Below are positions 1 through 64,000 of a stretch of 64,000 nucleotides of DNA, piece after piece (positions within the stretch are counted from its first letter, which is position 1; the number at the start of each line of letters is the position of its first letter). Position numbers and translations under genes: made by a program. The DNA lies in contig NZ_VOOR01000004.1 in assembly GCF_007993045.1 (NCBI RefSeq), positions 62,001-126,000 of the forward strand, given 5' to 3'. The notes beneath the pieces are model-generated. The model saw nothing but the letters and a program-made list of their open reading frames with translations, did no database searches and had not been told where the DNA came from. The DNA comes from Phaeodactylibacter luteus. GTDB lineage: Bacteria; Bacteroidota; Bacteroidia; Chitinophagales; Saprospiraceae.

Positions 1-887
1 GCATGAACGAGCTCAAATTTGCCATGCGCGACACCGAGCTCGTCATCAAATACCTCCGTGCACACCCCAAAGTGACGGACATCCTCTTCACCGGGGGCGA
101 CCCCCTGATCATGAAGACGAAAATCATCGATGCCTACGTACAGGCCCTGATAGACGCCAAGCTCCCCAACCTGCGCACCATACGCTTCGGCACCAAAGCC
201 CTCGGCTATTGGCCGCAACGGTTCACTCAAGACGACGACGCCGACAGCTTGCTGCGCACTTTCGAGAACGCCCGCAAGGCCGGCATACACATTGCCTTCA
301 TGGCCCACTTCAACAGCCCCGCAGAGCTGCAGACCGAAGCCGTGAAAACCGCCATCGGGCGGGTGCTCAATACTGGCGCCATCATCCGCACCCAATCGCC
401 TGTGATGCGCAAGATCAACGACTCTGCTGCCGCCTGGGCCAGCATGTGGCAACAACAGGTAGCGCTCGGCTGCATCCCCTACTACTTCTTCGTCGCACGC
501 GATACCGGGGCACAAGACTACTTCGCCGTGCCACTGGAGCGCGCCTGGCACATCTTCCGCAATGCCTACCAGCAAGTCAGCGGCATAGCCCGCACCGTGC
601 GCGGCCCCTCTATGTCCGCCGGGCCTGGCAAAGTGCACATCGTAGGCGTAAGCGAGGTACAGGGCGAAAAAGTCTTCACCCTCCAATTCCTCCAAGGGCG
701 CAACCCCGACTGGGTCGCCCGCCCCTTCTTCGCCAAATACGACCCCAAAGCCATCTGGCTCGACGAACTGCAGCCCGCATTCGGCGCAAAGCGCTTTTTC
801 TTTGAAGACGAATACCCCCTCATCCGGCCCGCAAAAGCAACTGCCAAGCCGGCGGCCAACCTGCTCAAAAGCCCGGCTATGAACTAA
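1..887 (+). CDS. KamA-family radical SAM aminomutase, 3' part
   Basis: C-terminal portion of a lysine 2,3-aminomutase-like (KamA family) radical SAM protein; about 294 residues are in the window and the gene begins before base 1. Family members use S-adenosylmethionine, a [4Fe-4S] cluster and PLP to move an amino group. Visible family blocks are the GGDPL motif (about residue 31), the stretch GTKALGYWPQRF, a PYYFFVARDTGAQ block, and a GPGK motif that probably holds the PLP-binding lysine. The CxxxCxxC cluster motif should lie upstream, out of view. The exact substrate (lysine, glutamate or another amino acid) cannot be told. A hairpin and T run follow the stop codon. Confidence 0.85.
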   Translation, partial: MNELKFAMRDTELVIKYLRAHPKVTDILFTGGDPLIMKTKIIDAYVQALIDAKLPNLRTIRFGTKALGYWPQRFTQDDDADSLLRTFENARKAGIHIAFMAHFNSPAELQTEAVKTAIGRVLNTGAIIRTQSPVMRKINDSAAAWASMWQQQVALGCIPYYFFVARDTGAQDYFAVPLERAWHIFRNAYQQVSGIARTVRGPSMSAGPGKVHIVGVSEVQGEKVFTLQFLQGRNPDWVARPFFAKYDPKAIWLDELQPAFGAKRFFFEDEYPLIRPAKATAKPAANLLKSPAMN

Positions 888-895
888 AGCAGCCC

Positions 896-930
896 GGAAG
901 GCCTTCCGCTCAGGAGGGCTTTCCTTTTTC
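896..930 (+). terminator. Rho-independent terminator after the KamA-family gene
   Basis: GGAAGGCC pairs imperfectly with GGGCTTTCC across a short loop and is followed by TTTTTC, directly after the stop codon at 887. Confidence 0.6.
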
Positions 931-931
931 A

Positions 932-1255
932 CTGCATCAGGGCGCCCCCGGCCGCCCGGCAAGCGCAATGCCGGCCGGGCGTTACGCTCCGCCCTTCGCA
1001 AGCCTGCTCAGCCCTGCGGGCCAAGGGGCTGCGCATCACTGGCGCGGCAATAGTTCTTTTTTTTACCGCCTGCACATGGGGCTGAACAACCGGGCTTGAC
1101 CCTCGCCCAGGCCGGTGCGCGCTGTGCTTATTGGATCACAGCGGGGCACAGCGCGGTGTGGCTGCCCGGGAAGCCAGCATGGCCGGCACCCTCGCCACCA
1201 AGGGCTTTACGGTCTCTTTGCTGGGCAGCACAGCCATGCTTTGGGCATGCTGCGG
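932..1255. other. Intergenic stretch without a recognised gene
   Basis: GC-rich spacer with short inverted CCGGCCGCCCGG-type repeats near 950-985. It vaguely resembles the dispersed repeat family found elsewhere in the window but is too diverged to assign. The small reading frames overlapping here have no recognisable features. Confidence 0.4.
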
Positions 1256-1915
1256 TCAGTTGGAGAAACGGCGGATGTCCTCCAGTTCGCTCAAGGCTTG
1301 CCGGGCTTCTTTACCGAGCAAGTGTGCCCGCAGCTGGCCCACCCACGCAAAACGGGGATTGGTTTTGCCCAACTCTCGGACGAGCCATGCCGTAGCCGGG
1401 AGGAGCAGGGCACTAAAGCCAATTTGGGCATTGAGCCATAAGGGGTCTGCCACTTGGTACAAATCGATGCCCAGCAGCAAGCGGAACCAAAAGAAGATAT
1501 GCGCCATGTAGAATGGCACACTGCTGATCAGCAAACGGGAGAAGAGGAGCTGATGCGCCCGCAGCTGCCGGATGTCTGCCTGCAATTCCAGGATAGGCTT
1601 TTTGTAATCGAGGCGGGCCAGCAGGATCAGCTGCCCGGTGCTGCCGATGATGCCCGCCGTAGCGAAGAGTGCGAGCACTATGGCCGAGAGCTGAGGCGCG
1701 CTCCAAGCTTGAAAAGCAGCAGTACAGTACCACAGCCCGGCCAGGAGCAGCAGCCAGATTTTCACTTCTAGCCACCTCAGGGCCCAAAGCCGCCTGAGCG
1801 GGTACCGGGCTTCCTGCCGCTGCAGCTTATCCAGGATAGTCTCATTGATGTGTTGGTTATGGTCGAGGCGGCGCTGATAAGCGGCCCAATCTTTTTGCCA
1901 TTCTTCGAAAGTCAT
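1256..1915 (-). CDS. Four-helix membrane protein next to a sigma factor
   Basis: A 219-residue protein with a charged N-terminal 60 residues (MTFEEWQKDWAAYQRRLD...) and about four hydrophobic segments, near residues 53-73, 78-100, 128-150 and 165-180. It starts 7 bp after the stop of the ECF sigma factor gene and runs in the same direction, so the two are almost certainly co-transcribed. Position and topology suggest an anti-sigma-like or sigma-partner membrane protein. No zinc-binding anti-sigma motif (HxxxCxxC) is visible and I do not recognise the family, so this role is inference from context only. Confidence 0.75.
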   Translation of the reverse strand: MTFEEWQKDWAAYQRRLDHNQHINETILDKLQRQEARYPLRRLWALRWLEVKIWLLLLAGLWYCTAAFQAWSAPQLSAIVLALFATAGIIGSTGQLILLARLDYKKPILELQADIRQLRAHQLLFSRLLISSVPFYMAHIFFWFRLLLGIDLYQVADPLWLNAQIGFSALLLPATAWLVRELGKTNPRFAWVGQLRAHLLGKEARQALSELEDIRRFSN

Positions 1916-1922
1916 ACCGTTG

Positions 1923-2432
1923 TTATTTTGCAGGTGATAAATCTTTGGCCATCCGGGCCTTCAGCCGGCTGATTTTGGTGCCGGCATTGCTCGCACTGAT
2001 GCCCAGGGCAGCCGCAATTTCCTGATGGCTGAAGGCGTCGAGGTGCAGCAGCATAAGGGCACGGTCTAAAGGGGGCAGGCGCCTTATCCAGTCCTGAAGC
2101 TGTTGTACGCGCTCGGCCTGCAGAGGGCTTGCGGGGTCTGGCTTTGGCGGCCAGCCGTCATTGAGCCCGGCAGCCTGCTGCTTGCGGCGTACTTCCTTGC
2201 GCTGATGCGAAAGGGCGACGTTGAGGGCGACCCGGTAGACCCAAGTGCTCAGCTTGCGGGAGGGGTCATAGTTGCTCAGGGAGCGCCACACCTGAATGCT
2301 GATGTCCTGTGCCAGGTCATCCGCATCTGCTGCGGAGTGCGCGTAGGAACGTGCTACCCGGAAAATGATGCTGCCGTACTGCTCTAAGACTTCCCGAGCG
2401 CCCGGCATACGATTCTGCTTTTGTCCAGCCAT
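1923..2432 (-). CDS. ECF-type RNA polymerase sigma factor
   Basis: A 170-residue sigma-70 family, extracytoplasmic-function-type factor. Region 2 is seen in VLEQYGSIIFRVARSY... and in the -10-binding block DADDLAQDISIQVWRSL. Region 4 is seen at the C-terminus (LPPLDRALMLLHLDAFSHQEIAAALGIS followed by NAGTKISRLKARM). The start at 2432 (MAGQKQNRM) is chosen because region 2 follows directly; the open frame runs upstream to 2573, but that extra part has no sigma features and is low-complexity. The membrane-protein gene downstream is 7 bp away and probably the partner. The target regulon is not visible. Confidence 0.88.
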   Translation of the reverse strand: MAGQKQNRMPGAREVLEQYGSIIFRVARSYAHSAADADDLAQDISIQVWRSLSNYDPSRKLSTWVYRVALNVALSHQRKEVRRKQQAAGLNDGWPPKPDPASPLQAERVQQLQDWIRRLPPLDRALMLLHLDAFSHQEIAAALGISASNAGTKISRLKARMAKDLSPAK

Positions 2433-2619
2433 GATTGGAAGTTGTCTCGCTCTTATATTCGCTATGGCGGAAGGAAAAATCACAGCAGCCGCGTATTTTT
2501 TTAAAAAAAGTTGGGCAGGAAGGAGCAGGCCCAGGCTGCAAAGCCCCGCCATCTGCTGCCAAAAAGTTAGCACAAGCCCCCTAATTTTTTTACTTTGATG
2601 ACGAATCCCCGCCCAATCC

Positions 2620-2789
2620 CTAAGAGAGCGTGTTGGGATTTTGGCCTTCTAGCCGAAAACCGGAGTTTAGCCAAGCCCCGCTTTTTATGCACAAAAGCGG
2701 GAAAGATTTCCGGGGCGAAGTATAAGCGAAAAAGTGTCCCGCTAGCTTAGCGGGACAGGCCGATTACCAAAGTCCCAACATCTCTAAGC
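2620..2789. repeat. MITE-like element with inverted ends
   Basis: A roughly 165-bp intergenic element. The left end (2621-2644, containing TGTTGGGATTTTGG) is matched inverted at the right end (2767-2788, containing CCAAAGTCCCAACA). Both ends are flanked by CTAAG, a possible short target duplication. Inside are two perfect hairpins: CCCGCTTTT/AAAAGCGGG (2678-2686 and 2693-2701) and GTCCCGCTA/TAGCGGGAC (2736-2744 and 2748-2756). It carries no gene. It lies just before the aminotransferase gene and may affect its expression. Confidence 0.6.
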
Positions 2790-2820
2790 AGGAGCCCAAG
2801 CTCCACAACACCCATTCAAG

Positions 2821-4116
2821 ATGGCAAAACGGCAGAACGTACGCATCGACCTCAACCTGAATATCCGGGGGCTGAAGAAATCAGCGACCCTGGCCATCAA
2901 CGAACAATCGGCAGCGCTCAGCGCACAGGGCCGCCAAGTCTACCGGCTCGGCTTTGGGCAATCGCCCTTCCCTGTGCCGGAGCCTGTGGTAGAGCGCCTC
3001 AGGCAGCACGCCCACGAGAAAGACTACCTGCCGGTGAAAGGGCTGCAAGCCCTACGGGAAGCTATTGCTGGGTTTTACCAGCGCCGGCAAGGCATCACCC
3101 GCACAGCGGAGGATGTGCTGATCGGGCCCGGCTCCAAGGAGCTGCTGTTCATCCTTCAGCTCGCCTACTACGGCGACCTTGTCATCCCTACCCCGAGCTG
3201 GGTCTCCTACTCGCCCCAGGCCATCATACTGGGCCGGCGGGTCAACTGGGTGAAGACCCATCAGGAGAACGATTGGCGGCTTACGCCCGAAGAGCTGGAG
3301 CAGCTCTGCGCGCAAGACCCCGAGCGGCCCCGCATCGTCATCCTCAACTACCCTGCCAACCCTACCGGGGCGACCTACACCACCGAGCGGCTCAAAAAGC
3401 TGGCCGAGGTGGCCCGCAGGTACAAGGTCATCCTCTTGTCCGACGAAATTTATGGCGAGCTGCACCACTCCGGCCAGCACGTGAGCATTGCCCGCTATTA
3501 CCCCGAGGGCACCATCATCAGCAGCGGCCTCTCCAAATGGTGCGGGGCTGGCGGCTGGCGGCTGGGCATGTTCGTCTTCCCGGAAGAGCTGCGGTGGCTG
3601 CTCGACGCTATGGCCATTGTGGCGAGCGAGACCTTCACCTCTACCAGCGCTCCCATCCAATATGCGGCCGTGGAGGCTTTCAAGCCGCACCCAGACATAG
3701 AGCAGTACCTTGGGGACGCACAGCGCATCCTGCGGGCAGTAGGCCGGCACTTCCACAACCGGCTCACGGCTATGCGGGTATTTGCCCCCAAGCCCCAGGG
3801 CGGTTTCTACCTCTTCCCCAACTTCGCCTTTTACGAAGGGGTGCTCAAACAGCGGGGCGTCACCAACAGCGGCCAGCTCTGCGAACGGCTGCTGGAGGAG
3901 ACCGGCGTGGCCTTGCTGCCGAGCTACGACTTCGGCCGGCCCAGCGAAGAGCTGACCGCACGGCTGTCTTATGTAGATTTTGACGGGGCCAGGGCGCTCG
4001 AGGCCGCCCGGGAGGGCTACCGGGGCCGCAACTTGGACGAAGCCTTCGTCAAAGCCTGCTGCCCGGAAATGACCGAAGCTTTTGACCGGGTGCAACAGTG
4101 GCTGCAAGCGGGCTAG
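2821..4116 (+). CDS. PLP-dependent class I/II aminotransferase
   Basis: A 431-residue aspartate/aromatic aminotransferase-like enzyme of fold type I. It transfers an amino group between an amino acid and a 2-oxo acid in the cytoplasm. Signature elements are YLPVKGLQALREAI near the N-terminus, NYPANPTGATYT (substrate/cofactor loop), SDEIYGELHHSG, and the PLP lysine in SSGLSKWCGAGGWRLG (Lys239), followed by the phosphate-binding RLG arginine. An ordinary-length family member; the precise substrate is not deducible. The TAG stop codon is part of a CTAG site immediately followed by an inserted inverted-repeat element. Confidence 0.88.
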   Translation: MAKRQNVRIDLNLNIRGLKKSATLAINEQSAALSAQGRQVYRLGFGQSPFPVPEPVVERLRQHAHEKDYLPVKGLQALREAIAGFYQRRQGITRTAEDVLIGPGSKELLFILQLAYYGDLVIPTPSWVSYSPQAIILGRRVNWVKTHQENDWRLTPEELEQLCAQDPERPRIVILNYPANPTGATYTTERLKKLAEVARRYKVILLSDEIYGELHHSGQHVSIARYYPEGTIISSGLSKWCGAGGWRLGMFVFPEELRWLLDAMAIVASETFTSTSAPIQYAAVEAFKPHPDIEQYLGDAQRILRAVGRHFHNRLTAMRVFAPKPQGGFYLFPNFAFYEGVLKQRGVTNSGQLCERLLEETGVALLPSYDFGRPSEELTARLSYVDFDGARALEAAREGYRGRNLDEAFVKACCPEMTEAFDRVQQWLQAG

Positions 4117-4277
4117 TGGTCTGTCAAGGCTAAAACTAGGGGTTGCCTGCGGCGACTTTTGAGGCTACTCTTCGTTGGACAACCCCTTACGTAGCGCTGC
4201 TATGCGCGGGAACATCCGCCTTGATTAGCCTCAAAATTCGCTCCCACTCAACCTATAAATTAACACTTGACAGGCCA
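4117..4277. mobile_element. 161-bp inverted-repeat element with CTAG target duplication
   Basis: The left end TGGTCTGTCAAG and the right end (reverse complement TGGCCTGTCAAG) form imperfect terminal inverted repeats. The direct repeat CTAG flanks both sides (4113-4116 and 4278-4281). No coding capacity. The format (about 160 bp, short TIRs, 4-bp CTAG duplication) fits a non-autonomous derivative of an IS5-like transposon; the family assignment is an inference. It sits exactly at the stop codon of the aminotransferase gene. Confidence 0.65.
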
Positions 4278-4509
4278 CTAGTGCGGCTAGCCCGAATTGT
4301 TTGATGGTATTTCCACGATTAAGCCTTTTCTGGTGCGTGGCCTTTAATGGTCAAAAATTTACGGCTCAATCCACTAACTGGCTTTGTGCCTGCGCGTATA
4401 GCCCACCGGGCACGGATTGCGCCCTGCGCGCCTGCGCGGAGGGGCCCCTAAGCTGCCAGACTATGGGCTTGGTGCTTCAACCCTGGCCCGCTTGCACCGG
4501 GCCGCCGGA

Positions 4510-4602
4510 CTAGCGATGAGGAGGGGTGGCAAGCCCGATAGGGCCGAGCGGGCAGCGAGCCCCGGATCGTAGCGACCCGCGCCGTGAGGCGTGGGTAGGC
4601 CC
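4510..4602 (-). repeat. Diverged partial copy of the dispersed intergenic repeat
   Basis: Reads, on the minus strand, as a diverged version of the central part of the element at 8108-8300 (CTCACGGC...GGGGCTCGCT...GCTCGGCCCTAT...CACCCCTCC...CGCTAG). The ends are missing and no target duplication is visible. Confidence 0.55.
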
Positions 4603-4643
4603 CAAAAAAGGCAGGCCGGCCTGTAAATGCAGCACAGCTTGTT

Positions 4644-4651
4644 TACCTTTG
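4644..4651 (+). promoter_or_regulatory. Possible Bacteroidota -7 promoter box of mnmE
   Basis: TACCTTTG matches the Bacteroidota TAnnTTTG element, 60 bp before the chosen mnmE start. A clear -33 TTTG at the usual spacing is not evident, so this is tentative. Confidence 0.4.
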
Positions 4652-4710
4652 CAAGGCAGGAAGCGCGGGCGGGCCCACCCAGCCTGATACCGCCAGAAAA
4701 AGTACGATGC

Positions 4711-6099
4711 ATGAGCCACCACTTGAACGATACGATTGTAGCCCTCGCTACCCCTCCGGGGGCCGGGGCCATTGGGGTCATACGGCTGAGCGGGCCTGAG
4801 GCTATAGCCATTGCCGACCGGGCATTCTATGGCAAATCGCTTAGTGCACAGCCCAGCCATACGGTGCACTTCGGCAGCCTGCGCAACGAGCAGGGGCGCA
4901 TACTGGACGAGGTGGTCGCTACCCTGTTCGTCGGGCCCAGATCTTATACCGGCGAGCACGTTGTGGAGGTGTCCTGCCATGGCTCTGACTACATCCTGCA
5001 GGAAGCCATACAGCTCTTTGTACGCTTGGGGGCACGCCTGGCCAACCCGGGCGAGTATACCCTGCGTGCGTTCCTCAATGGCCGGATGGACCTGAGCCAG
5101 GCCGAGGCTGTGGCCGACCTGATCGCCTCTTCCTCCCGCGCCTCGCACGCCATCGCCATGCAGCAGATGCGGGGCGGCTTTTCGGACGAGATCAAGAAAC
5201 TGCGGCAGGAGCTGATCGACTTTGCCAGCCTCATTGAGCTGGAGCTGGACTTTTCGGAAGAGGACGTGGAGTTTGCCGACCGCAGCAAGTTGGAAGCCCT
5301 GGTGCACCGCATTCAGCGCATCATCAAAGCCCTGCTCGACTCCTTTCAGCTCGGCAATGTATTGAAAAACGGCGTGAGCACGGTCATCGCGGGCCGGCCC
5401 AACGCCGGCAAGTCTACCCTGCTCAATGCGCTGCTCAACGAGGAGCGGGCCATCGTCAGCGAGATCGCTGGCACTACCCGAGACACCATTGAGGAAGTGC
5501 TCAACATCAAGGGCGTGCAGTTCCGCATCATCGATACGGCCGGCATCCGCGACGCTACGGATGCCATAGAGGCCATAGGGGTGGAAAAGACCTTGCAGAA
5601 GGTGCAGTCGAGCGCCCTGCTCGTCTATGTGTTCGATGTGGCGGCCACGCAGCCGGAGGAGGTCCGCGCCGACTTGGAAAAGCTGGTGCACGAGAACATC
5701 CACGTCTTGGTGGCAGCCAATAAAATGGACCTCAACCCGTATACCAAGCAGGAGCATTACTTCCCCAAGGACAGCCCTGCCCACTATCATTGGGTGCCCG
5801 TTTCGGCCCTCAACAAAATGAACGTCGACTACCTCAAGGATAGCCTGCACGATGCGGTGCTTACTAAGAAGGTCAACTTGGAGAGCACCATAGTGGCCAA
5901 TGCCCGCCACTACGAGGCCCTGCAAAAAGCCTATGAGAGCCTCGCCCGGGTGCTGGAAGGGCTGTCTGCTGGCATCACCTCCGATTTTGTAGCGATGGAC
6001 ATCCGGGCGGCCTTGCACCACCTGGGGGAGATCACCGGAGAAATATCGACGGATGACCTGCTGGGGAATATCTTTTCGAGGTTTTGTATCGGGAAGTAA
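4711..6099 (+). CDS. mnmE: tRNA modification GTPase MnmE
   Basis: A 462-residue MnmE (TrmE/ThdF), the GTPase that with MnmG installs the 5-carboxymethylaminomethyl group on wobble uridine of certain tRNAs. The start at 4711 (MSHHLNDTIVALATPPG) is chosen because it matches the family N-terminus; the 28 upstream in-frame residues are not family-like. Visible elements are the N-terminal tetrahydrofolate-binding domain (AIGVIRLSGPEA), the G1 loop GRPNAGKST (about residue 228), the G2 threonine block (GTTRDTIEE), G3 DTAG, G4 NKMD, and the invariant C-terminal FCIGK that carries the catalytic cysteine. Complete and of normal length. The 3' end of this gene is a known integration site for some genomic islands in other bacteria, and here a defence island begins just downstream. 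Confidence 0.97.
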   Translation: MSHHLNDTIVALATPPGAGAIGVIRLSGPEAIAIADRAFYGKSLSAQPSHTVHFGSLRNEQGRILDEVVATLFVGPRSYTGEHVVEVSCHGSDYILQEAIQLFVRLGARLANPGEYTLRAFLNGRMDLSQAEAVADLIASSSRASHAIAMQQMRGGFSDEIKKLRQELIDFASLIELELDFSEEDVEFADRSKLEALVHRIQRIIKALLDSFQLGNVLKNGVSTVIAGRPNAGKSTLLNALLNEERAIVSEIAGTTRDTIEEVLNIKGVQFRIIDTAGIRDATDAIEAIGVEKTLQKVQSSALLVYVFDVAATQPEEVRADLEKLVHENIHVLVAANKMDLNPYTKQEHYFPKDSPAHYHWVPVSALNKMNVDYLKDSLHDAVLTKKVNLESTIVANARHYEALQKAYESLARVLEGLSAGITSDFVAMDIRAALHHLGEITGEISTDDLLGNIFSRFCIGK

Positions 6100-6229
6100 A
6101 ACCCGAAAATCAACGCCCACTCACCACCACTAATTAGCATTCAAGTCATGCTTTTTCAACGATTCATGCAAATATCTTCATTTGCCTGACATTACCCTCC
6201 TATGCCTGCTTTTCGACCTCTTTTGTACC

Positions 6230-6285
6230 CTATTTGTACCTATCATTTGAGAATTTGCACCTATTTCAGCGATAGGCACAAATAG
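6230..6285. repeat. 15-bp inverted repeat downstream of mnmE
   Basis: CTATTTGTACCTATC (6230-6244) is matched inverted by GATAGGCACAAATAG (6271-6285), with one mismatch and a 26-nt spacer. It could be a binding site or a recombination end; no terminator T run follows. Confidence 0.5.
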
Positions 6286-6372
6286 TAGAAATCATGGCGT
6301 AGCATGGCATAAAAAGACATACTATGACACAAACGGCACCCATTTGGGGGAAGTTCACGTCTTGCTCACACC

Positions 6373-6448
6373 AGCAAACGCCTATTATGCTTGAAAATTC
6401 GAAGCCGAGGTCCGGATTTTCAAGGATACCCCCCTTTTAGCGTTTGCT
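6373..6448. repeat. Nested inverted repeats (cruciform-like)
   Basis: AGCAAACGC (6373-6381) pairs with GCGTTTGCT (6440-6448). Inside it, CTTGAAAATTCG pairs with CCGGATTTTCAAG (6390-6425). The right arm overlaps the stop codon of the decayed winged-helix gene end on the minus strand, so this could be its terminator or an insertion-end remnant. Confidence 0.45.
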
Positions 6449-6555
6449 AGTAATGCGCTCCAGCACCATCTGCCCCAACTCCGTCAACCGGTACTTCTGA
6501 TTCCGGCTGCGCGGCTTGTCCGGTATCACCTGCCTGATGCAGAAGGGGTAAAAGG
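6437..6555 (-). pseudogene. Decayed winged-helix gene end, copy 1
   Basis: Minus-strand translation gives IPDKPRSRNQKYRLTELGQ followed by about ten residues and a TAA stop. This is the kind of C-terminal winged-helix block found at the end of AlbA_2/Schlafen-type DNA-binding regulators. No upstream coding remains. Near-identical text occurs at 7843-8054, and a more mutated copy at 41820-42090. Confidence 0.6.
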
Positions 6556-6636
6556 AATCCCTCGAGCGTTGTTATGCAAGCCTGACTATCAATTCTACCA
6601 AAAGAGTGCTAAATTTGGAATGCTAAAAATAATGGC

Positions 6637-7794
6637 ATGAGTGCGGAGGAACTACTGAGTTTAGTAAGAGGAGGCGAGACCAGCCTTATTCAATTCAAAG
6701 AAAATGTAACAAATGCAGTAAGCATTGCTCAAGAGATGGTCGCCTTTTCTAACAGCAAAGGCGGGCAAATCCTGATTGGTATTAATGATAAAACCGGGGA
6801 AGCAACGGGGCTCAGCTTTCAGGATATTCAACGTATCAACAATCTACTGACAACTGCTGCAAACGAGCATGTGAAAAGCCCAATTATCATCGAGACGGAA
6901 ACTGTAGCGGTTAAAGATAAACAGGTTATTGTTGTTCGTGTGCCAGAAGGAGTTGACAAACCCTATAAAGATAATAGCGGATTAATCTTTGTGAAGAATG
7001 GGGCCGACAAGCGTAAGGTGACCAGTAATGAAGAATTATCCCGGCTGCTTCAAGGTAGTGGGAATCTATATGCTGAGGAACAAATCTTGCATCACTGCAC
7101 TTATGAAGACCTCAATTGGGATAAATTCAAACGTTTTTACGAAACCACCTACCAAGAAACGTGTGAATGGGAAGACCGGGACCGAATATTTGAAAATCTC
7201 CGCCTGGGCAAAGGTGGTAAACCCAATCTGGCGGCAGCATTACTCTTTACCGATAAACCAGACAAAACACTCACCGGATTCTTCATCACCGCTATTTGGT
7301 TCTGGGGCAACGAACTCCATGAACACGAATACCGATCAAGTGACAACTTCAAAGGGAATATTGCTGAACAGTATCAGCAAGCCTACTCCTTTATATATGC
7401 TGCGCTCAGAAAAGTACAAGCAGGGCAATCCTTCAACAGCCTGGGCATACCCGAAGTACCAAGTGTGGTCTTAGAAGAATTGTTAGTCAACGCCCTTATC
7501 CACCGGGATTACTTCATCAAAGACACCATCAAGCTTTTTCTGTTTGAAAACCGGATAGAAATCAAAAGCCCTGGCAAGCTGCCCAATAACCTGACGACCG
7601 AGCAGATCAAACGAGGTATCCGAAAAAAACGAAACAACATACTGGATTCCTTTGCCCCATCTTTGCTCAATTACCGCGGTGCCGGCAGCGGAATTCTGCG
7701 TGCCCTGCAAGCTCATCCGCACATTGACTTCATTAATGATGTAGAAGCCGAACAGTTCACAGTAATCATCCACCGCCCGGAAGAGAAAAGGTAA
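6637..7794 (+). CDS. AlbA_2 (Schlafen-like) domain protein with HATPase_c_4-type C-terminus
   Basis: A 385-residue protein. The N-terminal AlbA_2 domain, which binds nucleic acids in related proteins, is seen in ESLIQFKEN..., in AFSNSKGGQILIGINDKTGE (about residues 35-55), and in VPEGVDKPYKDNSGLIFVKNGADKR. The C-terminal half holds an ATPase-like region (EELLVNALIHRDYF, about residue 284, then PGKLPNNLTTEQI and RGAGSGILRAL). This is the common RecG-related putative regulator family of mobile and defence regions. Unlike many relatives it ends without a C-terminal winged helix; decayed copies of just such a tail flank it on the opposite strand. The gene is AT-richer than mnmE, which suggests transfer. 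Function is unproven; both transcriptional and defence roles have been proposed for the family. Confidence 0.82.
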   Translation: MSAEELLSLVRGGETSLIQFKENVTNAVSIAQEMVAFSNSKGGQILIGINDKTGEATGLSFQDIQRINNLLTTAANEHVKSPIIIETETVAVKDKQVIVVRVPEGVDKPYKDNSGLIFVKNGADKRKVTSNEELSRLLQGSGNLYAEEQILHHCTYEDLNWDKFKRFYETTYQETCEWEDRDRIFENLRLGKGGKPNLAAALLFTDKPDKTLTGFFITAIWFWGNELHEHEYRSSDNFKGNIAEQYQQAYSFIYAALRKVQAGQSFNSLGIPEVPSVVLEELLVNALIHRDYFIKDTIKLFLFENRIEIKSPGKLPNNLTTEQIKRGIRKKRNNILDSFAPSLLNYRGAGSGILRALQAHPHIDFINDVEAEQFTVIIHRPEEKR

Positions 7795-7842
7795 GCCGTT
7801 CAGGTATTCTCCTCGCCTTTCAACCGAAAGGATGGGTAGGTT

Positions 7843-8054
7843 TTACTTTTTCAGCACCGCACGCCCCACCTCCGTCACCCGGTACTTCTGATTCCGGCTG
7901 CGCGGCTTGTCCGGCACGGTCATCTCTATCCAGCCGCGGTCGAGGGCAGGAAGGATGTATTTTTTGTAGTTGTCAAAGTGGTTTTTAACGCAGCAATTCT
8001 CAATTTGGCTGAAAAGCCCGTTTTTGTTGGGGTTAAACCAAGAAGAACTCTTTT
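7843..8054 (-). pseudogene. Decayed winged-helix gene end, copy 2
   Basis: Minus-strand reading gives about 65 in-frame residues: SSWFNPNKNGLFSQIENCC..., then YILPALDRGWIEMTVPDK, then PRSRNQKYRVTEVGRAVLKK and a stop. It is a helix-turn-helix/winged-helix C-terminus without its gene body. A 19-bp piece of it (7991-8009) recurs inverted at 8388-8406, so fragments of the gene lie in both orientations around the inserted repeat at 8108-8300. Confidence 0.65.
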
Positions 8055-8107
8055 TCTAGTGACGGGATTTGGTCAAAATAAGAAGTGATATTAAGGTTAG
8101 ACCTCAT

Positions 8108-8300
8108 GGGCGCAAACCAGATTGTCGTTTTTTTTTTGGGGGGGGAGGGGGCCTGCCCCTGCCTCACGGCAGGTGCCGCTATGCTACGGGGCTCGCTATC
8201 CGCTCGGCCTTATCAGGCCTGCCGCCCCTTCGCAGCGCTAGGCCGGTGCCAGGCTAGAGCCCCAAAAGCATAAACACCTGAGATATTTTGGTTCACACCC
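8108..8300 (+). mobile_element. Dispersed MITE-like element, copy A, with 8-bp target duplication
   Basis: A 193-bp element with left end GGGCGCAAACCAGATTGTCG and right end (reverse complement) GGGTGTGAACCAAAATAT. It is bounded by the perfect 8-bp direct repeat GACCTCAT (8100-8107 and 8301-8308). The GC-rich core (8151-8265) is shared with copies near 40.8, 41.9 and 58.0 kb. It carries no gene of its own; short frames reading through it are spurious. Confidence 0.8.
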
Positions 8301-8308
8301 GACCTCAT

Positions 8309-8590
8309 TTTGGGTAAAATCGAACTAAAAAAGGCATCAGATTTTGTCTTTTGTGATCTCGTAGGCCCCATTTTTACTGGTTAAACGGCCAAATTGAGAA
8401 TTGTTGGCGGATAGCCCTGATCTGTTCGCTCTATTTTTGCAGTGCCTCCTTTTTGGCCTACGCCGTAATAATGGGTTACTTTTTTAAAAGACTCTTTGTG
8501 CTGTTTTATAGCCAAAATACATGTTTTTTTTAAGTATTATCTCTAACACATAAGGGTTAAGCGTAACGACCTAATTTCTACACTTAAATC
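8309..8590. other. AT-rich spacer after brxL with an inverted fragment
   Basis: Holds GCCAAATTGAGAATTGTTG (8388-8406), an inverted near-copy of 7991-8009, and otherwise no recognisable gene. This is probably the debris of the same lost gene. Confidence 0.45.
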
Positions 8591-10627
8591 CTATACCCGC
8601 ACATAAGTCACCTCAAACCCCTTACACATCCGCTCCTCCTGCAGTGCATTCGCCAGGTTGAAAGCGTCCTTGTAGTCGTAGCGCTGGAAGATGTCCAGCC
8701 CGCGGTCAAGCAGGATTTTCCAACCGGTGTCTGTTTCTATAGAGCGGGCGTGTTGGGTGCCTTGTGGTTCGATCTCGTAGTCCATATCGATACCGGTACC
8801 CTGAAGATGAGTCTGGACTTGTATGAGGAGGCTGTCCGCTTCCTGTTTCTCCCCTGACTCGGCGTTGGTGAATACCTTTAGCCGGATTTCATCACCGACC
8901 GGCTTGATCCGGTATAGCATTTCGCAAAACTCCATCAGGTTTTTGACCTGGTGGAATTTCCGGAGGTAAGGGTCGATCAGGTGTATTTCGGTGGCGCCTT
9001 TGAGATAGGGTGCAAAGAGCCGCTGATAACTGATGCCTTTCTGGTTTTCCTTGATCACGATGTGCTGCTCCTCGGGCTCAGGGGCTGAGGGTGCCTTGCC
9101 TGGAGCAGCCTGGTCTTCAGCCGTGGTGGTTTCTTCTTCCTCTTCGGACATCTGGCGCACTAAATTATACTGAAGCTCTTCCAAGGTGAATACTTCCACC
9201 CGCTTGCCCGTCTCCAGGTCCTTATACGCAAACCGCACCTCCCGCTCCCGGAAGGTCTCGTCCATCTTCATGAGCTGCAACTTGACGCGGCGTCGGCTCT
9301 CGATGGCAAATTCCAACAGCTCTTTGACCTCTTCTTTTGTACACGACTGGTGCGGGTACAATACTTTCATGAGTCCGCTAAAGGTCTTTTGGATGGCTAC
9401 CTTGTCACGGGTGGTGATGGTGTCGTCTAATTTGAAGTAAGCATTGTAAGCATCCGAGTAGTCCAGTGTGCGCATATACCGCAGTACCTCCGCCAGGTAA
9501 TCGACTACAAAACCAAAGCCCTGAGTAAACATCTCTCCCCGGATAATTTCCACTTCCCAACCGGGCAGATAACTGTGCAGGCGATCCAGAAAGGCCGTGT
9601 CGTAATAGGCAGGAGGAAGTTGTTCGAATAAATCAGAATGCTTGAGCATGTAAGCCACTGACCGCTTGGTATTACCGATGAAAGACATGGAAGCTTCTGC
9701 CCCCATTGACTCCCTGCCCCGGCTAAAGCTCTGATTGGCCATATAGTTTTTCATGATATCCACCAGCCCTTTGGGGATGCGCTTGTCCGGGCCGGCAAAC
9801 TCATCGAAGGCAACGGAATCCCAGTAACCGACCAAGCCAATCTGGCCGGTGCTGTTGTTGACAAACAGCTTAGCGGCTGTGACCTCGCCTCCGGAAATCA
9901 GCATGCCGTGAGGCGAAAACTCAGAGAAAATATGGGACTTACCGGTTCCCTTGGGCCCCAGCTCTATGAGGTTGTAATTGCGCTCGCAGAAAGGGATCAG
10001 CCGGGTGAGCTGCAGCAGCTTATTGCGTTGCCCGAAGTGTTCCGGGTTGAAACCAATGCTTTGCATCAGAAAACCAGCCCACTCTTCCGTTGTAAACCGG
10101 GCTCTTTGCTGCTTGTATTGCTCAAAGTCAAAATTGGACAACTGTATTGGCTTGACTTTTTCAATCAGCCAGGGCGTAGCATCCCGCTCATCGGAGGGGA
10201 AGTAAGCCATATCGATCAGGCACCATACGCCACCGGTGAGCAGCTTTGGGAACTTTCGCACCCAGTCGTCTGATATGACGACTTTGCGGAGCCCCAGATT
10301 GGTAAAGGAGGCCTCGTGCACATCCCGGCGGTCATTGAGTGCTACGGTGATGCGGTCAATTATCCGGTAATTGCCCTTATCCCGGATGGTGGACTTGACC
10401 AACTCGGCTTCCTCCCGGTGCACATAGTGCCGGTTGATGATCTTGCGCACATTTTCGACGCCCTTTTCAATGGAGGCTTCATCGTCTGTAGCGCAGTATT
10501 GCCCCAGCAGGTATTCCAATACGTAAGTCGGGACCACAGCATTACCTTTGACTTTAGCGGTCAGGTCTTTGCGTACCACACGCCCGGGAAAATGCTCGTT
10601 AATCTTTTCGTCTAGTGTAGGTATCAT
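8591..10627 (-). CDS. brxL: BREX protein BrxL (Lon-like AAA+ ATPase)
   Basis: A 678-residue BrxL-type protein, the last gene of type 1 BREX phage-defence clusters. In characterised systems BrxL is a DNA-binding AAA+ oligomer needed for phage restriction. Visible are an N-terminal alpha-helical region (LDEKINEHFPGRVVRKDL), the Walker A block LGPKGTGKSHIF (about residue 243), AFDEFAGPDK (Walker B, about residue 290), and FIGNTKRSVAYML (sensor). The Lon-like C-terminal fold follows (HIVIKENQKGISYQRLFAPYL). It overlaps the end of pglZ by 4 bp (ATGA), indicating translational coupling. Length and order are as expected for type 1 BREX. Confidence 0.92.
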   Translation of the reverse strand: MIPTLDEKINEHFPGRVVRKDLTAKVKGNAVVPTYVLEYLLGQYCATDDEASIEKGVENVRKIINRHYVHREEAELVKSTIRDKGNYRIIDRITVALNDRRDVHEASFTNLGLRKVVISDDWVRKFPKLLTGGVWCLIDMAYFPSDERDATPWLIEKVKPIQLSNFDFEQYKQQRARFTTEEWAGFLMQSIGFNPEHFGQRNKLLQLTRLIPFCERNYNLIELGPKGTGKSHIFSEFSPHGMLISGGEVTAAKLFVNNSTGQIGLVGYWDSVAFDEFAGPDKRIPKGLVDIMKNYMANQSFSRGRESMGAEASMSFIGNTKRSVAYMLKHSDLFEQLPPAYYDTAFLDRLHSYLPGWEVEIIRGEMFTQGFGFVVDYLAEVLRYMRTLDYSDAYNAYFKLDDTITTRDKVAIQKTFSGLMKVLYPHQSCTKEEVKELLEFAIESRRRVKLQLMKMDETFREREVRFAYKDLETGKRVEVFTLEELQYNLVRQMSEEEEETTTAEDQAAPGKAPSAPEPEEQHIVIKENQKGISYQRLFAPYLKGATEIHLIDPYLRKFHQVKNLMEFCEMLYRIKPVGDEIRLKVFTNAESGEKQEADSLLIQVQTHLQGTGIDMDYEIEPQGTQHARSIETDTGWKILLDRGLDIFQRYDYKDAFNLANALQEERMCKGFEVTYVRV

Positions 10628-13122
10628 AGGTCAAATTCATCAAAGTCTTTGTCAAAAGCGATCAGCATGGTGAAGGCGTACTCCTGGTAACGGCTGCCCG
10701 ACTCGTCTTCCATCCGGAGGTAAACTTCCTGATTTTGGAACTGCTCCGCTTCCTGGGTGAACTGGAACGTCAGTTTCTGCTCTCTTAGCCGCTCTTCTGT
10801 GGCCGTGCTGCCGAAAACAACTTGCTGTGCATCGGAGATCAGCTTTCCGGAAGGCGCCACAAAACTAATCCTTAAAGTGCGTGGACGGGCCTTGCCGCCT
10901 ACAGGCTGCGTTTGATAGAAGGAGAGTACAACCTGGTAGGTGGTAATGCGGCTCACCGTTTTGATGAGTTCCACATCCACCCCTCTGATTTCGTCTGCCT
11001 TGTTCCGTGTCTTTTTGAAATGGATCAAAGGAACCAGGCACTCCTGTAAACTTAGCCCTCCGTGGACGTACCGGCTGCCGGAACCAGACTGCCGCATGCG
11101 GTTGACGGAGTTGGAAAAGGCCACTTCGAGATTCCCGTCCAGCTCTAACTCGGCAGCAGCCGATAGCGTAACGCCTTTCTCCGCCGATAACGCCTGCCCT
11201 AATACAAAGCGGCGGTCTTGCTTGTGGATATCCCCTTGTACCTTCACGTTGGAAAAGTCGCTCTCCGCGATGGGGGTGTACTGATACAGATATCCATGAT
11301 CGGCCGTTATCAGGACATTATTACCATTGATATTCGCAATTTTAGTGAGCAGCTCAATGATATGCTCAAACTCCTCCTCGGTACGGCGGAAGACTTTTTC
11401 TTCCTCCTGTTCGCCCGCCTTATCGATGGTGTTGGAGTAAATGTACACAACCTGATAGGGCGCTACCCATTTGCGTCCGGTGTGAGAAGGGGATGCGGCT
11501 TTCTTGAAATCTGCTGCTGTAATGGCAATTGCTTTCCCTTGTGCTGCCTGCTTCAGTATTTTATCCCGGTTGCGGGTGCCCTGTGTGCTCACGCCATCTG
11601 CCCACACCACCCCGTCCGGCTTCAGCTCCAGCTTTTCATGAGGCAATAGCGCAGCCATCCCCAATTGAGTATAGGTCGGTGCTGCCGCTACCATGGGCTC
11701 CAGGTTAGCCTCAAACCGGCTCACTTGCATTAGCCGGTCCGTTAATTCTGCCCCTGATTCGTAGCGCAGGGCATCTGAGATGATGACGAAGATTCGGTTA
11801 TCCCGGTCCAGAAAGGGCTGTACCGCCTCTTTCCAGAACTGCCGCTGCTGCCGAATACCGAGCGCTTTTAAGCAGGACGCATTGCCCAGGGCTTCCTGCC
11901 AGCGGTCACCCAGCCTGAGCAGGAAGCGATTGGTGTACAAGCGCTCAATCTTTTCCTGCAACTCCAGGAGCAGCCCCTGTTCCCCCGCCTGCTGAAAGCT
12001 CAGGATGAAGTTGCGGTAGCGCATATCAATTTGATACAGCTGCTTGCTGTACCGCTGTGCAGCATCCGGGGCGTCATCGAAATGCAGGTCTAATTTATCC
12101 TGATCCTGCAGGAACAGAATAGCATGCTCCAGCGCCTTGTAGTGCGCCTCATACGTTTCCGCCCAGTAGGTGAAGCGGCGGCGGTTGATATACCCCAGCA
12201 TTTTTTTGTAGTCGGGTTGATCCCTAAGGAGGTTGTCCCTTATCTGCCGGAGTATCTGCTGATCGAAGGCTTCATAGGTATCGTAATCGAGCAGGTCTTG
12301 TACAGGTCTGTCCATAATCCAGTCCTGTACATGCCACTCTTCCGCAAACCGGCGGGAGAACCACTCGAAAGCTTCTTTTTTGGAGGCACTGTCCTTCCAG
12401 CGCTTCATGAATACCATGGCGTCATTATTCAGCCTTGGCGTTTCGCGCTCCAACAGGGGGCTTGTTTCTGTCTGAAACAGGGCTTTGGCAACATCCAATA
12501 TGGAAGGCGACTCGTGCTGATATCCGAAACGGCGGCGCAGCGCCTCCCAAAGCGGCGGCAATAATGCGTATTTCTCTAAATCCTGAAAGCCGGGCTGTTC
12601 CTGCCCCTCTGCGGCCTCTGACAATAACTCCAGCAGCATAGCTTCTGCATCAGGAGGGGTACCCAGGGTAGCAGCGATGATTTTTTGAGCATAACGTTGC
12701 GGCGTTTCCTCTGCCGGTCGGGTCAACCGCTGCAGCGCTGCCCGCCGGTCTTTGGCATGAAAGAATGCAATATGCTTAGACACCAATGGCTTGAATGCTA
12801 TATCCAGCCCCAGCTCCTGCAGATACATAGCCGAGGCATCCGTAGTGAAGACATGGTTGGCCAGACAAAGGTCCAGGAGCCAGTTGTGCTCATTTTCCGG
12901 GCGGGCATAAGGAAAGAAAAGCAGGAATTTTTCCTTAGGCGCTTTTCGGAGGACCAGGTATTTGATCCGGAATTCATCGTGCTCTACCTTAATTTTATTG
13001 ACCTCAGGCAGCACGACTGCATTGAACTCGGACTCCATTTCCACGGCTTCTTTGCCGCCATACCAAAGGACAATACGCTTATCATCGAAAATCTGCTTAA
13101 GGGAATGCTCTATTCTATTCAT
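10624..13122 (-). CDS. pglZ: BREX alkaline-phosphatase-like protein PglZ
   Basis: An 832-residue PglZ/BrxZ, a signature protein of BREX. The C-terminal half carries an alkaline-phosphatase-superfamily core: IFVIISDALRYESGAEL (metal-binding Asp, about residue 450), VAAAPTYTQLGMAALLPH (nucleophile region), and VLITADHGYLYQY (metal-binding DHG). The long N-terminal part is helical and family-typical. In other BREX types PglZ is required for host methylation and phage defence. It is the first gene of the pglZ-brxL block, and its upstream region is shared with a divergent three-gene set on the plus strand. It is separated from pglX by 7.5 kb of accessory genes that usually would not be there. Confidence 0.93.
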   Translation of the reverse strand: MNRIEHSLKQIFDDKRIVLWYGGKEAVEMESEFNAVVLPEVNKIKVEHDEFRIKYLVLRKAPKEKFLLFFPYARPENEHNWLLDLCLANHVFTTDASAMYLQELGLDIAFKPLVSKHIAFFHAKDRRAALQRLTRPAEETPQRYAQKIIAATLGTPPDAEAMLLELLSEAAEGQEQPGFQDLEKYALLPPLWEALRRRFGYQHESPSILDVAKALFQTETSPLLERETPRLNNDAMVFMKRWKDSASKKEAFEWFSRRFAEEWHVQDWIMDRPVQDLLDYDTYEAFDQQILRQIRDNLLRDQPDYKKMLGYINRRRFTYWAETYEAHYKALEHAILFLQDQDKLDLHFDDAPDAAQRYSKQLYQIDMRYRNFILSFQQAGEQGLLLELQEKIERLYTNRFLLRLGDRWQEALGNASCLKALGIRQQRQFWKEAVQPFLDRDNRIFVIISDALRYESGAELTDRLMQVSRFEANLEPMVAAAPTYTQLGMAALLPHEKLELKPDGVVWADGVSTQGTRNRDKILKQAAQGKAIAITAADFKKAASPSHTGRKWVAPYQVVYIYSNTIDKAGEQEEEKVFRRTEEEFEHIIELLTKIANINGNNVLITADHGYLYQYTPIAESDFSNVKVQGDIHKQDRRFVLGQALSAEKGVTLSAAAELELDGNLEVAFSNSVNRMRQSGSGSRYVHGGLSLQECLVPLIHFKKTRNKADEIRGVDVELIKTVSRITTYQVVLSFYQTQPVGGKARPRTLRISFVAPSGKLISDAQQVVFGSTATEERLREQKLTFQFTQEAEQFQNQEVYLRMEDESGSRYQEYAFTMLIAFDKDFDEFDL

Positions 13123-13335
13123 GCACGGGTTTTGTAGTCCGTGCTAAGCTAAGGAAAATAGGGAAAACCTTAGGCTAAATCGAGGATTCCCAATCATAGG
13201 TTAGTATCCTACATACGTCTATCTTGTCTTTTATCATTTAGCTTGCCATCCAACCGGGCTTTAGAAAAAAGCCTTTTAAAGCAACACTTTCTCTCTATTT
13301 TATCGTTAATTTAGGAAAACAAGCCGCTTTTGCAC

Positions 13336-13887
13336 ATGGAAGCCCTGCGAACTCTTCAAGTCCGAATTACCGGTGAGCGCAACAAACAGTCGTTGCGGCC
13401 ACAAGATCTTGATATCGATGAACTGATCAAGGCATTGGAGTATAGCCGGGATTTAGTTGCTCCCGACGGCAAATCCAGGCCTAACATTCTTGTAGAAGTC
13501 GAAGAAGGCAGTGTATTGCTAAAGCTTACCACAGCAGCGATGCTTGTCATTTCCACACAAGCATTGCTCACCGAAGTGCAAAAAACGTTTAATAAGTCCA
13601 TCTTAGCGCCTAAGCAGGCCGCTGCCCTCTCTTACTTTGATACGCTGGCGCAAAAAGAAGGATTTGATATTTCCTTTGGTACGACCACCGACGAGCCCGC
13701 GCTTACAATCAATAGAGAAAACGTTTGGGCGGATGCTCCGGAAGAAGCCGAATCCGACTACCTGAACCGGCTTATAGAGGAGGCTACGCCGCACTGGGTA
13801 TCAATTGGAGATACGGACGCGTGGTTGAAGTCCGTTCGGGCTCATAACGATCAACTATATCCGACAAGTTCAAATCCTTCTATCTAA
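13336..13887 (+). CDS. Small protein of unknown family, first gene of the ParB-ATPase/TOPRIM set
   Basis: A 183-residue soluble protein (MEALRTLQVRITGERNKQSL...). It opens with a beta-rich segment (PNILVEVEEGSVLLKL, residues about 52-67) and a short hydrophobic helix (TAAMLVISTQALL). It ends with an acidic tail region and I do not recognise the family. The start is the ATG at 13336; the frame also has a TTG two codons earlier. The next gene begins 24 bp after its stop in the same direction, so it very likely belongs to the same operon as the ParB-fused ATPase and the TOPRIM protein. It could be an adaptor, regulator or antitoxin-like partner; nothing in the sequence decides this. Confidence 0.8.
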   Translation: MEALRTLQVRITGERNKQSLRPQDLDIDELIKALEYSRDLVAPDGKSRPNILVEVEEGSVLLKLTTAAMLVISTQALLTEVQKTFNKSILAPKQAAALSYFDTLAQKEGFDISFGTTTDEPALTINRENVWADAPEEAESDYLNRLIEEATPHWVSIGDTDAWLKSVRAHNDQLYPTSSNPSI

Positions 13888-13910
13888 CTTCCCGTAAATG
13901 CGAGTTCATC

Positions 13911-16040
13911 ATGAATACCATTGTCAGACATATCAACCGGTTTGTACTTGACCCCAATAATTATCGCTTTAGGGATAGCTCTGGATACCTGCCAGTCAGT
14001 GAGGATAAAGTGGAAGATCCCAAAATACAACAACGAACCTACAATTTGCTTGTTGGTAAAAACTATGAACAGATTTCGGACTTAGTCGACTCTATGAAAG
14101 AGAACGGCTTTATTCCGGTTGACCAAATACAAGTAAAAGCCCTCTCATCTGACAATTACTTAGTTCTGGAAGGGAACCGGCGGATTGCTACATTAAAATA
14201 TCTGTTTAACGAATTCAAAAAAGGCAATGATGTCGGTAAACTAACCGAAAAAAGCTTCCGCAGCGTAGAAGTTGTCCTTAATTCAGATGAAGACTTAGCG
14301 GCCCACCTGGTGATAATGGGGCTCAAGCATATCAACGGCAACCGCAAATGGAAAGCGGTCAATCAGGCGCAGCTGATACAGGATTTAATCGAAATCCATG
14401 GAAAGTCGGAGGACGAAGTTTGCCGTTCTCTGGGAATTACCAAACAGGCATTACGCCGGGCAAGACGCACCCTGGCTTTCATCAACCGATACAAAGACAG
14501 CGACTATGGCGATCAGTTTAGCAGTGGAATGTTTTCCATTTTTGAAGAAGCCATTTCTAAACGTAATATGAAGGAATGGCTGCAGTGGAATGACGAATTG
14601 CTAATGCCTCAAAATGCCGGTAATGAAGAGCGGTTCTTTTCATGGGTTTCTTATGATGAGGTCAATGAAGGAGAAGGAGACGACATCCATATTGTCAAAA
14701 AAGAACCCATTATCACCAAGTACACACAGGTACGCGAGCTTAACAACTTTATACTTGACGAAAAGGCCGTGGCCCACATGGAGCATAGCCGCAGTATAAC
14801 GCAAGGGTATTCATTTAGCGAAGCTGTGGCCGAGTCCAAGTTCAAAAACGCCCTAAGCAATCTGCAAAGCAATGCTCAGGCACTTTTTAATTTCAGTGAA
14901 TTTATGGGGCAGACCGACTTGGATGCTGTAGCTGCAGTAAGAGATAAAATCGCACGACTCATTCCCGAAAATGGCAGCCGGGTTCGATATGGTGACGATA
15001 TTCGCCCTCATTACTTGTTCCGCTTTACTGAAAAGCACTTTTCTGCGCTACACATCGAACGCTACAACAGACTATTCGACCTGAAACTCAAAGCGATCAA
15101 TCAGGTTAACATTATAGCAGGCATTAACAATTCAGGTAAAACCTCCTTGCTGGAAGCCGTCTACAGCCTGACTCAACTGAATAATATTAAGGCCTACCTG
15201 GACATCGTCCGCTACAGGGGCAAATTTTATCAGGGGCTCAATACACAGTGGGTCGTCCGGCACCTTGGCGGCTCCATGAAAGTCAGTGGCGTTTTCAATG
15301 AGCGGCCCGTTTACTGGGAGCTCAGCCAGGAAGAAACAGACGATGACATTGATAAAACCCAGTACTTAAATAGTATTGTTTTACAAGCTCAGGTTGAGCA
15401 GGAAGCGTATGAAAGCACTGCTCACTTGTTTCAGGAAAAAGACAGTACGCTTTACTACAGAGAAATATTTGCCCTCTGCCGGTCCGCATTTACAAGCCCC
15501 TATCAGCATAATTATCACTTGCTCCGCCTGGCGCATGCACATGCTGTTCGGGAAAAAGTGATCGGTGATATTCTCCGGTTTTTGCGGGAGAAGGTGGACC
15601 CTATGCTGCAGGATATAGAATTGGTGGAAATTGCGGGTGAAAGCCGCTTTTACGTCAGTGCTCAAAATCATGACCAAAGCGTGGATATCACCCAATACGG
15701 AGAAGGGGTACAACGAATATTCGAAATCGCCCTGCTTACCGCTTATTGCAGTAACGGTGTACTCTGTATAGACGAATTTGAAAGCGCTATACACAAAGAC
15801 CTACTCGTCAGCTTCACTATGTTCTTACAAGATTTGGCGAATCGCTTCAATGTACAGATATTCCTTTCCACTCACAGCAAAGAGTGTATCGACGCCTTTG
15901 TAGAAAACGATTTCAAAAATGACCAGATCACAGCCTATGTACTCCGTGTAGGTGAAGAAGGGAACATAAAGGCCAAATACCTTGAAGGGACCCGCCTGGA
16001 GCGCCTCGTTGACAACATGAACATAGATATCCGAGTCTGA
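13911..16040 (+). CDS. ParB-like domain fused to an OLD-like ABC ATPase
   Basis: A 709-residue two-part protein. Residues about 1-230 resemble a ParB/Sulfiredoxin-type domain: the ParB-like motif LEGNRRIATLKYL (86-98) is followed by a helix-turn-helix-like region (KSEDEVCRSLGITKQALRRA). Residues about 375-700 are an OLD/AAA_15-type ABC ATPase: Walker A AGINNSGKTSLLE (402-414), a signature-like QYGEGVQRIFEIALL, Walker B GVLCIDEFESAIH (616-628), and the switch histidine in IFLSTHSKE. It lacks its own TOPRIM domain. The gene directly downstream supplies one, overlapping by one base (TGATG). Two-gene ATPase plus TOPRIM sets (class 2 OLD/Gabija, PARIS) are anti-phage systems; a ParB-type front end on the ATPase is the unusual part here. 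Confidence 0.85.
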   Translation: MNTIVRHINRFVLDPNNYRFRDSSGYLPVSEDKVEDPKIQQRTYNLLVGKNYEQISDLVDSMKENGFIPVDQIQVKALSSDNYLVLEGNRRIATLKYLFNEFKKGNDVGKLTEKSFRSVEVVLNSDEDLAAHLVIMGLKHINGNRKWKAVNQAQLIQDLIEIHGKSEDEVCRSLGITKQALRRARRTLAFINRYKDSDYGDQFSSGMFSIFEEAISKRNMKEWLQWNDELLMPQNAGNEERFFSWVSYDEVNEGEGDDIHIVKKEPIITKYTQVRELNNFILDEKAVAHMEHSRSITQGYSFSEAVAESKFKNALSNLQSNAQALFNFSEFMGQTDLDAVAAVRDKIARLIPENGSRVRYGDDIRPHYLFRFTEKHFSALHIERYNRLFDLKLKAINQVNIIAGINNSGKTSLLEAVYSLTQLNNIKAYLDIVRYRGKFYQGLNTQWVVRHLGGSMKVSGVFNERPVYWELSQEETDDDIDKTQYLNSIVLQAQVEQEAYESTAHLFQEKDSTLYYREIFALCRSAFTSPYQHNYHLLRLAHAHAVREKVIGDILRFLREKVDPMLQDIELVEIAGESRFYVSAQNHDQSVDITQYGEGVQRIFEIALLTAYCSNGVLCIDEFESAIHKDLLVSFTMFLQDLANRFNVQIFLSTHSKECIDAFVENDFKNDQITAYVLRVGEEGNIKAKYLEGTRLERLVDNMNIDIRV

Positions 16041-16921
16041 TGAAATTCATATTTGCATTCTGTGAAGGACCTCACGACGTTGCTTTTCTTTACAAAATCC
16101 TGAAATCGGAGGGGTACGTCAGCCACAATAAAAAACTAGGAGAATACCCAGCTCCAATCAATAACTTTTTGGTTAACGAAGCTACGCACAGTTCGCTCGA
16201 AGAAGTTAACCTTCAGTCAGCTACCCAGCGGCTCCTTCCTGCTGAAGTTATGAGAAAAGCAGATCCTGAACGTTTGATATTCTTATATGCCCTGGGGGGA
16301 GACAGCAGAAGCGCCGAACGTTTAAGGATTCTTCGCTTTTTACAGGATAGCTTCGCCATTTCCGATCCTGATGCGCTTTTTCCAGGCGAAGAACACAACG
16401 CGGCCGCTATTTATTTTTTTGATGCTGATGAGGCGGGTATACAAGCCCGATTTGATATAATCAATCGGGAACTTACTGAATTATGGGACGAGCCCACTCC
16501 GCTTTTATCTCCTGAAGATCTGATCGCAGAAGTTAACGGCCTACAAGTCGGTGGTTTTATTTTTTCAGCGAACGAGCAGAATACGGGGAAGCTGGAAGAT
16601 GCTCTACTCCCATTAATGCGGCTTGAAAATGAGGCGATCTTCGATGCCGCTCAGGCCTTTCTTGATGAGCACTATAATGCCGATCGCTGCAAAAAGCTCC
16701 GGTGGAGACCGGATACGGAAACCCAAGTCATGCAGGAAACCCGCTCCAGTCGCCGCCTAAAGTATGACCGCGATAAATCCATCATTGGGATTGTTGGCCA
16801 ACTACAGCAATCTGGCAAGGGTAATGGCCCCATCATTAGAGACACAGACTTCATCAACTTGCAAAAGTTGCAAAATCATGTTGTCTGCCAGGCAATAGTT
16901 AGATTCATTCGGAGGCTCTAA
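16040..16921 (+). CDS. TOPRIM-fold nuclease-like protein, partner of the ParB-ATPase
   Basis: A 293-residue protein with TOPRIM hallmarks. An early acidic strand-loop (MKFIFAFCEGPHDVAFL, Glu9) is followed by a DxD motif in IYFFDADEAGIQARF (Asp128 and Asp130). This arrangement is that of DUF3226/DUF4276/DUF4435-like TOPRIM nucleases that pair with OLD-type ATPases. In such systems the ATPase senses infection and the TOPRIM protein cuts nucleic acid (DNA, or tRNA in PARIS). The start codon overlaps the stop of the ATPase gene, so production is coupled. The C-terminal part (RSSRRLKYDRDKSIIG...) is basic and could bind nucleic acid. The target is not predictable from sequence. Confidence 0.8.
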   Translation: MKFIFAFCEGPHDVAFLYKILKSEGYVSHNKKLGEYPAPINNFLVNEATHSSLEEVNLQSATQRLLPAEVMRKADPERLIFLYALGGDSRSAERLRILRFLQDSFAISDPDALFPGEEHNAAAIYFFDADEAGIQARFDIINRELTELWDEPTPLLSPEDLIAEVNGLQVGGFIFSANEQNTGKLEDALLPLMRLENEAIFDAAQAFLDEHYNADRCKKLRWRPDTETQVMQETRSSRRLKYDRDKSIIGIVGQLQQSGKGNGPIIRDTDFINLQKLQNHVVCQAIVRFIRRL

Positions 16922-16966
16922 CAATCTGTTGGAATAGTAGGCTCAACGAGCATTAGGCAGCACGTT

Positions 16967-17236
16967 TTATTCCGTAATCATGATCAAAGCTCCGCCCAAC
17001 ACCACCTCCAATTCCACCACCTCCCGAAGCCGCCAGTCATAAGTACCGCCTAGCCGAAGGCTGACTTCTGCTTCGGTTATGCTCAATGCCCGGGCAAGAT
17101 CACTTTCCGACCAGCTCCGCTCCTGCAGAAGGGTATAAATCCGTTGGGAAAGGTCCAGATTCAGGCTCACAAAGCGTTCGATAGGCTCCGGGCCCTGCTC
17201 TGCAAAGAAGCTGGGAATATCAGGGTAAGTTTCCAT
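16967..17236 (-). CDS. Orphan HigA-like helix-turn-helix protein
   Basis: An 89-residue protein (METYPDIPSFFAEQGPEP...) clearly homologous along its whole length to the N-terminal 90 residues of the antitoxin at 19515-19943: shared IASFF/IPSFF, ERFV..NLD(L/I)SQ, and TLLQERSWSESDLA. The C-terminal tail that in that antitoxin probably binds the chaperone is absent, and no toxin or chaperone gene adjoins it. The start at 17236 is chosen by this alignment over the longer frame. Probably a stand-alone transcriptional regulator or a leftover antitoxin. Several helix-turn-helix positions are less canonical than in the paralogue. Confidence 0.7.
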   Translation of the reverse strand: METYPDIPSFFAEQGPEPIERFVSLNLDLSQRIYTLLQERSWSESDLARALSITEAEVSLRLGGTYDWRLREVVELEVVLGGALIMITE

Positions 17237-17277
17237 ACCCAGACCAACATCGATAAGGGTTCGGCAGTTCCCGGAGG

Positions 17278-17877
17278 CTACCCCCCACAAATTTTGCAGG
17301 CTGCGCCCTCCCGGCTACTCCCTGACCGCCCCTTACAGTTTTGATAATAGCGGCAGCCCCTGTTATGGCGCTTACCGGTTGAGCTGATCCAGTAACTACC
17401 CGTGGAAGTGGAGGGAGACTTGTAGGACGATCCGTAGCTCGATGATGAACGGCCGGATGTGCCGGAACTTCCCGACAGGTTGAAATCATCCGGATAATGA
17501 TATACATCAATTTGGTCAGAAAGGCCAGCGTACTGAAGGGCTGAGCCCAGCATAATCCCATATTTGTAGTCGCTGCGGTCTTCGATAATCAGAATGATGC
17601 CTGGCTTTTTATTGAGCTACAGCCCGTACCAAAGAGATTGGCCAATGCTGTTTTTCCATTTGCTGGCCCGCTCTACTTCAAAGGCATGCGTAGCGGTGAC
17701 CAGATCTGCCCGCCCGCCCTGAACAGACACTTCCTCCCGGCAATTCCAATGCCGGGCGATCCGGCTGATCACGTCAGCTTCAGACCGGATTTGGGCATTT
17801 GCACGTTGGAAAACAGTAGTGAGTAGCACGATCCATACAAGAATCCATCTAAACTTCAACATCCGCGCTGTGTGCAT
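17278..17877 (-). pseudogene. Secreted PD-(D/E)XK-like protein with internal amber stop
   Basis: One continuous frame of about 200 codons is interrupted by a single in-frame TAG (17617-17619). The first part has a signal peptide (MLKFRWILVWIVLLTTVFQRANA). It is followed by a nuclease-like block: RADLVTATHAFEVERASKWK (Asp, then E-x-E and Lys), then SIGQSLWYGL, stop, LNKKPGIILIIEDRSDYKYG. A CAG glutamine at the TAG position would restore a typical QSLWYGLQLNKKPG strand. The C-terminus is a serine-rich linker and a cysteine-rich metal-binding-like tail (HNRGCRYYQNCKG ... CKICGG). Either a recent nonsense mutation or a sequencing error; the reading frame is otherwise intact. Confidence 0.75.
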
Positions 17878-18045
17878 AAATCTGTTTTATATGAGGCTTT
17901 ATCCAGGTATCCAAAGACGCTGAAACGTTACGCTTTATTGTGAAACGGCCGGCATTCAGACGATATAGCCTTTCAAATCAATAGACGGGCCCCTAAAGCA
18001 ACATTCCGTTAGCCCGGAAACCTCTTGGTATAGGTGGTGACCAGC

Positions 18046-18112
18046 AAAAAACAGAAAAACCGCCAAACGTGCGCATTCCGGCAAAACCGGAAGAGGTGAG
18101 ACGGATTTTAAT
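18046..18112 (+). repeat. 67-bp hairpin repeat, copy 1
   Basis: AAAACAGAAAAACCGCC...GCGCATTCCGGC.AAACCGGAAGAGG...CGGATTTTAAT. A direct copy lies at 18972-19037, so the two copies flank the PIN toxin-antitoxin pair. The inner stem ATTCCGG/CCGGAA is intact; the outer CCGCC/CGG stem is weakened compared with copy 2. It lies upstream of both neighbouring divergent genes, so it cannot act as their terminator. Confidence 0.6.
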
Positions 18113-18188
18113 GCGTTTGTCCTAATCCATGTGCTAAAGAAGGGTTGATAAACATCCGATTTCTGCGTATTTTTAACAAAAAAAGACC

Positions 18189-18410
18189 ATGAGCGCAGCA
18201 AAAAAATTGACCAACCTCCAAATAGAACTGCTCGAAGTCTTTAAATACGACTTGAGTGAAACGCAACTAAAAGAGATTAGGGCACTTCTGGCAGATTACT
18301 TTGCGGAAAAAGTAACCCATGACATTGATCAGTTATTTGAAGCTGAAGGATGGGGAGCTGAAAAAATTGAAGAGTGGTCAAAGGAACATATGCGGACAAA
18401 GTATAACTGA
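18189..18410 (+). CDS. Antitoxin of PIN-domain toxin-antitoxin pair
   Basis: A 73-residue helical protein (MSAAKKLTNLQIELLEVFKYDLSETQ...) of the small antitoxin-like type common upstream of PIN toxins in Bacteroidota: the conserved LTNLQIELLEVF, LLADYFAEK and GWGAEKIEEWSKEHMR end. The toxin gene starts 2 bp after its stop. A paralogue without a toxin gene is found at 40132-40401. It is expected to bind and neutralise the PIN protein and to repress the operon. Confidence 0.75.
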   Translation: MSAAKKLTNLQIELLEVFKYDLSETQLKEIRALLADYFAEKVTHDIDQLFEAEGWGAEKIEEWSKEHMRTKYN

Positions 18411-18412
18411 TC

Positions 18413-18781
18413 ATGAAAGTTGTCCTTGACACCAACGTGCTCTTGATGTCTTTGCCTAAAATTTCAAAATACCGCCCTATTTTTGATGCGCTCCTTCAAT
18501 CAAAATTCAGCCTCGCTCTGAGCAATGAAATCCTTCAGGAATATATTGAAGTGATCGGTCAGAAAACCACTGTGGAGATTGCCCAAAATCTTGCGGAGCT
18601 ATTGCTGAAACTGGAAAATGTAGAACAGAAAGAAGTCTTCTTTCGATGGAATCTAATCTCAAAAGATCCTGACGATAATAAGTTCGTGGACTGCGCGGTG
18701 GCTGCGGGGGTTCAATACATAGTTTCCAACGACAATCACTTCAAAGTATTGAAAGCAGTAAAATTCCCTCCTGTATACTGA
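18413..18781 (+). CDS. PIN-domain ribonuclease toxin (COG1569-like)
   Basis: A 122-residue PIN domain. The acidic metal-binding residues are visible as VVLDTNVLLM (Asp6), the E of SNEILQEY (about residue 42), and DPDDNKFVDCAVAAG (Asp82-85 and Asp91), with the closing YIVSNDNHF. This is the order and spacing of the putative toxin-antitoxin PIN family. It probably cuts RNA when not held by the antitoxin encoded 2 bp upstream. Full length. Confidence 0.85.
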   Translation: MKVVLDTNVLLMSLPKISKYRPIFDALLQSKFSLALSNEILQEYIEVIGQKTTVEIAQNLAELLLKLENVEQKEVFFRWNLISKDPDDNKFVDCAVAAGVQYIVSNDNHFKVLKAVKFPPVY

Positions 18782-18971
18782 CGATTAAGTGGTTTGCCAC
18801 AGCAAACCTACTCAATGTCAGCATTTACGCTGGGAAGTGGCTTTCTCCGATGTCGCAAACCACTTCGTATTGCGTATAGAAATTATCGATGCAGATACAT
18901 TTCTAGAGCAATTAGCCTCCTCTCAATAAGGTCATGCCCTGAAATAGCCTAATTCACTTTTTTAGCTCCCA
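18782..18971. other. Spacer with an 11-bp inverted repeat
   Basis: AAGTGGTTTGC (18787-18797) is matched inverted by GCAAACCACTT (18855-18865) with a 57-nt spacer. No gene recognised. Confidence 0.4.
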
Positions 18972-19037
18972 TAAAAACAGAAAACCCGCCAAACATGCGC
19001 ATTCCGGTGAAACCGGAAGAGGCGAGGCGGGTTTTGA
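18972..19037. terminator. 67-bp hairpin repeat, copy 2, acting as bidirectional terminator
   Basis: AAAACCCGCC and GGCGGGTTTT form the outer stem and ATTCCGG/CCGGAA the inner stem, bounded by A and T runs on both sides. It lies between the ends of the convergent PIN toxin and SecB-like genes, as a two-way terminator would. It is a direct repeat of 18046-18112. Confidence 0.65.
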
Positions 19038-19056
19038 TATCTTACCGAGTTTACGT

Positions 19057-19518
19057 TTAATCTGCCTCCAGCACTTTAAAGGGATCGACGACGGGTAAAA
19101 TCACACCATCGAAAAAGGTGCCACGTGTACGCTCAAAGATGATGCCTCTGGCAGTGGAAAAAGCAATACCTAACAAGGTAGCACCCATCGCAGCATCAAG
19201 CTGCAAAGCGCCGTCTCCATCTTCTCTCGTAAAATCACTTAAGTTCTCAACTTTGAAATGAAACTCTATGCCATACTCGACTTTCACACCAAGTGGCTCA
19301 TCATTATCGTCCTGTGCCTCCAGGGTGAAATACAGCCGAAACCTCGCCATGGTCCGCTCCAAATCAAAGGCCATTTCTTTAGCGATACCAAAGTTGAAAC
19401 GGGAAAGCTTCTGAGGATCCTCCAGGAAGCTATCTGCTGTATCCAAATTAGCTTTAAAGATTTGAGTGCTAACCAAGTGGATTTTCTCCGGAATAATTCT
19501 GGGTTTTTTCTTGCTCAT
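19057..19518 (-). CDS. SecB-like chaperone of a toxin-antitoxin-chaperone module
   Basis: A 153-residue protein with the SecB fold pattern: an early strand (KIHLVSTQIFKANLD), a central VKVEYGIEFHFKVENLSDF, and the C-terminal SecB-like block LLGIAFSTARGIIFERTRGTFFDGVILPVVDPFKV. In HigBAC-type systems a dedicated SecB-like chaperone protects an otherwise aggregation-prone antitoxin through a C-terminal chaperone-addiction tail. It is the third gene of an overlapping set: its ATG overlaps the antitoxin stop by 4 bp (19515-19518). A role as a general export chaperone is less likely given this context. Confidence 0.78.
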   Translation of the reverse strand: MSKKKPRIIPEKIHLVSTQIFKANLDTADSFLEDPQKLSRFNFGIAKEMAFDLERTMARFRLYFTLEAQDDNDEPLGVKVEYGIEFHFKVENLSDFTREDGDGALQLDAAMGATLLGIAFSTARGIIFERTRGTFFDGVILPVVDPFKVLEAD

Positions 19519-19943
19519 GCTACTTTCATCATTTGCTGATAAGCACCGGGGCCTTTGTCCACCTTACCCTCCACCGAATTATTTTTGTAATGAACCGACT
19601 TATCCACCAGCTGATTTGCATTAGCATGCACCTTAAAGGTCACATACTCGATCTGCTTGTACTGCTGCCTGGCTTTTTGTGGAGTCAAGATAATATCCTT
19701 ACCCAAGGCTGCCTCCATTTTGGCAATACTGCGCAGCGTCAGGTTGTGGCTGCCGCTCAGCCATTTGCTGATTTCTGCGTTGGTTTTCCCCATCTCCTTC
19801 GCAAAGTCCTGCTGAGACCAGCCCCGCTCTTCCAAAAGAGCATAGACTTGCTGTGAAATATCGAGGTTCTTATCCACGAAGCGCTCCACGTCTTCTGGTC
19901 CGCGCTCGTTAAAGAAGCTGGCAATATCTTTGTAGGTATTCAT
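19515..19943 (-). CDS. HigA-like antitoxin with probable chaperone-addiction tail
   Basis: A 142-residue protein. The N-terminal helix-turn-helix (XRE type) runs about residues 27-85 (QQVYALLEERGWSQQDFAK, then EMGKTNAEISKWLSGSHNL). It is followed by a 50-residue tail (QKARQQYKQIEYVTFKVHAN ... GPGAYQQMMKVA) that the paralogue at 16967-17236 lacks. In known toxin-antitoxin-chaperone systems such a tail is the SecB-binding, aggregation-prone segment. The gene overlaps both neighbours by 4 bp, which strongly supports a three-gene unit. It is expected to repress its own promoter upstream of the toxin gene. Confidence 0.8.
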   Translation of the reverse strand: MNTYKDIASFFNERGPEDVERFVDKNLDISQQVYALLEERGWSQQDFAKEMGKTNAEISKWLSGSHNLTLRSIAKMEAALGKDIILTPQKARQQYKQIEYVTFKVHANANQLVDKSVHYKNNSVEGKVDKGPGAYQQMMKVA

Positions 19944-20434
19944 ATCTCGAGTTCTAATGATTGGTCATAAAGGAGTAAATCAGTCTCCGGATCAAGCGAA
20001 ATATCGCCATCCATCTGTGCCTGACTTATAGCTTTTGTGAGCTTGTTGGCTAGAAAAAAGTGTGGCCGTACATTTGGGCAATCCTGGGCTGTAGCCGCAG
20101 TTTTTACACCGCCGTTGAACAGGAATACTGCAGAACGGCTCATCCACATACAATACAAACGTAAATGGCAATCTACATTTAGATAGCGGGGCGGGGGCGG
20201 TAGGGCACGGGCTTCTCCACCCCCGTAGCCTTCCGGCCGGAAATACCGAGGCTGCGCGCCCAACTCAGTGCCAAGTTTGCGCAGCCACGATCGGATAATA
20301 TATAGTTCTTCTGATTTTGCATGCTCATTGATGAAATTAAAGAACATCGATTGCTCCTTTTCTTCAAAGCGTACCGTGTAAAAGGTCACTCTTTTAAAAG
20401 CTATCGCTTGTTCTATACTAACAAAGGTATTCAT
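19940..20434 (-). CDS. HigB/RelE-like toxin of the toxin-antitoxin-chaperone module
   Basis: A 164-residue protein (MNTFVSIEQAIAFKRVTFYT...), the first gene of the overlapping three-gene set. It has the pattern of Bacteroidota RelE/HigB-like toxins: an N-terminal FYTVRFEE strand, the long helix FFNFINEHAKSEELYIIRSW, then ARYFRPEG-like and LRLYCMWMSRSAVFLFNGGVKTA strands. The expected activity is ribosome-dependent mRNA cleavage. The start at 20434 is preferred over 20494 because the extra 20 residues are low-complexity. Assignment as toxin rests on this pattern and on gene order. Confidence 0.7.
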   Translation of the reverse strand: MNTFVSIEQAIAFKRVTFYTVRFEEKEQSMFFNFINEHAKSEELYIIRSWLRKLGTELGAQPRYFRPEGYGGGEARALPPPPRYLNVDCHLRLYCMWMSRSAVFLFNGGVKTAATAQDCPNVRPHFFLANKLTKAISQAQMDGDISLDPETDLLLYDQSLELEI

Positions 20435-20577
20435 CAATAAGTTTATTTTCAAGGTTTTTAACTTAAAAGTTAAAAACGTGGTCAAATTTAACACCTCCTG
20501 CTCACAATTCCTACCACAAACGCTTCTTTTTCAGTGTGTGCTACTCGCAAAAAATCAGGAGTAGACACCTTTCACTC

Positions 20578-21999
20578 TTAGCCCTTGCTGCTCATTGCCC
20601 ATTCCAAAGCCTCTAAAGCTTCCTCGAAATACTCACTTTCATGCTTAAAGAAAGCTCTATTCATGGCGTTTGTAAACCGCTCTTGCAAAGTAGCCCCCTC
20701 CGCTTTTTCTAAATCTAATTGAATCTCATAGATATGGTAGTAGGATTTGCCCAGAGTACCGCCGAAGGCTTCCTTGACTCTGGAACCATTCACACCAATG
20801 AGCTTCTTATGTCTTAGAGTCCTTTTCACCGCTTCTCCATGCACTGTGTTAGTTGGATGGTCTAGCTCAAAATAAACCACGCAAGTAGAATGAAAAACAA
20901 TTCTGTCTAAATCTATCCAAAACCGGAACTTGTCTGCTAACTTATTGTACTTTTCTTCAAATGAACTTTCGCTCGGATCAAAGAAAAAATTGCGCTTACG
21001 TGCTGCCCGCCAGGGACGAGGTGGGTAGCCAAATTCTTTCATGGCATTAAAAACTGACCTGCACACGTAATCTAAAACCTCATAATCTTTCTGCTTAAGC
21101 TCCCTTATTGCTTCTTGCTTCGCTCTAAAAACCTCCAATAATTCCTCGCGGCTTTGTGTGTAATCGGTGCTCATATAAAAAGAATTGATGTTAGCAATGT
21201 ATTCCTTGAGGAAGAGCAGGTGGCGGTCGTCTGATTCCAGAAAACTGCCGTGCAGGTTTTGGACTACCTCATCTACCAGTTCTTTATGCAGTATGCTGAC
21301 GTAATAGCCATCCGGGGGGGCTTTCGTGGCTAAATCAGCGCCTGTGATGGAAAGTACAATCCCCAGTTTCTGATCAGCCTGTACGCTATTCCAGTATTCC
21401 TGCAGATCATTGTAGAGGGGAGCATAGACTTTGTTCTCAATAATGATCGCCCAGCTTGGCGGGGTTGGCGGGTCGTTCTCATCTTCTGTCTCAAGGGGGG
21501 CATCCTGAATGAGGAGATCAATCCGTTTGCCATTTTCTGTGGTTTGCTCCCGCTCTACCGTGTACTCGGCACTTTGAATTTCTTCTTTTAAGATATTGAA
21601 ATTCCCTTTTAAATTCCGCTTGTATCCATATACTTGCAGCAGATTATGCAATGCAGCTTTTGCTAAGTGGTCTTTTTCCAACTTTCCTTCAAATAGTGCA
21701 AGGCGTGCCGTTCTACTATACCCTTTAATGACTCCATGATCTTCGATGTAAACCGAACGGCTGAGTTTTTCCCGCAGTGTATTGACATCAGCTTCCAATT
21801 TACGCTCATACACATTCAGCAGGCTTTCCAGAAACAGCGTGGAAAAGCCATGCTCTTCTTCTTTGTCAAAGTAGAAGCTCAGGAAGTTGCTGATTACGTT
21901 TTCCCAGCGGGGAAAGCCCGATATCTCAATCAGGTTCTTCCGCTGTTTGGGCACTTCCGGGAGGTCGTCAAAGAGGTTGTCCAGCCAGTTTAGGTCCAT
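20578..21999 (-). CDS. PD-(D/E)XK nuclease superfamily protein downstream of pglX
   Basis: A 473-residue protein with a PDDEXK_4-like nuclease core: GKRIDLLIQDAPLE (catalytic Asp, about residue 160), then WAIIIENKVYAPLYNDLQEYW (the E-x-K pair, about residues 184-200). The C-terminal half (about residues 290-470) is of unknown function. The start is 33 bp after the pglX stop in the same direction, so it looks like the last gene of the brxA-brxB-brxC-pglX operon. Nucleases of this kind are frequent BREX passengers; whether it adds restriction activity or is independent is unknown. Confidence 0.82.
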   Translation of the reverse strand: MDLNWLDNLFDDLPEVPKQRKNLIEISGFPRWENVISNFLSFYFDKEEEHGFSTLFLESLLNVYERKLEADVNTLREKLSRSVYIEDHGVIKGYSRTARLALFEGKLEKDHLAKAALHNLLQVYGYKRNLKGNFNILKEEIQSAEYTVEREQTTENGKRIDLLIQDAPLETEDENDPPTPPSWAIIIENKVYAPLYNDLQEYWNSVQADQKLGIVLSITGADLATKAPPDGYYVSILHKELVDEVVQNLHGSFLESDDRHLLFLKEYIANINSFYMSTDYTQSREELLEVFRAKQEAIRELKQKDYEVLDYVCRSVFNAMKEFGYPPRPWRAARKRNFFFDPSESSFEEKYNKLADKFRFWIDLDRIVFHSTCVVYFELDHPTNTVHGEAVKRTLRHKKLIGVNGSRVKEAFGGTLGKSYYHIYEIQLDLEKAEGATLQERFTNAMNRAFFKHESEYFEEALEALEWAMSSKG

Positions 22000-22032
22000 T
22001 GCTTGTTGTTTTTATCAATGCTGTCGGAGGTC

Positions 22033-25000
22033 TCACACCACCACCCCCCAGTCAAAATCCACCCAGTCAAAGCCTTCCACTTTTTTGCGGGCTTTGGCAT
22101 CGTTGAGGCTGGTGACGGTGAGGACGGCCCGGCCCATCTTGTTGTAGTTCACCAGCACGCCGTCGTCCAGGTCGAGGGGGAGCTTGCGGGCGGCGAGGGG
22201 GTAGAGGATGTCGCGCTCGTACTGCCGTACGTCTTCCAGTATGGTGTCGATCTGATCGATGTCTTTTTGGGCCTGCGTCTGCTCGCGGGGGCTGCCGTCG
22301 GCCTTGAGGGTGATCTCCACAAGGGTGATGCGCTGGGCTTCGAGCTTGCGGATGAAGTCGCGCACGTAGTCGTTGAGCAGGCGGCTGACCGTGTCCGGGC
22401 GGTAGCGGTGCACGTACACGAGGGCCTGAAAGTGCTTACCGGGAGAGCTGAAGAGCCAGTAGATGGGGCGCTTCTTGTAGCGCTTGAGGTGGTCTTTGTA
22501 GAACTCCCGCACAAAGTAGCTGCGGATGTCCCGCCCGAGGGCGTTTTCCACAAACTGCAGGTTGGCTTCGAACTGCTCGGGGCCGAAGGCGGCTTCCAGA
22601 AAGCGGCGGAAGCGCCCGGCCACATCGTCCGGGAAGTAGTCTTCGGCCAGCAGGGGGATGATGCCGTCTTCGTCGGGCAGGAAGGTGGCGGTGTCGGGGC
22701 TCGTGCCGGTCTTACTCCAGTACTCGGGCAGGCCTTCCCCCGCATTGGCGAGGATGAGCCCGTCTTTATCCAGACTGTAGCGCCCCATCATGCAGCCTAC
22801 GGCGTAGCTGATGAACTGGGCGAGGACTTCGGCATCATCGAATACGAGGGCGTCCTGCACAAACTGCTGCCGGGCCGCGCTGCCGACCGGGCAGTCCTGC
22901 CGTTTGGACAGCTTTACCGTAGCGGCCTTCAGCGCCTTGCGGTCGAGCTCCGACTGCAGGATGGTGATGTCTTCGAGGGGGACTTCCGGGCTGAGCTCCG
23001 CCTGCAAGCCGTAGAGATCAATGAAGATGCGGTTGAGCGCCTCCTCCTGCGCGTGCAGCTGCGCGAACTGCTCCCGCCAATGCGCCTGATAGGTGGCGTA
23101 GGCTTCGGACAGGGACCTGGCACCACCGCTGAGCAGGGGATGGCGCTGAAAGTCCCAGGAGGTTTCGTGGGCGTCCCAGTCGGATTTGGAGATTTCGATA
23201 TTTTCTAAAGTTAGCTCATCTATAGACAGCGAATTATCTATTGAATACCTAATAGGCAATAATTTTAAATCTCCTACCTGAAAGTTAATTGTTGGGCTAA
23301 ATACTTTAAGAAATTCTATAGTAAGTTTAGAATTAAGAAAGGCAACAAGGTAGTTTTTATATCTCTCTTCGGGAAAAGCCATTGAACCACCTACATCAAA
23401 GATACAGTTATAATTGACAGCCCTACTACTAAACCCAAAACTTGAGATTAAACCCCAAGTAATTCCTTTCCGGAAATAGTGCTTTTCAGATCTAGGAATA
23501 TTTGGGTTTTTTCCGATCAAGGCTTCTCTTATTTGGGCTCCATCATTATGCCAGTTTACTACATCATTATAGTTTCCATACCACCTCCTGAAACCTCCTC
23601 CTTTTATATAAGGAAACCATTTTGCTCTGCTCTTTTTTGCATCTTCTGAATTAGCACTATAAAAGCTAATTGCTCCTAATTGTACTTCATTCCAGTTTCG
23701 AGTAAACCTATTGTTGTTTGTAGTCCCTAAACCTTGTCTCGGAATTCCTAGTTCTTCAAAGATATAATCTGATTTAAATGCGGAGATAAACGAATCACTC
23801 AACCAATACCCAATCGGGCTGCCCGGGATTTTTTGGAAGTCTTGCTGAGCTTTCAAGCTATACCTTCCATTGTTTTTCACCGGAAAGACTTTCGGTGCTT
23901 CCTTCTCTCTATCTAAATCGTCGATTGAGAGATACGAGTAAACACCCACTTCTCTAGAAGTTGGTTTCGAGTTTTGAAGAATAAAGCTTGTCGTTCCAAA
24001 AGCAATTCTCATTACATGCCACCCAAAATGGGTAAGGCTGCAGAACCTCAAGTTATTTAAGAGCCATAATCGTAGTTGTTCAAAGCTGGACAGAAACATC
24101 CAGCTCTCCATTGTGACTAAACCAATAAGTCCTTTGCTATATGTGGCTGTAGTCGCTCGCTGAATAAAACAGGAAAACAGATCAGACTTCGACATTGGGT
24201 AATTTTCTTTAACCCATTTTGAGAGCGCCGGGTTCATCTTCCCGCCCCCCATATACGGCGGATTGTCCACCACGCAGTGCACTTGCTGCCCCAGCTCCTG
24301 CAGCTGCTGCAGGGCGGTGTGCAGGTGCTGCAATCGGGTACGCAGGAAGACATCATTGGTCGCCCGGGTCTGCGCTACTGCTTGTAGTGCCTGTCCAATT
24401 TCCGCAGCATCCGCCTGCGGCTGTATCAGGGAGCCGAGGTTGGTAGCCTGCTGCAGGTGCTCCAAGTCCGTGCGCAAGGCATCTGACGGTTGCAGCCCGC
24501 AGGCTTGCAGGGCTTCGGCGGTTTCCTCCGTGCTAAGCGGCAAATCCTGAAACTGCAGGATGTGGGGGCGGGCCTCTTTTCGGAAAATCCGGCGATAGTA
24601 GCCCCGGGCTTTCATCATCAGGGCGAAGCCTGCGAGCTGTGCGGCCCGCTCATCGATCTCAAACCCACGCAGGTTGTGCTGCAGGATGAGCTGCGGGATT
24701 TCGCTTTTGCCGTAGCCTTCCTCCTCGTACATAAGGGTCAGCAGCTCAAAGGCATACAGCAGGATGTGCCCGCTCCCGCAGGCCTGATCCAGAAAGCGGA
24801 TATCGGTCACGCTCTCGATGCGCAAAAAGTCGGCCGCCTGTGCCGCCGGGGAGTCGATGTAGTACGGCATGTGGGCGCGCAGCCCGGAGTTGGGGCGGTT
24901 TTGCAGCCACAGCTTGCCGAGGGTATTCTGCACCATATACTCCACAATCCAGCGGGGCGTAAACAGCTGCGTGGCGGCCGGCAGGTCAGCCGGGGCCACC

Positions 25001-25647
25001 CGCCCCTTGGCGGCAAACACCGCATCCTTCTTTTCCGAGATATAAAACTGGTACAGCCAGCCGATGATTTCCACATTTTGGGCATCGGTGCCCGACATGC
25101 CCTCCCGTACATCCTGCACAATGCTCCGGGCGCTGAGCAGGTCATTGGGCACGAGCAGCTCGGTATAGTCCTGCAGGCGCTGAAACATAAAGGGCATGGC
25201 GCGATGCCATTGGTTGCAGGCGGCAATGAGCAGCAGTTGGTAGGCTTCATTCTGCGGGTCGGCCGAGGGCAGCTCCCCGTTGAGCAGCTGCAGCACCCGC
25301 TTGCGGTCCACCGGCAGGTCCTCCTCGATCAGCCCCCGCTTGGCCTGCTGCAGGATTTCCGGCAGGGTCTCCCCATCGGCCGGGCTGAGCACCCGCGGGC
25401 GGGTGTAGTCGTTGGCATCCATAAAGCGCAGGGCCACCAGCCGGTTGAACCAGGTGTAGGCCACTTCCTCCACGAGGGCGGCTTTCCCTTTTTCCTCCAG
25501 CCCCCGCTTCAGCTGTTCGATTTGCTGCTTGCGTTCGCGCTGTTCGAGGCTATCGGTACGCAGCACCTGCTCCAGGCGGTTGCTGATTTGCTCGATCAGC
25601 TTGCGGCGGGCGTCTTGTGCGAAGGCTTTGAGGGTGGTGGTTTGCAT
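22033..25647 (-). CDS. pglX: BREX adenine-specific DNA methyltransferase PglX
   Basis: A 1204-residue type 1 BREX PglX. It N6-methylates adenine at a non-palindromic site to mark host DNA and is needed for defence. The SAM-binding motif I is LDQACGSGHILLYAF (286-300); the catalytic motif IV is NPPYMGGGKMN (about 462-472). The region between about residues 469 and 817 (23197-24240) is markedly AT-rich compared with the GC-rich flanks and corresponds to the region expected to set target specificity, suggesting exchange of that segment. Complete and of normal length, between brxC (54 bp upstream) and the PD-(D/E)XK gene. Confidence 0.95.
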   Translation of the reverse strand: MQTTTLKAFAQDARRKLIEQISNRLEQVLRTDSLEQRERKQQIEQLKRGLEEKGKAALVEEVAYTWFNRLVALRFMDANDYTRPRVLSPADGETLPEILQQAKRGLIEEDLPVDRKRVLQLLNGELPSADPQNEAYQLLLIAACNQWHRAMPFMFQRLQDYTELLVPNDLLSARSIVQDVREGMSGTDAQNVEIIGWLYQFYISEKKDAVFAAKGRVAPADLPAATQLFTPRWIVEYMVQNTLGKLWLQNRPNSGLRAHMPYYIDSPAAQAADFLRIESVTDIRFLDQACGSGHILLYAFELLTLMYEEEGYGKSEIPQLILQHNLRGFEIDERAAQLAGFALMMKARGYYRRIFRKEARPHILQFQDLPLSTEETAEALQACGLQPSDALRTDLEHLQQATNLGSLIQPQADAAEIGQALQAVAQTRATNDVFLRTRLQHLHTALQQLQELGQQVHCVVDNPPYMGGGKMNPALSKWVKENYPMSKSDLFSCFIQRATTATYSKGLIGLVTMESWMFLSSFEQLRLWLLNNLRFCSLTHFGWHVMRIAFGTTSFILQNSKPTSREVGVYSYLSIDDLDREKEAPKVFPVKNNGRYSLKAQQDFQKIPGSPIGYWLSDSFISAFKSDYIFEELGIPRQGLGTTNNNRFTRNWNEVQLGAISFYSANSEDAKKSRAKWFPYIKGGGFRRWYGNYNDVVNWHNDGAQIREALIGKNPNIPRSEKHYFRKGITWGLISSFGFSSRAVNYNCIFDVGGSMAFPEERYKNYLVAFLNSKLTIEFLKVFSPTINFQVGDLKLLPIRYSIDNSLSIDELTLENIEISKSDWDAHETSWDFQRHPLLSGGARSLSEAYATYQAHWREQFAQLHAQEEALNRIFIDLYGLQAELSPEVPLEDITILQSELDRKALKAATVKLSKRQDCPVGSAARQQFVQDALVFDDAEVLAQFISYAVGCMMGRYSLDKDGLILANAGEGLPEYWSKTGTSPDTATFLPDEDGIIPLLAEDYFPDDVAGRFRRFLEAAFGPEQFEANLQFVENALGRDIRSYFVREFYKDHLKRYKKRPIYWLFSSPGKHFQALVYVHRYRPDTVSRLLNDYVRDFIRKLEAQRITLVEITLKADGSPREQTQAQKDIDQIDTILEDVRQYERDILYPLAARKLPLDLDDGVLVNYNKMGRAVLTVTSLNDAKARKKVEGFDWVDFDWGVVV

Positions 25648-25701
25648 GGGTGGTTATGCTTCGATTAGGGTTAGGAATTGTTTGACTTGCAGGAGCATAA
25701 T

Positions 25702-28700
25702 TTACAACATAATATCCCGGTCCTTCTCCAGCTGCTCCAAATAAGCCGCCCGCAGTTGTTCCAGGTAGGCCTCCACATCCTCCGGCTTGCGCAGGTAAGG
25801 CTGTGGGAAGCGTACCTTGATGTGGGCTGCCCGAATGAACTTCCTCGGCGGCTGTACCGGGCGGGTGGCGCTTGGCGCAGCTTCCCCTGTTTTAGCAGCA
25901 GCAGTTTGCGGGTTCGCCTGTGGTTCAGGTGCCGGAGCAGACATCTGATACAACCGGGAAAGGCATTGCGCATACTGATGTTCTTCAAACTGCCGCACGA
26001 AATCCCGCAGGTTGGCGATGTGTGTGCTGCGGTCAATCTCCCCCATAGCCAGGTCAAAGGGGCGCAACAGTTCCGACTGCTGACTTTCCGAAAGGCTTTC
26101 AAAATGATCGACCTGACAGAGCTTTTCGCGGAGTTCCTGAATGACGGCCCGGGCTTTGTTCTTTTCGGCTTCGAGGGTATCCCGCAGCAGGCGCTTGCAT
26201 GTATCCAGTTGCTCCTTGGCCAGTTGCATTTTTTGCCCGGCGTAGGGTCGGCTTTCCCCGGCTACCATTCTTAGGGCCTGCAGTTCCTCCTGATCGATGT
26301 ACTGATTGTTGGCCTGCCCTCTTTCCAGAAAAAGGGTGATGTCATCGAGTATCTTGCGCTGCTGCCCGGCCATAAAAGACTTGATGGGGTCCAGCGTGTC
26401 TTCCTTAAAGTCTATCAGCTCGTCCTCAATTGCCTCAACCTGGTCAAAATACTTATTGTAGTTGGTCGCCGCCAGCTGATCGAGCTGCCTGGCATAAGGC
26501 TGCAGTACCTGTAAAAAAGGGTAGCGGTCCTGCTCCCGCAGCAGCTGCGTCAGCGCCGTGGCTTCCTGCCGCAGCCGCTTTTGAAAAGCCAGCGCAGCAT
26601 CTTTGGGGTCGTTCCCTTCATTGGGCTCATTGAAAAGCTCCCGGTGCAGGTCTTTCAGGGCTTTAAGGCTGCGGGCATCCACTTCCGGCAATGGCTCGAT
26701 GATGGTCTGTGGGCGCAGGCGGATGTTGGTCATATTCTGGAAAGCTGTTTGCTGATCCAGCAATTCACCATTCTCTTTCAGTTCCAGCTTATTGCGAACC
26801 ATCAGGCGGGCGGTCAGGCAAAGGGTGCCCATTTCCGGCCAGCCGTAGGGCGCTTTGCTGAATTTGTCGAGCAGGGCAGAGATGGTAAGCCGCTCTCCCT
26901 GCCGGTTGCTTAACAAGGTGTGATCCAGCAGCTCCCGTTCCGCCTCGCTCAGGCTTTCATCGGTATGCCGGAAGAGGTCATCCGCCTGACTTTGCAGAAT
27001 ATTTTTTAGATCCTGTTCCGTGTAGCCCTGCTTCAGCATGCGCAGGTTCGGAAAAGCGTAGCTGATGAGTTCCTGTAAACCTTCCGTCACCCGGTTGCGG
27101 GCATTGGAAGATGGCGGGGCAGGCAATTCCTCCCCGTTGAGGATTAGTGTAGCCTTGCCCAGCATCCGTTCTGCGCGGGCGATCAGGCTTTTATACAGCT
27201 GATCATTGCTGGCTTTCTTGCGCTGCAAAATCTGATGGACTTCCTCTTTGAGCTGATTGGAGGTATTCTGACGGAAGTACTTGTCGACCTGTTTGTACAT
27301 ACGGATGTCTTTCAACAGGCGGTCGTCGGCCGGCAGTAAGGCCAGCAGTTCCCGGGTCGCCATAGTATGGGACTTCAGAATGGCGGGTGCCCCAAAGTGT
27401 TCGTGCTGCGGGCTGATGATATTCAGGCTGAGTTCTGCATCGCGACCAATCAGGGTGCCATCGAGCTTACGGGCAAACGAGTAATCCTGCTGATTGTCCT
27501 GATAGCGGATTTTGGTATCCCGGAACACATCTTTGTAGAGCACCTGTGCCAGCATTTCGTTGACTTCGGTAGTATCAATGGGCGTATGCTTGATCTCGTT
27601 TTCTATATCCTTCTCAATATTGGTCAGGTACTCATATTCCTCTCCGTTGCGCTGTATGTACGTTTCGTATTCCAGCCGGTTGAGGGCTTCCTGTACGCGC
27701 TTTTCGTGCTGATGCAGGTCGACCTGAAAATCCTCGATAAGCAGGATGGCAATATGCTTAAGCGTTGGTCGGAAACTCTTGACGAACTTGACCAGGAACA
27801 GCGCTTTGAGCACCCGCACCTGAAAAGGGTCCTCCACCAGGTTCTTTTCCGCTTTTTGCACGGCCGATTGTATTTCGCCAAGCAGGGAGCCCTGAATGCC
27901 ATCGTACATACGGTCGAAACTGGCAATTTGAGGCACCGGCATGCCATTGGCAATCATACTTTTGACCACATCCTGGAAAACGCCCAGCATGGAGCGCTCC
28001 CCTACCGACTGATGCTTCCCCTGAAAGGCATTCTGTACGGAAAGCCCTCTTATGCACTCCTGAAACAGGGAGAACTGATAAGGCAGGAAGGGGTAGGTGC
28101 GCAGAAAATGGGTATCACTTTCGTAGCCACGGTAGGCCGTTCCGCCTTCGCTAAAGTGGAAGAGTGTTTTGAAATTGTTCTGTTCGGCCTCGTATACCGG
28201 CTGCAGCCGGCTTAGCCCTTCCTCGTTTTTATCAAGGAGGCGGCGCTGAATGACCTCGTCCACATTCCCGCTCGTCAGGTTGACCCGGCAAGCGAAGCGA
28301 GCCTGAATTTTGGAGAAGTCATTGCTTTGCTGATCAGAAACCGCGCCTACCACGGCATCAATATCCTCCTGGGAAGTTACGAATATCCAGGCCTGCCCCT
28401 TGCAATGGGTGGCTAATGACTCGGCAATGGTCTGCAGGTTGGTCATCAGCTTGGTATTGTCGGCGATGTACTGCCCCACCTCGTCCACAAAAAAGTTCAG
28501 GCGAAAGCCAGGCTCCTGCTGATCGATGTAGTCTTTGACCATCATAGCAAAGGACTCAATGGAGACCTTGTAATCGTCCCGGTAGCGGTCGATGTAGCGG
28601 GCGGCTTCCTCTTTTGCGATACCTTTCACTTTTGCCAGCGCCTGGGCGAACTCGTCACCGGCCATTTTCAGGCGGTTGCGCCTTTGCTCCCAGCTTCTTC

Positions 28701-29262
28701 CTTTGCGGTCCGCACTTTGGAAAGCCGCTTTAAAGCCCTCGTAAAGCCCCTCGCTGTCGAGGTCGCGCTCCAGCTCCGCCACATAACCCAGCTTCGGGTA
28801 ATAGCCCTGCATTTCATTGAAGACCTTCACGAATACCGACAGGACGGCATCCTCCTGGTCCTTGCTGATGATGTCGGCTTTCTGGTCGATGTTAAACAGG
28901 ATACTTTTGGAAGGGATGCCCGCCGCTCGCTGCAGTTCGGCTTTCAATAGGGCGTCATCCACTTTTTCGCAAAGCAAATCTGCTGCCTGATGCCCGTCGA
29001 GGGTACGGTTTTCCAGCAGCAGGGAGAGCATCTTAAGCAGGTGAGACTTACCGGAACCAAAGAAACCGCTAATCCATACGCCATTGATACCCGCGTAGTC
29101 ATTGTAGTAGTCAATGAAGTTTTGCGTCAGCTTTTTACGGACTTCATCCGTGAAGACGTATTCCCGGACTTCCCGGAGCAAGTGCTCGTCGTCGTCGGCT
29201 TTGATGACCCCCTCAATGGGGCGGGTAATGTCCTGCTTGAAAATGTCTTTTAAATGAGTCAT
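25702..29262 (-). CDS. brxC: BREX P-loop ATPase BrxC
   Basis: An 1186-residue BrxC (DUF6079-type in other BREX types, here the type 1 form), a large P-loop ATPase required for BREX. The Walker A motif is GVWISGFFGSGKSHLLKML (61-79); a Walker B-like LNFFVDEVGQYIAD lies near residue 255. The C-terminal half is rich in coiled-coil-type heptads (QYIDQEELQALRMVAGE ... EAEKNKARAVIQELREK) and ends in a proline/alanine linker (APAPEPQANPQTAAA) before a short conserved tail. It sits in standard order between brxB (26 bp) and pglX. Confidence 0.94.
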   Translation of the reverse strand: MTHLKDIFKQDITRPIEGVIKADDDEHLLREVREYVFTDEVRKKLTQNFIDYYNDYAGINGVWISGFFGSGKSHLLKMLSLLLENRTLDGHQAADLLCEKVDDALLKAELQRAAGIPSKSILFNIDQKADIISKDQEDAVLSVFVKVFNEMQGYYPKLGYVAELERDLDSEGLYEGFKAAFQSADRKGRSWEQRRNRLKMAGDEFAQALAKVKGIAKEEAARYIDRYRDDYKVSIESFAMMVKDYIDQQEPGFRLNFFVDEVGQYIADNTKLMTNLQTIAESLATHCKGQAWIFVTSQEDIDAVVGAVSDQQSNDFSKIQARFACRVNLTSGNVDEVIQRRLLDKNEEGLSRLQPVYEAEQNNFKTLFHFSEGGTAYRGYESDTHFLRTYPFLPYQFSLFQECIRGLSVQNAFQGKHQSVGERSMLGVFQDVVKSMIANGMPVPQIASFDRMYDGIQGSLLGEIQSAVQKAEKNLVEDPFQVRVLKALFLVKFVKSFRPTLKHIAILLIEDFQVDLHQHEKRVQEALNRLEYETYIQRNGEEYEYLTNIEKDIENEIKHTPIDTTEVNEMLAQVLYKDVFRDTKIRYQDNQQDYSFARKLDGTLIGRDAELSLNIISPQHEHFGAPAILKSHTMATRELLALLPADDRLLKDIRMYKQVDKYFRQNTSNQLKEEVHQILQRKKASNDQLYKSLIARAERMLGKATLILNGEELPAPPSSNARNRVTEGLQELISYAFPNLRMLKQGYTEQDLKNILQSQADDLFRHTDESLSEAERELLDHTLLSNRQGERLTISALLDKFSKAPYGWPEMGTLCLTARLMVRNKLELKENGELLDQQTAFQNMTNIRLRPQTIIEPLPEVDARSLKALKDLHRELFNEPNEGNDPKDAALAFQKRLRQEATALTQLLREQDRYPFLQVLQPYARQLDQLAATNYNKYFDQVEAIEDELIDFKEDTLDPIKSFMAGQQRKILDDITLFLERGQANNQYIDQEELQALRMVAGESRPYAGQKMQLAKEQLDTCKRLLRDTLEAEKNKARAVIQELREKLCQVDHFESLSESQQSELLRPFDLAMGEIDRSTHIANLRDFVRQFEEHQYAQCLSRLYQMSAPAPEPQANPQTAAAKTGEAAPSATRPVQPPRKFIRAAHIKVRFPQPYLRKPEDVEAYLEQLRAAYLEQLEKDRDIML

Positions 29263-29288
29263 ATTTCCTGCTGAGTTGGTTAGAGCGA

Positions 29289-29885
29289 TTACAGATTGAT
29301 ATTATCGAGATTGAACGCCCGGTAGTAGTTATCGTCTTTCAGGGTATCAAACAAACGCAAGTAAGAACCACTTCTGGAAGTGACGTAGGCCCCAGGGAAA
29401 AACATGATAGTGGGGGCTGTTTTCGCTATGCGCTGCAGGTTATTCAGCACATTGTGCGACCGGATGAAAGGAAAAACCTGCCCTACTCCGGTGATAAAAA
29501 GCACCTGATGCGCCCTCGCTTTTATCCGCCGGTCTATGGCCGGGATCATCTCCGTTTCCACATCGAGAATGGACTGCATCATTTCGAGAAACTCGGCTTT
29601 CGTGCTTTGTGTTTCCTCCTCAAAAACGTCTTCCAGGTCGTCTTCCTGCTGAATGATTTCTAAAGATAAATCAAATAGATTAATTTCTAATGTATCGATA
29701 CCCAAAGTCTTCAGCCGCTTTTGCAGGGCATCAATGGCTTCGACAACTTCATTTTCCTGCGTAGCCGGATAAGGGGCGATGTAGAAGGGGATTTCATTGC
29801 CAATCGCCTCCATCTTCAGGAAGGCATCCTGCTGGATTTGCCGGGAGTAGTGTTCAAATTTTTCCGAAATATTTTCCTTTTGCAT
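29289..29885 (-). CDS. brxB: BREX protein BrxB (DUF1788)
   Basis: A 198-residue BrxB. The family-typical core is HQVLFITGVGQVFPFIRSHNVLNNLQ (about 131-156), followed by TIMFFPGAYVTSRSGSYLRLFDTL. Its precise role in BREX is unsettled. The start codon shares one base with the stop of brxA, so the two are translated together. Confidence 0.92.
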   Translation of the reverse strand: MQKENISEKFEHYSRQIQQDAFLKMEAIGNEIPFYIAPYPATQENEVVEAIDALQKRLKTLGIDTLEINLFDLSLEIIQQEDDLEDVFEEETQSTKAEFLEMMQSILDVETEMIPAIDRRIKARAHQVLFITGVGQVFPFIRSHNVLNNLQRIAKTAPTIMFFPGAYVTSRSGSYLRLFDTLKDDNYYRAFNLDNINL

Positions 29886-30517
29886 TACTTTATTCGGTTG
29901 ATCAATTGCCTGATATCCCGGTCGGAGACCAGCAAATAACGCAACAATTTAGGGTCTTCGTCAATCAGCGCCTCGGCAACGTAGGTGGTCACTACCGGTG
30001 GTGTAATGACCCGCTCCTCCCGGTTGTTAACGATGCCGGCTTCTTCCATCATGCGGTAAAGCCGGGAGCGCAGTTTCTGGTAGGTCGAATCACTGACCTG
30101 TTGCAGCTTGGGCTCTTTGAGCGTCTGCGCTTCCAGGAACTCCGTATAGTCCGACTCGTGCACGATATACTCGAAGGCCTGAATTTTATTGAGCAGGACC
30201 TCGAGTGCAAATGCCCCGATAAATGGGTAGACCTTACAAGCCGCCACCCATAACAGCTGCTGTTGCTCAGTGAAGGTGCCTTCAGCAAGCCGTTCCATTT
30301 GCAGGGGCGTCATCTCTTTCAACCGGGTGCGCACCTCATAGAAAGACCGCACCGTCGTTTTCAGCTGATTCTTTTGCAGGGCATTTTCTCCAACCACCTC
30401 TGCCTGTACAGCCTCCCAATCCTTTAGATCAGCGTACAACTGTGCGATTTTGATGCTTTCCTCCACCTGCAGGGCAGCACCGGAAAAGGACAGTCTGTAC
30501 GGACGGGACGCAGCCAT
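29885..30517 (-). CDS. brxA: BREX protein BrxA (DUF1819)
   Basis: A 210-residue BrxA, a small helical DNA-binding protein in studied systems. The family features are YRLSFSGAALQVEESIKIA at the N-terminus, WVAACKVYPFIGAFALEVL in the middle and KLLRYLLVSDRDIRQLI at the end. It usually opens type 1 BREX operons; here it follows the ddmE-like gene by only 40 bp in the same direction, with no terminator seen between them. Confidence 0.92.
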   Translation of the reverse strand: MAASRPYRLSFSGAALQVEESIKIAQLYADLKDWEAVQAEVVGENALQKNQLKTTVRSFYEVRTRLKEMTPLQMERLAEGTFTEQQQLLWVAACKVYPFIGAFALEVLLNKIQAFEYIVHESDYTEFLEAQTLKEPKLQQVSDSTYQKLRSRLYRMMEEAGIVNNREERVITPPVVTTYVAEALIDEDPKLLRYLLVSDRDIRQLINRIK

Positions 30518-30557
30518 TTGCTTCTGTTTTTGTGCCGCCCAATATAGTCAATTGCCA

Positions 30558-32717
30558 CTAATCAAAAGAGATTTGGCTCAAATCAGGGAGGGTACTGCTG
30601 TCTGGTTTTTCAGCCATCTTCGCGTATTCCCGAAGCAATTTAAACGGAAAGGGCAAAACCGTGGGAGCGTTGATGCGGACGAAGTTCACAGCCAGGGTTT
30701 CCAGCAGGAAGTCACTGAGCAAACGGCTATTGTTCACCGGCTTTAGCTTACGCACCACATTCCCGTTTGGAAACTGCCCCTTCGTCTCCTTCATCTGGGT
30801 ATTAGCCCAGTAATACAGTGCCCCGCCTTCTTCGTAAGTATGCAAATCGACCAGTGCTTTTGAATAGCGGTCTGTCGCTTCTTTGCTTTTGAAAGGGTGC
30901 TTCAGCCAGTAGCCAAACGCCCGATGGAAAGCTTTGGCGTAGTCACTTTTTACCGGCGATTTACCGCGAATGCAACGCTTCAAATCCGTCAGTGCAACGG
31001 TTTGACCTGTTTGAACACCGGCAAGGTATTGCTGCAAGTCCGGCAGAGCGCTTTCACTTCCGTTATTGTTCAGGTACTGCGCAGTAAACGATTTCACGTC
31101 ATCTGTCGGCACCTCAACGCCTTCGATCCCGATGCCGGCCATTATCTCTTTGTGGATGCCCTCCAGGTTGGGAAATGCCCGCCGGCCCGTTTGCTGAATG
31201 ACATTGAGGTTGCCCCCATCATCAAGAATGACGCCTTCTATAGGCTGCCCTCCTCTGGGGTGCTTGTCAAAAATGGCGGTCAGCTTGGAATGAAAACCTT
31301 CCGTAAACAGGTCTCTGGTCAGGCTGCTGAATTTCATCTGCCCATCCGGATGGATGGATAGAAAGTGGAAAACAGGTTCCTGCTGATCTTCTTCTTCCTT
31401 CAGCACAAAGCTCCAGGTACCTGAGGCCTGAAGCCTTCCCCAGTCGAACACGGTCATTTGGCTTCGGGCAATATCGTATTTCAAGTGCAGCTCTGTGACG
31501 AGCTTGGCGATGAATGCTTTGCTATTTCCCGCTCCTTTAAACTCCTGCCGGGTAAATTGCTGGGTGGCACATTCCGGCGTGGCTTTAAATTGTTCATAGC
31601 GATCTTTATCTTCTTTATGCCGTTGGTAGTGCTCTATGTCGTTGTTCATGACAAAGTTGATTGCCCCGGGATCAGCATGCCGGGTCGACCGGGCAGACAG
31701 CCCGAAGTGTTCCCGCAAAGCAGCTTTGAACTGTTGCTCCGCTTTTGTATCAATGGTGTTATTGATCAACCTTACAGGCACATTCCGGAGCACATCGGTA
31801 CGGTCGGCAGCCGATTTTTCAAAATGTACCGACTCCACAGCGGTTTCAGGCCTGCATACCTGCTGCACGTCAAAGTAGTCGCGAAATTTAGGGAGAAAAG
31901 CCTCAAAGTAGAGTTCGTTGAAAAGGGCGATTTTGGTGGTGCCGTACTTCTTTGGGTTGAGGGAAAAGAAATCGATCCGGTTCTTTTTCTTTTTGCCCTT
32001 TATCAGCCTTGCGCATTTCGGGCGGCGATTCACATAGCGGTCTTTTAGCGGGATGTCCCCATCGAGTACTTTGTTGTAGCGTTTGAACCGGTCGGTGGCG
32101 GGGTCAAACAGAAACTGTTCCTTGCTCCATAGTTTTTTCCGCTCTTTTTCACTGGGCCTGCAATATTTGTCCCGAGAGAGGTCCTCATGCCGGCTGAGGG
32201 AAGTGAATGTCCGGGTATGCAACTGTATGGTAAAGTCTGGTTTAACCTCAACTTCCATTGCGATCCTGCTTTGATCAGCCTTGTTGACAAAGTCACGGTC
32301 TGCAGAAGTGATGAACAGCTGCCCGGTGACGTTGTGGTAGCGGTATCGGTGGCGGTCGGAGTTGGGGGCTGCATTGAGGAAAAGCTGAAACAGCTTGTGT
32401 TTTCGTTTGATATTTTGAGGCTGTACAGGGTCTATCAGGCAATCAATGGTTTGTCCTGCTTCATTCAACCGGCCTAAATAGCCGCTCTTCGGCAGGTCAT
32501 TTGTGCGGAAAAGCAGGAATGCTTCATTCTCCCACATAAAGCAAGCGGACTGCAGGACTCCTTGAAATGGATCTGGCAGAGCGTCCAGAAAATCTCCTAT
32601 GACCCTGTAGGAGAGTCTGTGCTCCCCTCTGCGCCGCATGCGAAGAATGGTGAAATTCTTCATGATTTCCCGATAGTTGGGCGTGACGTTGAATGCATTG
32701 AAATACAAGTGGTTCAT
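30558..32717 (-). CDS. ddmE: DdmE-like prokaryotic Argonaute protein
   Basis: A 719-residue protein proposed to be DdmE-like on three grounds. First, it overlaps by 4 bp (ATGA) the end of a helicase-nuclease gene of DdmD architecture. Second, its length is near that of DdmE. Third, the middle and end look like Argonaute MID-PIWI regions: DPGAINFVMNNDIEHYQRH, then DRYEQFKATPECATQQFTRQ (the K/TQ block of MID), AFIAKLVTELHLKYDI, and a C-terminal VNFVRINAPTVLPFPFKLL. The catalytic DEDX tetrad of active Argonautes is not obvious, in line with DdmE being inactive as a nuclease. Known DdmE uses DNA guides to find plasmid DNA and recruits DdmD. The assignment is by pattern, not by search; a wholly new helicase partner is the alternative. 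Confidence 0.62.
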   Translation of the reverse strand: MNHLYFNAFNVTPNYREIMKNFTILRMRRRGEHRLSYRVIGDFLDALPDPFQGVLQSACFMWENEAFLLFRTNDLPKSGYLGRLNEAGQTIDCLIDPVQPQNIKRKHKLFQLFLNAAPNSDRHRYRYHNVTGQLFITSADRDFVNKADQSRIAMEVEVKPDFTIQLHTRTFTSLSRHEDLSRDKYCRPSEKERKKLWSKEQFLFDPATDRFKRYNKVLDGDIPLKDRYVNRRPKCARLIKGKKKKNRIDFFSLNPKKYGTTKIALFNELYFEAFLPKFRDYFDVQQVCRPETAVESVHFEKSAADRTDVLRNVPVRLINNTIDTKAEQQFKAALREHFGLSARSTRHADPGAINFVMNNDIEHYQRHKEDKDRYEQFKATPECATQQFTRQEFKGAGNSKAFIAKLVTELHLKYDIARSQMTVFDWGRLQASGTWSFVLKEEEDQQEPVFHFLSIHPDGQMKFSSLTRDLFTEGFHSKLTAIFDKHPRGGQPIEGVILDDGGNLNVIQQTGRRAFPNLEGIHKEIMAGIGIEGVEVPTDDVKSFTAQYLNNNGSESALPDLQQYLAGVQTGQTVALTDLKRCIRGKSPVKSDYAKAFHRAFGYWLKHPFKSKEATDRYSKALVDLHTYEEGGALYYWANTQMKETKGQFPNGNVVRKLKPVNNSRLLSDFLLETLAVNFVRINAPTVLPFPFKLLREYAKMAEKPDSSTLPDLSQISFD

Positions 32718-35700
32718 AGCTTCATAATTTTATCGTGGATAAATTGCAGGTGTTCTTCCAGCACAACTCCCCGGCTCAGGTCTAACAATCCCGGGACTTC
32801 AATGATGCCATCCTCTCCGGTTACCGGCTGATAATCCGGAGCGGGCGAGACGATATTGACAATGATTGCTGCTTTGCCACCAACCTCTTCCAGCTTTTTC
32901 CTTATTTTCTCTTTCTGTACCCGGGCATCCACCCGTGTGCCTGCACCCCAGTATTTAAAGTCCAGGTATATTCCATTATCTGTGACCGCATCGAAGCGCT
33001 CATAGTGCTCCGGAGGGAGCGGGCGGCAGGAGATGCCGTGTTTTTCCAACAGGTGCGCCCCAATCACTTCTCCCAATGCGCCCAGATAAATATTTTGGAA
33101 GGTAGGTGGGGACACCATGCGCTCATTGGGTTGGAACTCCATCGCGTATCCTTTCTGCTCGAATAGCATTTGGATCGTCCTGATCTTCATGAGCTCCGGA
33201 AGGCGGGCAGCATCTTCAGAGGCAGATTTTCCGGATTCCTGATTAAAGGAAATGGAAAGGTCGTTTTTGAAATCGCTGCGGGTCTGATAGTTGTACATCC
33301 TGAGCCGTTCACCCCCGGGATGAGCGATGTAGAACCGTATCAAACCATTCCCCGTGATCCGTTCTTTTGAAGCGGTGGGGTTTTTCAGTACGTATGTCCT
33401 CAAACCTTCCCAAAAAGCGATCTCGCTTTCTTGCCAGATACGCCTCCTAGCCAGCTTTCTTAGCAAAGTCGCTGTCTGAATAGAGGTGCTGACATTCTGA
33501 TTGCGGATCTTCTCAGCCGGGTCAGCCGGATGGCCCTGTTGGTGCACCTGCGCGTGTTTTTGCAGTGCTTCAAACTCCCGTACCAGCAAATGCCCCTCCG
33601 CGCTGAATTGGTTGAGGTACCGTGCGAGATTCTGATCGTAAAGCAAATGCGTAACCGGTGGCTTTAGCCGGGTACGGGACAAGCGCCCTACCGCCTGAAT
33701 GATCACCCGGCAATAATGAGCAACGACCGATTCGCTTTCCCGGACGGACCCGCTGTTGAGTACCGCATACTTATTCAGCTTACGCCCGAAGATATAGCGA
33801 ACCCTTGCGCTTTTCTGTTCCTGGCTTATGGCACCCCCGGCCTCCAGATAAGCGACTTCAAAAAGGTAATGAATCAGGTCGGTATCACTGATGGCCTCCC
33901 CGCTTCTGAAATAGGATAAAAGGTGGGTAGGTTGTTCCAGGTAGATACCATCGTAGTCTTTTTTCCCATCTCCGTACTCCAAATCGTTGACGGCTACGAC
34001 TTTCTGCCCGGGATGCGGCTCGTACTGAATATTTTGCCCCGCCCCCATAGTTTGATAGGTGGATACGACAAAAGCGTCATGCCCCTTTTTCAAGTGCTCG
34101 CAAATGCGCTCAAAGTTATGCTCAAACCCACTGCTGTCGACAATATAAAGTGTTGAGGACACTTCCTGCTTTGCCTCTTCCTCCGTCTCCTTCAGGTAGC
34201 ATATCCGAATCTCTGTCAGTACACTTATGAGCACTTCTTCAGTGAAGTCATCGTTTTGCCCTTTACGGGGCAGCTTGTTGAGCAGGCAAAGAAAAGAATG
34301 ACAATCCTCTTCCTGAATAAACCGGGCATAAGCCATCCCCAGCTTGATATAGCGGCTTGTAGCGTAGGCTTCCTCATCACCCGGCAGTTGATGGGCAAGT
34401 GTTTTATAAACCTCTTTACCTGCTCCGGGCAATAGCGCCTTAAGCGCAAGCGCCCGGTCCACAGGACAGCTTACCGCCTCTACGCTGATCTTATGGCGGC
34501 CGGCTTGAGCATAACGCTCCCGAAATGCCGATTCCAATGCAGTGACTTCATCAGGCCGCAGCGCATAGAAACGGTTTTGGAGGTGAGCACGCAGAAACGC
34601 CAGCGAATAGTTGGACAGAGGGGCATCGAATCCCGCCGTAGCTGAAATGCCGATCACTAAAGCCCGCTGACAAAGCCCCAGCATCCAGCGCTCAGGTGTA
34701 GTTAGGGTATCCGCAAAACGGAGCTTGGTGTTGGCATCATGCGCCTGACTGTTGAGCAGATCGAAGTAGCGAAAGCCTTGCCCCAAGGGCGATTCATCCA
34801 TTAAATCTCCCCGGCTCAGCCCTGCGGAAAAAGTCCTCTGCGTAATGAAATCCTCAAAAAAACGGTGGGTGGGCACGTCGTTAATATCAAAAACCTCCAG
34901 GCAGGTACGGATGGCGTTACCAGACGACATGCGCTCCTCGGTTTCGGGCCGCTTACTATGAACGCTTTGGTATACCCTAGACAAATCCCCTATGAAATAG
35001 GCAAACATCCAAATGAAGCCTTTAAGCTTGTTGAGCAAAAACAAGAGATTCTCCTGCTCGGTCTCCGGAGGCTCCGGCTGCGTATGAATATAATTGGTGG
35101 CATCTGCCTGGTTGGGTTCGACTTTCAGGTAAGCCCGGTTGTCCCCCACAAAAGTATGATAACGATAGTCGTGGAACAGGAAGGCACGGTCCTGCGCTGT
35201 TGCCGACCGGAGCAGAAAATGATAATCAAAATGGAATCCGGAACGGATAGCCTCCGCTTCTGCCCTTAAGCGCTCAAACCTGTCCTGTAAATAATTCAAT
35301 TCCTGTTCCGTAATCATCGGCCGTAAGCGGGATGTTGGCAAACTACGGGCATCCACCCCTCTGGCGATCCTGACGAACAGCCCCAAAATATCCTGAGTGT
35401 ACCGTTCTGTGTGTTCTACGATCGCGTCCTGAATATGCTGTTTGCTGGCATCAAACTCATCGATAAAAACGACGCTGTTCTCTACAATCCCGGATGTCGC
35501 GATCTGTACGGCTGGCCCGATAATGGTATCCAACTGTGTATAGAACTTCCGGACTGTAGAAAAGAATACGCGCTTTTCGAAAACGGCAACAATCGGATAG
35601 AGCTCTTCCACCCACCTTAGATTCTTGTCCGAACGAAGTTCATTCAGGCGGCCCTTTGCCTCAGATTGTCCCTTGAGCTTAGGCTTCAGATAAGCCTTCA

Positions 35701-36148
35701 GCGCATTGCGGAATTGGCGTTCTGCTTCGCTCAGCTTTTCGTACAGATACCTCTTGAAATCCGGCGATGCATCCTTTGGGCACGCTTTATACTGTATGGC
35801 CCATTTCGTCATCTCGCTGGCATGGGGGATTTCCTTCGCGTGCTCTGGTAGCTCACCATTTTTTTGAATGTAGTCCGTGACCAGATCGACGTAGCTCTTT
35901 ACCTGCAGGACATGCTGATCGAAGAGGTCTTTCCCCACGAGCGCCTTCAGGTCGTCAACGGGTAAGTTCTTTTTGAGGGTTGTCACAAACCAGATGTTTT
36001 GCCCGGGCCCGTCCGCTAATTGAATCTGCTCCTTCATGTATTGGAGTGCGTAGTACGTTTTTCCAAAGCCGGTCGGGAGCGTCAGAAGTAAAAGCCCATT
36101 GGGGTCATCGGCAGTGGCGTGGCGGCTGATTATATCCTTTAGCGTCAT
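32714..36148 (-). CDS. ddmD: DdmD-like superfamily 2 helicase with C-terminal PD-(D/E)XK nuclease
   Basis: An 1144-residue helicase-nuclease. Helicase motifs are TLPTGFGKTYYALQ (motif I, Lys30), VVFIDEFDAS (motif II, DEFD 230-233), GISATAG (motif III, about 500), VVSTYQTMGAGQNIQY (motif V region) and IQAVGRLSRTR (motif VI, about 817). The C-terminal domain (about 1010-1100) has GALGEVIGAHLLE, the catalytic YLDFKYWGAG (D-x-K, about 1060) and AAIIVNIVSPAP, a PD-(D/E)XK nuclease arrangement. DdmD of Vibrio cholerae has the same order and nearly the same size, and with DdmE it unwinds and cuts plasmids. First gene of the probable ddmD-ddmE-brxABC-pglX operon. A different defence helicase family is possible but fits less well. 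Confidence 0.72.
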   Translation of the reverse strand: MTLKDIISRHATADDPNGLLLLTLPTGFGKTYYALQYMKEQIQLADGPGQNIWFVTTLKKNLPVDDLKALVGKDLFDQHVLQVKSYVDLVTDYIQKNGELPEHAKEIPHASEMTKWAIQYKACPKDASPDFKRYLYEKLSEAERQFRNALKAYLKPKLKGQSEAKGRLNELRSDKNLRWVEELYPIVAVFEKRVFFSTVRKFYTQLDTIIGPAVQIATSGIVENSVVFIDEFDASKQHIQDAIVEHTERYTQDILGLFVRIARGVDARSLPTSRLRPMITEQELNYLQDRFERLRAEAEAIRSGFHFDYHFLLRSATAQDRAFLFHDYRYHTFVGDNRAYLKVEPNQADATNYIHTQPEPPETEQENLLFLLNKLKGFIWMFAYFIGDLSRVYQSVHSKRPETEERMSSGNAIRTCLEVFDINDVPTHRFFEDFITQRTFSAGLSRGDLMDESPLGQGFRYFDLLNSQAHDANTKLRFADTLTTPERWMLGLCQRALVIGISATAGFDAPLSNYSLAFLRAHLQNRFYALRPDEVTALESAFRERYAQAGRHKISVEAVSCPVDRALALKALLPGAGKEVYKTLAHQLPGDEEAYATSRYIKLGMAYARFIQEEDCHSFLCLLNKLPRKGQNDDFTEEVLISVLTEIRICYLKETEEEAKQEVSSTLYIVDSSGFEHNFERICEHLKKGHDAFVVSTYQTMGAGQNIQYEPHPGQKVVAVNDLEYGDGKKDYDGIYLEQPTHLLSYFRSGEAISDTDLIHYLFEVAYLEAGGAISQEQKSARVRYIFGRKLNKYAVLNSGSVRESESVVAHYCRVIIQAVGRLSRTRLKPPVTHLLYDQNLARYLNQFSAEGHLLVREFEALQKHAQVHQQGHPADPAEKIRNQNVSTSIQTATLLRKLARRRIWQESEIAFWEGLRTYVLKNPTASKERITGNGLIRFYIAHPGGERLRMYNYQTRSDFKNDLSISFNQESGKSASEDAARLPELMKIRTIQMLFEQKGYAMEFQPNERMVSPPTFQNIYLGALGEVIGAHLLEKHGISCRPLPPEHYERFDAVTDNGIYLDFKYWGAGTRVDARVQKEKIRKKLEEVGGKAAIIVNIVSPAPDYQPVTGEDGIIEVPGLLDLSRGVVLEEHLQFIHDKIMKL

Positions 36149-36176
36149 CTGGTATCATTGATTTATATCGATAAAG

Positions 36177-36193
36177 TAGAAAAAACAGTGCCA
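36177..36193 (-). promoter_or_regulatory. Candidate sigma-54 (-24/-12) promoter of ddmD
   Basis: On the minus strand the sequence is TGGCAC-TGTTT-TTTCT. The -24 half TGGCAC is exact; the -12 half TTTCT differs from TTGCW at one base (the G). Spacing is the standard one. The element ends about 28 bp before the ddmD start codon, and a sigma-54 activator gene is divergent next door. Confidence 0.5.
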
Positions 36194-36233
36194 ATTGCCA
36201 TTTACATGTTTTTAATGTATTTTAAGCTTCTGG

Positions 36234-36268
36234 ATATTCATTTTCTGATTTCAATATTCATTTTCTGA
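36234..36268. promoter_or_regulatory. Two 15-bp direct repeats, candidate activator-binding site
   Basis: ATATTCATTTTCTGA occurs at 36234-36248 and 36254-36268, exactly 20 bp apart (two helical turns, same DNA face). The pair lies about 40-75 bp upstream of the proposed -24 element of ddmD and directly before the activator's own start codon, a position suited both to activating ddmD and to autoregulation. Confidence 0.55.
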
Positions 36269-36273
36269 ATAGC

Positions 36274-37713
36274 ATGGTCCGAATTCTAATCTCTTGGATA
36301 GCTACTGGCAATGACTTCCTAAAAAGCGGAGGAGTTAACGAAGAGGGTACAACGATGAGCTTTCACCGGCACTTCTATGAGGACTACGACCGGCATATTT
36401 TGCTTTACAGTGCCAAAGAAAAGCAGGACACCCGTGTTATGCACCTGCTCAACGCCCTCAGGAAGCACTTTCCGAAGCACCGTGTTTATCCCCAATGGTA
36501 CGCCCCCTTTGATGTGATTAGCCTGGAAGCCATTCAATCAAGGATAGAACCCTTGTTGCTTGAGCATGCCGATGACCAAATAGACCTTTTCATTTCCCCT
36601 GGCACTCCGGCTATGCAAACCGCGTGGGTGCTTGCCCATCTCACCCTGAATTTGAACACCCGCCTATTGCAGGTTAGACCCCAAAAATTTACTAAGGAAC
36701 AAAAACAGCCTGAGCTGTTGGAAGTCCGCATAAAGCGGGACGCCCTTACGGCTAGCGCAGTGATCAGGGAACAACTTCAAACCAAAAGTGCCGGGAGTGC
36801 CCTTTCGGAGCGCTTTTGCATGACGGACACCCTTAGTAAAGTGTATGCCCATGCGAAGCGGATAGCTGCTGCCGCAAATACCACCGTCTTCATAACCGGC
36901 GAGAGCGGAACCGGTAAAGAACTGCTTGCCCGGTATATTCACCGGGAGTCTCCAAGGCGGGAAGGCCCGTTCCTCCCGATCAACTGTGCAGCCCTTAGTG
37001 ATGAGCTGCTGGAATCCCGATTGTTTGGCTATAAGAAAGGAAGCTTTACCGGCGCAGAGGAGGACCGTAAAGGGCTCATTGAATCCGCGAGCGGCGGTAC
37101 CGTTTTCCTGGATGAGATTGGCGATATTTCTCCTCATCTTCAACAATCGTTACTCCGGGTATTACAGGAAAAAGAGGTTACGCCAATTGGTGGGCACCCT
37201 AAACCTGTGGACGTCCGGTTTATCTCCGCTACTAACAAAGACCTTCGTGCCCTTTGCAAAGCAGGGGAATTCCGCTGGGACCTATACTACCGCTTAGTGG
37301 TTACAGACCTTAGCCTTCCCGAGCTTCAGGATTACCCCCTAAAGGAGAAAGCGCAGCTACTTCAGTTCCTTACTAAGGAAAAACAAGCACAATTCAGACG
37401 ACCAACACCCCTGGAACTTACTAAGGAGATTCGTGACCTCATTATGGCCTATCCTTTCCTAGGCAATATCAGAGAGCTGGAAAACATACTGGAACGGCTA
37501 TATGCCCTATGCCCTGACCGTACCCCTACTAAGGCAGATTTACCGAATTGGATTGTGAGCCCTGACCCTTCCTTTTCGTTAAAGCTGGAGGATGTTATTC
37601 AGGAGCATGTGCAACGTGTATTTGAAACACAGGCCGGCAATCAAAAGAAAACGGCTGAGGTACTTGGTATCTCTTATAATACGCTGAGGAAACGGCTTGG
37701 GCTTCAAAAATAA
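36274..37713 (+). CDS. Sigma-54 activator with RtcR/CARF-like N-terminal sensor
   Basis: A 479-residue bacterial enhancer-binding protein. The N-terminal about 160 residues ([15 protein letters not shown]... then [20 protein letters not shown] and [11 protein letters not shown]) resemble the RtcR-type CARF-like sensor, a Rossmann-like fold that binds nucleotide signals such as linear or cyclic oligonucleotides. The central AAA+ domain has Walker [17 protein letters not shown] (208-223), the sigma-54 contact loop as GSFTGA (256-261, usually GAFTGA), and Walker B LDEIGD (279-284). A Fis-type helix-turn-helix closes the protein ([21 protein letters not shown]). No RNA-repair genes (rtcA/rtcB) are adjacent; instead the divergent neighbour is the DdmDE-BREX operon, its likely target. 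The gene contains six copies of the heptamer ACTAAGG/CCTTAGT. Confidence 0.85.
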
Positions 37714-38048
37714 CTAAGCACCTCTTCCGGCATCCCCTCAAGCCCATCCCGCAACACCCGCCGCAGCACCCCTTCAAACTCCGCTGCATTCGTCAGCACG
37801 GATCGGTTGAGCAGTACCTCCACTTCCAACACAGCCTCTTCTTTCTTAGTAAGGAGAGTTGGCTCCTCCTCAGTAGCGGTAAAGTCCACCGTAATATACA
37901 GCTTACGCAGCGGCGTATCCAGGCTTAGTAAATCCACCTCCTCATTGAGTTTATCTTCCAAGGCTGATAAGACCTCCATAGGTATAGCCCGATCCTCATC
38001 ATGAGCAATGAGGCCAAAATAAAACTGCTTTGTAGTGACGTCTTCCAT
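37704..38048 (-). CDS. Small acidic protein of unknown family
   Basis: A 114-residue acidic protein ([20 protein letters not shown]...) with an alternating strand-helix look and no recognised motif. Its start shares one base with the stop of the upstream 163-residue gene, and its end overlaps the end of the convergent activator gene by 10 bp. Last gene of a three-gene minus-strand set. Function unknown. Confidence 0.65.
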
Positions 38049-38539
38049 CAGGTATCGCGTTTATTTCCGGGTGGACGTATTAGCGGCGGCTTGCGGCGAA
38101 GGTTCTCCGGCAGCAGGGCGTAGCTGTAAATCTGGATTTTCTCGCGGCGGAGGCACTCTTGTAACGGGCCTTCGTACTCTATTAAGTAGTAAAGCCCCTG
38201 CTCCATATGCCAGCGGCCGTAGCGGCGAGCCTCACCTTTGCGGGTTACGCCGTATTTCCACACCTCGTCCTTGTGCAGAAAGATACGGTTTTTTCCCGGA
38301 CAACTGTAGCAGGGGTACCAGCCATCCCGGGCAGCCCTTAGTACGTATTGTTCGGCGTTTTCGAGCTCTTCCAGTTCCCGGTTGAGTTTGGCTTGCCGTT
38401 CGGGAGATAAGCCCGGAATACCCTTAGTGATTTCGTAGGCGGCGTACAGGCTAAGTAAGGCGACCAAAATTACTAAGGCGGCTTTTGCCAGGTCAGGCGG
38501 CTTGGATTTAACAGGCGTTTGCCCTTTGTGAATAACCAT
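38048..38539 (-). CDS. Membrane-anchored protein with GIY-YIG-like block
   Basis: A 163-residue protein with one N-terminal transmembrane helix (about 17-38, AALVILVALLSLYAAYEI), a CxxC pair (YPCYSCPGKN), and a C-terminal part (DEVWKYGVTRKGEARRYG, then YYLIEYEGPLQECLRREKIQ and PPGNKRD). That C-terminal layout recurs in Bacteroidota proteins linked to mobile elements and loosely resembles a GIY-YIG nuclease fold. This is pattern memory, not a search result. It is the middle gene of the three-gene set, starting 3 bp after its upstream neighbour. Confidence 0.65.
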   Translation of the reverse strand: MVIHKGQTPVKSKPPDLAKAALVILVALLSLYAAYEITKGIPGLSPERQAKLNRELEELENAEQYVLRAARDGWYPCYSCPGKNRIFLHKDEVWKYGVTRKGEARRYGRWHMEQGLYYLIEYEGPLQECLRREKIQIYSYALLPENLRRKPPLIRPPGNKRDT

Positions 38540-38542
38540 GGG

Positions 38543-39196
38543 CTAAGGTTTAACTAAGGACTTTTTACGTTGAATCACCGCAAACAAATCCGAATACGCG
38601 TATATGACGAAAGCTATCAGGGCGGAAAGCGTGATCTTGACCGTTAAATCCGGCAGCTCACAGTAGTAAAGGATATTAATCCAGCACTGAATGAACGCCA
38701 ACACGATCAACACGCTGCGTTTAGCCTGATGTACGGTGAGCATAAGGGCGGTGATTTCCGATACGCTACCGAACACGTAGCCCAGCCACAGCGTATCCTC
38801 GGCGCTTACCCGGTGTACGAGCTGCACGACGTGGTGGACCTGTATAGCAATGGCTCCAACGAGCGTACAAAACACGATGGCCTTCGAAGTTGCCCAGTGC
38901 GCTACGAACTGTATCCCCCGAATTAAACGGGGCGGCGTAGGCTGTACGGGCTCCAACGTTGCCGTTGCTGGGTTTAACGCTGTTGTGCCTCCTGTTAAAC
39001 GCGCTATACAGCGTTCAACTTCGGCTTGCTTTTCGCCATTCGCTGTTTTTAGCCTATATTCGAGCAGGCGCAGGTATTCCTCCTCACTGATCGCTGATTG
39101 CGGTTGCCGGGGCGTTATACCAAGGCGCTGTAAAGCTTCCAGGCACCGCTGATGCGAGGAGTAAACGCCAGTCCAAATGTCGGAAGTCAAACACAT
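38543..39196 (-). CDS. Four-helix membrane protein of unknown function
   Basis: A 217-residue protein with a soluble N-terminal about 90 residues (SEEEYLRLLEYRLKTANGEK...) and four hydrophobic helices near residues 103-125, 140-160, 165-183 and 187-207. Not recognised. It opens the minus-strand three-gene set and is divergent from the small XRE regulator gene at 39271, which may control it. Confidence 0.65.
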   Translation of the reverse strand: MCLTSDIWTGVYSSHQRCLEALQRLGITPRQPQSAISEEEYLRLLEYRLKTANGEKQAEVERCIARLTGGTTALNPATATLEPVQPTPPRLIRGIQFVAHWATSKAIVFCTLVGAIAIQVHHVVQLVHRVSAEDTLWLGYVFGSVSEITALMLTVHQAKRSVLIVLAFIQCWINILYYCELPDLTVKITLSALIAFVIYAYSDLFAVIQRKKSLVKP

Positions 39197-39227
39197 AACG
39201 GTCGTTTTGGCACTACAAAAATAGTCG

Positions 39228-39241
39228 TTATTAGATAATAA
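39228..39241. promoter_or_regulatory. Possible operator between divergent genes
   Basis: TTATTA-GA-TAATAA is a 14-bp dyad in the 74-bp gap between the membrane protein gene and the XRE regulator, flanked by GTCGTT and CGACTTT half-matches. A plausible binding site for the regulator. Confidence 0.4.
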
Positions 39242-39270
39242 TTAAAATCGTTTGACGACTTTAACTGAGC

Positions 39271-39474
39271 ATGGCAGAGGAAAAACTCAACCGGATCAAG
39301 GAAGTCCTGCGCGAACAGGGCCGTACGAACAAGTGGCTAGCTGCCCAATTGGGCAAGACTGAGGTCACGGTTTCCCGTTGGTGCCGTAATGTACAGCAGC
39401 CGGACCTGGAGACGCTGTACCGGATTGCGCGGACGCTGGGAGTGGGGGTTTGTACTTTATTGGTGGAGGAGTAA
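39271..39474 (+). CDS. Small XRE/Cro-type regulator
   Basis: A 67-residue protein that is essentially one helix-turn-helix domain: RTNKWLAAQLGKTEVTVSRW, then CRNVQQPDLETLYRIARTLGV. Of the Cro/CI type found singly in Bacteroidota mobile regions. It is divergent from the three-gene membrane set, which it may regulate. Confidence 0.8.
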   Translation: MAEEKLNRIKEVLREQGRTNKWLAAQLGKTEVTVSRWCRNVQQPDLETLYRIARTLGVGVCTLLVEE

Positions 39475-39475
39475 G

Positions 39476-40040
39476 TTAGGTAATAGATCGAATCACGTTT
39501 TCTATACGTTTGTCCGTAGAGTCACAAAAAACAAAAGTCGCCATTTCGCAGAGTCTGCTGTAAACTCTTGTCCCGTATTGCTCCTCGATTTCCTCTGGAC
39601 CTAAATTTGACGGGAAGTGAGTTATCAAGCCGGAATTGCGATAGCCTACATATCGCTGATAGACTATTGTCTCAATGAGCGCTAACTTAGTACAAAAGCA
39701 TCGCACAATAGGCGGTTCAATGCCAATGCCATCAATCAAAGCGGGTTGGGTGGAAAACCTGTACAAGCCTTCTCTACCATCTTTATCAACATCCAGCGCA
39801 ATCTTATCCGCTGAATAGACCTTTAAATGCTCGGTCTTTATCCAGGTGCATGAGGACCCTACTTGCCACCTCCAGCATTAAAGTTCCACCTACGCCTGGT
39901 GGACCAAAGAAGAAGAGCCCTTTGTGCAATTGCCATTCATAAGAATGGTCACCTGCTAGGTAACCTACCAGATTTTGAAAAACGGATTTCATATTGTCAT
40001 CGATACGTCCTTTCTCTCTAGTCGCTTGATTGAAAGCCAT
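39476..40040 (-). pseudogene. Frameshifted DnaC/IstB-like ATPase
   Basis: Two overlapping minus-strand frames join into one ATPase. The first carries the P-loop region KGLFFFGPPGVGGTLMLEV, in which the Walker A GKT has become GGT, so the catalytic lysine is lost. A shift near 39805-39825 leads to YSADKIALDVDKDGREGLYR and then to LITHFPSNLGPEEIEEQYGT, RVYSRLCEMATFVF, the sensor/arginine-finger end of DnaC-type helicase loaders. Two independent lesions mark it as dead. Probably left over from a phage or transposon replication module. Confidence 0.7.
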
Positions 40041-40131
40041 CCAATATAACTTTTTGACTTCCGAGTAATCATGTTGAACTTTCGGAAGATTCTTCGGACG
40101 CAGCTAATTGGCCAGTAGCAGGGGCTCTGTT

Positions 40132-40401
40132 TCATAGGTTTCGCCAATGCCCATCAAGGGGGACCACACCTTCCGCCAGCCAGGCTTCCATCATCTCCTC
40201 ATTCCAGCCGCGCTCATCCCACAGGCGGTCCATCTCATCACTTGCCTGTTTGGCAAAATAGTGGGCTAGCAAACGCTGCACATCTTTGAGCTGTTCCTCG
40301 CTCAGCTCCATGCTGTAAAATTTGAGCAGCTCGAGCTGCAGATTGGTCAGTGGCTGGCCCAATAGCTTGGCTTTTGATTTTCTATGGTTGTCCCTGTCCA
40401 T
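40132..40401 (-). CDS. Orphan antitoxin-like protein, paralogue of the PIN antitoxin
   Basis: An 89-residue protein that aligns with the antitoxin at 18189-18410 (LTNLQLELLKFYSMELSEEQLKDVQRLLAHYFAKQ..., then DRLWDERGW). The C-terminal end differs (WLAEGVVPLDGHWRNL) and no PIN gene follows, so it is a solitary or recently truncated antitoxin. It begins next to the remnant of a restriction helicase gene. Confidence 0.6.
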   Translation of the reverse strand: MDRDNHRKSKAKLLGQPLTNLQLELLKFYSMELSEEQLKDVQRLLAHYFAKQASDEMDRLWDERGWNEEMMEAWLAEGVVPLDGHWRNL

Positions 40402-40530
40402 CTACACACTTTTTACAGCTGCCTGCAATCTATTTGGATGCCCCGTCAGCGGGTCGAGCTCCCAATGCTGCTCAGGCCGGTTGTAGGGTGAATTGAGGAT
40501 AGGGTTTTCGAAAAAGTTAGCTGCTGTCAT
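40402..40530 (-). pseudogene. N-terminal stub of a type III-like restriction helicase
   Basis: A 42-codon stub starting MTAANFFENPILNSPYNRPE and continuing QHWELDPLTGHPNRLQA before a TAG. The NPILNSPY...P..HWELD opening is the characteristic N-terminus of the large (about 1000-residue) restriction endonuclease subunit of the BPTD_3080-type family. The rest of that gene is absent. The following base after the stop leads straight into the orphan antitoxin gene, so a deletion has removed nearly all of it. Confidence 0.6.
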
Positions 40531-40713
40531 GATTGCTTCGCTCTTGCCGTACACCAATCATAGCGTACAATGCTAAATTTAAACAATAAAGTGGATTACC
40601 TGCCTTTCCTGCATTGTTTTTTTAGCGTTGTTCGTTCTTGCCCACACCAAAGCTTATCTCCCGAAAGCCCGCCTTCCCCTTTTCCGTCAGGCAAGGGCGC
40701 ATCATCGGCAATG
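40531..40713. other. Spacer without a recognised gene
   Basis: AT-rich then GC-rich spacer upstream of the restriction-helicase stub; no coding feature seen. Confidence 0.4.
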
Positions 40714-40854
40714 GGGCGTAAACCCAAGCGCTTATGTTTTCCGGGCTTTAGCCTGGCATCGGCCTAGCGCTGCGGAGGGGTGCAAGCCCGCAGGGCCGAG
40801 CGAAGAGCGAGCCCCGGAGCATAGCGGCACCTGCCGTGAGGCAGGGGCAGGCCC
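40714..40854 (-). repeat. Dispersed MITE-like element, copy D, truncated
   Basis: Inverted relative to copies A-C. It keeps the terminal GGGCGTAAACCC end (40714) and the GC-rich core (GCTTTAGCCTGGCATCGGCC ... CTGCCGTGAGGCAGGGGCAGG) but lacks the T-rich other end. It abuts the hairpin repeat of the RAYT transposase. Confidence 0.65.
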
Positions 40855-40865
40855 ATCAGATACTG

Positions 40866-41020
40866 CCGTCCTTACAGGACTGTTTACTGCGCTTATTGCC
40901 TTTCCACAATCTGACGATTGCCGGAAAGAATCATCGTCCCTCCGGGACTTGGCTCTGAGATGGCTTATTCATTGAGTTCCGCAGGAACGGCATAATTTAC
41001 GCACGTTCGTAAGAGCGTGC
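40866..41020. repeat. 155-bp hairpin-rich repeat, left of RAYT gene
   Basis: A series of small stem-loops: GTCC-TTAC-AGGAC, CAATC-TGA-CGATTG, GTCCC-TCC-GGGAC, GTTCC-GCA-GGAAC and GCACG-TTCGTAAGAG-CGTGC. A near-identical direct copy lies at 41535-41689 on the other side of the transposase gene. Looks like REP-type DNA handled by the Y1 transposase. Confidence 0.7.
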
Positions 41021-41038
41021 GTAAGCAAGAGCGTGCGA

Positions 41039-41503
41039 TCAATCCTCAAAAAAGTCCGGCAAGTACTTTGCATCCGGCTCTATCTCATGCTTCTTAAGGA
41101 TATCGAGATATTCCTTCCGGAAAGACTTCTTCGCATGATGCGCCTTTTGGTTCTTGATATAATAGCGCACCGCGTCTACATGCGTCCGGCTCACCGAAAA
41201 AGTGCCGCCACCGGTCTGCCAGCTGAATTTTTGGGGCAAAAAGCCTTGATCGTTGATCCACTTGGAGGAATTGGCTTTGACCTTTTGCACAAACGTCGCC
41301 GGGGCCATATCCGGCCGCAAGCGGGCTGCGATATGGATATGGTCGGGCATGCCATTGACTTGGAGCGGTGTCTGCCCAAGATTTTTGATGATGCCTACGA
41401 TGTATTTGTACAGCTCTTCCTCAAAGGATGGCAATATCAATGCCTGCCGATACTTCACGGCGCTGACGTGGTGGATGTAAAGTTTGGAAAAGGAATTGGG
41501 CAT
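41039..41503 (-). CDS. REP-associated tyrosine transposase (Y1/IS200-like)
   Basis: A 154-residue Y1 transposase. The HUH motif is DHIHIAARL (about residue 55) and the catalytic tyrosine is in VDAVRYYIKNQKAHH (about residue 118), with MPNSFSKLYIHHVSAVKYRQ at the start. The start at 41503 is chosen because it matches the family opening; the frame continues upstream to 41578 without family features. It is flanked on both sides by 155-bp direct repeats made of mini-hairpins, the usual setting of RAYT proteins, which nick single-stranded hairpin DNA. No TnpB is present. Confidence 0.85.
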   Translation of the reverse strand: MPNSFSKLYIHHVSAVKYRQALILPSFEEELYKYIVGIIKNLGQTPLQVNGMPDHIHIAARLRPDMAPATFVQKVKANSSKWINDQGFLPQKFSWQTGGGTFSVSRTHVDAVRYYIKNQKAHHAKKSFRKEYLDILKKHEIEPDAKYLPDFFED

Positions 41504-41534
41504 AGTACTTTGGGTTTTGGGTTGAAATATAATT

Positions 41535-41689
41535 CCGTCCTTACAGGACTGATTTCTGCTTTTCTTTCTTTTCAACAATCTGACGATTGTCGGAAAGAGT
41601 TATCGTCCCTCCGGGACTTGGCTCTGGGATGGCTTATTTATTGAGTTCCGTAGGAACGGCATAAATTACGCACGTTCGTAAGAGCGTGC
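41535..41689. repeat. 155-bp hairpin-rich repeat, right of RAYT gene
   Basis: Direct copy of 40866-41020 with few differences. Further partial hairpins (GTTCCGTAGGAAC at 41694-41706 and a diverged ACACATTCGTAATAGCGTGT) continue to about 41742, so this side has an extended array. Confidence 0.7.
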
Positions 41690-41819
41690 AAAAGTTCCGT
41701 AGGAACGGTATTTCATTCACACATTCGTAATAGCGTGTAAAATCTCGTAAGGCTAGGCATCTACTATATCGCTCAAATCCCCTCTTACAAGATAAAAATC
41801 TTTTCTGTTGAGCTAAAAT

Positions 41820-42090
41820 TCAATTGTTCAGCACCGTCCGCCCCAGCGCTGTCGAGTGAAAACCAGATTGTCGTTTTTTTTTTGAGAGGGGGCCTGCCCC
41901 TGCCCAACGGGCAGGTGCCGCTATGCTACGGGGCTCGCTATCCGCTCGGCCCTGCGGGCCTGCCGCCCCTTCGCAGCGCTAGGCCGGTGCCAAGCTGAAG
42001 CCCGGAAAGCATGGCCGCCTGCGACATTTTGGCTCACGCCAGCTCTGTCGCCCGATACATCTGATCCCAGCTGCACGCCCTGCCCGGTTA
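41820..42090 (-). pseudogene. Decayed winged-helix gene end, copy 3, split by copy B of the dispersed element
   Basis: When the element at 41854-42041 and one target copy are removed, the minus strand reads PGRACSWDQMYRATALGRTVLNN and a TGA. This aligns base by base with the gene end at 7843-7930 (PDKPRSRNQKYRVTEVGRAVLKK). The element therefore inserted into an already decaying copy. Confidence 0.6.
41854..42041 (+). mobile_element. Dispersed MITE-like element, copy B, with 8-bp target duplication
   Basis: A 188-bp copy with left end GAGTGAAAACCAGATTGTCG and right end (reverse complement) TGGCGTGAGCCAAAATGTCG. It is flanked by GCGCTGTC (41846-41853) and GCTCTGTC (42042-42049), an 8-bp duplication with one mismatch. 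It is inserted in the third copy of the decayed winged-helix gene end. Confidence 0.75.
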
Positions 42091-42197
42091 AGAGCATGGG
42101 TAAGGGCCTCACTTCACCCCCACCGCTGCCCTAAACGACATCCCCTTCCCCGGCCAGAAAATGATAAAACGCTTTCTAGAAAACAAGAAGGGCCACA

Positions 42198-42785
42198 TCA
42201 AGGCTGCCCCAAGAGCATGGCCATCAGCTCCGAACGGCTGTTCACGTCAAACTTGGCATAGAGGTTTTTCAAGTGGAACTTCACCGTATTGGGGCTGATG
42301 AAGAGCGCTTTGGCCGTAGCGGCGTTGCTCATCCCTTTGCGGAGGCAGCCCAATATCTCCTGCTCCCTGCTGCTCAGCCCTTCCAGCAATGGCACTGAAG
42401 GGGCAGGAGGACGGTGCAGCCTGCTCCAGGTGATCTGTAGGGTAGAGATCAACTGCTCAGGGGTGAATGGCTTTACGATATAACCCGCAGGGGCTACTTC
42501 CTGCACCTCCTGTAGCGTCGCCTGATCGGCATAGGAAGTGATGAAAATGTAAGGGATAGCATGCCGGGCCTGCAAGTGCCGGGCGAGGTCAATGCCTGTC
42601 GCGCCCTCACCGAGGTGGATATCGAGCAGGATGAGGTTGGGCCGGGCAGCCTCCACAAGCGAAAGGGCCTGGCCCGCCCGATGAGCAATGCCCGCCACAG
42701 CAAGCTGTTGCTGCCGGCAGATGTCCGCAATATCCTCAGCAATGAGGGGGTCGTCTTCCACAATGAGTATCAACGGTGTTTCCAT
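42198..42785 (-). CDS. Response regulator, REC plus LuxR-type DNA-binding domain
   Basis: A 195-residue NarL/FixJ-type regulator. The receiver domain has the acidic pair (VEDD, residues 9-12), phosphoacceptor LLDIHLGE (Asp55), and the conserved lysine in GYIVKPFTPEQ (about 106). The C-terminal LuxR helix-turn-helix is LSSREQEILGCLRKGMSNAA ... SPNTVKFHLKNLYAKF. It follows the sensor kinase gene by 6 bp, so they form a two-component pair at the end of the surface-protein run, which it may regulate. Confidence 0.92.
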   Translation of the reverse strand: METPLILIVEDDPLIAEDIADICRQQQLAVAGIAHRAGQALSLVEAARPNLILLDIHLGEGATGIDLARHLQARHAIPYIFITSYADQATLQEVQEVAPAGYIVKPFTPEQLISTLQITWSRLHRPPAPSVPLLEGLSSREQEILGCLRKGMSNAATAKALFISPNTVKFHLKNLYAKFDVNSRSELMAMLLGQP

Positions 42786-42791
42786 AGCTCC

Positions 42792-44576
42792 CTAAGCTTT
42801 GTTGTTGTGCAGCGGTATGGAGAGGCAGGCCTGAACCCCCGGGCCCTCCCCGTAAGACAGCTCCGCCTCGAGCTTGCGCACAAAGGTTTGCACCAGCCGG
42901 CTGCCAAAACCCTGCCGTGGCGCAGCGGGCAGGCCTACGCCATCGTCCCGCACTTCAATTTTCAATGCGCCACCGTCCTGCCTAGCCAATACCTGTATGC
43001 GGCCTGCGCCCTGTGGGAAAGCATATTTGAAGGCATTCGTCAGCAATTCGTTCAAAATGAGGCCGATGGGCACCATCAGGCCCACATCGAGGCGGAGGTC
43101 TTCTACCTCTTCCTCCAGCGTTATGCCCGGCTTGCCGTAAGAGCGCCGCAGGTTGTCGCACAAGTGGCTGAGGTAGCCCTTTAAAGACACCTCGCTCAGG
43201 TTCGCTTCCTGGTAAAGGTGCTGATGAATGATAGACATGGACTGTACCCGGTGCTCCCCTTCGCTGAGGGCCGCCAAGGCAGAGGGCTCCTGCACATGAC
43301 GGGACTGCAGCCGCAGCAAGCTCGATACCACCTGCAGGTTGTTCTTCACCCGGTGGTGTACTTCTTTGATCAGGTACTCTTTTTCCTGGAGCATCTTGGA
43401 AATGGTGTCGTTCTTAGCCTCAAGGGAGCGGGTGTACTTTTTGCGTTTGCGCAGGTAGAACAGTACAAACGCCATGCTGATGAGCAGCAGAGCAGATAAG
43501 GCCGCCAAGATGATCTGCCTGCGCTGTGCGACGGCTTCATTTTTTTGCAGCAGAGCAATGGTCTTTTCTTTCTCGGCCATCTCATACCGGGCTAAGGCGT
43601 CCATCAGGTTGCGGTCTTTCTCTACGCTGCGCAAGCTGTCGCGCAGCTCGAAGTAGGCCAGCGCTTGTCCGTAGGCCGGGGCATACTCCCCCAATTGGGC
43701 AGAAGCGGTGTGGAGGTCGCTGAGGGCATCCATCCGGTTTTCGGTGAAACCGTTTTGCTGGGCGATCGTGAAGCTCTTCAGGAGCGCGCTCCGGCTTTGG
43801 GCGGGCTTGCCCTCCGCCAAGAGGGCTTTGCCCAGGCCATGATAGGCAAAATAGCGCAGCCGTTCATTGAGCAGGCTTTCTTTTTCCAATAGGCTTTGGA
43901 AAACCTGCCGCGCTTGGCCCACCTCCCCCAGCTCCACTAGGATGTTCCCATAATTGGCTTGCCTCAGGAGCCGGTCCTCCCCTTCCGGGGTGATGGCCAA
44001 TGCTTCTTCCAGCAGGGCCCTGCTGCGCTGCAGCTCCCCCAATCGGTAGTAGACATTGCTCAGGTTGTTGAGCGCTATGGACTGCCTGCGGAGGTCCCCG
44101 CCTTGCTTAGCAATATCCAAGCTCCGTTGAAAGTAAGCAAGGGCTAGGCTGTCCCGCTCCAATGCTTCCAGCACTGCGCCGATGGAGTTGTACAAAGAGC
44201 CCCTCCGAGCGAGGTTCTCTTCCCCCTCAAAATAGGGCTCCGCTTCCATCAGGGCGCTCAGGGCTGCTTCGTACTGCCCCATGGGCAAGTAGCTGTTGGC
44301 TTCATAAAATTTTGCCTTGCCGTATTCCAGGGGGAGGCCCGCCTTTAGAGCGAAAGCCCCATACTGCCTGGTGTAGCCCAAAGCTTTTTCGGGGCTGTTG
44401 TATATGGTCATCCTGCGCAGCTGATTGTACCACTGCATGCGCATAGCGTCGTCTTTGCTGCTTGCAATAAGCTGCAGCAGGCTGTCTTCTGCAACAGCGA
44501 GCGCTGCCTCCGGCTGCGGGAAGGCAGGAGGGGCTAAAAACAAACAACAGATGGCTATGAGACAGTTAGTCCGCAT
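42792..44576 (-). CDS. TPR-containing sensor histidine kinase (HisKA_2 type)
   Basis: A 594-residue kinase with a signal peptide (MRTNCLIAICCLFLAPPAFP). A periplasmic tetratricopeptide region (about 30-360, e.g. RRGSLYNSIGAVLEALERDS, QSIALNNLSNVYYRLGELQR) is followed by one transmembrane helix (about 372-394, IILAALSALLLISMAFVLFY). The H-box is IKEVHHRVKNNLQVVSSLLR of the HisKA_2 class, and the HATPase domain has LILNELLTNAFKYAF and VRDDGVGLPA. The start at 44576 is preferred over the long open frame to 44705 because it begins with the signal peptide and follows the 66-codon frame without overlap. Pairs with the LuxR-type regulator downstream. Confidence 0.9.
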   Translation of the reverse strand: MRTNCLIAICCLFLAPPAFPQPEAALAVAEDSLLQLIASSKDDAMRMQWYNQLRRMTIYNSPEKALGYTRQYGAFALKAGLPLEYGKAKFYEANSYLPMGQYEAALSALMEAEPYFEGEENLARRGSLYNSIGAVLEALERDSLALAYFQRSLDIAKQGGDLRRQSIALNNLSNVYYRLGELQRSRALLEEALAITPEGEDRLLRQANYGNILVELGEVGQARQVFQSLLEKESLLNERLRYFAYHGLGKALLAEGKPAQSRSALLKSFTIAQQNGFTENRMDALSDLHTASAQLGEYAPAYGQALAYFELRDSLRSVEKDRNLMDALARYEMAEKEKTIALLQKNEAVAQRRQIILAALSALLLISMAFVLFYLRKRKKYTRSLEAKNDTISKMLQEKEYLIKEVHHRVKNNLQVVSSLLRLQSRHVQEPSALAALSEGEHRVQSMSIIHQHLYQEANLSEVSLKGYLSHLCDNLRRSYGKPGITLEEEVEDLRLDVGLMVPIGLILNELLTNAFKYAFPQGAGRIQVLARQDGGALKIEVRDDGVGLPAAPRQGFGSRLVQTFVRKLEAELSYGEGPGVQACLSIPLHNNKA

Positions 44577-44604
44577 GATTGGTCCGCATTTGCCGGAAGG
44601 CCAG

Positions 44605-44805
44605 CTAAGGCTCAGGGCTGTCCTCTCCCGGCTTTTCTTCTTTTCCAAGATAAGGTTTTTGAGGGAAACCAGGGGCGCGCCCTTCCTCAGATGAAAGTAG
44701 TGCATCTATAGCTTGCATAGCCGCAATAAGCTGTGCGGTGACAAGCTGATGCCGTTCTTCCGGGCGGAGCTCCTCGGGTGTCTGGCCAGATGGTGGCTTG
44801 GGCAT
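44605..44805 (-). CDS. Possible small protein between the FN3 gene and the kinase
   Basis: A 66-codon frame (MPKPPSGQTPEELRPEERHQ...LIAAMQAIDALLSSEEG...) that fits neatly between the FN3 gene (13 bp upstream) and the kinase gene (28 bp downstream). No family recognised and no strong ribosome-binding site seen. Its fit in the gene run is the main support. Confidence 0.4.
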   Translation of the reverse strand: MPKPPSGQTPEELRPEERHQLVTAQLIAAMQAIDALLSSEEGRAPGFPQKPYLGKEEKPGEDSPEP

Positions 44806-44818
44806 GTGGCAAGGATTT

Positions 44819-46900
44819 TTAAAATTGGAGGGTTGCGGTGTTGGAGTAGCCCGAGCGGCCGCCATCGCGGTAAAGCAACCGGAATTTATAGCGATAGGTA
44901 TTGCCCCGGGCCACATCTTTGTCTGTCGTCTTAAAAGCGATGCCCTGCTGCCGGACCGACCACTTGCGGAAAGGGCCTTCCCCCTCCGACCGGTAGATGA
45001 CCATCTGTGCCACTTCCCGCCCTGAGGCGGGGAATTGAAAGGACAGCTCCGCCTGGCCTTCTGCATACACCGCACTAAGGCGGAGCCCCGATGGCAAGGG
45101 CTTGGGCAAGTACAGCTCAATACTGCGGACAGGAGGGGCAGAAAGGCCTGCGCTGTCTGTGGCCACTATGGCATAAACGTACCGCTGCCCGGGCAGCAGA
45201 GCGGTATCTTCGTATGCTGTTTCCATATCGACAAACCGCTGCAGCACTTCCCAGTCGCCGCCTTCTCGCTTCCGTTTCAGCTCATGCCAGGCTACATCCT
45301 GGCTATTGCTGTTGGCCCACTGCAGGCTGATGCTGCTGTCTTTTACCTCGTACTCCCGGAACAGGGCGGGGGCGGGCGGAATGGTGTCTGGCTTGCTGAG
45401 CATTAGGGCCTTGGAATAGCTGGAGGTGTTCGAGCGGAGGTCTACGGCTGCGATACGATAGTAAACCCTCGGCGTAAGGGTGCCCAAGGATAAGGTGTCT
45501 GTAAAGGAAGTAGCACGCACCAGCTGCCGGTTCCGCCTCATAAAGACGCCCGCTGCGCTGTTGGAGGTGTACACTTGGTAGCCTGCCAAGTCGGGCTCAG
45601 GCCCCGCCTCCCACTTCAGCCGTACGACCCCAAGCGAGTCGATATGGCCTGACAAGCCCAAAGGCGCGCCGGGCGGCTCCCGGTCATTGGTGAAGCCATA
45701 GACCGGTGTGGCACAGCGCTCTTGCCCGGCCCGGCCTACTGCACAGACCTGATAGTACTGTGGGGCCGTCAAGCTTGCCAGGGTATCTTCGAACCGGTAG
45801 GCCTGCCCGGGCTTTACTTCGCCTATGGGCCGGTAAAGGCCCTCAAAGGTGCGGCTTTTACGGATGGAGAACGCCTCAAGCCCGGCCATCAGGCTATCGG
45901 CTTGCCAAGTGATCAGCATAGCACCGTTGGCTGAAAAACCGGCTTCCAAAACCTCAGGGGCAGGCAGGGGGGGCAGGCGCCTTGCCTGTGCCACAACAGG
46001 CGGGCTCGGCGGGCTCAATTGCCCGAAAGGGTCTATGCCAATGATCCGATAGGTATAGTTTTTGCCATTTTCGGCGGCAGCCAGATAGGTGATGGGCGGG
46101 CTGCCAAATGCCGCTTTCTCGTCCGTAGCGTTTACATAGGGCAGCTCATTGACCCGCTCAAAGCGCTCGCCGTCAAGGGAGCGTTCGATGTAGTAAGCCG
46201 TGAAATACTTTTCATGCCCTTCCCGGTCCCAGCTGAGGCGGACATAGCCGTCTAGCCCTTCTGCTTCGGCTATGCGCGGGGTGGCGAGCAGGTCGAAGTT
46301 GGGGTTGTAAAGAGCGGTGGCCGTGTACAGCTCTCCGGTGGGGGTGAACAGCGTCACCCTGTAGTTCAGGTATTTGCCCTCGGGCACGTTTTCGTCCCTG
46401 TAAAACAGGCCCATCGCCTCGGCAGAAAGGGGGTCCATATCGGCAATGAACAGGGCTGTGCTGTACTTGTGGCGGAGCTCTTCGTGCCTGTTGATGATGC
46501 CGCCCATGCTCAGTGGCTCCCCGGCCTGCAGGGTCTCCCACTCCCCGTGCACGCTCTGCCCGGCCATGATGAGGTAGCGGTTCTCGGGCGCTTGCGCTAT
46601 GGCCTCCTCAAAATCGGCAAGGCTCCACGCCCGGATTTTCCCGCCCAGGGTATCTGTACTTGCTGCAGGGAAGTTTTGGAAGGCGTCAAAGGCCGTCCGC
46701 TCGATCTGGGCAAAACCGTTGAGCCCTTTCAGCCAGGCCGCTGGAGTAGTTGGCGCCCAGCGCAGCAGCATATCGCTGCCTTGCCGCCGCAAAATAAGCT
46801 GCAAAGAGGGGGGCTGCCCGGTGCTGTCTGCCAAACTGGGCTGCCCGTAAAGCGGGGCGCAAAGCGCCAAACCGATGCAAAAAGAAATGAACTGTTTCAT
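44819..46900 (-). CDS. Secreted fibronectin type III repeat protein
   Basis: A 693-residue protein with a signal peptide (MKQFISFCIGLALCAPLYG). Several fibronectin-III modules follow, marked by GLDGYVRLSWDREGHEKYFT, AYYIERSLDGERFERV, YTYRIIGIDPFGQLSPPSPP, LGVVRLKWEAGPEPDLAGYQ, VYYRIAAVDLRSNTSSYSKA and YVYAIVATDSAGLSAPPV. There is no T9SS sorting tail, so it may stay periplasmic or be held by a partner. It starts 3 bp after the stop of the 2210-residue gene; the two are probably made and used together on the cell surface. Confidence 0.85.
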   Translation of the reverse strand: MKQFISFCIGLALCAPLYGQPSLADSTGQPPSLQLILRRQGSDMLLRWAPTTPAAWLKGLNGFAQIERTAFDAFQNFPAASTDTLGGKIRAWSLADFEEAIAQAPENRYLIMAGQSVHGEWETLQAGEPLSMGGIINRHEELRHKYSTALFIADMDPLSAEAMGLFYRDENVPEGKYLNYRVTLFTPTGELYTATALYNPNFDLLATPRIAEAEGLDGYVRLSWDREGHEKYFTAYYIERSLDGERFERVNELPYVNATDEKAAFGSPPITYLAAAENGKNYTYRIIGIDPFGQLSPPSPPVVAQARRLPPLPAPEVLEAGFSANGAMLITWQADSLMAGLEAFSIRKSRTFEGLYRPIGEVKPGQAYRFEDTLASLTAPQYYQVCAVGRAGQERCATPVYGFTNDREPPGAPLGLSGHIDSLGVVRLKWEAGPEPDLAGYQVYTSNSAAGVFMRRNRQLVRATSFTDTLSLGTLTPRVYYRIAAVDLRSNTSSYSKALMLSKPDTIPPAPALFREYEVKDSSISLQWANSNSQDVAWHELKRKREGGDWEVLQRFVDMETAYEDTALLPGQRYVYAIVATDSAGLSAPPVRSIELYLPKPLPSGLRLSAVYAEGQAELSFQFPASGREVAQMVIYRSEGEGPFRKWSVRQQGIAFKTTDKDVARGNTYRYKFRLLYRDGGRSGYSNTATLQF

Positions 46901-46903
46901 AGG

Positions 46904-49900
46904 CTATTGGAATGAGAGAATTGGGCCTTGATAGTTGAGCAAGCTGCCATCAGACGCAATAATGTGGGCCTGCCCTGCCGCGTGCACCCCGCCCACAACC
47001 CCGTATTGGAAGGTGCGGGAAGCCTTGGGCCCGGGCAGCATCTGTTCGATCAGGAAGCCGCGGTCGGGCTGTACCGCAAAGTCGTATGTGCCCTTGTGCT
47101 TTTCGAGCCGGTAATATTGCTGCCCGGCGTTCATATTGTCGAGCTGCACCAGCAGGGCGGGATAATGCCGGGCGATATAATCTGCGTAGAAGTTGACGGT
47201 GGTCGGGGGCTCGAACGGGGCGTCTGTACCGCCTCCGCCGAAGCCGCCTCCACCCGTGATCATGCCCGAGGAGCCGTCTGCCCCCAGGCCTCCGTCTGCC
47301 GATTGTACCTGAACAATACCGCCGCCTGTGCCGGTTGTGATGCCACCGCCTCCGGAGAGCCCTCCTTGGTTGTTGCCGGGGCTCGTGCCGACATTACCCA
47401 CACTGCCCGCATCCCAGAGGTAGGTTTGGCTGAGCAGGGTGGCCCCGGCTTGGCTGATGGCCATAATGTCCTGGGCAGTCCATACAGGGGCATAATATTC
47501 CAGGGTGAACACCGGCCCTTCATCCAGCGCTAAGCCGAGCTGTGCCATGCCGCTGCCAGTCAATTCAGAAAAGTTGACATATCCCCCGGGGCCGAGCTGC
47601 ACTTGCCCATCCAAAAAACTGTCCCATGCCCCGCTGATTTCTCCAGCGGTGAGCGGGCCATCGTAGCCGCTAGCCCTGCGGTCTCTTAGGAAATAGGTCA
47701 GCGATTGCCCGCCGTACTGCCCACGGAGGAACTCCCCATTGGTGGCCAGCAGCCAATCGAGCTCCGGCAGCTCCCGGGTAACGGTACGGGACTCACTGCC
47801 GACGGTCAGCGTGATATCGTGGCTCAGGGGCTGTTCCTGCTCGTAAAGGGCGACAAAGCCGCCAATGCTGTGGGCCAGAAATTGGGCATAACCGGCTTCC
47901 CCCTGATGGCTTTGGTGCTCATAAGGGTCTTGCATCCATGCATCGTAGCCTATGCCCACATCCCCATTGATGTCAAAACCGGTGCCCTCGTAAAATACAG
48001 GGGCCACCCCATTGATGGTTGATGAAAACTCCAAGCGGGGAAGAGAAACATAGCCTCCATAAGCCTCGTTGTATTCCCCTTCAATATCGAAGACATCAAA
48101 GTTCTCATCCATACTGAACTGCAGCGCAGGATAACGGGTAAGCCCGTCCGTGCGCTCTTCTACCGCAATACTGACCCCGGCCAGCTTGGCGCTCAGGGTA
48201 TTGTACCGGCTGGTTTTGAAATTGAACTGGTAAATGATCTCTTCATTGGGCGCTGCGTACTGGCCGGGGTCTATCTGTATGTCTACAGAAAGGGTATCTT
48301 CCCTCGACAGCTCTTGCGCTGCGTGCCCGCTGCCACTTTGGCGGATGATGTCTTCCCGTATGGCAAGCCCATCCATCACCGGGCCAAGCCTTACCCCGTT
48401 CACCACCCGGTAGGCGGTCGCTTTGCGCACCAGCTGGCAGGAGTAGTAGGTGTCGTTCTGCAGCCTGGGCAGATCGCTGAGGATGAGCTCCACTTCCTGC
48501 TTGCCGGCCAAATGGCTGACATCCTTGATGATGGGAGGCTGCCCGTCGTAACTGGCCCAGCGGAAGAAGTATTCGTACTCGGTAGCGGTGGTGCTGGCCG
48601 GGAAGTAGTCTTCCCCGCCCATATTCATGGTAAAAAGAAGGGTCGGGGACTCCAGGCGGTAGAGCATGTTGATCTCATCTTGCAGGAAGTAACGCTGATT
48701 GCGGATAGGGAGGGTCTTGAGCACCTCGTCGTCCGGGATAGGGAAAGGGGTAGTGCCCGTCGTAAAAGTATGCTCCCGCTCCTCTTTCCAATCGGCATTC
48801 CCTTCCTTAAAGGGCACCCCCTGACTGCTGAAGGTGTAGTCGGTAGCTTTGACCCTGAGCTTGAGGGTGTAGTCCGTTTCGCTGTCCAACTTTTGCCCGG
48901 TATCCATAGTCAGGGCTTTGTGGTCGGTGCTGAAGGTTTGGGCACCGTTGACGGTAACGTTGGTTGCGTGGTTTTTGAGCGAAAACTCGTCTACGTAAAT
49001 CTCCAGGTCGGCCATGATAGCCTGCCGGACTCCAGGCACAGGCTCCCAAAGGATGGGCACTTCTATGCGTTCGCCTACCGGCAGATAAAAAGCCGCGAGC
49101 AAGTCGTCTGAAGCGAACACGCTGACGTCCTCTGCTTCGTCTTCCGGACTGAGCTCATAAATCACGGGGATGATCTCTTCGTCTTCAGGAGCGGGCTCGC
49201 ACCGATCCCCTACGCGCACATCAAAATTGATGCTCCCCTTGATCAGGCCGTTGAGGACCCGGTAGGAAGCGCCCGCCCGGCCCTCCGCCCAAGCCGGGTT
49301 AGGCCCGCCCCCGCTGATGAGCATGGCAGCGCCCATCTGAAACAGCTCGAACTCCCGCTCTTTGCCCAAGAATTTGCCTTTCAGCCCAACTGCGCCTTCC
49401 ATGCCTGCATAAACCTGCCCCGTGGCGTACCAGTCGTTGATGCCGGGGGCGATCTGCCCTGAGCCGGGGATGTAGCAGGTGGCCCCATTGAGCTGCGTCA
49501 GGTTGATGTCAAACCCAAGCACAGTCTCCAAACTGGCATACAAAGCCCAGGCCCTTACTTCTACACTGACTTCAGATTCCAGCCCGAATGCAATGCCTTG
49601 TGCCTGGCCATAGTAGGCATCGCCTTCTTCCCTTTGCAGTGCCCCGGAGACCGGATTGGGGTTGTTGAGCTTGTTGCTGCCACTGCCGCTGCTGTTCCCG
49701 ATCAGGCTGTTGACCTTAGCAGGCACGGGAAGGGTTGCAGGCAGGCCGTGGCCTACCATAAAATAGCCGCCCACTTCTTGGCGGACGATGCCAAGGTCTA
49801 CTTCCAGCCCTGCCCGCTCGCTGGGGCTGCCAGCATGGAAGTACCATTTGTTGGACGCCGTCTCTGCCAGGAAGCTCACCCCGGCAACGAGGTCGCCCGG

Positions 49901-52900
49901 CCCGGTGCCCCGGATCATACCGCCCGCTACATTGGCGTACAAATTGATGTAGCCGCTGAAGGTATGGTCCATGCCGCTCTTTTCCCAGCCCAATCCAGCT
50001 GAAGCCCAAAAGTTGGCACCGGTTTCCCGCTGATCAAGCGGGCACATCAGGAAGGCCTCCCCGTCTATGTTTAAGCTATTGATGCCAATGTTTTGCGCAA
50101 AGGAGCCGGCAATGCTGACATCCATATTGAGGGCCTGTGGAGTGGGCGCAGCCAGGCGGGTCGCCAATTTTAGGCCATAGGTGCCAAACGCTGGCACGGG
50201 CTTTAGAGAGGAAGGGGTTTCCTGCAGCTCCCCGGCTTGCCCCGGCAGCTGGCTCAAGATGTCCTCGACCATAGCTTCTGTGCCAGCACTGTTGTTGTCA
50301 AAACCATCGGTGCGCTGCATATTGACGTAAACACCCCCGCCCAGCCCATGCAGGTTGACCCCTGGGCCTAGCGGAATGCCCGGGAAACCGATCATGCCAT
50401 CCACATACCAGTACCCAAAGTAATCAGCGGTACTTCCAAATGCTACATCTGTCCTGACAGCACGCACACCGAAGTCGGCATTCAACGCTGTACTAAAGCC
50501 CAAGGGCATGCTGATGTCCAAGCTGCCCCTTGCGCCCCGGTCGTCTTCTTCCTGATAAAATTCGACTTCCCCTTCGAGGGACAGCCCAAAAACCTCGTCT
50601 ATGTCGATGGAGAGGGCGCCAAGCGCTATCCCGTCAAAAGCCAGCTTACGGCTAGAGGGGTCCATCTGCGACCTCACCGCGAGGGCGGCATCCGCCGAAA
50701 GCCCGTTCACTCCGCCGCCGCCAAGCTCTACCCGGGGGTCAATGCGGAAATCGACTTGCCCAATGCCTTGCTGTACAATGCGGAGCTCCTCCAGCGATAT
50801 AGGAAAGCTATTGGCTTCGACCGGGCTATTGGCTGCAGCCGGGGCCGGCAGGGCACTATTGCTGCTGCCGCTTGAAGAGGAAGAAACAGGCGGCAAATTG
50901 CTGCAGCTGACTTCCTGCCCGCTCACGGCTTGCCCGAGAATGGAAAAGGCTTGATTGCTGAAGCCATCCACAGAATGGTAACCAAACTGGAAGTCCACCC
51001 AAGGGATGGTCAGGGCCACAGGGTCTGTAAAGGTGACGCTCATATTGCCTGCCAGTTGCGCATCAAACACAGCCTGCCCGCTTTCCCGTACCATGCGCAC
51101 GAATGAATTGGGGCAGATGTTGGCTGATGCCGCCTGCATGAAAGGGAAGCTTAGCCCATTTTCATCTGGCTGCACCAGGAATTCCATATCTGGGGCACCC
51201 CCCTCGTCCTGCGGCAGCAGCAGCGCGCTGTACTCCAGGTATTCCCCTGCTCCGGAAATGGGCAGGCCCACCTTTCCGGAAAGGCCCGCGCTCCAGGTCC
51301 CTGTTTCAGCAGTGCTCCACTGCACGAGGTCTAAGTAGAGGGTATCGATGGATAAGTACCAGTCGCCTGCGTACCCATCAGCGATATTGGCCACCTGTGC
51401 GCGCAGGGTGACCAGTTCGTCTATAATCATATTGGCGACGGAGAAGTTGAGGCGCTCCCCTTCAAAAAGCCAGCCTTCAGCAGAGCGCACTTCCAGCTGT
51501 TTTAGGTAGAAGCCTTCCCAAAGCGGGCTCAGGGTGGGCTGGCCCGAAGCAGCGGTTGTCACATCAGGGCTCTCATAGTTATCTGGCAGCACTAAACCCG
51601 GAGGGTTGAGCAGGTCGGAAGCGTCTGCCCAACCTTCCTCCAGGGTGAAACCCAGACCTGGCAGCCCGGGGATTTGGAAGGGGCCCATCTCTAAAGAGCC
51701 GAGGTACCCTTTGAGCGGCTGCTCGGCACTGCCGATCACAGCCTCATCGGCAGCGCGGGCCCAGGTAGAGGTGATCCGGCCGGCAACTTCTCCCGGCCCA
51801 GGCGTGCCGTCCTCGCTGTCAGGCAGGAGGGCTGACCTTGGGAACACCGCATCCAGGGCCAGGCCCAGGGCTTTTATACCGTGGCAATCCACTTCCAGGT
51901 AAGCGGCCTCTTCGCGTATGTTTTCCGCAATGGCGGAAGTAGTGCCAGGTAGGGAAAGGGCTACGCTCCCCCCTACAGGCAGAGGGATGTCTACTGCCGG
52001 GTGGAGCAGGAATTCTTCGCCAAACCCCGAGGGCAACAAGCAAATGTTAGAAGCAGAAAGGGATGCCCAAAAGTCGCCCCAAGAGGGGTAGTGCATATTG
52101 TACATGACCTGGCCATATGCCCGTTCGGGAGTAAAGGCCATATCGTTAAAACCTAGCATGAGGTGCTCGCCCTGTACGTCCCATACAATGCCAAGGGGCA
52201 AATTGAGGGTGCGTCCCCGCCCGCCGAGGGCCGTGCTGATGAGGCGCTCTGTGCGTAAAATTTGATCCATGGTGGAAATGTCCACCGGATTGTCCGTCCC
52301 CGGGTCGTAGGTGTAGTCCTTTACAGCGGTGGCCTGGCCTTCGAAAATGCGACCATCCTGGTCAACTTGCACTTCTTCAAAGCTGACGCCTACCCGCACA
52401 CTATCGAGGAAGGGCAGCAGTATGGTGCCTGTACCGGAAGCGGCGGCCCCAGCTGTTTGCGTAAAGCTCAGCTCCTCTATGGCAAAGTAGCCGATCTGCA
52501 GGGCTGAAAAGCTCCCGGCATCGCTCACCGGCTGCCTGGAGCTGGCCAGGCTGTACTCGCACTCCGACCCGCAATCGGTCTGCTGAGCTGCACTCCCAGT
52601 AGGCGGCGGAGCAGCTGTTGACACAGCAGAGCTCCCATCCCGGTACCAGAAAGTGGTAATCTGGCTATAACCATTGTTGGTGACCGGGGTCTGCCCGGTG
52701 GGGTCTACCGCCCTGACCCGCAGGGCATACTGATGCCCTGCCTCCAGCTCGATCTCGGGTGGGAAATCGTAGTTGTAGAGCAGGTCGGGAATAGCCCTGA
52801 CATCAAGAAGGGGGAACTGCCCGGGGTCGTTCATCAGGATTTCCAGGTCATCAAATGGCTGCCCGGTGACGTCTAGCATCTTGAGGTCGTAAAGGAAGCC

Positions 52901-53536
52901 GCCCGGTGTTGGGGCAAGGGTAAACGGAGGCTCCCATGCAATGGTCACATGGCTCATGGGGTTGGGGGCTACATCGCTCCCATCGGCAGGCAGGTAAATG
53001 ACCGGCATGTCTCCATAAAAAACCGCAAACGGTGCAGAGCAGCTGAAGCCAAGGGAAGCCCCAGTGGCCCAGTCTTTGGCCTCTATACACACCTGATAGT
53101 TGCCCTCTGGCAAGGCACGGTTGAAGTTGATATAATCCAGCTGCTCTTGGCTGATGGCGCTCAGGTCGATTTGGCCTATACTATTGAAACCGAGGTCGGT
53201 GTCCGCCAGGTCCTGCCCGGTAAGGGTAAGAGATTGCATAGCCGGGAGCACAAGGGGCTGAGCAGGCCGGTAGCCACTGTTGGTCATGGCCGTAAGCCCG
53301 TTGTCGCCCACGATGCTGGAATGCAGGTAAAACTCTTGGTCCTGTATGCCCGAGTTGAAAAGGCTGAGCAGGGCATTGTCGGCAGCATTGAGGTAGTATT
53401 CCAGGGTGACCGGGTAAGGCGGAAAAATTTCGATCTGCACCTCAATATCTTGCGCGCGCAGTGAGGTCATGCAGCTGCTCAGGCAGAACAGCAAGGCGAA
53501 AGCAGCCGTTGGGGCGGTCGTTGTTAAATGGCGCAT
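46904..53536 (-). CDS. Giant secreted surface protein (possible TANFOR-type)
   Basis: A 2210-residue exported protein (signal MRHLTTTAPTAAFALLFCLS). The N-terminal 170 residues (VEIQIEIFPPYPVTLEYYLN-type start, then LPEGNYQVCIEAKDWATG) and the immunoglobulin-like module after it (PMSHVTIAWEPPFTL) resemble Bacteroidota TANFOR-domain proteins; this name is from memory and tentative. A long middle region is beta-rich and repetitive, with glycine/serine-rich linkers (SSSSGSSNSALPAPAAA; GGLSGGGGITTGTGGG). Function is unknown; adhesion or assembly of a surface structure is plausible. It starts 3 bp after the outer-membrane protein gene. Confidence 0.8.
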   Translation of the reverse strand: MRHLTTTAPTAAFALLFCLSSCMTSLRAQDIEVQIEIFPPYPVTLEYYLNAADNALLSLFNSGIQDQEFYLHSSIVGDNGLTAMTNSGYRPAQPLVLPAMQSLTLTGQDLADTDLGFNSIGQIDLSAISQEQLDYINFNRALPEGNYQVCIEAKDWATGASLGFSCSAPFAVFYGDMPVIYLPADGSDVAPNPMSHVTIAWEPPFTLAPTPGGFLYDLKMLDVTGQPFDDLEILMNDPGQFPLLDVRAIPDLLYNYDFPPEIELEAGHQYALRVRAVDPTGQTPVTNNGYSQITTFWYRDGSSAVSTAAPPPTGSAAQQTDCGSECEYSLASSRQPVSDAGSFSALQIGYFAIEELSFTQTAGAAASGTGTILLPFLDSVRVGVSFEEVQVDQDGRIFEGQATAVKDYTYDPGTDNPVDISTMDQILRTERLISTALGGRGRTLNLPLGIVWDVQGEHLMLGFNDMAFTPERAYGQVMYNMHYPSWGDFWASLSASNICLLPSGFGEEFLLHPAVDIPLPVGGSVALSLPGTTSAIAENIREEAAYLEVDCHGIKALGLALDAVFPRSALLPDSEDGTPGPGEVAGRITSTWARAADEAVIGSAEQPLKGYLGSLEMGPFQIPGLPGLGFTLEEGWADASDLLNPPGLVLPDNYESPDVTTAASGQPTLSPLWEGFYLKQLEVRSAEGWLFEGERLNFSVANMIIDELVTLRAQVANIADGYAGDWYLSIDTLYLDLVQWSTAETGTWSAGLSGKVGLPISGAGEYLEYSALLLPQDEGGAPDMEFLVQPDENGLSFPFMQAASANICPNSFVRMVRESGQAVFDAQLAGNMSVTFTDPVALTIPWVDFQFGYHSVDGFSNQAFSILGQAVSGQEVSCSNLPPVSSSSSGSSNSALPAPAAANSPVEANSFPISLEELRIVQQGIGQVDFRIDPRVELGGGGVNGLSADAALAVRSQMDPSSRKLAFDGIALGALSIDIDEVFGLSLEGEVEFYQEEDDRGARGSLDISMPLGFSTALNADFGVRAVRTDVAFGSTADYFGYWYVDGMIGFPGIPLGPGVNLHGLGGGVYVNMQRTDGFDNNSAGTEAMVEDILSQLPGQAGELQETPSSLKPVPAFGTYGLKLATRLAAPTPQALNMDVSIAGSFAQNIGINSLNIDGEAFLMCPLDQRETGANFWASAGLGWEKSGMDHTFSGYINLYANVAGGMIRGTGPGDLVAGVSFLAETASNKWYFHAGSPSERAGLEVDLGIVRQEVGGYFMVGHGLPATLPVPAKVNSLIGNSSGSGSNKLNNPNPVSGALQREEGDAYYGQAQGIAFGLESEVSVEVRAWALYASLETVLGFDINLTQLNGATCYIPGSGQIAPGINDWYATGQVYAGMEGAVGLKGKFLGKEREFELFQMGAAMLISGGGPNPAWAEGRAGASYRVLNGLIKGSINFDVRVGDRCEPAPEDEEIIPVIYELSPEDEAEDVSVFASDDLLAAFYLPVGERIEVPILWEPVPGVRQAIMADLEIYVDEFSLKNHATNVTVNGAQTFSTDHKALTMDTGQKLDSETDYTLKLRVKATDYTFSSQGVPFKEGNADWKEEREHTFTTGTTPFPIPDDEVLKTLPIRNQRYFLQDEINMLYRLESPTLLFTMNMGGEDYFPASTTATEYEYFFRWASYDGQPPIIKDVSHLAGKQEVELILSDLPRLQNDTYYSCQLVRKATAYRVVNGVRLGPVMDGLAIREDIIRQSGSGHAAQELSREDTLSVDIQIDPGQYAAPNEEIIYQFNFKTSRYNTLSAKLAGVSIAVEERTDGLTRYPALQFSMDENFDVFDIEGEYNEAYGGYVSLPRLEFSSTINGVAPVFYEGTGFDINGDVGIGYDAWMQDPYEHQSHQGEAGYAQFLAHSIGGFVALYEQEQPLSHDITLTVGSESRTVTRELPELDWLLATNGEFLRGQYGGQSLTYFLRDRRASGYDGPLTAGEISGAWDSFLDGQVQLGPGGYVNFSELTGSGMAQLGLALDEGPVFTLEYYAPVWTAQDIMAISQAGATLLSQTYLWDAGSVGNVGTSPGNNQGGLSGGGGITTGTGGGIVQVQSADGGLGADGSSGMITGGGGFGGGGTDAPFEPPTTVNFYADYIARHYPALLVQLDNMNAGQQYYRLEKHKGTYDFAVQPDRGFLIEQMLPGPKASRTFQYGVVGGVHAAGQAHIIASDGSLLNYQGPILSFQ

Positions 53537-53539
53537 GGC

Positions 53540-55228
53540 TTATTGCTTTGGCTTTGGGGTGTGAAAAGAATATTGATAAGCGAGCAGTGCACGGGACTCC
53601 CGGAAGCCTTCGCCCCCCTCGGGCGCTCTGTTCAGGAAGAAGGTGCGCAGGCGGATGCCGTGCCCGCCCTTCAGCCTGGCGTTGATTTGGGCCGAAAGGT
53701 TCAGCTGCCGTTCTGAGCGCTCCCCATTGGTGCGGTTGAGGTTGTAAAGGGCAGAAAGGGCGACCTGCAGTTTTTTGCCAAAAAGGGATTGCCCTGCGGA
53801 AAGGCCGCCACCGGTACGCCCCTGCTTGCGGCCGGGGTAAAGGTAATGATGGTAGTTGAAGACCGGGCCGAGGTTCCAGCCCATGGTTTCATGCCTAAGG
53901 GTAAAACTGCCGGAAGCACCGTGCCCACTGAAGTCAGCAGCCCCGTTTAGCACCAAAGACTCATTGACGATATCGTTGAAAAAACCATTCAGCTGCAGGG
54001 AGCCACTGAGCGGCCCGCGCTCGAAAGCTTTCCATTGCCCGCCAGCGAAGGCATGCTGGGTGATGGTCACAAATTGCAGCGTATCGTTGATATTGACCAG
54101 GCCCGAGCGGTTTTCGTGCTGATAATTGGCATACCGGGCCATGAGGTGGAGGCGCTGGCCGCTATGCCATGCTGCTGAGAAAGCCCCGATCACCCTTTGG
54201 CTTTGGAAAGCCTTGGCCTCGTTCAGGTTGTCGCGCTGTATGCCCAGAGAGCCCTGCAGGCGCAGCCTTTTGCCCAAGAGCGGGGCAGCAAAATTAATGG
54301 TGTAGTTCTCTACATCATTTTGCAAAAAGTTGATGCCAAACGACTGGAAAAAAGGGGCAACCTGCTGGTACTTCAACCCCACAGACACCCCCCTGTGGTT
54401 ATAGCTCAACGAGGCATCCCCCGCCCAGCTGGCACGAGTGGAGATATTGGGCGAAAGGAGCAAGCCGTACCTTTCAAGTTCTTGCGGCAGGGCTTCTTCA
54501 AAACCAGCTTGCTGGTTGGGTGTAAAAGCACTGCCTGCAATATTCGCCTCTAGGCGCAGGCGCCTGAAGAAGCGGGCGTAAAAATGGACACCTAGCACCA
54601 AATTCTCCATGGGCGGCAGAAAAGTGCTGTCTGCGGCACCTTCCCTTCGATCCTGTAGGAAAGCCGCAGAAATGTCTACGCCAGCCTTCGGGCCGCCGTA
54701 GCCTACCTTTGCCCCAGAGGCCATCCGCTCATAAGAAGGCAGCACAACCGGGCCCTCAATGCCCAATGCCGGTTGTACGGACAGTAAGTTGCGCATCCGC
54801 CCTCTGAATGCGATGACCTTAAACTTCCCGGGCGTGAGCTCAATGCCCGCTCCGAGGAAGGAACGCCCAGAAAACACATAAGGAGAAAGCCTCAGGGTAC
54901 GGTAGCCTAAGTGGAGCTTTGCCCACTTGTAATAGGGGCTCATCCCAAACTGATTGAAGGGGCTGGATAAAGCGCCCTGCTGCTGAGCAAAAGAAAAGGT
55001 AATGGGTATGCTGATGCCAGCAAAGCTGGCCGTCAGCCCGCCGCTGAGGGCTACCCCAAACGGTGCGCTGCGGGCCAGCCCCTCCCCTGAAGACTGGTAG
55101 GCCTGGCTGCTCAGCTGTATATTGCCCGAGAGCGCCGGGCGGCCCGGCGATTGGAGTTGCCCAAGGTCCTGTGCCTGTACACCAAGTACAGCACACAGGA
55201 CAAACAGGCTGGAGTATAGGTATCGCAC
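53540..55228 (-). CDS. Predicted outer-membrane beta-barrel protein
   Basis: A 562-residue protein with a signal peptide (MRYLYSSLFVLCAVLGVQAQ). It has many short amphipathic strands ending in aromatics (GVSVGLKYQQVAPFFQSF, RLRLQGSLGIQRDNL, LHLMARYANYQHENRSG, VALSALYNLNRTNGERS) and closes with ALLAYQYSFHTPKPKQ. The pattern is that of an outer-membrane barrel. The family is not recognised. It sits between the collagen-like gene (10 bp) and the giant surface protein gene (3 bp), so it may export or anchor one of them. Confidence 0.75.
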   Translation of the reverse strand: MRYLYSSLFVLCAVLGVQAQDLGQLQSPGRPALSGNIQLSSQAYQSSGEGLARSAPFGVALSGGLTASFAGISIPITFSFAQQQGALSSPFNQFGMSPYYKWAKLHLGYRTLRLSPYVFSGRSFLGAGIELTPGKFKVIAFRGRMRNLLSVQPALGIEGPVVLPSYERMASGAKVGYGGPKAGVDISAAFLQDRREGAADSTFLPPMENLVLGVHFYARFFRRLRLEANIAGSAFTPNQQAGFEEALPQELERYGLLLSPNISTRASWAGDASLSYNHRGVSVGLKYQQVAPFFQSFGINFLQNDVENYTINFAAPLLGKRLRLQGSLGIQRDNLNEAKAFQSQRVIGAFSAAWHSGQRLHLMARYANYQHENRSGLVNINDTLQFVTITQHAFAGGQWKAFERGPLSGSLQLNGFFNDIVNESLVLNGAADFSGHGASGSFTLRHETMGWNLGPVFNYHHYLYPGRKQGRTGGGLSAGQSLFGKKLQVALSALYNLNRTNGERSERQLNLSAQINARLKGGHGIRLRTFFLNRAPEGGEGFRESRALLAYQYSFHTPKPKQ

Positions 55229-55238
55229 GGCCTGGTTT

Positions 55239-57248
55239 TTAGTAGTAGATGATAAAGTTCATGGGAAAGGCCGCCTCATTATCAAAAGCACGGATGCTGG
55301 CCTGCCCTCCACTGAAAGTGACGTGGTAAAATTTATTGAGCCCATTCCGGGCAGTCGCTACTATGCTGCAGTTGGAGGCCGTCAGGCTCCCACCGGAACG
55401 AGCGACCCGGATTTCGTTGGCGCCTACCACCGTCACGTTGATGCCAGGAGAGGTAAAGAGCACTGTGCCTGAGGGCCCAACTGCTCCAGCGCCAACATTG
55501 AAGGTGCTGCCCGCAGAGGGTTCGGCCGGCACCCATTTGCCGCTTTGGAACGTAAGGATGTCGCCTTCTTGCGGGCTGGCCTCAGATAAGGCCCTGCCGT
55601 ACAGATGGGTTACCGTCAGGTCATCATAAGTGCCGCTTACATCCCCTCCGAAACTGTCTTGCTGCCGCACCTTAGGGCTGGGATCTGTATCCCCGGTATT
55701 GGTGATGGTGCCGTTTTGTATGCTGATGCCCGCCCCGGCACTGTAGTCGGCATCTTCGCCTGGGTCGCCTTTGGGCAGGATCAGGTTAAGGACTTGATTA
55801 GGGGCAGTGCCCGTAATTTGGGCATTGGCCTGATTGCCAGAGAGGACGGTGCCTATGCTGAGGCTATTCACAGGGCCGGCTGGACCTTGTGGACCGGCTG
55901 GACCTTGTGGACCGGTTGCGCCCTGTGGTCCGGTTGCGCCCTGCGGGCCAGTCTCGCCTTGCGGGCCGGCTGGGCCTTGTGGTCCGGTTGCGCCCTGTGG
56001 GCCGGCTGGACCTTGTGGGCCAGTCTCGCCTTGTGGGCCGGCTGGGCCTTGCGGGCCGGCTGGGCCTTGTGGGCCGGTTGCGCCCTGTGGGCCGGCTGGA
56101 CCTTGTGGGCCAGTTTCGCCTTGTGGGCCGGTTGCGCCCTGTGGGCCGGCTGGGCCTTGTGGACCAGTTGCGCCCTGTGGGCCGGCTGGACCTTGTGGGC
56201 CAGTCTCGCCTTGCGGGCCAGTCTCGCCTTGCGGGCCGGCTGGGCCTTGTGGGCCGATTGCGCCCTGTGGGCCGGCTGGACCTTGTGGGCCAGTTTCGCC
56301 TTGTGGGCCGGTTGCGCCCTGTGGGCCGGCTGGGCCTTGTGGACCAGTTTCGCCCTGTGGGCCGGCTGGACCTTGCGGGCCAGTCTCGCCTTGCGGGCCT
56401 GCTAGGCCCTGTGGGCCAGTTTCACCCTGTGGGCCGGTTGCGCCCTGTGGGCCGGCTGGGCCTTGTGGGCCAGTTTCGCCTTGTGGGCCGGTTGCGCCCT
56501 GTGGGCCGGTTGCGCCCTGTGGGCCGGCTGGGCCTTGTGGGCCAGTTTCGCCTTGTGGGCCGGTTGCGCCCTGTGGGCCAGTTTCACCCTGCGGGCCGGC
56601 TGGGCCTTGTGGGCCAGTTTCACCCTGTGGGCCGGCTGGGCCTTGTGGGCCAGTTTCGCCCTGTGGGCCGGTTGGGCCCTGCGGGCCAGTCTCGCCTTGC
56701 GGGCCGGCTGGACCTTGCGGGCCGGTTGCGCCCTGTGGGCCAGTTTCGCCCTGTGGGCCGGCTGGACCTTGTGGACCGGCTGGGCCCTGCGGGCCAGTCT
56801 CGCCTTGCGGGCCGGCTGGGCCTTGCGGGCCGGTTGCGCCCTGTGGGCCGGCTGGGCCTTGTGGGCCAGGCTCAGCGTTTCCGGCATTATCCGCATAAAA
56901 AGCATACGGCACAGCAGCAAGCGCGATAGGCCCGATCTCTACGGTGCCCCCGCTGTAAGTAATGGTGACCGCCATGGCAGCATTACCGCTGCCCCAATCG
57001 AGTTCACGGAGAGCCTCATCCCCAATCTGAAGGTTGATGACGCCAAAGTCATCAGTCGTAGTAGGATAGGACATTTCGTAAGAGCCTCCTGCAGTAGAAA
57101 TGCTCACCTCCACCGTTGCCGCCTCTTGGGCAGCAGGAGTACCATCGGTATTTTTCAGTGCCGCCTGGTAGTTGAAAAAAGAAGGGGTTTGGCTTGTAGC
57201 CGAAAGGGATAGGGCAAGCACAAAGATGAGGAAGAGTAATTGTTTCAT
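55239..57248 (-). CDS. Secreted collagen-like repeat protein
   Basis: A 669-residue protein in three parts. A signal peptide ([19 protein letters not shown]) and an N-terminal domain common in Bacteroidota secreted proteins ([20 protein letters not shown] ... [13 protein letters not shown]) come first. A long collagen-like Gly-X-Y stretch (about residues 128-455) follows, built from [12 protein letters not shown] and GPQGAT units. The end is a beta-rich head ([20 protein letters not shown] ... MNFIIYY). Such proteins form triple-helical stalks on the surface. The repeat DNA is nearly uniform in 18-bp units, so copy number may vary between strains. The repeats also create long meaningless open frames on the other strand. 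Confidence 0.92.
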
Positions 57249-57282
57249 GTAAAAAATTGTTGATATATATTGGGAATTGAGG

Positions 57283-57756
57283 TTATAAACGAGACTTGAC
57301 GAGGGTGCCTATATAGACCGTACGGCCGCCCGACCGAGCAGACAGCTGGTAATAGCCGGGCGGAAATGGACGGATGTCGAGCAAGCCGCCGGGCTGCAAA
57401 TAGACGGTGAATACCTGGCCGAGGGTATTGTGCAAATAGACTGCATCTAGTTCCAGGTTGGTTTCGAGGTAAGCCCAGCCCGTAGCCGGGTTGGGGTAGA
57501 CAAGGGCTTGTACTTCGGGGCTTGGTGCTATAGCGGCACTAGGCACAGATGGCAGGCCCGATTGGCTTTGGAAACCTTGTGAAATGCTCCCCCCTGGGCT
57601 GTCCGCAGAAAAGATAATGGCTTCGCCCAAGGTGATATTTGCTGTACCAGATGCTCCCCCCCAAGCGGAGAGCACTTGCATACGCACATCTGGCTGCGCC
57701 TCGAGTGCGGTAGTGGCCAGTAATAGTAGGAGTGCAAAAAAGAAGAGTCGAGTCAT
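57283..57756 (-). CDS. Small secreted protein with T9SS sorting domain
   Basis: A 157-residue protein with a signal peptide ([20 protein letters not shown]). A short beta-rich region ([20 protein letters not shown]) is followed by a type A T9SS C-terminal sorting domain ([15 protein letters not shown] ... [17 protein letters not shown] ... [20 protein letters not shown]). The start at 57756 is chosen for the signal peptide; the longer frame upstream has no such feature. It is the first gene of the minus-strand run of surface genes; the next starts 34 bp later. It shows that the host uses type IX secretion. Confidence 0.88.
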
Positions 57757-57969
57757 AGGGATGGGTTTTGTACAAATGTCGGGCATCGGACAAGGGCACT
57801 CCCTACCCGTTCGGGTAGTTTTTATAGCCTGACAACCCAAGATTTCGCTACACGCCTGCTGTGTGCTGTGCATACTGGCCTGCTCTCCTTCTGCCACTCA
57901 GCTCAGGCTAAGCCCCCAAAAAGCCGGCGCGTGGTTGAAAACAGCTCACTTCTCCCAACTACACTGACC

Positions 57970-58171
57970 GGGCGCAAACCAGATGGTCGCTCTTTTGGCC
58001 TGCCCCTCCGCAAGTATAGGGGCCTGCCCCTGCCCGACGGCAGGTGCCGCTATGCTACGGGGCTCGCTATCCGCTCGGCCTTATCAGGCCTGCCGCCCCT
58101 TCGCAGCGCTAGGCCAATACCAGGCTAGAGCCCCAAAAGCCTAAACACCTGCGACATTTTGGTTCACGCCC
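57970..58171 (+). mobile_element. Dispersed MITE-like element, copy C, with perfect 8-bp target duplication
   Basis: A 202-bp copy with ends GGGCGCAAACCAGATGGTCGC and (reverse complement) GGGCGTGAACCAAAATGTCGC, matching at about 16 of 21 positions. It is bounded by CACTGACC on both sides (57962-57969 and 58172-58179). The core matches copies A, B and D. Confidence 0.8.
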
Positions 58172-58312
58172 CACTGACCCGGCGCATCAAGACTTCTAAA
58201 TTGGCAAATCTGACTGCAAAATCGGGAGAGCCCTCCCTATGGCAACCCCTACCCTAGGCAAATTCACGTCCTTGAGCGTTTTGCCCGGGCCCCGCCCTCC
58301 TCCCTTTTTGGC

Positions 58313-58320
58313 TATATTTG
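58313..58320 (+). promoter_or_regulatory. Bacteroidota -7 box before the thioesterase gene
   Basis: TATATTTG matches TAnnTTTG, 40 bp before the start codon. A -33 element at the usual spacing is unclear. Confidence 0.45.
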
Positions 58321-58359
58321 CCGGGCGTACAGCTGTCTTTTTTTACCAAACCCAAGATC

Positions 58360-58800
58360 ATGGACGGAAAGGAGCGCGCCCGCAGGGTGTACGAACAAAT
58401 GATGGCCAAAGACTATTGTAGCCAGTGGATGGGCATTGTGCCCCTGCAGCTGGAAGAAGGGCGCTGTCAGATCCGCATGCAGGTCAAACGGGAAATGCTG
58501 AACGGCTATGGTATCCTGCACGGCGGCATTGCTTTTGCTTTTGCGGACAGCGCTTTCGCTTTCGCGTCCAACTCCTTTGGCAGGGTAGCCGTTTCTATAC
58601 AAGGCAGCATGAACTACGCCCGGCCGGTGAGGGAAGGCGAAGTGCTCGTGGCAGAGGCCAAAGCACTGAACGTAGGGTATAAAACCGCAGATTTTGATGT
58701 GGAGGTGCGCAACGAAGCTGGGGAGGTTTGTTACTTCTTCCGGGGCACCGTTTACCGCAGTAGTAAAAGTGTGCTGCCGGAAGACCGGGAGCTGCTATAG
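58360..58800 (+). CDS. paaI: PaaI-type hotdog-fold thioesterase
   Basis: A 146-residue acyl-CoA thioesterase of the PaaI/hotdog family. It hydrolyses stalled ring-hydroxylated phenylacetyl-CoA intermediates in the phenylacetate pathway. The hotdog signature is NGYGILHGGIAFAFADSAFAFASNS (helix with the catalytic Asp, about residues 46-70). The start at 58360 (MDGKERARRVYEQMM) fits the family; 14 further upstream codons do not. The 3-oxoadipyl-CoA thiolase-like gene follows by 28 bp and PaaK is nearby, supporting the phenylacetate assignment. Confidence 0.85.
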   Translation: MDGKERARRVYEQMMAKDYCSQWMGIVPLQLEEGRCQIRMQVKREMLNGYGILHGGIAFAFADSAFAFASNSFGRVAVSIQGSMNYARPVREGEVLVAEAKALNVGYKTADFDVEVRNEAGEVCYFFRGTVYRSSKSVLPEDRELL

Positions 58801-58828
58801 ATCCGACTAACCAAAAAGACCATCATAC

Positions 58829-60043
58829 GTGAAAGAAGCATTCATCATCGGGGGTGTCCGGACCCCTATCGGAAGTTTTACAGGCACGCTTTCGCCTGTG
58901 CGCACAGACGACCTGGGCGCTCTTGTTATCCGCGAGCTGGCTGCCCGTTTCCCAGGCATCCCGGGGGAAGCCTACGACGATGTCATCATGGGCTGTGCCA
59001 ATCAGGCGGGGGAAGACAACCGCAATGTGGCCCGCATGTGCGCCCTGCTGGCCGGGCTGCCGCATACCGTACCGGGGGAGACCGTCAACCGGCTGTGCTC
59101 CTCGGGCCTCTCTGCCATCATACACGCCAACCGGGCGGTGAAAGCTGGCGATGGAGAAGTATTTATCGCAGGCGGTGTAGAGCACATGACCCGCGGCCCG
59201 TGGGTCATCTCCAAAACATCTAAGCCCTTTGGGCGGGATGCAGCAATGCACGACAGCAGCTTCGGCTGGCGGTTTATCAACCCCAAAATGCATGAGCTTT
59301 ACGGTACGGATGGCATGGGCACTACGGCCGAAAACCTGGTCGACTTGTACGGCATCAGCCGGGAAGATCAAGACCGGTTCGCTTATGGCTCCCAAATGAA
59401 GGCTGCGCGCGCGCAGCGTGAAGGCCGCTTGGCGCGGGAGATTGTGGCTGTAGAGATCCCACAGCGCAAAAAACCGCCCATTGTTTTTGACCAGGACGAG
59501 TTCATCAAGCCCAATACCACGCTGGAAGTGCTAGCCAAGCTCCGCCCTGCTTTCCGGAAAGCAGAAAACGGGGGCACGGTCACAGCTGGGAATGCATCTG
59601 GGCTCAACGACGGGGCTGCGGCCACACTGATTGCCTCATCGGACGGGGCTGCCCGTTATGGCTTGCAGCCCATGGCCCGTATCGTATCCTCTGCTGTCGT
59701 TGGCGTAGCGCCCCGCATCATGGGCATTGGGCCCGTGGAGGCCTCCAACAAAGCTTTGGCGAAAGCCGGCCTGTCTATGGAAGATATGGATATCATAGAG
59801 CTGAACGAGGCCTTTGCTGCACAAGCGCTGGCCTGCATACGCCAATGGGGCCTGGCAGACGATGACCCCCGGATCAACCCCAACGGCGGCGCGATCGCGA
59901 TCGGGCACCCGCTCGGCGTGACCGGTGCCCGCATCGCCCACACTGCCGCCCTCGAGCTGCAGCTCACGGGCAAACAGTATGCCCTCGTGACGATGTGCGT
60001 AGGGGTTGGGCAAGGCTATGCCATGATCTTGGAACGGGCCTAA
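58829..60043 (+). CDS. paaJ: Acetyl-CoA acyltransferase, 3-oxoadipyl-CoA thiolase-like
   Basis: A 404-residue thiolase starting with GTG. It splits a 3-oxoacyl-CoA with CoA; in the phenylacetate pathway PaaJ makes succinyl-CoA and acetyl-CoA. The nucleophile is the Cys in VNRLCSSGLSAI (about residue 90), the catalytic His is in GGAIAIGHPLGVTGARI (about 360), and the second Cys is in TMCVGVGQG (about 390). The NEAFAAQ block is present. The gene sits between PaaI and PaaK. A general fatty-acid thiolase is the alternative. Confidence 0.85.
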   Translation: MKEAFIIGGVRTPIGSFTGTLSPVRTDDLGALVIRELAARFPGIPGEAYDDVIMGCANQAGEDNRNVARMCALLAGLPHTVPGETVNRLCSSGLSAIIHANRAVKAGDGEVFIAGGVEHMTRGPWVISKTSKPFGRDAAMHDSSFGWRFINPKMHELYGTDGMGTTAENLVDLYGISREDQDRFAYGSQMKAARAQREGRLAREIVAVEIPQRKKPPIVFDQDEFIKPNTTLEVLAKLRPAFRKAENGGTVTAGNASGLNDGAAATLIASSDGAARYGLQPMARIVSSAVVGVAPRIMGIGPVEASNKALAKAGLSMEDMDIIELNEAFAAQALACIRQWGLADDDPRINPNGGAIAIGHPLGVTGARIAHTAALELQLTGKQYALVTMCVGVGQGYAMILERA

Positions 60044-60045
60044 GC

Positions 60046-61329
60046 TTACCGCTGATCAAGTACCCGGTTGAGCTTGCCGCCTTCGCTGCGGGGGATACTG
60101 CCCGGCGGGCAAAGGCGCACTTGCATGGATAGCCCGATCGTACCTTTGAGGGCGGCGGCCAGTTCATCTTGAGCCTCTGTAGCAGCTACTGAAGTACCGG
60201 GCGCGGTTTCCACTTCTACGGTTACCTGATCTAGGTGGCCTTGCCTGCCTACGATGAGCCGGTAGTTGGGGCTAAAGGCAGGCAGGGTGTGTATGACCTC
60301 TTCTACCTGAGTGTGGAAAAGATTGACGCCCCGGATGATGAGCATATCATCGGCCCGGCCGCGTATGCCCGACATCTTGATGTGGGTGCGCTTCCCATTG
60401 GGGTCATAGTACAGGGAGCAGATGTCGTTGGTCCAATACCGGAGCAAAGGGAAGGCCTCCTTAGTGAGGGTAGTAAAAACCAGTACGCCCTCTTCCCCGT
60501 AAGGCAGGGGCTGCCCAGTATCGCGGTCGACTACTTCCGGGAAGAAATGGTCTTCCCAGATGTAGCTGCCGCTGCCCTGTTCTTCCACATCTTCTTGGGA
60601 AACGCCCGGCCCTATGACCTCACTAAGGCCATAGATATTGGTCGCTTTCACTTGCAGCCCCTGCTCTACCTGCTGCCGGATAGCCTCCGTCCAGGGCTCT
60701 GCCCCGAGCACGGCATAGCGTATCGCCAGTTTTTCGGGGTCGATGCCACGGCGGGCACATTCACCAGCCAGCGTTTGTGCGTAAGAAGGCGTACAGCAAA
60801 TGACTTCCGGCTGGAAGTCCTGTAGTATGGTCAGCTGCCGCTCTGTCATGCCACCGGATACCGGGATGACCGCCATGCCCATGTGGGCCGCCCCGCCGTG
60901 CATGCCCAGCCCGCCAGTGAAGAGCCCGTACCCGTAGGCGTTGTGCAGCTTCATGCCAGGCCGGGCGCCGGCACAGTAAAGAGAGCGGGCGACCACTTCA
61001 TCAAACAGCTCGAGGTCGTTCTGCGTATAGCCCACTACTGTAGCTTTGCCAGTGGTCCCGCTCGAAGCATGTATGCGGCGGATGTCTTCCATCGGGCGGG
61101 CGAACAAACCGTAGGGGTAGTGGCTCCGCAGGTCGCTCTTGCGGGTAAAAGGGAGCCTATGCAGGTCCTCTACCGATTGGATATCGCCTGGCTGCAAGCC
61201 CAGATTGTTGAATTGCTGATGATAGAAAGGGACATCCTGATACAGGCGGGCGATCAGTGCGCGGAGGCGTTCGTTTTGCAGCTGCCGGAGCTCTTCCAGC
61301 GGCAGCTGCTCTATGGCAGGATTGTACAT
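60046..61329 (-). CDS. paaK: Phenylacetate-CoA ligase
   Basis: A 427-residue PaaK. It activates phenylacetate to phenylacetyl-CoA with ATP. The AMP-binding motif is HASSGTTGKATVVGYTQ (about 90-106), with later blocks YGLSEVIGPGVSQED (about 225), EEGVLVFTTLTKEAFPLLRY and the C-terminal GRADDMLIIRGVNLFHTQVE. It is convergent with the thiolase gene (2 bp apart), so it has its own promoter. Complete. Confidence 0.94.
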   Translation of the reverse strand: MYNPAIEQLPLEELRQLQNERLRALIARLYQDVPFYHQQFNNLGLQPGDIQSVEDLHRLPFTRKSDLRSHYPYGLFARPMEDIRRIHASSGTTGKATVVGYTQNDLELFDEVVARSLYCAGARPGMKLHNAYGYGLFTGGLGMHGGAAHMGMAVIPVSGGMTERQLTILQDFQPEVICCTPSYAQTLAGECARRGIDPEKLAIRYAVLGAEPWTEAIRQQVEQGLQVKATNIYGLSEVIGPGVSQEDVEEQGSGSYIWEDHFFPEVVDRDTGQPLPYGEEGVLVFTTLTKEAFPLLRYWTNDICSLYYDPNGKRTHIKMSGIRGRADDMLIIRGVNLFHTQVEEVIHTLPAFSPNYRLIVGRQGHLDQVTVEVETAPGTSVAATEAQDELAAALKGTIGLSMQVRLCPPGSIPRSEGGKLNRVLDQR

Positions 61330-61440
61330 GGCTTTGCTTTTGGTGAAGGGCAGGGCCCACCTAAAGTTAAAGCTTTTTTGCAGAGCAGGTGCCAGCTAGA
61401 GGGGACAGAAGGGGGCCCGTGACGGGGCTAGGCATAAAAC

Positions 61441-61469
61441 AGGCGCTACAGCAGAATACTGTAGCGCCT
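61441..61469 (-). terminator. Terminator downstream of katG
   Basis: An 11-bp perfect stem (AGGCGCTACAG/CTGTAGCGCCT) with a 7-nt loop lies 35 bp after the katG stop and is followed on the minus strand by GTTTTAT. Confidence 0.75.
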
Positions 61470-61503
61470 TTGCTTTGGTCAGTTTGCCCTATTTGGGAAG
61501 GGC

Positions 61504-64000
<2,497 letters not shown>

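What the first reader, a model, noticed from the sequence alone, without database searches (positions are those of the whole stretch)
13336..16921. Three-gene set: unknown protein, ParB-fused OLD-like ATPase and TOPRIM nuclease
The ATPase has a ParB-type N-terminal half (EGNRRIATLKY motif) fused to an OLD-like ABC ATPase; the next gene, overlapping by one base, is a TOPRIM protein with the E...DxD motif. A 183-aa unknown protein leads the operon. ATPase-plus-TOPRIM pairs (Gabija, PARIS, class 2 OLD) are anti-phage, but a ParB domain as sensor or DNA clamp on the ATPase is not a form I recognise. It sits inside a split BREX locus, divergent from pglZ. It is a good candidate for an undescribed defence system.
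Basis: partly seen in the sequence, partly recalled or inferred. Interest (0 to 1): 0.8.

Follow-up and report, generated by a model that had tools for sequence, protein, structure and literature searches.

The report
BREX-embedded ParB-ATPase and TOPRIM nuclease pair
Inside a bacterial anti-virus gene cluster sits a two-gene 'alarm and nuclease' module, already listed as an untested defence candidate, here led by a third gene from a family that elsewhere pairs with RNA-cutting toxins; it is probably a backup that stops infected cells when the main defence fails.

Summary
Gene 1 (13336-13887, 183 aa), a 709-aa ATPase (13911-16040) and a 293-aa TOPRIM-type protein (16040-16921, one-base overlap) form one + strand operon between pglX and pglZ of a type 1 BREX locus. 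The ATPase has a ParB-like N-terminal part (ParB_N plus HTH) and an OLD/PtuA/Rad50-type ABC domain.

'Undescribed' is not supported for the core. ATPase and TOPRIM match PADLOC models PDC-M38A (E 1e-291, full length, ParB part included) and PDC-M38B (E 8e-111), an unvalidated phage-defence candidate. No held paper mentions it.

New here: (1) M38A, with M38B wherever the contig reaches it, is cargo in prophages (two in the gpA-portal defence hotspot of P2-like phages, one lambdoid, satellite-like elements). It is also embedded in a second BREX locus and between hsdS and hsdR of a type I R-M system. (2) Gene 1 is not core: seen only in two species of one genus, absent from other M38A loci with readable upstream sequence. 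It is a shortened member of a family whose other members lie directly upstream of PIN RNase genes (16 of 19).

Most likely: a PARIS-like backup suicide module (ATPase sensor, TOPRIM effector) with gene 1 as added regulator. Not tested experimentally.

The parts
13336..13887 (+). Gene 1, 183 aa: shortened homologue of a ~260-aa protein family that normally precedes a PIN RNase gene; proposed regulator/antitoxin-like partner
   Evidence: No Pfam, NCBIfam or PADLOC hit; homologues by profile, E 2e-18 to 8e-8 per genome; 16 of 19 relatives followed by a PIN gene; purifying selection, dN/dS 0.26
13911..16040 (+). M38A: 709-aa ParB-like/ABC ATPase fusion (PADLOC PDC-M38A)
   Evidence: PDLC04607 E 9.8e-292 over aa 3-708
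13947..14210 (+). ParB_N-like module of M38A (aa 13-100), with EGNRR at aa 87-91 (14169-14183)
   Evidence: EGNRR invariant in 10 sequences
14358..14495 (+). ParB-type HTH region of M38A (about aa 150-195)
   Evidence: collinear with the HTH of Noc/ParB; weak Pfam HTH hits; confident helices in the model
15024..16028 (+). OLD/PtuA/Rad50-type ABC ATPase domain of M38A (aa 372-706); Walker A 15120-15143, Walker B 15765-15776
16040..16921 (+). M38B: 293-aa TOPRIM-type nuclease (PADLOC PDC-M38B; Pfam DUF3226); E9 at 16064-16066, D128-x-D130 at 16421-16429
   Evidence: PDLC04615 E 7.8e-111, DUF3226 E 1.3e-7, invariant E9/D128/D130
8591..10627 (-). BREX context: brxL with C-terminal PLD-like domain
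10624..13122 (-). BREX context: pglZ, divergent from the operon
   Evidence: TIGR02687 E 1.6e-201
22033..25647 (-). BREX context: pglX
   Evidence: NF033452, 1291 bits
25702..30517 (-). BREX context: brxC, brxB, brxA

Best explanation
M38A and M38B form a two-gene anti-phage module of the OLD-ABC plus separate TOPRIM kind (PARIS-like in layout), carried inside BREX as a backup. M38A, an ATP-dependent dimer or oligomer, holds the TOPRIM protein M38B inactive or docked. Its ParB-like NTP-binding and HTH part is the sensor: it binds DNA or a nucleotide and registers a sign of infection, such as phage DNA intermediates or an anti-restriction protein that has disabled BREX. Activation frees or switches on M38B, whose TOPRIM site cleaves nucleic acid (tRNA, as in AriB, or DNA) and stops the infected cell. 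Gene 1 is an optional regulator taken from a PIN toxin partner family, which here restrains or tunes the nuclease. Shown: domains, conserved catalytic residues, operon layout, repeated association with defence loci and prophage hotspots, and gene 1's family and its PIN neighbours. Inferred: the sensing step, the trigger, the substrate, suicide rather than restriction, and gene 1's role.
For: PADLOC PDC-M38A/B full-length matches. Independent embedding in a second BREX locus (between pglX and pglZ, L058) and between hsdS and hsdR of a type I R-M locus (L057). Cargo between gpA and portal gpQ in two P2-like prophages (L048, L050), in a lambdoid prophage (L049), in primase-bearing satellite-like contigs (L051, L052) and in a P2-like tail-end position (L019). 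The gpA-gpQ interval is a known defence hotspot (PMC9122126). ABC domain closest to AbiLi, AriA and NsnB families and to PtuA, Rad50 and AriA structures. The AriA sensor/AriB TOPRIM tRNase and WonA/WonB, where the ATPase is needed for nuclease toxicity, are working precedents (PMC12409363; PMC12137116). Strong constraint on M38A (dN/dS 0.03) and M38B (0.13). Gene 1 family lies upstream of PIN genes in 16 of 19 loci.
Against: No experiment exists on any M38 member found here. M38B has no significant sequence match to a solved TOPRIM protein and no PADLOC match to AriB. The ParB part could not be modelled confidently and scores below Pfam's cut-off. Gene 1 is absent from most M38 loci, so it cannot be needed in general, and its model was unusable (pLDDT 38).
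Confidence: 0.6

Rival explanations
1. Direct DNA restriction: the ParB/HTH part loads M38A on invading DNA as an NTP-gated clamp, and M38B nicks or cuts that DNA, like Gabija or class 1 OLD, sparing the cell.
For: ParB_N-HTH order is kept; EGNRR is invariant; TOPRIM nucleases of Gabija and class 1 OLD cut DNA (PMC10568477); relatives of the ParB part pair with Dam-like or nuclease-like genes in phages (L020, L053).
Against: The TOPRIM is a separate protein, as in tRNA-cutting PARIS; no specificity determinant for foreign DNA is visible; BREX already restricts DNA.
Confidence: 0.27
2. Addiction or partition module: the ParB-like ATPase and TOPRIM stabilise mobile elements, and presence in BREX is hitch-hiking.
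For: ParB homology; presence in prophages and satellites; gene 1 comes from a PIN-linked, toxin-antitoxin-like family.
Against: No ParA or parS partner seen; repeated embedding inside two types of modification-based defence; placement in a known defence hotspot.
Confidence: 0.07
3. Gene 1 has nothing to do with M38AB (a question apart from the core mechanism): it is the leftover partner of a lost PIN toxin and only shares the promoter.
For: Missing from every other M38A locus with readable upstream sequence; lacks the central part of its family; evolves fastest of the operon.
Against: Kept intact and under purifying selection in two species (dN/dS 0.26); the same short form and a gap of 23 bases to M38A in both; the C-terminal motif shared with PIN partners is kept.
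Confidence: 0.35

Closest known systems
PADLOC PDC-M38 (phage defence candidate M38A/M38B)
   Same: Both proteins match over full length; model PDLC04607 includes the ParB part
   Different: No held paper mentions it and it is unvalidated; gene 1 is not among its models
PARIS (AriA/AriB; class 4 OLD)
   Same: ABC ATPase and separate TOPRIM gene; BREX and prophage association; AriA models match the ABC domain (E 2e-19)
   Different: ParB/HTH part on the ATPase; TOPRIM is DUF3226-type with no AriB match
AbiL (AbiLi/AbiLii)
   Same: Best named match of the ABC domain (E 8e-26)
   Different: No AbiLii match for M38B; no ParB part in the AbiLi models matched
Menshen (NsnABC)
   Same: A review lists a DUF262 (ParB/Srx-like fold) protein and a TOPRIM component in Menshen (PMC10952713); NsnB weakly matches the ABC domain
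   Different: No NsnA or NsnC match; ParB-like part is fused here
PD-lambda-5
   Same: ParB part matches PD-Lambda-5_A (E 9e-12)
   Different: No methyltransferase; ABC ATPase instead
WonAB and other OLD-ABC plus nuclease pairs
   Same: Two-gene ATPase/nuclease logic in prophages
   Different: WonB is PD-(D/E)xK, not TOPRIM

Membership tests
PADLOC PDC-M38 | M38A and M38B models both match, adjacent genes | tested here: met
   E 9.8e-292 and 7.8e-111; overlap by one base
PARIS | AriA-type ABC ATPase | tested here: inconclusive
   AriA models match only the ABC domain, far weaker than M38A; AriA-AriB structure 8v46 Z 15.9, level with other ABC ATPases
PARIS | AriB-type TOPRIM partner | tested here: not met
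   no AriB model among hits at E<=1
OLD class 1-3 / Gabija | TOPRIM fused to the ATPase; GajB helicase or retron next to it | tested here: not met
   TOPRIM is a separate gene; neighbours are pglZ and small ORFs
AbiL | AbiLii partner protein | tested here: not met
   no AbiLii hit for M38B
Menshen | NsnA and NsnC present | tested here: not met
   no NsnA or NsnC hit for gene 1, the ParB part or M38B
ParB superfamily | ParB_N domain followed by HTH | tested here: inconclusive
   below Pfam cut-off; PDB profile hits are nearly all ParB/Noc, collinear, best E 0.0036
ParB superfamily | CTP binding and clamp closure | not testable with these tools
   GERR-type box reads GNRR here; biochemistry needed
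TOPRIM nuclease | Conserved E and DxD | tested here: met
   E9, D128, D130 invariant in 8 homologues; DxDxxG aligns on the DnaG and YbjD motifs, though not significantly
PIN toxin-antitoxin pair | Gene 1-type protein followed by a PIN gene | tested here: not met
   gene 1 is followed by M38A, not PIN; relatives have PIN in 16 of 19
Anti-phage system | Protects cells against phage | not testable with these tools
   no wet-lab test

The most novel reading that the evidence does not exclude
A three-part immune switch: a ParB-type NTP/DNA clamp built into an OLD ATPase senses infection and controls a TOPRIM effector, and a PIN-partner (antitoxin-like) protein has been re-used to hold a different nuclease in check, so that regulators can be swapped between unrelated toxins.
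Probability: 0.2. Interest if true: 0.75.

Novelty: new variant of a known kind. Interest (0 to 1): 0.45.

Why it matters
It turns a catalogue entry (PDC-M38) into a testable system: intact catalytic motifs, homologues in P2-like prophage defence hotspots, and two kinds of host defence locus that carry it. If the ParB part is the sensor, it would link the ParB NTP switch to immune ATPases. Gene 1 also points to a family of PIN-linked proteins without a Pfam, NCBIfam or PADLOC model.

Tried and rejected
Three-gene conservation: rejected, gene 1 is absent upstream of M38A in L004, L019, L048, L049, L050, L051, L052, L057 and L058; L043 could not be judged (contig end). AlphaFold2 of gene 1 (two sequences): pLDDT 38, unusable. 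The ParB half of the M38A model is low confidence, so structure search tested only the ABC domain. PDB sequence searches with single proteins found nothing. The gene 1 scan of viral contigs found no relative; the family alignment A3 was too diverse to search with. No full-length M38A in the plasmid or phage record collections, and no near-identical L050-type pair in the E. coli genomes. hhalign of M38B against E. coli DnaG and YbjD: not significant. Krishnan et al. 2020, which may describe ParB-fused OLD ATPases, is not held, so priority for the fusion in the literature is open.

Full report
What is there. Three + strand genes at 13336-16921: gene 1 (183 aa), M38A (709 aa) and M38B (293 aa; its ATG shares one base with the M38A stop). 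They lie opposite to, and inside, a type 1 BREX locus: brxA 29885-30517, brxB, brxC and pglX 22033-25647 on one side, pglZ 10624-13122 and brxL 8591-10627 on the other.

Identity of the core pair. M38A matches PADLOC PDC-M38A model PDLC04607 over aa 3-708 with E 9.8e-292; M38B matches PDC-M38B with E 7.8e-111. Other M38A models are about 370 aa long and match only the ABC domain, so PADLOC holds fused and unfused forms. PDCs are candidates found by embedding in known systems, mostly without experimental validation (PMC12988326). No paper in the held library mentions PDC-M38.

Domains. The N-terminal part is ParB-like: Pfam ParB_N is weak, but a 10-sequence profile retrieves ParB and Noc structures as nearly all of its few hits, with the HTH aligned in the right order, and PADLOC PD-Lambda-5_A proteins match it (E 9e-12). 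EGNRR and an HxxGxxxW motif are invariant. The C-terminal half (aa 372-706) is an ABC domain of the OLD/PtuA/Rad50 type with intact Walker A, Walker B and H-loop. M38B keeps E9, D128 and D130 in all eight homologues; its TOPRIM nature rests on DUF3226 and these motifs, not on a structure.

Where else it occurs. M38A with the ParB part is rare: 2 of 395 genomes of the phylum sample, 3 of 398 of the order and 2 of 149 of the family, the window's own genome counted in each. L058 carries M38AB directly between pglX and pglZ of another BREX locus, with no gene 1; L057 carries it between hsdS and hsdR (named by eye from their sequences) of a type I R-M locus beside a Schlafen-like gene. In viral contigs, full-length M38A (36-40% identical to the window protein) occurs in L019 and L048-L052, with M38B directly after it wherever the held sequence continues (L051 ends with M38A). 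L048 and L050 place it between the replication gene A and the portal gene, the interval described as an antiviral hotspot of P2-like phages (PMC9122126). L049 is lambdoid by its RusA and replication-O-like genes; L051 and L052 carry a primase that suggests a satellite (by inference). This is strong circumstantial evidence for defence.

Gene 1. It is not part of the conserved unit. It is found with M38AB only in the window genome and L002; the genus search recovers what is by position and score the L002 locus in a second genome of the same genus. All other loci with readable upstream sequence lack it. A profile found relatives in 20 other genomes of a 395-genome class sample. They are mostly 255-265 aa, and 16 of the 19 examined are followed on the same strand, mostly with a short overlap, by a PIN-domain gene. 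Gene 1 lacks about 85-90 residues of the middle but keeps the C-terminal motif. Between the two species it evolves faster (dN/dS 0.26) than M38A (0.03) and M38B (0.13), yet under constraint. The simplest reading is an antitoxin-like or regulatory protein moved from a PIN partner to this operon; a relic is the rival.

Mechanism. By analogy with AriA/AriB (ATPase sensor, TOPRIM tRNase; PMC12409363) and WonA/WonB (the ATPase is required for nuclease toxicity; PMC12137116), M38A is most likely the sensor and controller and M38B the effector. A BREX survey names TOPRIM-linked OLD-ABC modules as the most prominent of its OLD-ABC backup effectors and suggests that they answer phage anti-restriction (PMC12839542). 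The ParB part most likely adds DNA or nucleotide sensing. Trigger, substrate and outcome are inferred.

Novelty. The pair is a member of a catalogued candidate family. What is added here is its prophage-hotspot and R-M distribution, the evidence that gene 1 is dispensable, and gene 1's link to a PIN-associated family. I rate it a new variant of a known kind, interest 0.45.

Noticed in passing
L023-L046 (e.g. L046 4384-5644, L026 1477-2746): A two-gene pair, ~260-aa protein plus overlapping PIN-domain gene, in about 5% of sampled genomes of the class; the first protein has no Pfam, NCBIfam or PADLOC match above cut-off. Looks like an uncatalogued toxin-antitoxin-like pair.
   Followed up: partly
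window 19940-21999: Two further PADLOC candidates, PDC-M64A-like and PDC-S26 (PD-(D/E)XK), embedded between pglX and pglZ.
   Followed up: no
window 8591-10627: BrxL with a C-terminal phospholipase D-like (HKD) domain.
   Followed up: no
window 30558-37713: A CARF-sigma54 activator (RtcR-like, 36274-37713) divergent from a DdmD-like helicase (32714-36148) and a 719-aa protein without a Pfam or PADLOC hit, just upstream of brxA.
   Followed up: no
window 6637-7794: Schlafen/AlbA_2-type protein next to brxL.
   Followed up: no
L053 3261-5296 and L020 587-2853: ParB-like parts without the ABC domain, paired with a nuclease-like protein (by eye) and with a Dam-like methylase (by eye): the ParB part is a mobile module.
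   Followed up: partly
L002 13407-14705: A different 432-aa ATPase gene (by eye, ABC type) in the same BREX interval of the sister species.
   Followed up: no
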